Source of the DNA: a virus
Reading direction: 5' to 3' (one strand)
Length of the DNA stretch: 29,888 nt
IMG/VR virus record: IMGVR_UViG_3300022707_002514
Coordinates: 1 to 29,888 of that record
Shown here in pieces: positions 1-29,888 of the stretch (position 1 is the first letter of the stretch; every line of letters begins with the position of its first letter). The position numbers and the translations under genes are program-made. The notes beneath the pieces are model-generated. The model searched no databases and was not told where the DNA came from. It saw only the letters and a program-made list of their open reading frames with translations.

Positions 1-56
1 CTGGCCTTTATTCTTTTTGTAGCACCGTTTGCATCTCTGATATCGACATTAGCCAT
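1..56 (-). CDS. Partial phage protein, N-terminus only
   Basis: A leftward reading frame opens with an ATG whose complement lies at 54-56 and runs off the window edge with no stop, reading MANVDIRDANGATKRIKA. Short starts of the form M-x-N-V-x-[IV]-[RK]-D-A-[ND]-G are common in small phage tail or structural proteins, so a virion protein is the best guess, but only 18 residues are visible. No clear Shine-Dalgarno sequence precedes it. Instead a promoter-like sequence (63-91) places the expected transcription start at or next to the ATG. Confidence 0.4.
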   Translation of the reverse strand, partial: MANVDIRDANGATKRIKA

Positions 57-62
57 GTACTT

Positions 63-91
63 ATAGTAATATTGAACCTGATAGCTTTCAA
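63..91 (-). promoter_or_regulatory. Sigma70-like promoter, possibly leaderless
   Basis: On the minus strand TTGAAA (complement at 86-91) and TACTAT (complement at 63-68) are separated by 17 bp. The leftward ATG begins 6 nt after the -10 box, so transcription would start essentially on the start codon. The TTGAAA/17 bp arrangement resembles the promoter at 8533-8561. A weaker divergent rightward pair (TCGACA at 43-48, TAATAT at 67-72, 18 bp spacing) could serve the tail-fibre gene. Confidence 0.35.
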
Positions 92-103
92 GGGATTATA
101 TTC

Positions 104-1954
104 ATGGGTGACAATACTCTAGTTACAAAAGCAGAACCGGCGGCTATTGAGGTTGCTGATGTTAATCAATTTTTTACCGCTTTAGTAGGAGACTTGATAC
201 CTCGGGACACCTCTACAGGCGTTGCCGAGGATAATGTTCATAAGTTAGGCCGAGATAATTTAAGGTGGCTTGAAGCACATATTACCAATTTAAATTTAGA
301 TGGTAAATTATTTGATCCCGATGCTATAGGAACTGATCAGAATTTTGCTATTAGTAGCGGGGCAACCCGTACCGATTCGGGTCAGCCAGACTTTTTGAGA
401 GCTTCAGGATCAGGGGCAACAGCTACCCTGCTTGCAACCGCTACGGATTTCCAGTACACAGCAAACGCTAATTCAGTGACTCTAGAGGCTGATGTAGCTA
501 TTGCCAGCCTGACAACTGCGCCAGCGGCTAATAATACAGCTTTGGTCAATGATACAGGAATGACTGGCGGGGATGAAACCAAAGTAACCGGGGAAGATAT
601 AGACGATCCAATTGTAATTGATACCGTAGGAACAGAGATATCTAATCGGGTAGGTGAGTATATCTGCCTGAAAACCCCTACAGGAGAATTTATGTTTGTA
701 TTCGTGGAGGATGCAACAACTTTAAGCCGGGCATATAGAGGATTTTTCTTTGATGATAATGGCGATCCGGTTGTACGCGGAGTCCTCTCAAATAATGACA
801 CTCTAACTATTATGTCATTAGGATGGGTTTTCATAGATAAAAACGGTACCACAATTGACATATCATATACCAGCCCTGTATATAGTGGCGTTGAACCATC
901 GAGTCCGGTATTAGATGATTACTGGTTTGATCTAAAAAATAGATTGTGGAAAAGACATAATGGTACATCATTTGTAACAGTGGACCGGGTGCTTATTGGT
1001 CTACTTGTCATAGATGGTACAAATTGCGTAGCGTCAAGATCAGCAGATTTTACAAAGGCTTACAGCGATTATATCAATCTGCGCCCTGAAATTGAAAGTG
1101 TTACAGAAGTTCAAACGGCTCAAGGTTATTCTTCGGTGTCGGTGTATGGTCAGATACAGGAATTATATGCCGGTACATTCATATGGGATATAACGGCTGA
1201 TCTTGAATCCGGGGTATCTGAGGCCGCTAGTACGACTTTTTACATTTATGTTACAGAGGAAGGGATTCCTAAATTATCAGATGAGCGCCCATTTGACAGG
1301 CGCTCAGAGCTTAGGGCATTTTATCATCCCTATCATACATGGCGGTATGTAGGGGAGGTTACAAACAACTCTACAAGTAATTTTGATAATGTTTCTCAGT
1401 TGTTTGAGCGTGAAGGCGTTATAGCCAGTGTATTAATTGAGGGTACTCCGAGTAGTATAGATTTTAATAATATATTCCGGGTCAATAAAAATTACACTAT
1501 CAAGTTAACGAATTTGCGCCCTACAACGGATAATGTTGATGCCCTATTAAGGCTATCAAATGATAAGGGTGTAACCTACTTAGCCGGGGCAAATGATTAC
1601 GAACATAGCGAATTTCATACATCGATAGGCGGGGCTCTCGATCCGGCTGGTGGCAGTGATACCTCTATAAATCTGACCGGTGATAGTGCAATGGGTAACG
1701 ACAACATCTCTACCGATGTTGCGGCTCTTAGTGGTACTATTAGGTTTTACGATCCGGTAGAGTCAAGCAATGAAGCACGTTTTGACTGGAAATTTTCATC
1801 AAGAAATCCAGCATCAGAAGCAACATATATCGCTGGCGCTGGTAAGATTCGCGATCTTGCTAATGGCGCTGCTCCTAATAGCTTTCAAATTCTTCCATCA
1901 AGCGGTACATGGGCTCACGGAAAAATAACTATTATTGAAGAGGAAATAGATTAA
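104..1954 (+). CDS. Tail fibre / receptor-binding-type virion protein
   Basis: A 616-residue protein with the composition of a tail fibre: rich in Thr, Ser, Asn, Asp and Gly, no signal peptide. The N-terminal part (about residues 30-70) has the pattern LIPRD...LG...RWLEAHITNLNLDG, like the attachment segment of many phage fibres in which a line about a structure rendered over a grid is followed by the fibre shaft. The last 150 residues (LRLSNDKG, then GAGKIRDLANG and SGTWAHGKI) resemble a C-terminal domain shared by many phage fibres. The start is supported by AAGGGA about 8 nt upstream. The gene is followed directly by a 79-residue gene (stop and start adjacent), which might be an assembly partner. 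Unlike the fibre-like genes on the other strand it has no export signal. Which receptor it binds cannot be told. Confidence 0.7.
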   Translation: MGDNTLVTKAEPAAIEVADVNQFFTALVGDLIPRDTSTGVAEDNVHKLGRDNLRWLEAHITNLNLDGKLFDPDAIGTDQNFAISSGATRTDSGQPDFLRASGSGATATLLATATDFQYTANANSVTLEADVAIASLTTAPAANNTALVNDTGMTGGDETKVTGEDIDDPIVIDTVGTEISNRVGEYICLKTPTGEFMFVFVEDATTLSRAYRGFFFDDNGDPVVRGVLSNNDTLTIMSLGWVFIDKNGTTIDISYTSPVYSGVEPSSPVLDDYWFDLKNRLWKRHNGTSFVTVDRVLIGLLVIDGTNCVASRSADFTKAYSDYINLRPEIESVTEVQTAQGYSSVSVYGQIQELYAGTFIWDITADLESGVSEAASTTFYIYVTEEGIPKLSDERPFDRRSELRAFYHPYHTWRYVGEVTNNSTSNFDNVSQLFEREGVIASVLIEGTPSSIDFNNIFRVNKNYTIKLTNLRPTTDNVDALLRLSNDKGVTYLAGANDYEHSEFHTSIGGALDPAGGSDTSINLTGDSAMGNDNISTDVAALSGTIRFYDPVESSNEARFDWKFSSRNPASEATYIAGAGKIRDLANGAAPNSFQILPSSGTWAHGKITIIEEEID

Positions 1955-2194
1955 ATGGCTGATCCTGTGAAAATGGTAGTAGTCAGGGGATCGGCTCAAG
2001 GCCGACTCGTAAAACTTAATGCAACTGAAAAGGCGCAAAAAGTTATTGATAAAGAAGAGCATGAAGCGAAAATGAATGCTCCATATGTTCCATCAGAAAA
2101 AGAAATATTGATGAGAGCAATAGAGGATAAAGCTGGTGTTACCAATGGCGATAAATCCGCTGCAAGACAAGCCCTCATTGACGAAAAAGCGTAA
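1955..2194 (+). CDS. Small hypothetical protein downstream of the tail fibre
   Basis: A 79-residue charged protein with no recognised domain. It starts immediately after the fibre stop codon and has GAGGA about 10 nt upstream, so it is probably translated from the fibre transcript. It begins MADPVKMVVVRGSAQGRLVKL and then becomes a Lys/Glu-rich helical segment (about residues 23-60). Its position after a fibre gene would suit a small tail accessory or fibre-assembly chaperone, but nothing in the sequence proves this. Confidence 0.6.
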   Translation: MADPVKMVVVRGSAQGRLVKLNATEKAQKVIDKEEHEAKMNAPYVPSEKEILMRAIEDKAGVTNGDKSAARQALIDEKA

Positions 2195-2231
2195 TCGGGT
2201 TAATCTGGGTATACAACTACAGGTTTCCATC

Positions 2232-2489
2232 ATGTCAGAATATACGGATCAGGATAGAGAGAGGAGTCAGAAAACCCTTACTCTGCTTGAGGAATCTATC
2301 AAGCAGAATGATGAAAGACACTCTGACATAAAGGATATTCTCAAAATACATGCGGAAAAAATTGAAGATAATACAGAAAAAATACAAGGCAATAAAAACA
2401 TGCTTATAAGAGTTACGGCTATAGGTGGAATTATAACAATTCCAGTGATTGCAGCATTAACAGCATTTGGAAAGAAATTAATTGGCTGA
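2232..2489 (+). CDS. XhlA-like holin / hemolysin-type lysis protein
   Basis: An 85-residue protein with the layout of XhlA-family lysis proteins. A charged, coiled-coil-like N-terminal two thirds (residues 1-55, with heptad-like spacing around IKDILKIHAEKIEDNTEKI) is followed by one C-terminal hydrophobic segment (about residues 58-78, VTAIGGIITIPVIAALTAF) and a short basic tail. XhlA-type proteins act at the cytoplasmic membrane with a holin and endolysin during phage lysis. The ATG at 2232 is preferred because the in-frame upstream extension overlaps the previous gene and has a different composition. The upstream SD (CAGG) is weak. It is followed by two tiny membrane-peptide genes and converges on a leftward muramidase cluster. 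Confidence 0.6.
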   Translation: MSEYTDQDRERSQKTLTLLEESIKQNDERHSDIKDILKIHAEKIEDNTEKIQGNKNMLIRVTAIGGIITIPVIAALTAFGKKLIG

Positions 2490-2604
2490 TTTATCACATG
2501 CAGATATGTTAATAGTTCTTATCTGTTGTGCCTGCCCTTTGATTGTATGTTTATTGTTTTATATTCAATGGCGGGATCAGAAAAATAAATATTACGGGGA
2601 TTAG
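2482..2604 (+). CDS. Tiny single-span membrane peptide (TTG start)
   Basis: A 40-residue frame starting at TTG, overlapping the end of the XhlA-like gene by 8 nt, with GGAAAG about 8 nt upstream. It contains one strongly hydrophobic segment (LIVLICCACPLIVCLLFYI) followed by a basic tail (QWRDQKNKYYGD). An in-frame ATG at 2506 would give 32 residues but lacks an SD. Size, topology and position suggest a second lysis membrane protein (a holin partner or small spanin component). It is too short for homology to be judged by eye. Confidence 0.4.
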   Translation: MADLSHADMLIVLICCACPLIVCLLFYIQWRDQKNKYYGD

Positions 2605-2608
2605 CATA

Positions 2609-2692
2609 ATGGAAGAAATAATATATAGAATTTCATTTTACATTTTCGTAATAATAGTATCTTGCTTAATATTATCCCGTTCATTTGCCTGA
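2609..2692 (+). CDS. Tiny membrane peptide
   Basis: A 27-residue frame (MEEIIYRISFYIFVIIVSCL then ILSRSFA) made almost entirely of one hydrophobic span. GGGGA lies about 10 nt upstream and it begins 4 nt after the previous stop. Its last 12 bases overlap the 3' end of the convergent DUF1353 gene. It may be a lysis-accessory peptide or may be spurious. The support is its SD, its spacing and its hydrophobic composition. Confidence 0.3.
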   Translation: MEEIIYRISFYIFVIIVSCLILSRSFA

Positions 2693-3133
2693 TTTGTTAC
2701 GATTCCAAGCATACCAGCCACCTGCTCTAACAGCCCAGTAAGCCATCCAGCGTTTTTTATTACCCACTCCATCATCTTTCATAAGGCGACAAAATAATCT
2801 ATCAGCATTTTTGCGAGTCCATATATTTTTAGAATTTACCCAGCCATTAATATCTGTATCCCATTCTTTATACGATCCGGGCGGCATATCTCCTTTATGA
2901 TCATAAATATAATCATGCCAGAAAGGTGGGGTCCATTTGAAACTGCTGGGAGTAAATCCGGTTATAGCCCTTGCTAACCAAGGAACTGAGGCAAGATCAA
3001 ACTCAAAACCTGCCTTTGCATTAAGTTGTTGTTTTAAGTTTTCGGCCTCCCATTCCGTAGAGAAGTCCTCTAATAGAACAAAAATACCGTCTTTAGTAGG
3101 ATGAGGCTCTATGCGTGGTTGATTTAATGTCAT
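2681..3133 (-). CDS. DUF1353 family phage protein
   Basis: A 150-residue protein with the DUF1353 hallmarks: FDLASVP at about residues 45-51, followed by PPFWHDYIYDHKG at 69-81 with the conserved His-Asp pair, then an ADRLF...MKDDGV helix and an aromatic C-terminus. DUF1353 proteins are common next to lysis and tail genes of proteobacterial phages. Their biochemical role is not established, although the conserved His/Asp have been taken to hint at a metal-dependent enzyme. The start at 3133 is chosen because it forms an ATGA overlap with the stop of the upstream lipoprotein gene. An upstream in-frame ATG would add only five residues. It is the last gene of the leftward operon. Confidence 0.75.
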   Translation of the reverse strand: MTLNQPRIEPHPTKDGIFVLLEDFSTEWEAENLKQQLNAKAGFEFDLASVPWLARAITGFTPSSFKWTPPFWHDYIYDHKGDMPPGSYKEWDTDINGWVNSKNIWTRKNADRLFCRLMKDDGVGNKKRWMAYWAVRAGGWYAWNRNKSGK

Positions 3134-3375
3134 TCCGCATGACCACAAAATTTACGATATTGTTTATATTTCGTAGGATTGTCGCCATATCTGCGTTCTA
3201 ATGAGCCTATGGTAGGCCATTGGCATGTTTGCCTTACATTTGTATCAAGGACCTTGTCGGCTATCTTCTCTGCTCCTATGCGCTTAACTGTGCCTACTCC
3301 CTTCATAGCTTGTATGGGTGTAATACAACCTGATAATAGTAATGTGCAAAAAATGCACATTGTTAAATTTCTCAT
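3130..3375 (-). CDS. Small lipoprotein, possible outer-membrane spanin
   Basis: An 81-residue protein with a lipoprotein signal: short basic start, hydrophobic core, then the lipobox LSGC with Cys at residue 17. The mature part carries two more cysteines and several Arg/Tyr (RQTCQWPTIGSLERRYGD). It lies between a muramidase gene and a DUF1353 gene, joined to both by 4-nt ATGA overlaps, with AGGTAGG upstream. A small lipoprotein beside an endolysin is typical of an Rz1-like outer-membrane spanin subunit. It is not proline-rich like classical Rz1, and a matching inner-membrane spanin is not obvious, so the role is inferred. Confidence 0.55.
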   Translation of the reverse strand: MRNLTMCIFCTLLLSGCITPIQAMKGVGTVKRIGAEKIADKVLDTNVRQTCQWPTIGSLERRYGDNPTKYKQYRKFCGHAE

Positions 3376-3833
3376 TTTCCTACCTCAGTAGTTCTTTCCA
3401 GAAACTCCCCTTCAGTGCCTTTACCTTCAGGGCTGTTATAATATTTTTTCCAGTATACAGCCTGTGCCATACGATTTCCAGTCTTCGGCAATGGTTCAGG
3501 GAATCTCATATAATGAATAGCACACATGGCGGCAGCGTACCACGGATTAACCTCAAGCTCATGCGGCACACCGGGACGCTTGCTGAGCCATGAGAGTCCT
3601 TTTATCAGATGTTGTTTATCGCTCTGACGGAGAAAATTAGACCATATATCATCATGGGTAGCCTGTTCCATCTGGAACCATCCCCGCGCCGGTCCTTCTA
3701 TCTGTCTTATGTGTTGGTATAAGGACTCGGCAGATCCGGTAACAAAAACCATATCAAGACGATCATCAGAATAACTCTCAATAGCCTGTAAAGCAGGGAT
3801 AATTATATGCTTTCTGATATTGTCATTGTTCAT
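3372..3833 (-). CDS. Lysozyme-like muramidase (probable endolysin)
   Basis: A 153-residue protein resembling a phage family with a lysozyme/transglycosylase-like fold. It has a helical start, then VFVTGSAES (Glu36 in the catalytic position), HIRQIEGPARGWFQMEQATHD (residues 41-61, the usual RQI-GGPA-G-FQME segment), NPWYAAAMCAIHY (about 95-108) and AVYWKKYYNSPEGKGTEGEFL near the end. It would cut peptidoglycan glycan strands. No signal peptide is present, so release would need a holin such as the XhlA-like protein. No good SD is seen before the ATG (the upstream bases are A-rich). Downstream it overlaps the lipoprotein gene by 4 nt. A structural tail lysozyme is an alternative. Confidence 0.6.
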   Translation of the reverse strand: MNNDNIRKHIIIPALQAIESYSDDRLDMVFVTGSAESLYQHIRQIEGPARGWFQMEQATHDDIWSNFLRQSDKQHLIKGLSWLSKRPGVPHELEVNPWYAAAMCAIHYMRFPEPLPKTGNRMAQAVYWKKYYNSPEGKGTEGEFLERTTEVGK

Positions 3834-3929
3834 TTGATCTTTTTTTTGTACCGTTCTGTTTTGGGATCAATAATTAATTGTGAGGTATAGGGTTAATAAA
3901 ATCAATGACTCTAATAAAGGATAGGGCTA

Positions 3930-4244
3930 TCAGGGAACATCTACCTTCTTAATAAAATCTACAGGTTCGGCACCTATACGGCTTTTTATATCGCCCTCTT
4001 CTGCAATAGCACGATCTGCTTTTAAATTGTTCATTTCTTCTTCTGTGACCCGCCATGATCCGGTAGAGTATGTTTTACCATCTACGCTAATATGTGGGAC
4101 AGGTGATATGTTTTCTCCCGTTTCCAGTTTATATGCTACACGAACTTTTGCATCATCATCAACCAGCCATGTGAAATGTGTGCTTTCTGCATAAACAGTT
4201 GCAGAAAGAATGCAGAAAGCTATAGTTAAGATAAATGTTTTCAT
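3930..4244 (-). CDS. Exported hypothetical protein
   Basis: A 104-residue protein with a clear cleavable signal peptide (MKTFILTIAFCILSATVYA, cut before ES). The mature 85 residues look like a small beta-rich domain followed by an acidic helix (VTEEEMNNLKADRAIAEEGD). No family is recognised. Its ATG overlaps the stop of the upstream exported gene (TAATG), so the two are translationally coupled. It is the last member of a run of six adjacent genes that all carry export signals. Confidence 0.6.
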   Translation of the reverse strand: MKTFILTIAFCILSATVYAESTHFTWLVDDDAKVRVAYKLETGENISPVPHISVDGKTYSTGSWRVTEEEMNNLKADRAIAEEGDIKSRIGAEPVDFIKKVDVP

Positions 4245-5347
4245 TAATACCTGCCTGCTTCATGTCTTAATTTTATATGTGCATTCATAGCCGTTACTAT
4301 TGTATCAGTTAAGAAAGTACCTACACCAAAGTAAATACCATAAATTATACCCCCGCTTACCATAGGACTGCTAGCAATGGCTTGTGCACCCCAATGCGCC
4401 TGTGCTGAAGCTTTTGTTGAACTTGTGGCAGTATTGGCATCCGTATCAGTAGTCCCTGTGTCTTCATTGAGGAAGAAAATAATATCATCTGTGCCACCAG
4501 CGTCTAACGGATCAAATGAAATCCACATTAAATAATCTGTGCTTGCATCCATAGTTGATACAGTAAAATCATTATCAGTAAGGGAGCTACCTCTAACTAC
4601 ACTAACTCTTATTGTTGTGCTATTAACAAAGAATATCCGTATACTTTCCGGCGTAAATGACCCTGATATAAACAATACTTGAGCGGTGGTTACATCCCCT
4701 AACCTAAAAGCCAGGCCGAACCAAGTTGGGCCAGAGTCAGTACCACTCGTCATATGCATGGCTTTTACTTTTTCGGGATCAGGGGTTAGATAGGTGAAGA
4801 AGTCCCCACCGTCCATATCAAAGCGACCAGTATCCCCTCCGACAGTTCCTCCGAAATTCGGGTCAGTGGTATCAGCAGTTCCATCACCGCCTTTCATTAA
4901 ATCATATACAGTGCCTGAAGATACAAGGTTCAACCATTCCTGTGATTGAACAGTTTCAGAACCATCAAGATCATCTTCAGTAACAAACGTCTCTGTGATT
5001 ACAATTTCATTAGCAGTTACGCTTGCAAGGGTATAGTTGTCATTATAATTAGTAGTCCCTGCAATTGTTACTAGTTGACCAGATATAAAATTATGACCTG
5101 TAAACGGAAGCCCAACCTCACCACCGCCCTTATCAACAGCAACACCAGAGTCTAGAGTACCTTGAAAATATGAATCCGCTATTGTTGCGTCAACGTCCTG
5201 AACGCAGGAAGGTTCAATAGTATCAAGAGACTCTTGTCCTGTTACTCCGCTAGAAGCAAAATGCGAAACAGGAAAAGTAAACTGTGCATATACCGGTAGC
5301 GATATAGTCAGAGATAGCAATAATATAGCTAAAAATTTTCTTATCAT
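4244..5347 (-). CDS. Exported virion-like protein, possible concanavalin/LamG-like fold
   Basis: A 367-residue protein with a signal peptide (MIRKFLAILLLSLTISLPVYA, cleaved before QFT). The mature part begins with two small beta-rich segments (about residues 45-110, including the pattern G-H-x-F-x-x-G-Q-x-V-x-I-x-G-T). A long Gly/Thr/Asp-rich region follows (about 130-367) in which segments such as LAFRLGDV, RIFFVNSTTIRVSVVRG and DYLMWISFDP fit a jelly-roll concanavalin-like domain of the kind found in phage appendages. It overlaps its neighbours at both ends (ATGA upstream, TAATG downstream). Fold and role are inferred. Confidence 0.5.
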   Translation of the reverse strand: MIRKFLAILLLSLTISLPVYAQFTFPVSHFASSGVTGQESLDTIEPSCVQDVDATIADSYFQGTLDSGVAVDKGGGEVGLPFTGHNFISGQLVTIAGTTNYNDNYTLASVTANEIVITETFVTEDDLDGSETVQSQEWLNLVSSGTVYDLMKGGDGTADTTDPNFGGTVGGDTGRFDMDGGDFFTYLTPDPEKVKAMHMTSGTDSGPTWFGLAFRLGDVTTAQVLFISGSFTPESIRIFFVNSTTIRVSVVRGSSLTDNDFTVSTMDASTDYLMWISFDPLDAGGTDDIIFFLNEDTGTTDTDANTATSSTKASAQAHWGAQAIASSPMVSGGIIYGIYFGVGTFLTDTIVTAMNAHIKLRHEAGRY

Positions 5348-6990
5348 TTAAAATCAGCCTGAAAAACACAATTCATATTAGTGCCGTTTGAGACACAAGT
5401 TAATATATCTGTAGAGCTGGCGGCTGTGGTTAGAGTTGGCGCTGTGCCACCGGGGAACTTGAAAACAGTTCCATATGTTAAAAGCTGGCTTCCAGTACCA
5501 TCCTGTATCAGATTTATAATATACGTAGATCCATCAACCTGATTCGTAGGATTATCAAGGACAAGATCACCATCAAGTGTAAGGCTCGTTACCTGATTAG
5601 AATTTAAATTCCATGAAACATTTGCCAGTTTTACGATTACATCATCTATATCACCATCAAAATCAAGATCACCGCGTATATCAAGATCAGTTCCGGCAGA
5701 AAGTATGTTTTCAATAAATGTACCGTTCGCGGCTCTGTCTGTTCCCTCTGTGCCTCCTGCTACAGGCGTTACATTACCCGCAACATAGTTCGTTACTGTA
5801 AAAGTAACTTCATAGGTGTTACCTGATACAAGAACAAGTGTGTCTTCAGTCAGATCACTATCGGCAGATTGTGTAGCATCTGAATTAGCAACACCAGATC
5901 CAATAGTCCAGCCAGTTCCTTTTGTCCAATTGGTATCACTAGCAAATGTACCATTAGTAACAAGATCAGCTCCGAGAGGAGTTAATGTTGTAGCGTTAAA
6001 ATTCTGCTGAGCCGTATATTCCTGCGCAACATCTGTAAGAGCATTGTTGGCATCAAATGCCTGAACATCTACCCCTATAGCGAGCCCTAATGAAGTTCTG
6101 GCAGTAGCCCCGCTCTCGTTTGCATAGGTACCGGCCCCGGTACCCACTATAATTTCGTTATCTGCAATGACTGATAAAGCTGAGAGATCGTCTAAAACTG
6201 CATCAAAAGCCTGTACATCCGTTCCTATAGCAACGCCCATAGAGGTCCTTGCGGTTGCACCGCTCTCATTTGCGTATGTTCCTGCGCCAGTGCCTACTAT
6301 GAATTCATTGTCAGCTATTACAGACAGAGCGGATAAATCATCTAATACCGCGTCAAATGCTTGAACATCTGTACCAATTGCAAGACCTAAAGAAGTTCTG
6401 GCTGTTGCACCGCTTTCATGTGCATATGTACCCGCGCCCGTTCCCACAATTATTTCGTTATCGGCAACGGCAGAAAGAGCGGCAAGATCATCAAGAACCA
6501 CATCAAAGGCTTGAACTGTGACTCCTATATCGGCATCTACAAGAACATTTGCAGTAGCGACACAGTTAGACCCGGCTGCATCGCAGAAGTTAGAGGCGTC
6601 TACATCACCATCAATCTTTACTGTGCCACCATCCGTTATAATATCTACATCAGTAATATCAGCACTGCCGAAATCACAATCTACTGCCCCGGTACAATCA
6701 TAACCAGAGCCAGCAAAGAATGTCCCTGTAGCTGTAGGATTTCCGCTTGCTGCTACGTAGGTAAAGTCAGTATCAACATCAATGTTACCGGAATTGTTAT
6801 AACAAACTCCTGTTGCAACATCTAGCGTCATAGATATATAACTAGGAATATCACTAGCACCAATATCAAGAGGTATTCTCATTTCTGTGGTAGTTGCGGA
6901 AGCATCTGTAGAGTCCCAGAAAGCTGTTTGAGCATACGCATTAGAACTAATCAGCAAGCATGTAAATAATATAAATAGTAAATTTTTCAT
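5344..6990 (-). CDS. Exported tail-fibre-like protein with 50-residue repeats
   Basis: A 548-residue protein. The start at 6990 gives a TAATG overlap with the upstream gene and exposes a signal peptide (MKNLLFILFTCLLISSNAYA, cut before QTA). An upstream in-frame ATG would bury this signal and is rejected. Residues about 160-313 hold three near-identical 50-residue repeats containing TDVQAFDAVLDDLSAL, VGTGAGTYA and ESGATARTS, a repeat type common in phage tail fibres. A carbohydrate-binding-like stretch follows (GDLVTNGTF-like, about 345-430). The final 70 residues (INLIQDGTGSQLLTYGTVFK, then WPGG-like FPGGTAPTLT) match a C-terminal domain widespread in phage fibres and spikes. Fibres normally assemble in the cytoplasm, so the signal peptide is unexpected. 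Confidence 0.7.
   Translation of the reverse strand: MKNLLFILFTCLLISSNAYAQTAFWDSTDASATTTEMRIPLDIGASDIPSYISMTLDVATGVCYNNSGNIDVDTDFTYVAASGNPTATGTFFAGSGYDCTGAVDCDFGSADITDVDIITDGGTVKIDGDVDASNFCDAAGSNCVATANVLVDADIGVTVQAFDVVLDDLAALSAVADNEIIVGTGAGTYAHESGATARTSLGLAIGTDVQAFDAVLDDLSALSVIADNEFIVGTGAGTYANESGATARTSMGVAIGTDVQAFDAVLDDLSALSVIADNEIIVGTGAGTYANESGATARTSLGLAIGVDVQAFDANNALTDVAQEYTAQQNFNATTLTPLGADLVTNGTFASDTNWTKGTGWTIGSGVANSDATQSADSDLTEDTLVLVSGNTYEVTFTVTNYVAGNVTPVAGGTEGTDRAANGTFIENILSAGTDLDIRGDLDFDGDIDDVIVKLANVSWNLNSNQVTSLTLDGDLVLDNPTNQVDGSTYIINLIQDGTGSQLLTYGTVFKFPGGTAPTLTTAASSTDILTCVSNGTNMNCVFQADFK
6051..6510 (-). repeat. 150-bp tandem repeat within the fibre-like gene
   Basis: The sequence around [c/g][a/g]TCAAA[a/t]GC recurs at 6051, 6201, 6351 and 6501, exactly 150 bp apart, with the intervening sequence conserved at protein level but diverged at many third positions. 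It encodes the 50-residue fibre repeat. The third-base divergence means the copies are old and maintained by selection on the protein. Confidence 0.85.
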
Positions 6991-7196
6991 TAACTTCCGC
7001 TCCATTGTGCGTTTGTTCCATCGCTCCATGTTGACTGTGTGCCATCGCTCCATGTTGCTAAAGTACCATTAGTGAAAGCAGCAACCCCATGTACAGCACT
7101 ATTGAAAATTCCTATCCCCGGACCGATACCGGCTTCAGAAGAATCAGAAGTAATCAAAAACATTGCAACCAGTAATATAATTGCTGATTTTTTCAT
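6990..7196 (-). CDS. Small exported protein with Trp-Ser-Asp-Gly repeats
   Basis: A 68-residue protein starting at 7196, where the ATG overlaps the upstream stop (TAATG). A signal peptide (MKKSAIILLVAMFLITSDSSEA) precedes a Gly-rich stretch (GIGPGIGIF). The C-terminus carries three copies of an 8-residue unit, GT-x-x-x-W-S-[D/G], encoded by near-perfect 24-bp repeats around 7000-7065. Repeated Trp-Ser-Asp-Gly units would suit a surface- or sugar-contacting tail. No family is recognised. Confidence 0.55.
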   Translation of the reverse strand: MKKSAIILLVAMFLITSDSSEAGIGPGIGIFNSAVHGVAAFTNGTLATWSDGTQSTWSDGTNAQWSGS

Positions 7197-7525
7197 TATC
7201 TGCCACATACAACGGTTGCTGTAGTTCCGGTAGCTAAAATCTGAGTCATTATTACAGGTATTAACTGCCCTACTATTACGGTGATTGTTACATTCGCAAC
7301 GCTTTTGATAGGATTAATAGCCAGATCCCCGGCAACTTCTACGATACAACCCCTCAAAGGTGGGTCATATACAGTTACATCTGAAGCGGTAATCTGAATA
7401 AGATCTTCAAAAGGTGCATATGCATCCAATGTACGTTTAGCGTCTTTTCCTTGAGCGGCCTGAGCCTGACAAGCTGAAAGAGAAATCATAGCAACTACAG
7501 CAAGCATTGAAAATAATTTTATCAT
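7196..7525 (-). CDS. Spike-base-like phage protein with a lipoprotein signal
   Basis: A 109-residue protein whose mature part resembles the spike base protein family known from Rhodobacter gene-transfer-agent-like particles and many phages: an ITASD start, a RGCIVEVAGDLAI segment (residues 58-70) where the family has R-A-L-Y-V-G-x-x-G-D-x-x-V, then a LIPVIMTQILATGTTAT segment near the end, where the family has LP-x-x-V-x-x-V-x-x-TGTTA. Unusually it begins with a signal sequence and a lipobox, LSAC with Cys19, followed by Gln at +2 (outer-membrane sorting in Gram-negative bacteria). A type I cut after AQA is possible instead. It is translationally coupled to the next exported gene, and a hairpin overlaps its SD. 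Confidence 0.6.
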   Translation of the reverse strand: MIKLFSMLAVVAMISLSACQAQAAQGKDAKRTLDAYAPFEDLIQITASDVTVYDPPLRGCIVEVAGDLAINPIKSVANVTITVIVGQLIPVIMTQILATGTTATVVCGR

Positions 7526-7528
7526 AAG

Positions 7529-7575
7529 AAAAACCCTTTCGTTTTATCCATTAAGGATAGTCGGAAAGGGTTTTT
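7529..7575 (-). terminator. Hairpin between two exported genes: attenuator/terminator
   Basis: AAAAACCCTTTC at 7529-7540 pairs perfectly with GAAAGGGTTTTT at 7564-7575 (12 bp). The 23-nt interior contains a second small stem, TATCC/GGATA (7545-7549 with 7555-7559). The U-rich flank makes it a bidirectional-looking intrinsic terminator just after the 298-residue gene. The leftward arm also carries the AAGGG that would be the SD of the spike-base gene starting at 7525, so it may regulate translation of that gene. Confidence 0.65.
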
Positions 7576-7595
7576 AAATCAATAGTGGGCTATTC

Positions 7596-8492
7596 TTAGG
7601 TTCCTAAGAATGTCCAGTGAATTGTAATAGTAGCGGTTGCATCAAGCGTAGCTACTGTATTGTTCCATGTGCCAGCCATGTTTAAATTGAGTACGTGACT
7701 ACCGCCAGACTCGAACAATAGCGGAGCTCCTGCTGTCATGATCGTGCTTTTCTCAGTTGCCGGGCTGGATATATCTGCAATGGTCTGACCTGTTAGCCAG
7801 TCTTCCATAGCGGCAGTTGTGAGGGTTGCAATATCACCTGAAGCAATCAATGAGCCTAAGCCGAAATCAACTGCATTAGTAGCAGAGTCGGCGGTAACTG
7901 CTGTAAGGTCAGCATGTATAGCCGTTCCTACATAAACACCGGCAGGGAAAGTATAGATAATTGCTCCGGCTCCTTCTGCATCAGCAGGGATTGTAGGGGT
8001 AAGAGCGGCAGCGGTAACAGTCAAAACCGTAACGTGATTGTAACCATCTCCATATTCAACCGCTGTAACACCTGTTCCGGCAGTTCCCACATTTGCATCT
8101 GTTCTTAATGCCTTAGCGGTATCCAGTATAGCTGCAACACTAGCGGCTGTATTAGCCTCAAGCGATCCATCAAGTAAGCCTAACTCAGCAACCGTAACCC
8201 CATCAGCTTCCAGATTTCCTAAAAATGTAGCATCAGCAGCGGGTATTAAGCTATTAGTACTGCCATCATTAATATCATCAAGAGTGTCAGTAGTAAGACT
8301 GAAGAAGCTATCTGTGATATTATTCGTGTCTGTAAAGTTAGTCTCGACTTCAAAATTGTTATGCTTGTTATTAAGCAGATCGGTTTGAAGTGCCGCTCTA
8401 CTCTTTTCAACGGCATAAGCAGCATCGCTGAGAACAATAACCGCTACGATTATCGCTAATATCATTAGCGCTCTTGTCATGTAATCCTTCAT
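7596..8492 (-). CDS. Exported phage structural-type protein
   Basis: A 298-residue protein with a signal peptide (MTRALMILAIIVAVIVLSDA then AYA, cleaved before VEKS) after a short MKDY start. GAGG lies about 8 nt upstream of the ATG at 8492. The mature protein has AALQTDLLNN, then a coiled segment, and from about residue 145 a beta-rich region (EYGDGYNHVTVLTVT, FPAGVYVGTAIHADL, FGLGSLIASGDIATL, LLFESGGSHVLNLN) that resembles a structural protein found in many marine phage genomes. First gene of the exported cluster, directly behind a good promoter. Function in the virion is inferred from the resemblance only. Confidence 0.6.
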   Translation of the reverse strand: MKDYMTRALMILAIIVAVIVLSDAAYAVEKSRAALQTDLLNNKHNNFEVETNFTDTNNITDSFFSLTTDTLDDINDGSTNSLIPAADATFLGNLEADGVTVAELGLLDGSLEANTAASVAAILDTAKALRTDANVGTAGTGVTAVEYGDGYNHVTVLTVTAAALTPTIPADAEGAGAIIYTFPAGVYVGTAIHADLTAVTADSATNAVDFGLGSLIASGDIATLTTAAMEDWLTGQTIADISSPATEKSTIMTAGAPLLFESGGSHVLNLNMAGTWNNTVATLDATATITIHWTFLGT

Positions 8493-8532
8493 TTGTTTGC
8501 CTCATAATTATGATTAATTCAGTATTGAATTC

Positions 8533-8561
8533 TATATAGACTTAAAGAATACGTGTTTCAA
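8533..8561 (-). promoter_or_regulatory. Sigma70-like promoter of the exported-protein operon
   Basis: On the minus strand TTGAAA (complement 8556-8561) and TATATA (complement 8533-8538) are spaced by 17 bp, about 40 bp before the first start codon of the exported cluster and just after the recT stop. No copy of the early palindrome is present here, so this unit is probably controlled differently from the recombination genes. Confidence 0.6.
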
Positions 8562-8570
8562 CCCGTAATA

Positions 8571-9602
8571 TCAAGACTGCTTGCATTCCGGGCAAGGTTC
8601 CTTGAATAACTCACCTGAGTCTATATCTACACCATCAACCACGCCCCGACCCTGACAATTAGGACATTCGGAAGCATCGGGAGAGGAATCAGTAGCAGTA
8701 TCCTGCTCTGATTCTGACACTTCCGGCTGTGCCTCCCCATCTCCCTGCTTTTCCTCATGGTCCAGAACTTTTTTATCATCTACTAATTCAGCTTCCTTAA
8801 TCGGAAGATCTTCTTTTTCCTCACGATGCTGCTTGATGATATTATCTATATTCGTTGCGGGTGTATCGGATGAGTCACGAGCTGGTTTGTGCTGCTGTCC
8901 CATCTCTGTTATTTCCTGTGGCGTATAAACACCGAGAAGTATTTCAGGTATAAATTTACGAGCGAACCATCTGGCGGCTTTGTAAGCAAGTTGCTGATCA
9001 GGATCAGATTCCCATAGAGAAGACATAGCCTTATCAACGTAATATGTTCCTTTGGTGCCTTTTTTAGCAATGTTCTTAGGCATTGTAACCTTGACTTCAC
9101 GATCCTCATCTTCTTTTTTAAGCTGATGATCTTCAAAATCATAATAATATAACCTTCCGTAGGCATAACATATCCGATCTTTGTCTTCACCTTCATATCT
9201 ATATTTGAGAGGCATAACCAAGCGGCGGCTATTGTTAATAACAGCGTTCACGAGTTGCCCGGTAAACCCTATTTTTGATCCTGATTTAGCTATGTATGTT
9301 CCTGCTCCTACATGATAGGGATTCATATTCCAGTCACGAGCCAGTAAAACCATAGCAAGACACTCGCCGGGGTTTCCATGTAAATGATCAGGCAGCATAG
9401 ACTTTGCCTTACACATTAACTGAGCGGTCTGAATATCCTGCTTCAATGTCTCCTGAGAGGGGATGATCTTACGACTTGAAAACTCTTCATCTGATAGAAG
9501 ATTACTTTCAGCGGCTAATGCTCGAAATTCCTCTTCTTCTTTTGTGAGGTTTTTAAGAGCTACGGCTTTGCTTGGCTCTTTCAAGCTTTGACTTCCTGAC
9601 AT
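8571..9602 (-). CDS. recT: RecT-family single-strand annealing protein with a zinc-finger tail
   Basis: A 343-residue protein. Residues about 60-245 match the RecT family: QLMCKAKSMLPDHLHGNPGE, then LARDWNMNPY, KIGFTGQLVNAVINN, and DPDQQLAYKAARWFARKFIP toward the end. RecT proteins bind and anneal single-stranded DNA made by a partner 5'-3' exonuclease, here encoded by the gene just upstream. After an acidic linker rich in Glu, Asp, Gln and Ser (about 250-310) the protein ends with CPNCQGRG ... CPEC, a treble of DnaJ-type cysteine motifs that could bind one zinc ion. That tail is not part of standard RecT. The start is fixed by AACTGGAAAGG ending 7 nt upstream. A promoter, operator and folded leader precede it. 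Confidence 0.85.
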   Translation of the reverse strand: MSGSQSLKEPSKAVALKNLTKEEEEFRALAAESNLLSDEEFSSRKIIPSQETLKQDIQTAQLMCKAKSMLPDHLHGNPGECLAMVLLARDWNMNPYHVGAGTYIAKSGSKIGFTGQLVNAVINNSRRLVMPLKYRYEGEDKDRICYAYGRLYYYDFEDHQLKKEDEDREVKVTMPKNIAKKGTKGTYYVDKAMSSLWESDPDQQLAYKAARWFARKFIPEILLGVYTPQEITEMGQQHKPARDSSDTPATNIDNIIKQHREEKEDLPIKEAELVDDKKVLDHEEKQGDGEAQPEVSESEQDTATDSSPDASECPNCQGRGVVDGVDIDSGELFKEPCPECKQS

Positions 9603-9609
9603 ATCTTTA

Positions 9610-9690
9610 CCTTTCCAGTTATAGGGTATCGGGGTATCTGTTTTTGTAACTCATTACACTTTTGCGAAGGAATAATGTGTTGATACCCCG
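9610..9690 (-). ncRNA. Structured 5' leader of recT
   Basis: In the transcript a 9-bp stem, CGGGGTATC with GATACCCCG (plus 9682-9690 and 9630-9638), encloses a second stem (9648-9656 with 9673-9681, one mismatch) and a loop containing TTCGC. Immediately downstream a second GATACCC copy (9624-9630) could compete for the same partner, giving two mutually exclusive folds. The leader ends in AACTGGAAAGG (9610-9620), the SD box. Looks like a cis-acting regulatory RNA. No known riboswitch class was recognised. Confidence 0.55.
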
Positions 9691-9697
9691 ATGATTA

Positions 9698-9729
9698 TCT
9701 ATACCTAATCCTATTGATAATGTCAATAG
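9698..9729 (-). promoter_or_regulatory. recT promoter overlapping palindromic operator
   Basis: Minus-strand TTGACA (complement 9721-9726), 17-bp spacer and TATAGA (complement 9698-9703) form a near-consensus sigma70 promoter. The -35 lies inside a 19-bp palindrome, CTATTGATAATGTCAATAG (9711-9729), with 7-bp arms. The palindrome abuts the stop codon of the upstream nuclease gene. A repressor bound here would block the -35 box. Confidence 0.75.
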
Positions 9730-10629
9730 TTAAACAAGATCATCCTCAAGGCGTTTTGAATACCAAGGCTCAAGATCGAGAGTTTTAGTACCTTGCGGAT
9801 ATCCGGGGAAATGGCCTTTATCAATACAATCAGCATAACGCTGTATATTCCTGCGAAAGATATACCGCCCCGCTTCCTTGGCTTCTGGTGATAACTGAAC
9901 CAGATTTGTAAGAAATGGTGCTTTCTTCTCTACCAGTGGGAAGGCGAATCCTCTTGGATCTTCCCCGAAAACTTCTTTATAACCGGCTGAATAGAAAGCA
10001 TCCTGAACATGATATGAAAAATCCTGTACCGATTTAACAAAACCTTGTTCTGAAGCATCTTTTGTACTCTTGAAATCTATCAGGAGTCCTTGTTTTCTGG
10101 CTGCTCTATCGAGTCGGCCCTTACATTCCACACCTGTCTCTTTGTCGGTCCAGACCATTGTAACTTCATTATCGGCTTCAATTTCCAATAGTGCGCGGGT
10201 TTCTGGGTTAGCAAGTAGAGCATCGAGCATATCTATAAGCTGGTCTTTCCATACTAAAGGACATAGAATTTCTCTTTCTCCCATAGCAGCATCAGCCTCT
10301 TGAAATCCTTTGCTAGTGGTTGTTTTATGGTCTTTCCACCAATGAACCCGCTTATTAAATTCTTCAGGCTCTAATATTGCCAGATGAAAGGCCTGCCCGA
10401 ATCTTAAAGGATCAGTAAATTTACGCTCTGCATCAGGTGCAAGATATTCATAATAGAAATTTGCTGGCGTTTTTTCCGAAACAGGATTCGGATTGAAATA
10501 CTTTAACCATGACTGGCTAAGTTGCTTCATTTCCAGATAGTAGGTTTCTGCCTCTACTCCGGCGAAATATCCGGTCTGTCCTTGAAATGGGCAGTCTTGC
10601 GCCGCCGGCGCTTTTGCTGCTTGAATCAT
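9730..10629 (-). CDS. RecE-like PD-(D/E)XK exonuclease
   Basis: A 299-residue nuclease of the RecE C-terminal / DUF3799 type. The visible core is FGQAFHLAILEP (about 78-89, with the conserved His), a GRLD motif at 171-174, IDFKSTKDA at 184-192 (the E/D-X-K half) and YHVQDAFYSAGY at 206-217, which is the family's Q-x-x-x-Y helix. It should degrade double-stranded DNA from ends to leave 3' single strands for RecT, whose gene follows. The start at 10629 is preferred over an upstream ATG at 10695 because AACAGGAAAGG ends 6 nt before it and because the longer form would overlap the previous stop and two leader hairpins. Confidence 0.8.
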   Translation of the reverse strand: MIQAAKAPAAQDCPFQGQTGYFAGVEAETYYLEMKQLSQSWLKYFNPNPVSEKTPANFYYEYLAPDAERKFTDPLRFGQAFHLAILEPEEFNKRVHWWKDHKTTTSKGFQEADAAMGEREILCPLVWKDQLIDMLDALLANPETRALLEIEADNEVTMVWTDKETGVECKGRLDRAARKQGLLIDFKSTKDASEQGFVKSVQDFSYHVQDAFYSAGYKEVFGEDPRGFAFPLVEKKAPFLTNLVQLSPEAKEAGRYIFRRNIQRYADCIDKGHFPGYPQGTKTLDLEPWYSKRLEDDLV

Positions 10630-10635
10630 TGTATG

Positions 10636-10679
10636 CCTTTCCTGTTTTAATTCCACATTGGAACCGCTACGAATAACGG
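10636..10679 (-). promoter_or_regulatory. Twin hairpins and SD box before the exonuclease gene
   Basis: In the 62-nt spacer after the previous gene the transcript can form CCGTTA-TTCG-TAGCGG (10664-10679, a UUCG-type tetraloop stem) and then TTCCA-atg-TGGAA (10651-10663). These are followed by AACAGGAAAGG (10636-10646), a one-base variant of the recurrent SD box. No promoter or palindrome is seen here, so this leader sits inside an operon. Confidence 0.55.
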
Positions 10680-10691
10680 CTCTGTCTGGAA

Positions 10692-11150
10692 TCAATAATC
10701 ATCCTCATCATCGTGCGGATAATCAACGTGGGTAATTGATTTAACGACACGCTCTTTGATAAGTTTCTCAACTTGTTTGGCTATATTTTCCTGAAAACCT
10801 TTGTCAAGCATTGCTTTCATAATAGACTTCTCTAGTATTTCAGTTTTATTCTTCATGATGTCAAGAATTTCTACACGAACGCTATGGGAGTTGCTATCAA
10901 CCATTTTTTGTATAGCTTCGTCAGTACCGTATGTTGCTTTAACTCTTTTTTCAATTTCGCCCGATAACCCCTTCACAACAGCATGGCTCATGTAGTCTTT
11001 TATCATTTGAACCGCAATATTGTTAATCTCGGAGGTGTTTTTCAACCTGTCAGAAATTATTTTCTGCAAAACGTCTGTTCTAGTTGAGTTGCTTATCAGG
11101 GCATTAAGATCAATATCAATCGTTACTATATTTTTATTTTCTTCGCTCAT
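10692..11150 (-). CDS. Hypothetical protein of the recombination operon
   Basis: A 152-residue, mostly alpha-helical, charged protein without a recognised domain. The N-terminus (TIDIDLNALI) is followed by long amphipathic helices and the C-terminus is very acidic (YPHDDEDDY). It is encoded between the coiled-coil protein and the RecE-like nuclease, with its own promoter, operator and leader, and AACTGGAAAGG ends 6 nt before its ATG. An accessory role in phage recombination or replication is suggested only by this placement. Confidence 0.6.
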   Translation of the reverse strand: MSEENKNIVTIDIDLNALISNSTRTDVLQKIISDRLKNTSEINNIAVQMIKDYMSHAVVKGLSGEIEKRVKATYGTDEAIQKMVDSNSHSVRVEILDIMKNKTEILEKSIMKAMLDKGFQENIAKQVEKLIKERVVKSITHVDYPHDDEDDY

Positions 11151-11156
11151 AATCTA

Positions 11157-11265
11157 CCTTTCCAGTTTTAAATTAACGAGCCTTTTGTTTGAGTACCGTA
11201 AGGCCCTGCCGGTAATTATTCTCAGAGTTGGAATTATATAATCCGATTATACTGACAATGTCAAT
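11157..11265 (-). promoter_or_regulatory. Promoter, operator and leader of the 152-residue gene
   Basis: Minus-strand TTGACA (complement 11259-11264) with TTATAT 17 bp away (complement 11236-11241) or TATATA at 18 bp. The -35 lies in a palindromic operator, ATTGACATTGTCAGT when read leftward (11251-11265), which overlaps the last codons of the upstream gene. The leader can form TACCG/CGGTA and a weaker AATTA/TAATT closing stem and ends in AACTGGAAAGG (11157-11167). Confidence 0.6.
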
Positions 11266-12370
11266 AGGTAATTGTAACGCCCTGTATGTCTGATCTAGCG
11301 ATAGACTCAACAACCGCCTGAGCCTGCACATCTCCTAATTTACATTCCCGAATCAGGGCATCTTTAGCATTATTGTTAATCTTTGCCCGGTGCTTTTTAT
11401 TAGCCTCCCGCTTCTCAGCAGCTTCTTTTTCTTTCAGTTTTTTAGCAGACTGCCTATCTTTTTCAGCCTGTACAGCATCCTTTTTATCCTGATCGGCTTT
11501 CTTCTCAGCAGCGATTCGGTCAGTTTCCGCTTTTTTGACTTTGTCCTTTTCCTCCTGCTTCTCACGTTCCAGACGATCAGACTTTTCTTTTTCAGCAGCG
11601 AGTTTATCAGAGGCTATTTTTTGCTGTGATTCGCGTTCTTCCTTGGCTTTCTTTTCTGCATCTGCCGTAGCTTTATCAGCGGCATCTTTAGCGATCCGGT
11701 CCTGTTCATCTTTCTTTTCCTGAGCGGCCTGTTTTTCTCGAAGCTTTGCAAGCTCAGCTTTATCGGCTTCGTACTGCAATTCTTGTTCTAGCTTTTTATC
11801 TAAAGATGTTTTTGTTCGACCATAGATATGCTCAGCACGAGTTACATATTTTTCCTGTTCTTCATCTGAAAACTCTTTAGAAAAATGAAGGTTTTTGTAC
11901 AGAAGATCAAGGCGAGTTATTCGATGTTTAATGTTTTCAGAATTAATTTCTCCTATATCTTCATCAGAGAAATCAACGACCTCTGAAAGAATTTCTATAG
12001 CCCTATCAGCATCAGCCTTGCGCTGCTTCTCAGCTTCCTCATATTCAGTAAGCGGATCACGTATATCATCCTGAAGCTTTTGCAGGAAATTTACGCCCCT
12101 ATCTCTCTCAGCATTAGATTCCTGAACAGAGGCCCTCATTTTTTCCGTATATTTAGTGCCGATTTTTTGAAGAGTGGATTTAGTAGATCCTACCTTAGCG
12201 GCTATAGATCTTATATTGTCCCGGTCCTTCTGTGTTTCCACGCCATTGAGAATTACAGACCTTGCTTTTTCATCTACCTCTTTAAGAACAGGGTCGAGTC
12301 CGTTTGGTTTGAATAGTTCAACAGGGTTTAATTCTTCCAGCACTATCAATTGATTCGCAGTATTAGACAT
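11261..12370 (-). CDS. TolA-like coiled-coil phage protein
   Basis: A 369-residue protein of a type common in phage recombination operons and often labelled TolA-like. The N-terminal domain (about 1-125) has the pattern ...FKPNGLDPVLKEVDEKAR..., IRSIAAKVGSTKSTL and DIRDPLTEYEEAEK. The centre (about 195-320) is an uninterrupted Lys/Glu/Ala-rich coiled coil. The C-terminus has KDALIRECKLGDVQAQAVV then IARSDIQGVTITY, where relatives have an A-L-x-x-x-G-L-x-x-x-x-A-x-x-V-V-x-A-I pattern ending in V-x-I-x-Y. Despite the TolA label nothing indicates a membrane role: no TM segment is present. The family's role is unknown; it usually accompanies single-strand annealing proteins. AACTGGAAAGG ends 8 nt before the ATG. 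Confidence 0.65.
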   Translation of the reverse strand: MSNTANQLIVLEELNPVELFKPNGLDPVLKEVDEKARSVILNGVETQKDRDNIRSIAAKVGSTKSTLQKIGTKYTEKMRASVQESNAERDRGVNFLQKLQDDIRDPLTEYEEAEKQRKADADRAIEILSEVVDFSDEDIGEINSENIKHRITRLDLLYKNLHFSKEFSDEEQEKYVTRAEHIYGRTKTSLDKKLEQELQYEADKAELAKLREKQAAQEKKDEQDRIAKDAADKATADAEKKAKEERESQQKIASDKLAAEKEKSDRLEREKQEEKDKVKKAETDRIAAEKKADQDKKDAVQAEKDRQSAKKLKEKEAAEKREANKKHRAKINNNAKDALIRECKLGDVQAQAVVESIARSDIQGVTITY

Positions 12371-12416
12371 ATCACTTACCTTTCCAGTTTATGAAGCTTA
12401 TGAAACTTATGTAGGT
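12371..12416 (-). promoter_or_regulatory. Short leader with direct repeats and SD box
   Basis: The spacer before the coiled-coil gene contains three imperfect 9-bp direct repeats on the plus strand (TTATGAAGC, TTATGAAAC, TTATGTAGG, about 12389-12415). In the transcript AGTTT can pair with AAACT of the AACTGGAAAGG box (12379-12389), partly occluding it. No promoter is visible, so it is read from the unit starting near 12.67 kb. Confidence 0.4.
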
Positions 12417-12632
12417 TTATCCTGTACGAGTGAAAATGCACAGAAAACAAGTTATAATTTCCTGTTTCTTCTCATTAAAAAACATCTGATGTCCTACAGG
12501 AGATGGAGCCCAGCCCATGATAATATTATTATGAAACTCCTTTTCAAATTCTTCCTTGTCCTGAGTTTGCAATATTTTTATCTTAGGCTTAGGGCCTAAA
12601 TTCATGACTTGATTCGATGGCTGTCCATTCAT
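12417..12632 (-). CDS. Small DUF1737-like protein
   Basis: A 71-residue protein. The start at 12632 follows GAGG by 8 nt; a longer frame would run through the promoter region and is rejected. The segment KILQTQDKEEFEKEFHNNII followed by MGWAPSPVGHQMF resembles the short DUF1737 pattern (a strand, a helix with E-E-x-E-K-E, then GW-x-P-x-G). Function is unknown. First gene of the leftward recombination operon, just behind its strongest promoter. Confidence 0.5.
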   Translation of the reverse strand: MNGQPSNQVMNLGPKPKIKILQTQDKEEFEKEFHNNIIMGWAPSPVGHQMFFNEKKQEIITCFLCIFTRTG

Positions 12633-12660
12633 AGTTATTTCCTCATTTGAGTTTTTGTCG

Positions 12661-12701
12661 TTGACTTTTCGGATTATATTGATAATATCAGCAATGTCAA
12701 T
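12661..12701. promoter_or_regulatory. Divergent early promoters with overlapping operators
   Basis: Leftward: TTGACA (complement 12695-12700), 16-bp spacer, TATAAT (complement 12673-12678), feeding the DUF1737-like gene. Rightward: TTGACT (12661-12666), 16-bp spacer, TAATAT (12683-12688), feeding the gene at 12732. The region holds one palindromic site (ATTGATAATATCAGC, 12678-12692) and further half sites (TGTCAAT at 12695-12701 and a following TATCAAT). It is the hinge between the left and right early operons, comparable in layout to a phage control region but without a repressor gene beside it. Confidence 0.65.
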
Positions 12702-12731
12702 ATCAATGTGAATAAATATTAAGGACAGAAA

Positions 12732-12923
12732 ATGGCTCAAGAGACTAATGATAAAAATCCTCAAGCATGGCTTTACCTGTATGAGATAAAGAAAGTCCTA
12801 TGTGATTTTACTAAGAGCGATCCGCGTTTTAACAATATCTCAGAAGCAGCCCGGCATCTGATTCCTGTGGGAATTGAGGCCGATAAAGAAGCTCGGGAAA
12901 AAGCTATAAAAGAAATATCATGA
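12732..12923 (+). CDS. Hypothetical early protein
   Basis: A 63-residue helical, charged protein of unknown family (MAQETNDKNPQAWLYLYEIK at the start, EADKEAREKAIKEIS at the end). AAGGA lies about 8 nt before the ATG. It is the first rightward gene after the divergent promoter region and is followed by the gapR leader, so it probably belongs to the earliest rightward transcript. Confidence 0.55.
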   Translation: MAQETNDKNPQAWLYLYEIKKVLCDFTKSDPRFNNISEAARHLIPVGIEADKEAREKAIKEIS

Positions 12924-12950
12924 ATACCTGAATCATAGTATCTTGTGAAT

Positions 12951-13010
12951 GTGCCACGCAAGACTCTGTGACCGGGGAAACCTGTAGATGATCTGGCACA
13001 ACTGGAAAGG
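12951..13010 (+). promoter_or_regulatory. Leader hairpin and SD box of gapR
   Basis: GTGCCA (12951-12956) pairs with TGGCAC (12994-12999), closing a 37-nt loop that may itself fold. The closing stem ends exactly where AACTGGAAAGG (13000-13010) begins, 7 nt before the gapR ATG. No palindromic operator or clear promoter was found in the 94-bp spacer. Confidence 0.45.
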
Positions 13011-13017
13011 TAAGACC

Positions 13018-13326
13018 ATGACTGAAGAAACTCCCGGCATAGGCCACAATAGCAAATCAGCTACCGACTCTGATGTCGGCACCAAAGATACAGGCGGCGT
13101 ATCTGGTAAGCGCCTGATATCATTTATTGAGCGAATCGAGCGACTCGATGAAGAAAAAGATAACCTCATGGAAGATATTCGGGAGGTTTACGGCGAAGCC
13201 AAAGCCACCGGATTCGATGTCAAAACCATGAGAAAGATAGTAAAGCTCCGTAAAATGGACACAGAAAAGCGCAGCGAAGAAGACGATCTTCTTAATGTCT
13301 ATAAAGAAGCTGTGGGGATTTCCTAA
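13018..13326 (+). CDS. gapR: GapR-like nucleoid protein (DUF2312)
   Basis: A 102-residue protein. After a variable GIGHNS-containing start it matches the DUF2312/GapR domain along residues about 30-100: LISFIERIERLDEEKDNLME then DIREVYGEAKATGFDVKTMR, then KIVKLRKMD and an acidic C-terminal helix. GapR is an alphaproteobacterial coiled-coil protein that clamps AT-rich or overtwisted DNA ahead of replication and transcription and supports topoisomerase action. A phage copy could help replicate or transcribe the AT-rich phage genome or compete with the host protein. The ATG at 13018 is chosen because of the AACTGGAAAGG box; an earlier in-frame ATG lies within the leader hairpin. It is followed by the promoter of the methyltransferase gene. 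Confidence 0.85.
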   Translation: MTEETPGIGHNSKSATDSDVGTKDTGGVSGKRLISFIERIERLDEEKDNLMEDIREVYGEAKATGFDVKTMRKIVKLRKMDTEKRSEEDDLLNVYKEAVGIS

Positions 13327-13330
13327 ACAC

Positions 13331-13359
13331 TATTGACAATGTCAATGTACTTCTATAAA
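13331..13359 (+). promoter_or_regulatory. Promoter and palindromic operator
   Basis: A perfect copy of the palindrome, ATTGACAATGTCAAT (13332-13346), contains TTGACA (13333-13338). TATAAA at 13354-13359 gives a 15-bp spacing, slightly short. It drives the methyltransferase gene through a leader of about 80 nt. Confidence 0.65.
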
Positions 13360-13371
13360 TTGAATTATCAG

Positions 13372-13437
13372 GGATGAGGCGAACAGTCATAGCGCCTTTG
13401 CAGGGGTCGCCTTGTCATCCTTGATAAACTGGAAAGG
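13372..13437 (+). promoter_or_regulatory. Structured leader and SD box of the methyltransferase gene
   Basis: GGATGA-GGCGA (13372-13382) pairs with TCGCC-ttg-TCATCC (13407-13420), an 11-bp stem with a 3-nt bulge. An alternative stem, AGGCG (13377-13381) with CGCCT (13393-13397), uses the same bases and would exclude it. AACTGGAAAGG follows at 13427-13437, 7 nt before the ATG. Confidence 0.5.
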
Positions 13438-13444
13438 TGAGAAT

Positions 13445-13969
13445 ATGGGTAAGAGAAGCCCCGGATTTAAGAGAAGAAAGCATGATAAATATGATACGCC
13501 ATATGAGGCGGTCCCTGCTCTTATTCCCCATTTAGCGCCCGTGTCTTCTTTCTGTGAGCCCTGCGCTGGCAAGGGATTGTTAATAGATCATCTGCAAGAT
13601 ATGGATATTCGATGTATATCTGCTTTTGATATAAAGCCTCGGCGGGATGATATAAAAAAATTAAACGCTCTGAAAGATTTTAAAAAATGGCAAATTCATG
13701 GAGCCGATTACATCATTACTAACCCTCCGTGGACCCGGCAATTACTACACCCTATGATTGATATATTCAGGAACATTACAACCACATGGCTATTATTTGA
13801 CGCAGACTGGATGCATACGAAACAAGCAAAGCCATATCTTGAATACTGCTCTCTGGTTGTTAGCGTGGGACGCATTTCATGGATGGGAAACGGTGTATCA
13901 GGTAAAGATAATTGTGCATGGTACCGATTCGGACTCGATAAATCAGAAACAATTTTTAAGGGTAGATAA
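13445..13969 (+). CDS. DNA (adenine-N6 type) methyltransferase-like protein
   Basis: A 174-residue class I SAM-dependent methyltransferase-like protein. FCEPCAGKG (residues 36-44) is the SAM-binding motif I, AFDIKP (60-65) motif II, and NPPW (93-96) in DYIITNPPWTRQL the catalytic motif IV of enzymes that methylate exocyclic amino groups of adenine or cytosine. No target-recognition domain is evident, consistent with small phage enzymes. It may modify phage DNA against host restriction, or act on host DNA. The ATG at 13445 is set by the AACTGGAAAGG box. An earlier ATG in the leader is rejected. The HTH-like gene follows after 1 nt. Confidence 0.75.
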   Translation: MGKRSPGFKRRKHDKYDTPYEAVPALIPHLAPVSSFCEPCAGKGLLIDHLQDMDIRCISAFDIKPRRDDIKKLNALKDFKKWQIHGADYIITNPPWTRQLLHPMIDIFRNITTTWLLFDADWMHTKQAKPYLEYCSLVVSVGRISWMGNGVSGKDNCAWYRFGLDKSETIFKGR

Positions 13970-13970
13970 A

Positions 13971-14339
13971 ATGGCAGAAGCACAAAAAATAATTACGCCG
14001 GATTTAATTGATATGGATTGCTTTAGGGATCTTTTAGAGGGAAGCGTTTACTCAGATAAAGGCGCAGCTAAAGTAATGAAGATTGATGCGAGAACTATTA
14101 AGAACTGGTGTAGGGAAGAGAATCCCTCTTTCCCGAACAAAAGTAATATAGAAAAGGCGCTGAAATTTATGACAAATTTAAGAAATCCTAAAAATAAACG
14201 GATTAAAAAACATCCTTCTTATGGATATGTCACACAAGAACAATGGGATAAATTAAAAAGTCTAGGCATAGGGCCTGACAGAGATGTTCTGTTGAAACAG
14301 ATTGATGCTCAGAATAAATCGAAAGGTAAGACAAAATGA
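13971..14339 (+). CDS. Hypothetical protein with a helix-turn-helix-like segment
   Basis: A 122-residue basic protein. Residues about 26-48 (YSDKGAAKVMKIDARTIKNW) look like a helix-turn-helix in which a short helix containing GAAKV is followed by a recognition helix beginning DARTIKNW. A similar pattern occurs in phage regulators that recognise operators. The second half is Lys-rich. It could be a candidate binder of the recurrent palindrome, but nothing beyond the motif supports that. It begins one base after the methyltransferase stop and overlaps the next gene by ATGA. Confidence 0.5.
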   Translation: MAEAQKIITPDLIDMDCFRDLLEGSVYSDKGAAKVMKIDARTIKNWCREENPSFPNKSNIEKALKFMTNLRNPKNKRIKKHPSYGYVTQEQWDKLKSLGIGPDRDVLLKQIDAQNKSKGKTK

Positions 14340-14599
14340 TGGTAAGCAGGGAAACTACAGATGATGAGGATGAGGCAATAGCTACGGTTATTAAGCTGGC
14401 TCGTGAAATTCCTAATGTCCATATGCAGATAAGAAAGGCTATAACTCTCTGCATGAAATCTGACTATGGAAGTATAGACGAGAATCTAATAACCTCCGCT
14501 CTTCCGGCAGCTATAGAGGCATTAAGAAAAAACAATGAAATAAGTATAGCGGCGCATTTAGAAACATTGGTTAAGCAGCTACACAGTTGTGATTATTAA
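14336..14599 (+). CDS. Hypothetical early protein
   Basis: An 87-residue acidic, helical protein with no recognised domain. Its ATG overlaps the upstream stop (ATGA) and GAAAGG, a relative of the recurrent SD box, lies about 9 nt upstream. The N-terminus is very acidic (TTDDEDEAIATV) and two cysteines occur near residues 42 and 85. It belongs to a run of short early genes between the methyltransferase and the recombinase. Confidence 0.55.
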   Translation: MMVSRETTDDEDEAIATVIKLAREIPNVHMQIRKAITLCMKSDYGSIDENLITSALPAAIEALRKNNEISIAAHLETLVKQLHSCDY

Positions 14600-14608
14600 G
14601 GAAAAACT

Positions 14609-14860
14609 ATGGGGCAGGGAAACATAATACAGATACCAACGGAAAAAATGTCCGTGACAAAATCAACAGATCGATTAATAAAAGAAATCAGCCAAATAAT
14701 TGATGAGGAAAATATGGACGCTACCATTGCTTTCATCACCATAATTACTATGGGATTCGCTGTTTTGCATAGTGGTACAAATCTTAGTCAAGAGCTTGCT
14801 GTAGCATCTGCCGCTGAGCTTGCGAAGACAGTTTATTCAGGGGAGGGTCTGGAAGAATGA
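14609..14860 (+). CDS. Hypothetical early protein
   Basis: An 83-residue protein of unknown family with a helical, moderately hydrophobic centre (AFITIITMGFAVL, about residues 41-53) that is too short and polar-flanked to call a membrane span with confidence. AAGGAAAA precedes the ATG. The stop overlaps the next gene's start (ATGA). Confidence 0.5.
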   Translation: MGQGNIIQIPTEKMSVTKSTDRLIKEISQIIDEENMDATIAFITIITMGFAVLHSGTNLSQELAVASAAELAKTVYSGEGLEE

Positions 14861-15480
14861 CTTGTACAGAAGATAGGTTTTTATTTGATGTTGAAAAGCA
14901 TGAAATGGAAATATTACGTGATGATGGTATATACAGGCATATAAAATTTAAAATGCCGCATTCATTCTGCTGTGCGTTTGAATTGATCACGTGGCCCGGT
15001 TATCTATGTATATGCGGAGATATGGGAACTTATACATTTAGCCGTATCAACGATATGTTTGATTTCTTCACGATTAAAAAGTCAAGATGGAATAAAGATC
15101 AGAAGATAAGAATCAATACCGGATATTGGGCTGAGAAACTACAGTCTCAGAATTGTCATGGCGTTAGCACAGATGGCCCTAAAAATTATTCTGAGGAAAA
15201 ATTTAAAGAAACCATCAGGCGCGTTTATAATGATTTCATAAATGATTATGAAATGCCAGATGATGAAAAAACAGTATTATGGCAGAGATTAGAAGATGAA
15301 GTATTGAGCGCTTATAGCGAAGAGCAAGCTCGCCAGTACGCATCGGACTTTACGCATGAAAATTTTGATTTGTGCGATTTTTGGGAATACGATCTTCAAG
15401 AATACACCCATCATTTCATATGGATTTTATACGCTATATCATGGGGAATAGAAAAATATAAAACTGGAAAAGGAAATTAA
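14857..15480 (+). CDS. Conserved phage protein of unknown function
   Basis: A 207-residue protein of a type seen in many proteobacterial phages: a start with a VEKHEMEILRDDGIYRHIKF-like segment (residues 12-31), then FELITWPGYLCICGDMGTY then TFSRINDMFDFF (about 41-71), and a long helical C-terminal half ending in a Trp-rich HHFIWILYAISWGIE region. No enzymatic motif was recognised. It is coupled by ATGA to the gene before and separated by 4 nt from the zinc-ribbon gene after, an arrangement that often recurs with this family. Confidence 0.65.
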   Translation: MTCTEDRFLFDVEKHEMEILRDDGIYRHIKFKMPHSFCCAFELITWPGYLCICGDMGTYTFSRINDMFDFFTIKKSRWNKDQKIRINTGYWAEKLQSQNCHGVSTDGPKNYSEEKFKETIRRVYNDFINDYEMPDDEKTVLWQRLEDEVLSAYSEEQARQYASDFTHENFDLCDFWEYDLQEYTHHFIWILYAISWGIEKYKTGKGN

Positions 15481-15484
15481 AATC

Positions 15485-15955
15485 ATGGCAGAAGATCTAT
15501 TTGAGGCATCAGCTCTAGCCAGCGCAAAGGCCGATGTAATGCACGAAGCGAAGAAAAAGGGCTGTCATTGCCCGGTATGTGGGCAGTTCGTTAAGGTGTA
15601 TCGGAGGACTATTAATAAATCGTCTGCTGTATTGCTGGCAAGAGCCTGTAGAAAATTCGGGGAGGATATATCATTCCATATAACGGACCTGATAGAAGGC
15701 GGCGGGGGTGATTTCGCTAAGCTCAGATATTGGGGACTCATAGAGCAGATTGAAAATAACAACGATAAAAAGAAGCACTCCGGCAAATGGAGATTGACTA
15801 AGTTGGGTGTATATTTTGTAAAACATGGTCAAACTCTTCCTAAATATGCGCTGATTTATGATGGTAAATTACTTGATTTTGATGGTGATGAGTTGATAAC
15901 AATTCAAGATGCGCTAGGAAAAGACTTTGATTATCAGGAGCTTATGGCGGCATAG
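15485..15955 (+). CDS. Conserved phage protein with zinc-knuckle motif and winged-helix look
   Basis: A 156-residue protein. CHCPVCGQFVKVYRR (residues 27-41) is a short Cys motif, and the centre (SSAVLLARACRKF ... GGDFAKLRYWGLIEQ ... GKWRLTKLGVYFVKHG, about 46-118) looks like a winged-helix domain. The C-terminus (KYALIYDGKLLDFDGDELIT then IQDALGKDFDYQELM) is conserved in related phage proteins. Only two clear metal-site cysteines are adjacent, so a second pair may come from a partner or be lost. A DNA-binding role is possible but unproven. A variant SD box, ACTGGAAAAGG, lies about 12 nt upstream, inside the end of the previous gene. Confidence 0.6.
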   Translation: MAEDLFEASALASAKADVMHEAKKKGCHCPVCGQFVKVYRRTINKSSAVLLARACRKFGEDISFHITDLIEGGGGDFAKLRYWGLIEQIENNNDKKKHSGKWRLTKLGVYFVKHGQTLPKYALIYDGKLLDFDGDELITIQDALGKDFDYQELMAA

Positions 15956-15972
15956 ATAGAAAAGGTAAGGCA

Positions 15973-16350
15973 ATGACGTATAGTATGCATACTGAAAATA
16001 TGATGAAAAATATAGAGATCTACCAAAAAGCTCAAGAGAAGCTGAAAACCATCGTTAAAAAAGTAGCCTTAGAAGGTGGCAAAACTCAATACTGCTCTAT
16101 TGTTAAAATATCTGATGATTTCTTTTTGTGGGCTAATCTGTACAGGTGTAAAAACGATCTGTTATACATATCCCTATATAGAAATGATAAAGATGATAAG
16201 AAACCAAAGAGGGTAGCCCGGAGGATTAAATATGAAGATTTTATTCGGGCTTTCCCTGAATTCGGGCGTAGAGATATATGGCGTGTAGGTTGGAATGAGG
16301 CAGGAAAAAGATACACAGAATTGGAAGAAAAACGATCAATAGAAACATAG
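15973..16350 (+). CDS. Hypothetical protein
   Basis: A 125-residue basic protein without a recognised family. It starts with a helical segment and then has a beta-rich part (YCSIVKISDDFFLWANLYRC, then LLYISLYRN) followed by basic residues (KKPKRVARRIKYED). AAAAGGTAAGG immediately before the ATG is a relative of the recurrent SD box. It is the last gene before the recombinase unit. Confidence 0.5.
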   Translation: MTYSMHTENMMKNIEIYQKAQEKLKTIVKKVALEGGKTQYCSIVKISDDFFLWANLYRCKNDLLYISLYRNDKDDKKPKRVARRIKYEDFIRAFPEFGRRDIWRVGWNEAGKRYTELEEKRSIET

Positions 16351-16494
16351 TCATTTTATAACATACTAAGTTATTGAAAACATTAATAAATATGTTCTTA
16401 TAATTTCTTTGGTTCATAATTGTAGTTCTTGACCATGACCCTAAAATAAGGCAATATAAGAAACTTATGGACCGCGTAAGCTATTGGAATCATC
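16351..16494 (+). promoter_or_regulatory. Non-coding spacer with promoter and imperfect inverted repeat
   Basis: This AT-rich spacer holds TTGACC (16429-16434) and CAATAT (16452-16457) with 17-bp spacing, a plausible promoter for the serine recombinase. It also contains TTATAACATA (16356-16365) facing TATGTTCTTATAA (16391-16403), an imperfect inverted repeat that could be a recombinase site. The early palindrome is absent. Confidence 0.4.
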
Positions 16495-17172
16495 ATGAAA
16501 AAAGAAGTTGAGAAAAAACCGAGAGGTTACAAAATCAAACCTCGGAAACCCGCAGAAAATGGTAAATCAAAACGCAAAAAAAAGGCAATCAGAAAAGGCC
16601 GTAAAATCGGGTATGTTCGTGTTAGCACAAAAGAGCAGGATTATGACCTTCAAAAAGACGCATTAATCGACTACGGCGTGCTTCCAGAAGATGTCTTTCA
16701 TGATAAGATTTCAGGCAAGACTAAAAGCCGCCCCGGATTAGATGCCTGCAATAAGTTTCTTGTCTCTGGCGATACGCTTATTGTATGGAGGCTTGATCGC
16801 CTCGGCAGAAAAATGGTTATGCTTAAAAACTTCATTGATGATCTGCTGGATAGAGATATATATTTTGTATCTATCAGAGAAAACCTTGATCTTACTACGC
16901 CAACAGGACGGGCAATGTTCGGAATGATGTGCGTTTTTGCAGAAATGGAGCGCGAGGTTATATCTGAAAGAGTAACGGCAGGCATAAAATCTAAAATGGA
17001 TGCCGGTAGGCCGAGATGGGGGAAAGAGCCAGCAGTAGATTACAACGAGAAAGAAGTAAAACGGCTCTTACGTGATGGAAAATCCCAGAGAGAGATAGCC
17101 AGTGAAATAGGAATATCTAAATCAACTGTTCAGCGTATCGGAAGAAAAATGAAGAGGAAGAAAAATGGTTAA
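16495..17172 (+). CDS. Serine recombinase (resolvase/invertase type)
   Basis: A 225-residue small serine recombinase. After a Lys/Arg-rich N-terminal extension (residues 1-36) comes the catalytic domain: GYVRVSTKEQ with nucleophile Ser44, then DTLIVWRLDRLGR (93-105) with catalytic arginines, and the long E helix region (MFGMMCVFAEMEREVISERV). The C-terminus carries a Hin-like helix-turn-helix (SQREIASEIGISKSTVQRIG). Such enzymes invert or resolve DNA between short sites. It is too small for a large phage integrase. Its site could be the inverted repeat upstream. It overlaps the HNH gene by 8 nt. The basic extension is not typical of Hin or Tn3 resolvases. Confidence 0.85.
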   Translation: MKKEVEKKPRGYKIKPRKPAENGKSKRKKKAIRKGRKIGYVRVSTKEQDYDLQKDALIDYGVLPEDVFHDKISGKTKSRPGLDACNKFLVSGDTLIVWRLDRLGRKMVMLKNFIDDLLDRDIYFVSIRENLDLTTPTGRAMFGMMCVFAEMEREVISERVTAGIKSKMDAGRPRWGKEPAVDYNEKEVKRLLRDGKSQREIASEIGISKSTVQRIGRKMKRKKNG

Positions 17173-17584
17173 AAAAGTATTAAAAGCTACAAAAAAGAGA
17201 ATCAAGAATTACTGGTATACCGAAATAAGGAAACACGGGAAATTTACAGAGGTGAGTAAAGCAAGCTTCCTTAAAAATAACCAGTGTTTTGCTTGCGAAA
17301 GGGGTGCTAAAAATCTTGAAAGGGCGCATATCCTAGCTCGTTGCGAAGGCGGGCCTGATAGCTTAAATAACTTACATCTTCTATGCTCAGCCTGTCACCA
17401 TCAATCAGAGATTCTAAGTGGTGAAGTATACTGGATCTGGTTTGATAAGCAAACTATGATGCATTCAAAATTATATTATATATTCAAATATGATGGGATA
17501 ATGACTCAGGATATATTTGATTTTTTCTTTAAGGATAAACTGGAAGAGTTTTGTGGTATCCCTATGTATGATGAGGGTACATAG
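17165..17584 (+). CDS. HNH endonuclease
   Basis: A 139-residue HNH nuclease. CFAC (residues 41-44) and CSAC (74-77) form the zinc site, and ERAHI (52-56), then GGPDSLNNLHLLC (62-74), is the beta-beta-alpha metal core. The N-terminus is basic (MVKKVLKATKKRIKNYWYTE), suitable for DNA binding. It overlaps the serine recombinase gene. Phage HNH proteins can act in packaging, as homing enzymes or in host DNA degradation. Being far from TerL and coupled to a recombinase, this one is more likely a mobile or accessory nuclease. A homing role is speculative. Confidence 0.8.
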   Translation: MVKKVLKATKKRIKNYWYTEIRKHGKFTEVSKASFLKNNQCFACERGAKNLERAHILARCEGGPDSLNNLHLLCSACHHQSEILSGEVYWIWFDKQTMMHSKLYYIFKYDGIMTQDIFDFFFKDKLEEFCGIPMYDEGT

Positions 17585-17585
17585 C

Positions 17586-17614
17586 ATTGACAATATCAAT
17601 CGAATCTCTATTAT
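17586..17614 (+). promoter_or_regulatory. Promoter and palindromic operator
   Basis: The palindrome ATTGACAATATCAAT (17586-17600) contains TTGACA (17587-17592). TATTAT at 17609-17614 gives a 16-bp spacing. It stands directly after the HNH stop codon and drives the DUF1376 replication gene through a folded leader. Confidence 0.65.
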
Positions 17615-17623
17615 TATTTATTA

Positions 17624-17672
17624 GCTCGCGGGTTGATCGCCCCTTGCTGACCGCTCACTCGGTTGGGCGAGC
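17624..17672 (+). promoter_or_regulatory. Structured leader of the DUF1376 gene
   Basis: GCTCGC (17624-17629) pairs with GCGAGC (17667-17672), enclosing ACCG-ctcact-CGGT (17650-17663). The hairpin is followed by GAGAGGA (17685-17691), a normal SD. So this leader keeps the operator and hairpin but lacks the AACTGGAAAGG box. No run of U follows, so it is not an intrinsic terminator. Confidence 0.5.
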
Positions 17673-17692
17673 ATTTAACCTAGTGAGAGGAC

Positions 17693-18571
17693 ATGACAGA
17701 AAAGAAAAAATCACCAGCATTTCAATTTTACCCGGATGAGTGGCTAACTGATCGTGAAGTTGCCATGATGACTCCTGAGCAAGAAGGCGGTTACATCAGG
17801 CTTGTATGCTTCTGCTGGCTTGATAACGACATATCTTTACCTGATGATGATGAGCAACTATCTGTTTTAGCACGATTAAATAAGGGTGGTTTAAAATTGG
17901 TTAAAGCAAAGTTTAAGCAACACCCTACCAAGGAAGGATTTTTGACCCATGCTAGGCTACAAAAAGAGTATAAAAAGCAGGTAGCATGGAGAGAGAAAAG
18001 CGCAAGAGGTGGCAGAAAGAGTAAAAAACCATCCAAGCAAGACACTGATAATAAAGATAAAAATAAGGGTGGTGTAACCAAAGAGAAACCAAAGGGTAAC
18101 ACTCCTTCTCCTTCTCCATCTCCTACTGTAGTAAAAGAGAAGAAGAAAGAAGTATATACATTAGAATTTTTACAATTTTGGGATTCGTGGAAAATACACA
18201 AAACAGGAAAAGGATCAAAACAAGATGCATCACCAATTTATGAAAAAGCAGCAAAGGACATAGGGCATGAAGAAATTATCAGAAGCAGCGAAGAATACTG
18301 TAGATTCTGCAAGGCAACAGATTGCAACACAAAACACATCTTCCGATGGCTCACAAAGAGAGGATGGGAAGATGATTACGCAATCCCAGAAAAGGAACCC
18401 TCTAACGATAGAGAATGCTATTCTAGCCAGATCATTAATGCGGCGAGCAGAGCCGAAGAGAAATTACAAGTTCGAGGTAATCAAAGGAACCCCGACAAAA
18501 ACTGCATTACCGGACCTGACACCGGAGGAAATGAGGATGGTAACTTACTGCCGCCACCCTGCCGGGATTGA
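17693..18571 (+). CDS. DUF1376 (YdaU-like) phage replication protein
   Basis: A 292-residue protein. Residues about 8-105 match DUF1376: FQFYPDEWL, MMTPEQEGGYIRLVCFCWLD, SLPDDDEQLSVLARL, and ending with QVAWREKSARGGRKS. After a Lys-rich linker, residues about 155-230 (EFLQFWDSWKIHKTGKGSKQ ... ILxxxEEYCRF ... KHIFRWLTKRGWEDDY) look like the C-terminal domain of phage replication initiators/helicase loaders. The last 65 residues overlap another reading frame for 200 nt and are of low complexity; relatives often stop soon after the W-E-D motif. This suggests the original stop was lost. The SD is GAGAGGA, 2 nt upstream of the ATG by its end, and the frame follows an operator-controlled promoter. 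Confidence 0.7.
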   Translation: MTEKKKSPAFQFYPDEWLTDREVAMMTPEQEGGYIRLVCFCWLDNDISLPDDDEQLSVLARLNKGGLKLVKAKFKQHPTKEGFLTHARLQKEYKKQVAWREKSARGGRKSKKPSKQDTDNKDKNKGGVTKEKPKGNTPSPSPSPTVVKEKKKEVYTLEFLQFWDSWKIHKTGKGSKQDASPIYEKAAKDIGHEEIIRSSEEYCRFCKATDCNTKHIFRWLTKRGWEDDYAIPEKEPSNDRECYSSQIINAASRAEEKLQVRGNQRNPDKNCITGPDTGGNEDGNLLPPPCRD

Positions 18572-18833
18572 TAGAATCCTTTATCATCTCAAAATTCTGG
18601 CGATGCGTAAAAGGATGGATAGTAAGGACCCTGATAGAATAGCCTATATACTGGCTGATGATTCTGAAAGGTTTTCGAGGGGTCAGGTTACGGAAGTAGA
18701 AATGGTTATAATGGTAGATCATTTTATAGAAAACGATACACGTTCATTTTATCCTGATTATGCTAAGATGAAGGAATATATCACGTTAATGTCTGATAAG
18801 TGGCGCAAGTCTTACGGAAAAAAAGGTAGATAG
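18372..18833 (+). CDS. Hypothetical protein overlapping the DUF1376 gene
   Basis: A 153-residue helical protein without a recognised family. The frame is open from 18267, but upstream of 18372 it would overlap the conserved C-terminal domain of the replication protein, and the ATG at 18372 has GAGAGG about 8 nt before it. A later ATG at 18531 behind GGAGGA is the main alternative. The region LPDLTPEEMRMVTYCRHPAG onward is protein-like, with a long helical C-terminus and a basic end (WRKSYGKKGR). It may be a replication or DnaC-like accessory, but no motif proves it. Confidence 0.5.
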   Translation: MITQSQKRNPLTIENAILARSLMRRAEPKRNYKFEVIKGTPTKTALPDLTPEEMRMVTYCRHPAGIDRILYHLKILAMRKRMDSKDPDRIAYILADDSERFSRGQVTEVEMVIMVDHFIENDTRSFYPDYAKMKEYITLMSDKWRKSYGKKGR

Positions 18834-18835
18834 TT

Positions 18836-19207
18836 ATGTATGAAGATGGAGAAGAATCATATACCAAAGGCCTCGCTAAATGGGAAGCTGGACTAAATGA
18901 TATGGCTGGCGGCAAGATAGATCATAAACAGCCCCGGAATATCAGAAGCGATACGGTGTATGAAAAACGGCAGCGCCAGCTCGTAGATAAATATCAGGGT
19001 AAGTGGGATATTTTGTTTATAATAGGAAACGGGAAAACCTGTATGGGCGGTTGTTGTGAAGATAAACCTGAGATTGAGAAAGCAATAACACGGCTCCTGA
19101 AAGACAGGTCAGAAAGACCTCTTTTGCGCCTGAGACACCCGGATGTAGGCAATTTTCTGCAAGGAAATATTTCTATGATGATACCTATGCCGGTTAGAGA
19201 ATCATGA
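18836..19207 (+). CDS. Hypothetical protein
   Basis: A 123-residue protein that starts 2 nt after the upstream stop and has AAAAGGTAG upstream. It contains CMGGCCEDKPEIEKAITRLL (about residues 69-88) with three cysteines, which may bind a metal. The C-terminus is rich in Arg and Leu. No family is recognised. Its end overlaps the start of the ribbon-helix-helix gene (ATGA), so it is co-translated with the packaging-adjacent genes. Confidence 0.55.
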   Translation: MYEDGEESYTKGLAKWEAGLNDMAGGKIDHKQPRNIRSDTVYEKRQRQLVDKYQGKWDILFIIGNGKTCMGGCCEDKPEIEKAITRLLKDRSERPLLRLRHPDVGNFLQGNISMMIPMPVRES

Positions 19208-19386
19208 AAACTCACATAAGAAAAACACCGGGCAAGGGAAGCAAAAGAGGCAGTAGGCCAAAACTGAGAATCGTTGTAGGGTTTGATGAGGTCAGGGGCA
19301 TGGCAATAGAGGCAGGAAACAGCATGGGACAGCAGATAAGGGTACTCGTAGAACGGGGTATAATATCATCAGAGGATTTTAAATAA
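19204..19386 (+). CDS. Ribbon-helix-helix (Arc-like) DNA-binding protein
   Basis: A 60-residue protein with a basic N-terminus (KTPGKGSKRGSRPKLR) followed by RIVVGFDEVRGMAIEAGNS then MGQQIRVLVERGI. This fits a short beta strand, then helix A, a Gly/Asn turn with Ser starting helix B, as in Arc/CopG repressors. Arc-type proteins dimerise and bind operators with the strand. It sits directly before TerS, with TAATG coupling. It is one of two candidates in the window for binding a palindromic operator; a DNA-packaging accessory role is an alternative. Confidence 0.55.
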   Translation: MKTHIRKTPGKGSKRGSRPKLRIVVGFDEVRGMAIEAGNSMGQQIRVLVERGIISSEDFK

Positions 19387-19937
19387 TGGGCGCTAAGAAA
19401 CTTACGGAGAAAGAGAATATTTTCTGTAAAGAGTATGTTGTTGACTTTAATGCCTCAAGATCGGCTCGTGATGCGGGTTACAGCGAGAAATCAGCAAGAG
19501 ATATTGGTTATGAAAACCTGACAAAACCCCACATTAGGGAGAAAATCAAGGCTTTACTCGCGGATCGTGTAGCAAATTTAGACCTAACTTCTGAAAGGGT
19601 CGGTAAGGAAATAGCTGCTATAGCCTATGCCCGGCTCTGTGATGTAGGGCAATGGGATGAAGAGGGTAATCTTATACTGGCACCATCCTGCCTTATCCCT
19701 GCCGAGATACAGCCAGCTATACAGAGCATTAAAAAGGTTATTACTGCTGAAGGAGAGCGCCTTGAAATCAAGATGCACTCGAAGGAAAAGGCTCTTGAGA
19801 TGATAGCAAAGCACACGAAGTTCTTTGAGGAGCCTGAGCCTCCTAAAGGCGATACGAACATTACAAATAATTATCTATCTACGATGTCTACGAAGAAGAT
19901 CATAGAAATCAAAGCGATCATGGAAAGGGAAGATTGA
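19386..19937 (+). CDS. terS: Terminase small subunit
   Basis: A 183-residue protein of the Terminase_2 (XtmA-like) family. LTEKENIFCKEYVVDFNASR then SARDAGYSEKSARDIGYE (residues 6-43) is the N-terminal DNA-recognition helix-turn-helix seen in this family, with NLTKPHIREKIKALLADR following. The middle (ERVGKEIAAIAYARLCDVGQ) and a KEKALEMIAKH segment are also typical. It recognises the packaging site and feeds DNA to TerL. The TerL gene lies 2.4 kb downstream rather than adjacent; a block of tiny genes separates them. Confidence 0.85.
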   Translation: MGAKKLTEKENIFCKEYVVDFNASRSARDAGYSEKSARDIGYENLTKPHIREKIKALLADRVANLDLTSERVGKEIAAIAYARLCDVGQWDEEGNLILAPSCLIPAEIQPAIQSIKKVITAEGERLEIKMHSKEKALEMIAKHTKFFEEPEPPKGDTNITNNYLSTMSTKKIIEIKAIMERED

Positions 19938-20161
19938 TGGGTTTATTAGAGATATATACAATAGGGATGCTGATTACGCTGGCTATTATGTGTTGGTCTG
20001 TTTCTGTTTGTAAAAATAAAAACTTTGATGAGTGGGGTCAGTTGATTGAACAGGGTACATCTGCCGGGTACAGAATCCTTCTTTTTAGCTGCATAATCTG
20101 GCCTGTTTTCTGGATTGGTTTGGTCTATGAGCTTTTTATAGAAAAGGAATCTGATGGATAA
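19937..20161 (+). CDS. Small protein with two membrane spans
   Basis: A 74-residue protein with two hydrophobic segments (about 3-24, LLEIYTIGMLITLAIMCWSV, and 46-66, ILLFSCIIWPVFWIGLVYEL) flanking a polar loop. The ATG overlaps the TerS stop (TGATG), and GGGAAG lies upstream. Holin-like in size and topology, but it lies far from the muramidase. A membrane accessory or superinfection-exclusion role is equally possible. Confidence 0.5.
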   Translation: MGLLEIYTIGMLITLAIMCWSVSVCKNKNFDEWGQLIEQGTSAGYRILLFSCIIWPVFWIGLVYELFIEKESDG

Positions 20162-20339
20162 GGATCAAATAAAAGCGCTAAAACATATCATTATTCATGG
20201 AAACAGTAGGCAGCTAAAAGCTAAAAAATGGAAACCCATTTTGATTAATTTGTATAGATCTGGATATTTAAAAAGATCTTGGTTTCCATCTTGGACTTGG
20301 ATGGCAACCAAGAAAGCTAAAAAATGGGCAGTGAAATAA
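20154..20339 (+). CDS. Small basic hypothetical protein
   Basis: A 61-residue, highly basic and aromatic protein (LKAKKWKPILINLYRSGYL, then SWFPSWTWMATKKAKKW). AAAGGA lies about 6 nt before its ATG and it overlaps the upstream gene by 8 nt and the next by TAATG. No family is recognised. Basic Trp-rich composition would suit binding to nucleic acid or membrane. Confidence 0.5.
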   Translation: MDKDQIKALKHIIIHGNSRQLKAKKWKPILINLYRSGYLKRSWFPSWTWMATKKAKKWAVK

Positions 20340-20578
20340 TGGATATGCCGGATAAAATAAAAATATGCAGGCAGGAGATATCTAAAGGCGAACATCTATT
20401 CATGTTTGATATTGATGGCAGTTTAAAAACAACTGAGTACCTTCAGTGCGAGTTACACTACGCTCGGGTCAAGGAGCTGCACGAAGCCAATGCCGTGATG
20501 GTGGAAAGATACCGGTCCGAGAAACATAAGAGAATTGAACTGGAAAGGAAGCTCAATAAGCTCATAGATAAGTTATGA
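20339..20578 (+). CDS. Hypothetical coiled-coil protein
   Basis: A 79-residue protein. The start at 20339 overlaps the preceding stop (TAATG). An ATG 15 nt earlier is less likely. The first half has HLFMFDIDGSLKTTEYLQCE and the second half is a heptad-like helix (RVKELHEANAVMVERYRSEK, then RIELERKLNKLIDKL), suggesting a coiled coil. Similar short phage proteins exist; function unknown. Coupled to the next gene by an ATGA overlap. Confidence 0.5.
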   Translation: MDMPDKIKICRQEISKGEHLFMFDIDGSLKTTEYLQCELHYARVKELHEANAVMVERYRSEKHKRIELERKLNKLIDKL

Positions 20579-20754
20579 AAAAGTGTGAAGAAACAGGAAA
20601 GACTTGCTACGTAAGTCAGGCCATTGCTGATAGGGAAACAAAGCGATTATCAAGCAAAAGATATGGCTCTCGTTGCTCAAAAATGCGATCATATTTCTGT
20701 GATTCGTGTAAGGGATATCACATAACCAGCCATAACCAGCAAGGAAAAACGTAA
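20575..20754 (+). CDS. Small zinc-ribbon-like protein
   Basis: A 59-residue basic protein. Cysteines at residues 4, 11, 34, 42 and 45 and His at 49 include FCDSCKGYHITSH, which resembles the YRC-x-x-C-G-x-W-H-L-T-S end of small phage zinc-ribbon proteins. The N-terminal KTCYVSQAIADRE segment fits the same type. Function unknown. The ATG overlaps the upstream stop (ATGA). Confidence 0.5.
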   Translation: MKKCEETGKTCYVSQAIADRETKRLSSKRYGSRCSKMRSYFCDSCKGYHITSHNQQGKT

Positions 20755-20774
20755 AAAGATCAAAGGAAAGAAAT

Positions 20775-21041
20775 ATGTTAGAAAAAGACGATTCCAAGGA
20801 GCAATCTAAGGTAGACAAGCTGTTTGCAGCCTGCAAGAATGGTACAATCAACACACAGATATTCAAGCAGCTTACCGGGCGTAATGTTACAATCGGAGGC
20901 AGGGCAGATTATTCTAAATTATCCGGTAGGATGCTCAGGGAGATCAGGGCGAATCAGGCAAGGGAAGCTATCAAAGGTCAGACACATTTCCTTGATGGAA
21001 CGCTGATAGATGAGAGCCGGATCATAGAGCTACGCCCATAA
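20775..21041 (+). CDS. Hypothetical protein
   Basis: An 88-residue protein with no recognised domain. AAAGGAAAG lies about 5 nt before the ATG. Helical start (KVDKLFAACKNGTINTQIFK), then a basic region (GRMLREIRANQAREAIKG). It is the last gene before the operator and long leader at 21.05 kb. Confidence 0.5.
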   Translation: MLEKDDSKEQSKVDKLFAACKNGTINTQIFKQLTGRNVTIGGRADYSKLSGRMLREIRANQAREAIKGQTHFLDGTLIDESRIIELRP

Positions 21042-21051
21042 ATTAATACCT

Positions 21052-21081
21052 ATTGACAATATCAATGTAGTGGAGTAGTTT
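21052..21081 (+). promoter_or_regulatory. Palindromic operator and likely promoter
   Basis: ATTGACAATATCAAT (21052-21066) contains TTGACA (21053-21058). The best -10 at 17-bp spacing is TAGTTT (21076-21081), weaker than at the other sites. It leads into a leader of about 140 nt and the cluster of tiny genes before the terminase. Confidence 0.55.
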
Positions 21082-21088
21082 TCATTAT

Positions 21089-21220
21089 CGAGGTTGCGGT
21101 GCTGATGGAAGCACGGTTGATGGGTGCACATTCGTTCAAACGAGGCTTGCCTTTAGTAGAGAATGGGGGGTATGCACAGAGCAGGTACCAAGCCCTGCCA
21201 GCCTCGTGTAACTGGAAAGG
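21089..21220 (+). ncRNA. Multi-branched structured leader RNA
   Basis: This 130-nt stretch can fold into a junction with four helices. P1: CGAGGTTG (21089-21096) with CAGCCTCG (21199-21206). P2: GTGCT (21099-21103) with AGCAC (21110-21114). P3: GTGCA (21124-21128) with TGCAC (21173-21177), enclosing TCGT-ttcaa-type hairpin 21132-21143. P4: GCAGG (21181-21185) with CCTGC (21194-21198). P1 ends 3 nt before AACTGGAAAGG (21210-21220). It could be an aptamer-type switch or an attenuator. It does not match a tRNA or a riboswitch class I recognise. Confidence 0.55.
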
Positions 21221-21227
21221 AATAAAG

Positions 21228-21365
21228 ATGGGATATCTTGTGTTTTTACTTTTTATTTATTCTAGTTGGGCGTTTATTCGCATAGGGCAATTGCATAGAT
21301 ATTGTGACAATGAACTTGCCGAATTGTGGGAAGTTTTCACAAAGTTTATCGAGGAAAATGAGTGA
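21228..21365 (+). CDS. Tiny membrane-anchored protein (paralogue A)
   Basis: A 45-residue protein: one N-terminal hydrophobic span (YLVFLLFIYSSWAFI) followed by RIGQLHRYCDNELAELWEVF and an acidic end. AACTGGAAAGG ends 7 nt before the ATG; longer upstream starts lie in the structured leader. A close relative is encoded at 21903-22055. The topology suggests a cytoplasmic amphipathic helix tethered to the inner membrane. Function unknown. Confidence 0.55.
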   Translation: MGYLVFLLFIYSSWAFIRIGQLHRYCDNELAELWEVFTKFIEENE

Positions 21366-21517
21366 TGTCAGTTTATGAAGCGGTAATTATGTTTGTAAAA
21401 TTTGAATACGAGATAAAGCAATATCCGATGGTGCTTGATCGAGATATCATAGACGAAACGGTGTCTAAGTTTGAACGGCATTACGGTAAAGGCAATGTGA
21501 AGATAGAGGTATTATGA
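21365..21517 (+). CDS. Tiny hypothetical protein
   Basis: A 50-residue protein, MSVYEAVIMFVKFEYEIKQY at the start and VSKFERHYGKGNVKIEVL at the end, looking like a small alpha/beta unit. The ATG overlaps the stop of the previous gene (TGATG) and its own stop overlaps the next start (ATGA), so the reading frame is locked into a translationally coupled chain. No family recognised. Confidence 0.5.
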   Translation: MSVYEAVIMFVKFEYEIKQYPMVLDRDIIDETVSKFERHYGKGNVKIEVL

Positions 21518-21903
21518 ACAGGATCGAAGCGGCAAAGGACCTGCTGAAAATGATAGAAACGGTTGATCATAATGATAGTAAAAGCTTACTTGATTTGAAT
21601 AGCCGTGGTTACTGTATTTTTTCCGGCCTAGGTTACGAAAAGGTCGTTAGGAAAGGTAATATAAAATACTGCCTTACAGAAGATTATTCGCGTTCCCGCG
21701 ATGCTCTGAAGAAGGCGAGGCCGGAGGGGTGGATGATAAACGTAAGCGGCGGCTGGATAGGGTCTGATTGTGAAGAAATATATGATGCAAGCGCATACCG
21801 TGGCGGGGCAATGACATTAGAATCTCCTGAGCTACCCACCGAAGAGCTTGCCGAGTTCCATGCCATAATACAGGCATGGATTTACATATGGGATAATGAG
21901 TGA
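21514..21903 (+). CDS. Phage alpha-beta-alpha sandwich-like protein
   Basis: A 129-residue protein. The segment YCLTEDYSRSRDALKKARPE then GWMINVSGGWIG, the alanine/glycine-rich AYRGGAMTLESPEL and a final helix AEFHAIIQAWIYIW resemble small phage ABA-sandwich proteins that show the order: DYTxSxDAA, P-x-GW, then a strand and a helix with A-L-x-x-A. Their function is unknown. Chained by ATGA and TGATG overlaps to its neighbours. Confidence 0.5.
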   Translation: MNRIEAAKDLLKMIETVDHNDSKSLLDLNSRGYCIFSGLGYEKVVRKGNIKYCLTEDYSRSRDALKKARPEGWMINVSGGWIGSDCEEIYDASAYRGGAMTLESPELPTEELAEFHAIIQAWIYIWDNE

Positions 21904-22055
21904 TGGAATATTTCATAGCCGTTTTATTTATATATTCGATCTATTCCTTTCTACGCATAGGACAGTTGCACAAGTATATTGATAATGAGCTTGTTGATAT
22001 TTGGAATGCACTTAAAAATCATTTAGAGCAGGATCATTTGGAGAATGAGCGATGA
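21903..22055 (+). CDS. Tiny membrane-anchored protein (paralogue B)
   Basis: A 50-residue protein with an N-terminal hydrophobic span (YFIAVLFIYSIYSFL) then RIGQLHKYIDNELVDIWNAL and an acidic tail. It is plainly homologous to the protein at 21228-21365 (RIGQLH-[RK]-Y-x-DNEL-x-x-[LI]-W shared at the same distance from the span). The ATG overlaps the preceding stop (TGATG). Function unknown. Confidence 0.55.
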   Translation: MEYFIAVLFIYSIYSFLRIGQLHKYIDNELVDIWNALKNHLEQDHLENER

Positions 22056-22174
22056 ATAAAATAGCTGTGGTTATCACCTACATCTTCCTTGCTGTTGCCG
22101 CGTTCGCAGTCTATGTATCTTACACACACGAAGAAACCGTTCCTGTAGGGGAACTAAGGGATATAGACAAATGA
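22052..22174 (+). CDS. Tiny single-span membrane protein
   Basis: A 40-residue protein: a hydrophobic N-terminal segment (IAVVITYIFLAVAAFAVYV) and a short polar tail (SYTHEETVPVGELRDIDK). It overlaps the genes on both sides by 4 nt (ATGA). The order of charges suggests the tail faces the periplasm or is exposed after insertion as a signal-anchor. Function unknown. Confidence 0.45.
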   Translation: MNKIAVVITYIFLAVAAFAVYVSYTHEETVPVGELRDIDK

Positions 22175-22308
22175 AAGAAGATGCGAAGAAGCCGTTTAAT
22201 GATGTTTCGATAGGACTCAGATACAAAGACGATCCAGAGCTTGAGGATGATCGCGATAATTATAATCCACCGAAGATATTAGTTCACATGCCAAAGCCTA
22301 AGCAATAA
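22171..22308 (+). CDS. Tiny acidic hypothetical protein
   Basis: A 45-residue polar protein (DDPELEDDRDNYNPPKILVH in the middle, ending MPKPKQ). It starts inside the stop of the previous gene (ATGA) and is the last member of the coupled chain before the terminase. No family recognised, low sequence complexity, probably partly disordered. Confidence 0.45.
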   Translation: MKEDAKKPFNDVSIGLRYKDDPELEDDRDNYNPPKILVHMPKPKQ

Positions 22309-22334
22309 TCATACCCTAGCCTCATTCACTGTTC

Positions 22335-22349
22335 ATTGATATAATCAAC
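22335..22349 (+). promoter_or_regulatory. Extended -10 promoter and degenerate operator at the terminase start
   Basis: TGATATAAT (22337-22345) is an extended -10 element (TGn-TATAAT). Its last base lies 6 nt before the terminase ATG at 22352, so transcription should begin at or beside the start codon. The element is embedded in ATTGATATAATCAAC (22335-22349), a partial match to the early palindrome. No SD precedes the ATG. The transcript from here would be leaderless. Confidence 0.5.
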
Positions 22350-22351
22350 AC

Positions 22352-24856
22352 ATGAGCAAACTATTCAATTACACAGAACTTCAAAACGAACACGCTCGGA
22401 GAGACTTCCTAGAATACAGAAAGATAATATCTCCTAAGCTGAAATATAGCTGGTTTCATGAGGAAGTCTGTAACGCTCTGGAAGATTTCTATGAGCAGTT
22501 AATAGCTAATCAGAAGCCGGTGCTGATAATAACAACTCCTCCGCAACATGGAAAGGAATTAGCAGATAGCACACCTATCCTAACTACGCGAGGATGGAAA
22601 AAACATGGAGAACTAAAAGCTGGTGATTATGTTTTTCATCCATTCGGACATAAAGTAATAATCAATAAGATAATCGAACAGGATCAAGATTGCGATGTTC
22701 TCGTTACTCTCACAGATGGCAGTAAGTTCAAATGTCACCGTAACCACGAATGGACATTAATCCATAAAAGAGCAAAAACCGTAACCATTGAAACCAGAGG
22801 GCTGATAGAAAAAGAGCTATGGGAGGGTAAGCAAGGCAAAAGGGGAAGCCGGGCGGTTTATCAGATACCGCCTACAGAATGTTTAAATATTTGTAATGGG
22901 AATCTATTGATAGATCCGTATGTTTTAGGCGCTTGGCTTGGTGATGGAACATTAACTAATCCCTGTTTCACCCATAGCCCAGATGATTCAATTATTATTG
23001 ATGAGATTGAAAGGGCCGGATACAAAAAGTCTAAGATATGGAAGCATAAAGATACAGGTGTTTTAACCAGCTCTTTCCCCGGAAAATTTAAGCAGGATTT
23101 GATTGATGAGGGGTTATTTAAAAATAGGAAATACATACCTGAAAAATATATACTGTCCTCCAAAGATCAGAGATTAAGGCTGCTTGCTGGTTTGATTGAT
23201 ACAGACGGATCGTTACATAAAAAAACGGGACAATATAGATTTATTAACACAAACAAAGAGTTGATAGATAATACTTGTATTCTGCTGAGGACATTAGGTT
23301 ATACATACTCAATAACCGCCGCACAGCCTAGAAAAGCACCTAATTCTTATGGAATACAGGACAAAAAGGTTTGCTATCAGATTGGATTTACCCCGCTTGA
23401 TCAAATCCCCTGTGTTCTTGATAGAAAGAAGTCTGATAAAATACCTATGAGGCGTAAGGTAGCTATTGAATCAGTAAGGTGGTTAGAAGAACACGAAAAA
23501 GAGCCTGGAAAATGTATTGAAGTGAACAGCCCAGATGGGCTATATCTTGCTGGAAAAAATCTACACGCAACCCACAACAGCCGGGCTGTTATTGACTTTA
23601 CATCATGGATATCGGGCAAGCTTCCTGATCTGGAAACCTTTTACACCGCATTTTCTGACCGGCTCGGAATCAGGGCTAACCTGCGCCTGCAAAGAACTTA
23701 CGACTCCGAAAGATATCAACAGATATTTCCTGAGCTTCAAATAGCTAACCCTAAGAACAAGGATTCGAAGGGGTACACACGCAACAGGAACCTACTGGAA
23801 TACGTAGGAAGAGAAGGTTTGTTCAGAAACACTACAATAAACGGGTCTATCACTGGCGAAACTATAGGGCTCGGAATAATAGACGATCCTATCAAGGGCC
23901 GGAAAGAAGCCAGCTCTTTAACCGTTAGGGATTCGTCTTGGTTTTGGCTAACAGATGATTTCTTTACCAGATTTAGCGAAAATGCCGGGCTGTTAATGAC
24001 TCTTACGCGCTGGCATATAGACGATCCGGCAGGGCGGTTAAAATTAGAAATGCCGGGAGTAAGGGTGTTAAATTTCCCTGCTATAGCTGAGAAGGGTATA
24101 CCTGATTCGGGAGCAAAGCACAGATCATTCGGACAGGTACTATTCCCAGAGCATAAATCTAAAGAATTCCTGATGAAGCGCAAAGCCTTGATGATTAATC
24201 CTAACTGGCTTTCACTGTATCAAGGACAGCCTATACAGGCAGGAGGAGGTTTGATAAAGGTTGAAAATCTTAAAATAGTATCTCACTGCCCGGAAATTGA
24301 CAGATCGGTTAGATACTGGGATAAGGCCGGAACTGAGGGAGGAGGAGCATTTACGGCAGGCGTAAAGGTAGCAAAACTGAAAGATGGCAAGTTTATAATC
24401 CTAGATATTGTCAAAGGTCAGTGGTCGGCTATGCGTAGAGAGAAGAGAATTATGCAAACTGCTAAAATGGATAAGATAGGTGTAATAATAGGAATTGAAC
24501 AAGAGCCGGGAAGTGGAGGATTAGAATCAGCGGAAAGCACAATACGCATGTTATCCGGTTATAATTGCTATGCTGATAAGGTAACAGATTCAAAGGATAT
24601 AAGGGCTGACCCCTTTGCCGCACAAGTCGAGGCTGGTAATATTCTTCTACTTGAGGCAGAATGGAACAAAGATTTCATAGCCGAAGCTGAAACATTTCCA
24701 GATGGTAAATTTAAAGATGAGATAGATGCGGCAGTGGGGGCTTTTCAAAAATTGGCAGGTGTACCAGAATTAGGCTTTACGGATGAGGACATGAACGAAA
24801 TCAAAACTCACGAAAAAGATACAACATCTCCGGGTATAGGTGATAAAGCATGGTAG
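22352..24856 (+). CDS. terL: Terminase large subunit interrupted by an intein
   Basis: An 834-residue precursor. Residues 1-68 and 410-834 make a 493-residue TerL once spliced. The N-extein ends PPQHGK and the C-extein begins SRAVIDF, so joining restores the P-loop PPQHGKS. Walker B is GLGIIDDP (about 506-513) with a TLTRWHIDDPAGR motif at 550-562. The RNase H-like nuclease domain has Asp657 (RYWDKAG), a Glu in GIEQEPGSGG (714-723) and Asp789/792 (FKDEIDAA). TerL pumps DNA into the prohead with ATP and cuts the concatemer. The P-loop is broken until splicing occurs, so packaging depends on intein activity. The 3' end overlaps the portal gene by 7 nt. No SD is present; see the promoter just upstream. 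Confidence 0.92.
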   Translation: MSKLFNYTELQNEHARRDFLEYRKIISPKLKYSWFHEEVCNALEDFYEQLIANQKPVLIITTPPQHGKELADSTPILTTRGWKKHGELKAGDYVFHPFGHKVIINKIIEQDQDCDVLVTLTDGSKFKCHRNHEWTLIHKRAKTVTIETRGLIEKELWEGKQGKRGSRAVYQIPPTECLNICNGNLLIDPYVLGAWLGDGTLTNPCFTHSPDDSIIIDEIERAGYKKSKIWKHKDTGVLTSSFPGKFKQDLIDEGLFKNRKYIPEKYILSSKDQRLRLLAGLIDTDGSLHKKTGQYRFINTNKELIDNTCILLRTLGYTYSITAAQPRKAPNSYGIQDKKVCYQIGFTPLDQIPCVLDRKKSDKIPMRRKVAIESVRWLEEHEKEPGKCIEVNSPDGLYLAGKNLHATHNSRAVIDFTSWISGKLPDLETFYTAFSDRLGIRANLRLQRTYDSERYQQIFPELQIANPKNKDSKGYTRNRNLLEYVGREGLFRNTTINGSITGETIGLGIIDDPIKGRKEASSLTVRDSSWFWLTDDFFTRFSENAGLLMTLTRWHIDDPAGRLKLEMPGVRVLNFPAIAEKGIPDSGAKHRSFGQVLFPEHKSKEFLMKRKALMINPNWLSLYQGQPIQAGGGLIKVENLKIVSHCPEIDRSVRYWDKAGTEGGGAFTAGVKVAKLKDGKFIILDIVKGQWSAMRREKRIMQTAKMDKIGVIIGIEQEPGSGGLESAESTIRMLSGYNCYADKVTDSKDIRADPFAAQVEAGNILLLEAEWNKDFIAEAETFPDGKFKDEIDAAVGAFQKLAGVPELGFTDEDMNEIKTHEKDTTSPGIGDKAW
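22556..23578 (+). other. Class 3-like intein with LAGLIDADG endonuclease
   Basis: Precursor residues 69-409 (341 aa). It starts ELADSTPILTTRGWKKHGEL, where TPIL...GW...ELKAGDYV is splicing block A, and ends THN followed by Ser410. Residue 1 is Glu, which cannot make the usual N-S/N-O acyl shift. Block B has NHEW (His132, Trp134), block F has Cys388 in KCIEVNSPDGLYLAG, and Thr407 precedes the terminal His-Asn. Non-nucleophilic residue 1, Trp-Cys-Thr and a Ser/Thr +1 residue define class 3 inteins, known from a mycobacteriophage DnaB. Two endonuclease motifs, VLGAWLGDGT (191-200) and LLAGLIDTDG (277-286), keep both catalytic Asp, so the homing nuclease looks intact. Confidence 0.85.
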
Positions 24857-27240
24857 GACACTTCCAAACAGTTCTAGCTAAAACTCTATTCAATATTGGA
24901 TTCGGCAGCAAGAATATAAACCGTGAGGTGGTCCATGTACAAGCAGAAGGAACCAGCGGGACAGATATATTCGGAGGTCGATACTCTGAGGAATATCTTC
25001 AAAAGCTTCTCGGTGAAGATGCCATTACTAACTTTGATGAGATGCGCCGGTCAGATGGTCAAGTTAAAATGCTGCTCTCGGTTGTTAAGAACCCGATTAG
25101 ATCTGCATCGTGGGCAGTAGAGGCCGTTGATGATAGCGATGAGGAAGAGAATATAGCCGCTTTCGCTCAGCATATTCTATTTGAGGATATAGTTACCCCG
25201 GATGGTCAGAAGAGGAAGAAGTTCAGGGAATTACTTACAGAAATATTAACCTGCATAGATTTCGGATATTCTGTCTTTGAGAAAGTTCACAAGGTTGTTA
25301 AAGGACATCCAGAATTCGGGGATTACATAGGCTATGCAGATATAGGATTCAGGCATCAGCGCAGTATTGAGGAATGGGTTTTAAGAGAAAACGGCTCTAT
25401 CGATCATATCAGGCAACAGGTGCAAGGTGATCTCTCTGTAAATGCTTTTATAGCTGGCGTGCACCTTATGGTTTGCTCGATAGACAAAGAAGGCGATAAT
25501 TACGAAGGGATCTCAATGCTTCGCCCTTGCTATGGTGCATGGTTCAGAAAGAATTTATATAAAAAGTTTCAGGCTATTGGTATAGAACGAGCTTCATTAG
25601 GGATGTTGCATGGAGAAATGTCAGAAGAATTTCTTCAAAGAGAAGACTGGGAATCTCAGCGTAGTGCGTTCCAGTGTCTATTAAATCAGTTTTCATCCCA
25701 TGAGCGTAATGCCATTGTTACAGCTCCGGGGTTAAAGATAAACGAGGTAAAACTTACCCATGATGCCGAGAAGGTACAAGGAGCAATAGCTGGTGAAAAC
25801 GTAGAAATGTCTAAGGCTTTCCTTGTAACATTCATGGAAATGGGCATTGCAGGAAATGGGGGCAGTTATAGCCTCGGATCTGATCTGTCCGACATATTCC
25901 TGTCAGGCATAGAATTCCTAGGCGATATGATAGCCGATAAGCTCAATGATGATATTCTCAAGCCTGTCATTGATATGAAATTCGGACCGAGATCTAAATA
26001 TCCTAAACTGACTCATAAAGGAATTAATGATAAGGCAGGTGAAGAATTTGCTAAAGTAATGAAGGACCTAAGTACAGAGGATCTTATTCAGAAATCTGAC
26101 AGGGTTAAAAAACACGTTCATGAGCGTTATGATCTGCCTGCCTTTGACCCGGATCTCGAAGAAGAATTAAAGGAAGATGATAATAATGAGGATGAAGAGA
26201 ATAGTGATAATAATGAGCAAAACACTGAGCATGACGATGATGTTGAACAATCATCCCACAGGAAAAAAGATAAAAAAAAACTGAGTGATGCTGGTTTTGA
26301 TGATGCTTACAAAGAAATTTCAACCGCTTTAATAAAATCTCATGGCGGTAAAAACCTCAGTGCTTTTGAAGATCATAGGCTTGATGAGTTGATATACATA
26401 GCCGCTGCTGATCATGTACAATTAGCTGAGTTGCTTCCATCCGTATTCATTGCCCGGAACGCTCAGAAGCTCGAAGTCATGCTAAGAGATTCGATGCTAG
26501 AGCGCTCGGATAAAATGATTTCTAAAATGGTAAACATTATACGCAGAGATCCTGCCGCTCGTGCCGCTGCTCTTGCTGTTACAATGCCAGATGGTAACAC
26601 TTTGAAAAAAACACTTAGAAGTTATACCGGGGAAGTGGCTCAAAAGGCTCTCAATAAGGTTTTACGGGAATTGAACAAAACTCGTAGTACAATAAAATTA
26701 ACTGAGGAAGAGTTCAGGGATCTACCTACGAAGACAAAGCAGGACCTTAATCAGGAAATAATATTAACCCAGAAATTCCTTGATAGCGATATGGAAAAAG
26801 TTGTTCTGTTCTCGTTCAATGGAATTTATGATGAGACAGATAGCCCGGATGTCATAGAGCAGGACCTAATCAGGCAGAGGGATCGACATATGGCTGGTCC
26901 TTCAATCAGGGCAACATCTGTAAATATCACAGCTAAGACAACCAATAGCGTAAGAAACGATGTATTTCAGGAACCTGATGTGCTGGATGATATAGAAAGT
27001 TTTATATTTACGAACCCCGCCCCCGTAAGTGCCATTTGCCAAAACCTGACAGGGCGTGTATTCTCGAAAGAAGAATATGCAACTACTACTTTCCTACCGC
27101 CTCTGCATCATAACTGTAAATCCTTTATAGTAGCGCAGACAGCAGGAAAGAAGGGTAACAAGTCAGTAGATCCTAATGAGCTGCAAATAGTAGGCACAGC
27201 GGATCAGCAGGAAAAAGCAAGGAAGAGCATAACGCTATGA
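24850..27240 (+). CDS. Portal protein fused to MuF-like head protein
   Basis: A 796-residue protein. Residues about 25-430 match DUF935 (Mu gp29-like) portals: DIFGGRYSEEYLQKLLGED, DEMRRSDGQVKMLLSVVKNP, FGYSVFEKVHK, FRHQRSIEEWVL, and a GIERASLGMLHG region. A very acidic, Asn/Asp-rich linker covers about 437-476. The second half is helical and ends with ICQNLTGRVF ... LPPLHHNCKSFIV (about 725-765), the C-terminal signature of Mu gpF-like minor head proteins (Cys, then P-x-H-x-NC). Portals form the dodecameric DNA gate, and MuF proteins sit inside or near it. In Mu they are separate genes, so this is a fusion. It begins in the last codons of terL and ends with an ATGA overlap. Confidence 0.8.
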   Translation: MVGHFQTVLAKTLFNIGFGSKNINREVVHVQAEGTSGTDIFGGRYSEEYLQKLLGEDAITNFDEMRRSDGQVKMLLSVVKNPIRSASWAVEAVDDSDEEENIAAFAQHILFEDIVTPDGQKRKKFRELLTEILTCIDFGYSVFEKVHKVVKGHPEFGDYIGYADIGFRHQRSIEEWVLRENGSIDHIRQQVQGDLSVNAFIAGVHLMVCSIDKEGDNYEGISMLRPCYGAWFRKNLYKKFQAIGIERASLGMLHGEMSEEFLQREDWESQRSAFQCLLNQFSSHERNAIVTAPGLKINEVKLTHDAEKVQGAIAGENVEMSKAFLVTFMEMGIAGNGGSYSLGSDLSDIFLSGIEFLGDMIADKLNDDILKPVIDMKFGPRSKYPKLTHKGINDKAGEEFAKVMKDLSTEDLIQKSDRVKKHVHERYDLPAFDPDLEEELKEDDNNEDEENSDNNEQNTEHDDDVEQSSHRKKDKKKLSDAGFDDAYKEISTALIKSHGGKNLSAFEDHRLDELIYIAAADHVQLAELLPSVFIARNAQKLEVMLRDSMLERSDKMISKMVNIIRRDPAARAAALAVTMPDGNTLKKTLRSYTGEVAQKALNKVLRELNKTRSTIKLTEEEFRDLPTKTKQDLNQEIILTQKFLDSDMEKVVLFSFNGIYDETDSPDVIEQDLIRQRDRHMAGPSIRATSVNITAKTTNSVRNDVFQEPDVLDDIESFIFTNPAPVSAICQNLTGRVFSKEEYATTTFLPPLHHNCKSFIVAQTAGKKGNKSVDPNELQIVGTADQQEKARKSITL

Positions 27241-28298
27241 AGATTTCAATCGGTAAGATGATAGAGCTGAGCGAACACGAAGATAATGATGATGAAAAAA
27301 TCAGAAAAGTAATGCTGTTACGCACAGGAGAATTCGAGTTTATGGATGCTACTCTTGAAATTACTTCTGAAATGCTAAGGGAACTTAAGAAGAATTTCGA
27401 TAACGATGTTAAGAAAAATAAGCTGGCTGTTGACTTTGCTCATAGATCTTTCGATGTTGCCGCTGGTTGGATTGTCGATGTAATTCTTGAAAACAGTGAT
27501 ACTGAATTATTTATTCTGGTAGAGTGGACAGAGATAGGCCGCAAGAGTGTTATGGATAAAGAATTCAGATACTTATCAGCAGATTTAAACAAAAATTTCC
27601 GTGATAATGAGACTGGTAAAAGTTTCGGGGCGGTGTTGAACGGGGCAGGATTAACGAACAGGCCATTCGTCAAGGGCATGGATGCAATTTTACATGACCT
27701 TGACGTAGACCCAGAAAAACGGCAAGCTATAGAAAGAATTCTTGACGATAAACCTGAAGAAAAGGAAAAGACTATGAAATTTAGCGAAATTTTAGCAGCA
27801 GCAAAAGACGCTCAATTGTCAGAAGCTCAGGCAAAAGAGCTGGCAGAAGCTACGGGCGTTAAGCTTGCAACAGAAGAACCCACACCGACCCCATCTCCTA
27901 AAAACGATGATGATGTAGAACTTTCCGAAGAAGGTAAGGAACTAAAAGAAGCTAATGATAAAATTACCCTGATGGAAAAAGAAAAGGAATTCGATGTCCT
28001 TCTCACAGAAGGCAAAGCCTGCCCAGCACAGAAAGAGGCTTATCTTAAGAATGATATGGCTGAATATGCCAAAAATCAGAAAGATATAAACCTGAGCGCT
28101 AAAGGCAAAGGAACTGGCGGCGGCGATCCCGCTAAGACTGATAAGGATGAGCCAAAAACTCACGAAGAAGCCGAAGATAAGGTTATTGAGCTTACACAGG
28201 TAAGGATGAAAGAAGATATAAAACTGTCACAGTCACAGGCTAATGTCATTGTTTTGGGTGAGAACCCTAAACTAGCTAAACTCTGTCAAGGCAGGTAA
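27237..28298 (+). CDS. Mu-like prohead protease fused to scaffold
   Basis: A 353-residue protein. The N-terminal domain (about 20-165) matches the Mu gpI-like protease: KLAVDFAHRS (with the His usually seen near the active site), AAGWIVDV, FILVEWTEIGRKSVMDKEFR, YLSADL and GAVLNGAGLTNRPFVKGMDA. From about residue 180 the sequence becomes helical, Glu/Lys/Ala-rich and proline-containing, as in scaffolds (MKFSEILAAAKDAQLSEAQA and later a coiled-coil region). The protease trims scaffold and other head proteins during maturation. The catalytic Ser is less obvious to me; ASN/Ser residues around 118-121 (SADLNK) are candidates. ATGA overlap with the portal gene. Confidence 0.75.
   Translation: MKISIGKMIELSEHEDNDDEKIRKVMLLRTGEFEFMDATLEITSEMLRELKKNFDNDVKKNKLAVDFAHRSFDVAAGWIVDVILENSDTELFILVEWTEIGRKSVMDKEFRYLSADLNKNFRDNETGKSFGAVLNGAGLTNRPFVKGMDAILHDLDVDPEKRQAIERILDDKPEEKEKTMKFSEILAAAKDAQLSEAQAKELAEATGVKLATEEPTPTPSPKNDDDVELSEEGKELKEANDKITLMEKEKEFDVLLTEGKACPAQKEAYLKNDMAEYAKNQKDINLSAKGKGTGGGDPAKTDKDEPKTHEEAEDKVIELTQVRMKEDIKLSQSQANVIVLGENPKLAKLCQGR
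27774..28298 (+). CDS. Possible internally initiated scaffold protein
   Basis: An in-frame ATG at codon 180 of the protease gene, preceded by AAAAGGAAAAG about 5 nt upstream, would give a separate 174-residue scaffold starting MKFSEILAAAKD. Several phages (lambda Nu3 inside C, Mu Z inside I) use this arrangement. The domain boundary coincides with the start. Evidence is only the SD and the analogy. Confidence 0.4.
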   Translation: MKFSEILAAAKDAQLSEAQAKELAEATGVKLATEEPTPTPSPKNDDDVELSEEGKELKEANDKITLMEKEKEFDVLLTEGKACPAQKEAYLKNDMAEYAKNQKDINLSAKGKGTGGGDPAKTDKDEPKTHEEAEDKVIELTQVRMKEDIKLSQSQANVIVLGENPKLAKLCQGR

Positions 28299-28315
28299 GG
28301 TTTAAATAATTTGTT

Positions 28316-28339
28316 CAGTCTGAAAGGCTGATTGTTTTA
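28316..28339 (+). terminator. Weak intrinsic terminator or spacer hairpin
   Basis: TCAGTCT (28316-28322), loop GAA, AGGCTGA (28326-28332), then TTGTTTT. The 7-bp stem (one G-U pair) followed by a U-rich run looks like a leaky terminator between the scaffold and cement genes. It may tune the amounts of protease/scaffold and capsid proteins. Confidence 0.4.
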
Positions 28340-28360
28340 ACGAATAGAAGGATATGGACA

Positions 28361-28759
28361 ATGAGTTCACATGATTCACCTAATTTGATTGCAGGTCTTA
28401 AGGCCGGTGAAGATTTTACCGCTCTTACGGCTTTAACTGGTAAAATAGCACTTCAGCTTGATATTGATGGCGATGTTACAACTTGCGGCGCTGGTGTTAT
28501 TAACTTTGTAGGCTTCTTGCAGAACCTTCCTGATGATCAGGAAGATGCAGAGATAGCGGTATTCGGTGGCGGTACTGAGGCCATTGCCGCTGGAAATATT
28601 GATGAAGGTAAATTTTTAAAATCTGATGCTAATGGTCACATGCTGGAAATGTCTAGTGAAACAGCTTTTGCTGTGGCTTTTGCATTAGATAACGCTGTTG
28701 ATAATGATGTTTTCAGGGTAATGCCACTTCCTCCCGGCTATAGTGTCATAGTCCCATAA
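28361..28759 (+). CDS. Capsid cement/decoration protein (DUF2190-like)
   Basis: A 132-residue beta-rich protein of the type encoded just before major capsid genes in Mu-like head modules. FTALTALTGKIALQLDIDGD, VINFVGFLQNLPDDQEDAEIA, VFGGGTEAIAAGNIDEGKFL and KSDANG follow the DUF2190 pattern: a G-x-A-V-x-L strand, a G-V-L-Q-N segment, then E-x-x-V-x-x-G and G-x-x-L-x-x-D. It should bind the outer capsid surface and stabilise it. AAGGA lies about 9 nt before the ATG. Confidence 0.65.
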   Translation: MSSHDSPNLIAGLKAGEDFTALTALTGKIALQLDIDGDVTTCGAGVINFVGFLQNLPDDQEDAEIAVFGGGTEAIAAGNIDEGKFLKSDANGHMLEMSSETAFAVAFALDNAVDNDVFRVMPLPPGYSVIVP

Positions 28760-28767
28760 TTGGTTTC

Positions 28768-28790
28768 TATCCCGGTTTTCTGTCGGGATA
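28768..28790 (+). promoter_or_regulatory. Hairpin between cement and major capsid genes
   Basis: TATCCCG (28768-28774) and CGGGATA (28784-28790) form a perfect 7-bp stem with a 9-nt loop, 30 nt before the capsid ATG. No U-run follows, so it is unlikely to be a terminator. It may be an mRNA processing or stability element for the highly expressed capsid gene. Confidence 0.4.
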
Positions 28791-28820
28791 TTCGTAGTAA
28801 CAAAACAAGGAATTAGTCAA

Positions 28821-29768
28821 ATGACTCAGACTAGAGCAATTGTAGACAAGCTGCTTACGAATGTAAGTAATGGCCTGTTTCAGGGAGATGAAAATTACAT
28901 CTCAGAAATGATACTTCCCGAAGTTACGAGCAAGCAGCGCTCTGGACTATACGGAAACTATGGTAATGAGCATCTAAGGATTGTGAATACCGCGCATATA
29001 GGTAAAGGCGGTTATCTCGAAATCGATCCTATTACCCGCGCAAGTGATTCATACTTCATTGAAGAACATGCTCTGAAGTCTGTTATTACTGCTGAGGATT
29101 TCGATAATGTAGAGCTTCCTTATGAGGAAAGAGCCGATAGAACCCTCGGTCTTACCACTCTGTTATGGCTGGCTAAGGAAAAAGCCCTAGCTGATACGCT
29201 TATGGACCCTACTGTTATTACTCAGGGCGCTACGCTTACCGGCAATGCTCAGTATAACAACCTGACACATGCTGATAGTGATCCTAACGGGGATTTCCTG
29301 ACAGCTAAAAACACTGTACGAGATGCCTGTGGTATGAAACCTAACAGGGTTGCCATGAGCGATAGTGTAGCTGATACGCTTCGTGTACATGAGAAATTGC
29401 TTGATAAACTAGGCTTTAAGTTTGATCGCCCCGGTGGTCTTACGGATGATGAGCTTGCAAGGGCTCTGGATGTTGAAAGAGTGCTTATAGGAGCTGCTTT
29501 CTTCAATAACGCTGTAAAAGGTCAGGCTGATAGCATAGAAAAAGTGTGGGCTAAGGATATTATATTCATGGTAACGGCTGATAAGGCTACCAAATACCAA
29601 AGAATACTTGGTGTTGAAATGCGTACCACACGCGGCGCTCCACGTAAGGTTTTCCGCTTCACTCAGGATGAGCCTATTGATTCAGAAAAGATTATAGTTC
29701 AAGACCATTACGACCAATTGCTTTTGAACACTGAGTGTGCTTACCTGATACAGGATGCTATAGCTTAA
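28821..29768 (+). CDS. Major capsid protein (HK97 fold, inferred)
   Basis: A 315-residue protein in the position of the major capsid gene: after portal, protease/scaffold and cement. It starts MTQTRAIVDKLLTNVSNGLF, then LPEVTSKQRSGLYGNYGNEH, which resembles the N-arm and spine of Mu-like head proteins. The middle has ALADTLMDP and NNLTHADSDPNGDFLTAKNT, with a P-domain-like segment (CGMKPNRVAMSDSVADTLRV, DELARALDVERVLIGAAFFN). The C-terminus (MRTTRGAPRKVFRFTQDEPI then DSEKIIVQDHYDQLLLNTEC) fits capsid families of this group. AAGGA is about 10 nt before the ATG. A strong terminator follows. Confidence 0.8.
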   Translation: MTQTRAIVDKLLTNVSNGLFQGDENYISEMILPEVTSKQRSGLYGNYGNEHLRIVNTAHIGKGGYLEIDPITRASDSYFIEEHALKSVITAEDFDNVELPYEERADRTLGLTTLLWLAKEKALADTLMDPTVITQGATLTGNAQYNNLTHADSDPNGDFLTAKNTVRDACGMKPNRVAMSDSVADTLRVHEKLLDKLGFKFDRPGGLTDDELARALDVERVLIGAAFFNNAVKGQADSIEKVWAKDIIFMVTADKATKYQRILGVEMRTTRGAPRKVFRFTQDEPIDSEKIIVQDHYDQLLLNTECAYLIQDAIA

Positions 29769-29774
29769 AAGTTT

Positions 29775-29825
29775 CTTACTTTCCAGTTAGATTCAGAAGC
29801 GCTCCCTTTATAGGGGGCGTTTTTT
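29775..29825 (+). terminator. Intrinsic terminator after the major capsid gene
   Basis: CGCTCCC (29800-29806), loop TTTATA, GGGGGCG (29813-29819) and a run of six T form a classical rho-independent terminator (seven pairs, one G-U), 32 nt after the capsid stop. The stretch 29775-29789 just before it contains the complement of the early SD box (AACTGGAAAGTAAG on the minus strand). Confidence 0.8.
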
Positions 29826-29867
29826 GTAGTATTGATCCTATATATTACAAATACTTACGGTATGTTA

Positions 29868-29883
29868 ACGACATCAATGTCGT
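29868..29883. promoter_or_regulatory. Palindrome near the right edge
   Basis: ACGACAT-ca-ATGTCGT has perfect 7-bp arms. It shares GACA/TGTC with the early operators but differs in spacing and flanks. It lies just beyond the capsid terminator, where a promoter for the next gene would be expected; a TTGATC at 29833-29838 is the only -35-like element I see, and no good -10. Confidence 0.3.
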
Positions 29884-29888
29884 CTAGT

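Follow-up and report, generated by a model that had tools for sequence, protein, structure and literature searches.

Head-spike-type proteins with export signals in a six-gene cassette of a tailed phage

Tailed phages are taken to assemble their virion proteins in the cytoplasm. For virion binding proteins, lack of a signal peptide has been taken to favour a phage origin (PMC6199706). Among the closest described counterparts of the locus presented here is the head spike of RcGTA. There the base protein Rcc01079 sits on the capsid vertices as a pentamer, attached through its N-terminal arms, and its pockets take up residues 2-10 (IALGLGLGL) of the fibre Rcc01080 in the shape of a five-point star (PMC7296036). 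These spikes attach to the capsule of the host cell (PMC7296036, PMC10218006), and a polysaccharide-binding role is established for them. Related gene pairs occur in RcapNL (gp29-30), P8625 (gp23-24) and Pben1 (p62-63), where the base gene overlaps a directly following fibre gene with a star peptide; the fibre genes of these phages lack signal peptides. RcGTA also carries the tailspike TspA, which is bound to the baseplate but detachable and can act on biofilm off the particle (PMC13420450). The Ig-like capsid cement proteins of GP4 and KHP40 (PMC9698820) are a further point of comparison.

The window analysed here is the whole 29,888-bp virus record IMGVR_UViG_3300022707_002514, a fragment. 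Its plus strand encodes small and large terminases, a Mu-type portal, a Mu-like protease and a major head protein, and the presence of these genes on the same record rules out host contamination. An intein-like insert with a LAGLIDADG homing-endonuclease domain (PF14528) splits the 834-aa large terminase (22352-24856, plus strand) behind its Walker A-like PPQHGK. The first-pass annotation had placed six adjacent virion-like genes at 3930-8492, and all six were found there, contiguous and on the minus strand. This cassette, read from 8492 down to 3930, follows genes for a DUF3799 nuclease and RecT, so that it lies opposite in strand to the capsid genes and adjoins recombination genes. The annotation had also described all but the first pair as translationally coupled, and beyond the first gap all four junctions are indeed overlaps of TAATG or ATGA. 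In that gap, between P0001 and P0002, lies a strong attenuator- or terminator-like hairpin with a T-run (7529-7575, minus strand, z -4.4), which is kept in a relative, IMGVR_UViG_3300022707_002252 (hereafter L006; z -3.4). The 3' arm of the hairpin contains the Shine-Dalgarno-like sequence of P0002, and the structure could let more P0001 be produced than spike-gene products. Ahead of P0001 is a promoter-like site, TTGATA-17-TATTCT (8546-8574, minus strand), with a counterpart in L006, TTGATA-17-TATGAT (7917-7945), at an equal distance from P0001; promoter scans returned consensus matches only at chance level, and it is solely the shared position that singles this site out. A perfect sigma-70 consensus, TTGACA-16-TATAAT (12/12), lies at 12673-12700 on the minus strand and heads leftward genes that run toward recT and then the cassette. 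Just beyond the cassette, in a lysis-like region, the minus strand encodes an 81-aa lipoprotein with an LSGC lipobox (3130-3375), which by size only may be o-spanin-like or exclusion-like.

Each of the six cassette products begins with a Sec-type signal peptide, in which a positively charged n-region leads into a hydrophobic core that ends at a cleavage site of AxA type, with predicted cuts at AYA|V in P0001, AQA|A in P0002, SEA|G in P0003, AYA|Q in P0004, VYA|Q in P0005 and VYA|E in P0006. Signals were called with a home-made heuristic, not SignalP, and under this heuristic the secretion signals claimed for all six products were recovered in the window (6/6) and again in L006 (6/6). Within the window they were confined to seven of the 44 genes, namely the six of the cassette and the 81-aa lipoprotein, and control rates were 1/60 in phage C72C1, 0/28 in MEP301, 0/16 in a Cr30 region and 1.6% in shuffled N-termini. 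For P0002 a lipobox (LSA|C) had been an alternative reading; the signal itself stands, whereas the lipobox is absent from L006 and from a further phage with a signal-bearing spike base (L018). P0002 is therefore probably a normal signal peptidase I substrate, as judged from these homologues, and its assignment as a lipoprotein was dropped.

A search for the same gene order with signals in another phage was answered by L006, in which the six genes occur in the same order and all bear signals. Between the window and L006 the signals of P0001 to P0006 are identical at 8/26, 5/18, 10/21, 7/20, 5/21 and 3/19 positions (16-48%), and the mature parts at 74, 64, 61, 28, 39 and 43%. The low value for P0004 arises because its mature N-terminal region of about 75 aa is similar in the two phages and everything beyond it has been replaced. 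By comparison, the phage's own fibre, a signal-less 616-aa protein encoded on the plus strand (104-1954), and its L006 counterpart share 81% identity. Judging from these alignments, the cassette signals are under selection as signals: they have diverged, look functional in L006 and precede mature parts that are mostly well conserved.

The spike-base pattern read in the first pass proved real. P0002 (109 aa, 7196-7525, minus strand) consists of a signal peptide and a head-spike base protein of the Rcc01079 family, scoring 47.4 bits against NCBIfam NF048002 (RCAP_Rcc01079; curated cut-off 28) and 47.2 bits on the DNA. A profile of three sequences matches PDB 6tb9 (Rcc01079) with an E of 1e-4, and P0002 also matches phrog_12296, 'tail fiber protein'. 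The records L006 and L018 each contain a single spike base, which is of the exported type. From the predicted mature start to a conserved ITPSD-type motif, the bases of the window, L006 and L018 measure 21 residues; in signal-less bases the arm before this motif measures 21 residues in RcapNL, Pben1 and Jannaschia and 20 in Rcc01079. None of the signal-less bases compared has a credible signal, the one heuristic call (P8625) falling within a core strand. One of these homologues lies on plasmid p1 of Jannaschia sp. CCS1 (L026, 2965-3222), beside polysaccharide-synthesis genes.

A matching register was found in P0003 (68 aa, 6990-7196, minus strand), a signal peptide followed by a 46-aa putative spike-fibre anchor that comprises a star peptide and then W-x-DGT repeats. 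The star peptide, GIGPGIGIF (7104-7130, minus strand), lies at the predicted mature N-terminus and corresponds to GIGSGLSIF in L006, the motif falling at mature residue 2 in both phages. In RcapNL (MGLGLGIGLGL), P8625 (MIGLGLDLSL) and Pben1 (MLIGLGIGIGF) it directly follows the Met of the gene 3' of the base. The motif occurs nine times in 70,839 residues from 14 sources, in seven proteins, five of which are encoded by the gene after a spike base. In the star peptides of the window and L006 only about three to four of the five alternate positions are aliphatic, and the L018 spike has no clear star peptide. Taken together, the star motif and the arm register make the signal look like a discrete prefix, without which the N-termini are the customary ones. 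Between the cleavage site and the motif, P0002 and P0003 of L006 have no in-frame ATG, GTG or TTG start, and hence there is no obvious cytoplasmic form of either protein there; a cytoplasmic form through dual start codons was considered, and none was convincing.

The exported bases differ from their signal-less homologues in a cysteine pair, C60 (7346-7348) and C107 (7205-7207) of P0002 (span 7205-7348, minus strand), which is kept in L006 and L018. No cysteine occupies either position in six signal-less spike bases, those of RcapNL, P8625 and Pben1 among them. The pair fits folding in an oxidising periplasm, although the contrast may go back to one event, given the relatedness of the three exported bases. 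Compared with the RcGTA head spike (Rcc01079 base and Rcc01080 fibre), the cassette agrees in base family, in a star-type peptide encoded downstream and in arm length, and it shares with RcapNL, P8625 and Pben1 the overlap of the base gene with the gene that follows. It differs from RcGTA in having signal peptides on all parts, the conserved cysteine pair, and a cement-like protein plus two further proteins; its anchor peptide and fibre are moreover separate genes, the fibre being encoded by the gene after P0003, so that star peptide and fibre are not one chain.

P0001 (298 aa, 7596-8492, minus strand) has a signal peptide (residues 1-27), a fibre-like stretch of about 100 aa and a C-terminal cement-like beta domain (residues ~137-298). 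The best VIA fold matches of this domain, obtained with a model of pLDDT 55, are the cement proteins of GP4 (Z 7.7) and KHP40 (Z 7.0); a capsid chain of Pam1 ranks sixth in the list (Z 6.4), and all three lie in the range of Z < 8, where matches can reflect no more than a common fold. The domain thus weakly resembles capsid cement proteins, which we treat as a lead from a weak model; the GP4 and KHP40 proteins themselves lack the exported N-terminal part of P0001. Signal-less relatives of P0001 adjoin the major capsid gene or have portal and protease genes on either side (L007/L012, L015), these neighbours being named by eye from position and sequence. P0001 of the window contains no cysteine, and oxidative folding therefore cannot account for the export of all six proteins.

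The fibre features noted in the first pass were both located in P0004 (548 aa, 5344-6990, minus strand), a signal peptide followed by a modular fibre. Its 50-residue repeats are present in three copies (6067-6516, minus strand) and match phrog_24210, tail fiber protein, and the FPGGTAPT fibre end lies in its C-terminal domain (5374-5625, minus strand). This fibre end reads LTCVSNGTNMNCVF; the corresponding stretch of signal-less homologues is LTFISDGTSMHGDS, ITFRSDGTNLYEQG or LVFLSNGTNLYEIG and lacks the C-x8-C pair of P0004, a pair that likewise fits folding in an oxidising periplasm. Past its signal peptide, P0005 (367 aa, 4244-5347, minus strand) is lectin-like by eye only, its structure model (pLDDT 33) being too poor to use, and P0006 (104 aa, 3930-4244, minus strand) is a signal peptide with a short protein. 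The fibre, LamG and 95-aa genes of L004 had been considered as signal-less versions of P0004 to P0006; profile comparison of P0005 and P0006 with the LamG and 95-aa genes gave no link, and only the connection through the P0004 C-terminal domain stands.

Signal-bearing proteins of comparable type recur in other phages. In L018, a signal-bearing spike base and then a 1336-aa signal-bearing spike directly follow endolysin and spanin-like genes; the spike has a hydrolase-type region (phrog_16653), Ig-like domains with cysteine pairs and weak matches to Hoc-like head-decoration proteins. L010 (IMGVR_UViG_3300031578_000083, 8542-10122) carries tandem cement-like paralogues straight after its major capsid gene, one a 316-aa protein with a signal and its neighbour without. 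An otherwise different phage, L012 (IMGVR_UViG_3300009128_000048, 10499-17838), has six successive signal-bearing genes in its structural region, encoding 409, 677, 395, 495, 297 and 163 aa, the 677-aa product with LamG domains (Pfam); the run lies after the capsid gene and a signal-less relative of P0001. The 409-aa fibre of L012 ends in a CNGSHC pair. Scans of cellular genome collections returned no relatives, the phage collection held no match for P0001, P0005 or the 316-aa protein of L010 and no isolate of such a type, and the open-access literature contained no report of signal-bearing head spikes.

Overall, the cassette is very probably an exported head-spike-type module. The first-pass view of virion-like genes with export signals holds, and its appendage is better placed on the head, since the homologies (spike base, spike-fibre anchor, cement-like protein) point to the head exterior more than to a tail appendage. 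Of the options then offered, addition of a piece to the virion at exit would best fit these homologies. We propose that a head-exterior module has been rerouted via Sec, with P0001 as cement-like protein, P0002 as base, P0003 as plug or anchor, P0004 as fibre and two accessory proteins. Each of the six would be secreted to the periplasm, where cutting by signal peptidase I would give N-termini that signal-less homologues have at the start codon, exposing the spike-base arm and the star peptide. Disulphides could form in this compartment, and the spike would assemble there, off the capsid. In the least certain step, holin and endolysin would let virions meet the periplasm at lysis, and the spike would then be fitted to the heads. 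Such fitting would explain why the cement-like protein and the base arm are retained, and why L006 and L018 each have a single spike base, of the exported kind. This full route, from maturation in the periplasm to fitting on virions at lysis, is advanced tentatively, at somewhat below an even chance.

Alternatively, the exported spike and fibre may act off the virion, released at lysis and binding or degrading host surface polysaccharide, blocking superinfection or preventing progeny from re-adsorbing to debris. Capsule binding by RcGTA head spikes (PMC7296036, PMC10218006) is in keeping with such activity, as are the hydrolase-type region and Ig-like domains of the exported L018 spike, the location of the L018 spike genes directly after lysis genes and the precedent of RcGTA TspA as a spike acting once off the particle (PMC13420450), although TspA is a baseplate protein with no sequence link shown to the cassette and the main text describing it names no signal peptide. 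A free role would explain the enzyme-like L018 spike, as well as the replacement of the binding half of P0004 between relatives whose own fibre is so well kept. Against it stand the retention of the star peptide and of the N-terminal arm (which binds the capsid in RcGTA), as well as the presence of a cement-like protein without an obvious job away from the capsid; furthermore, no outer-membrane export route is visible. The exported fibres also have nothing in common with the phage's own fibre, as P0004 and P0005 show no blastp similarity to the 616-aa protein in the window or in L006, which equally weakens the suggestion that the tail fibre was copied as a receptor decoy. The cassette may nonetheless provide an adhesin or a free polysaccharide-binding or -degrading product, and we regard action off the virion as a genuine possibility, if a doubtful one.

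Other readings account for less of the evidence. Secreted prophage proteins and exclusion lipoproteins of the T5 Llp / Ltp class exist, and the six genes might accordingly be a lysogenic-conversion cassette for a prophage-made surface adhesin or exclusion proteins. The products, however, are spike- and cement-like, the P0002 lipobox is absent from L006 and L018, and no integrase was recognised among the window genes tested, the sole recombinase of this fragment being a short, resolvase-type serine enzyme (16495-17172, plus strand; PF00239). An integrase gene may lie outside the fragment, but on balance lysogenic conversion is improbable. More improbable still are uncleaved anchors that hold capsid-decorating proteins at the inner membrane as a platform for assembly or lysis timing. 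The hydrophobic cores, that of P0001 for example, have the length needed to cross a membrane, but all window signals have AxA-type sites and the star motif lies one residue past the cut in two phages; with the signal left on, it could not plug into the base. Heuristic calls might reflect misassigned start codons or N-termini that are hydrophobic by chance; the shuffle rate of 1.6%, set against 12/12 genes in two diverged phages and recurrence elsewhere, led us to reject this explanation, which we consider exceedingly improbable.

Several phages bear export signals on head-spike-type proteins, with a docking peptide at the very point that signal peptidase cleavage would lay bare. This would mean either a periplasmic assembly step in tailed phages or the conversion of spike modules into secreted weapons or shields, and both readings yield a search rule, namely spike or cement homologues with signals. 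To our knowledge, a two-compartment assembly route is not known for tailed phages. That some tailed phages make part of the virion exterior in the periplasm, with cement and spike parts secreted, cut, oxidised and snapped onto capsids only at lysis, is on present evidence rather unlikely. More broadly, our reading of the cassette is that certain phages may complete some of their coat in the periplasm or employ head-exterior parts away from the virion.
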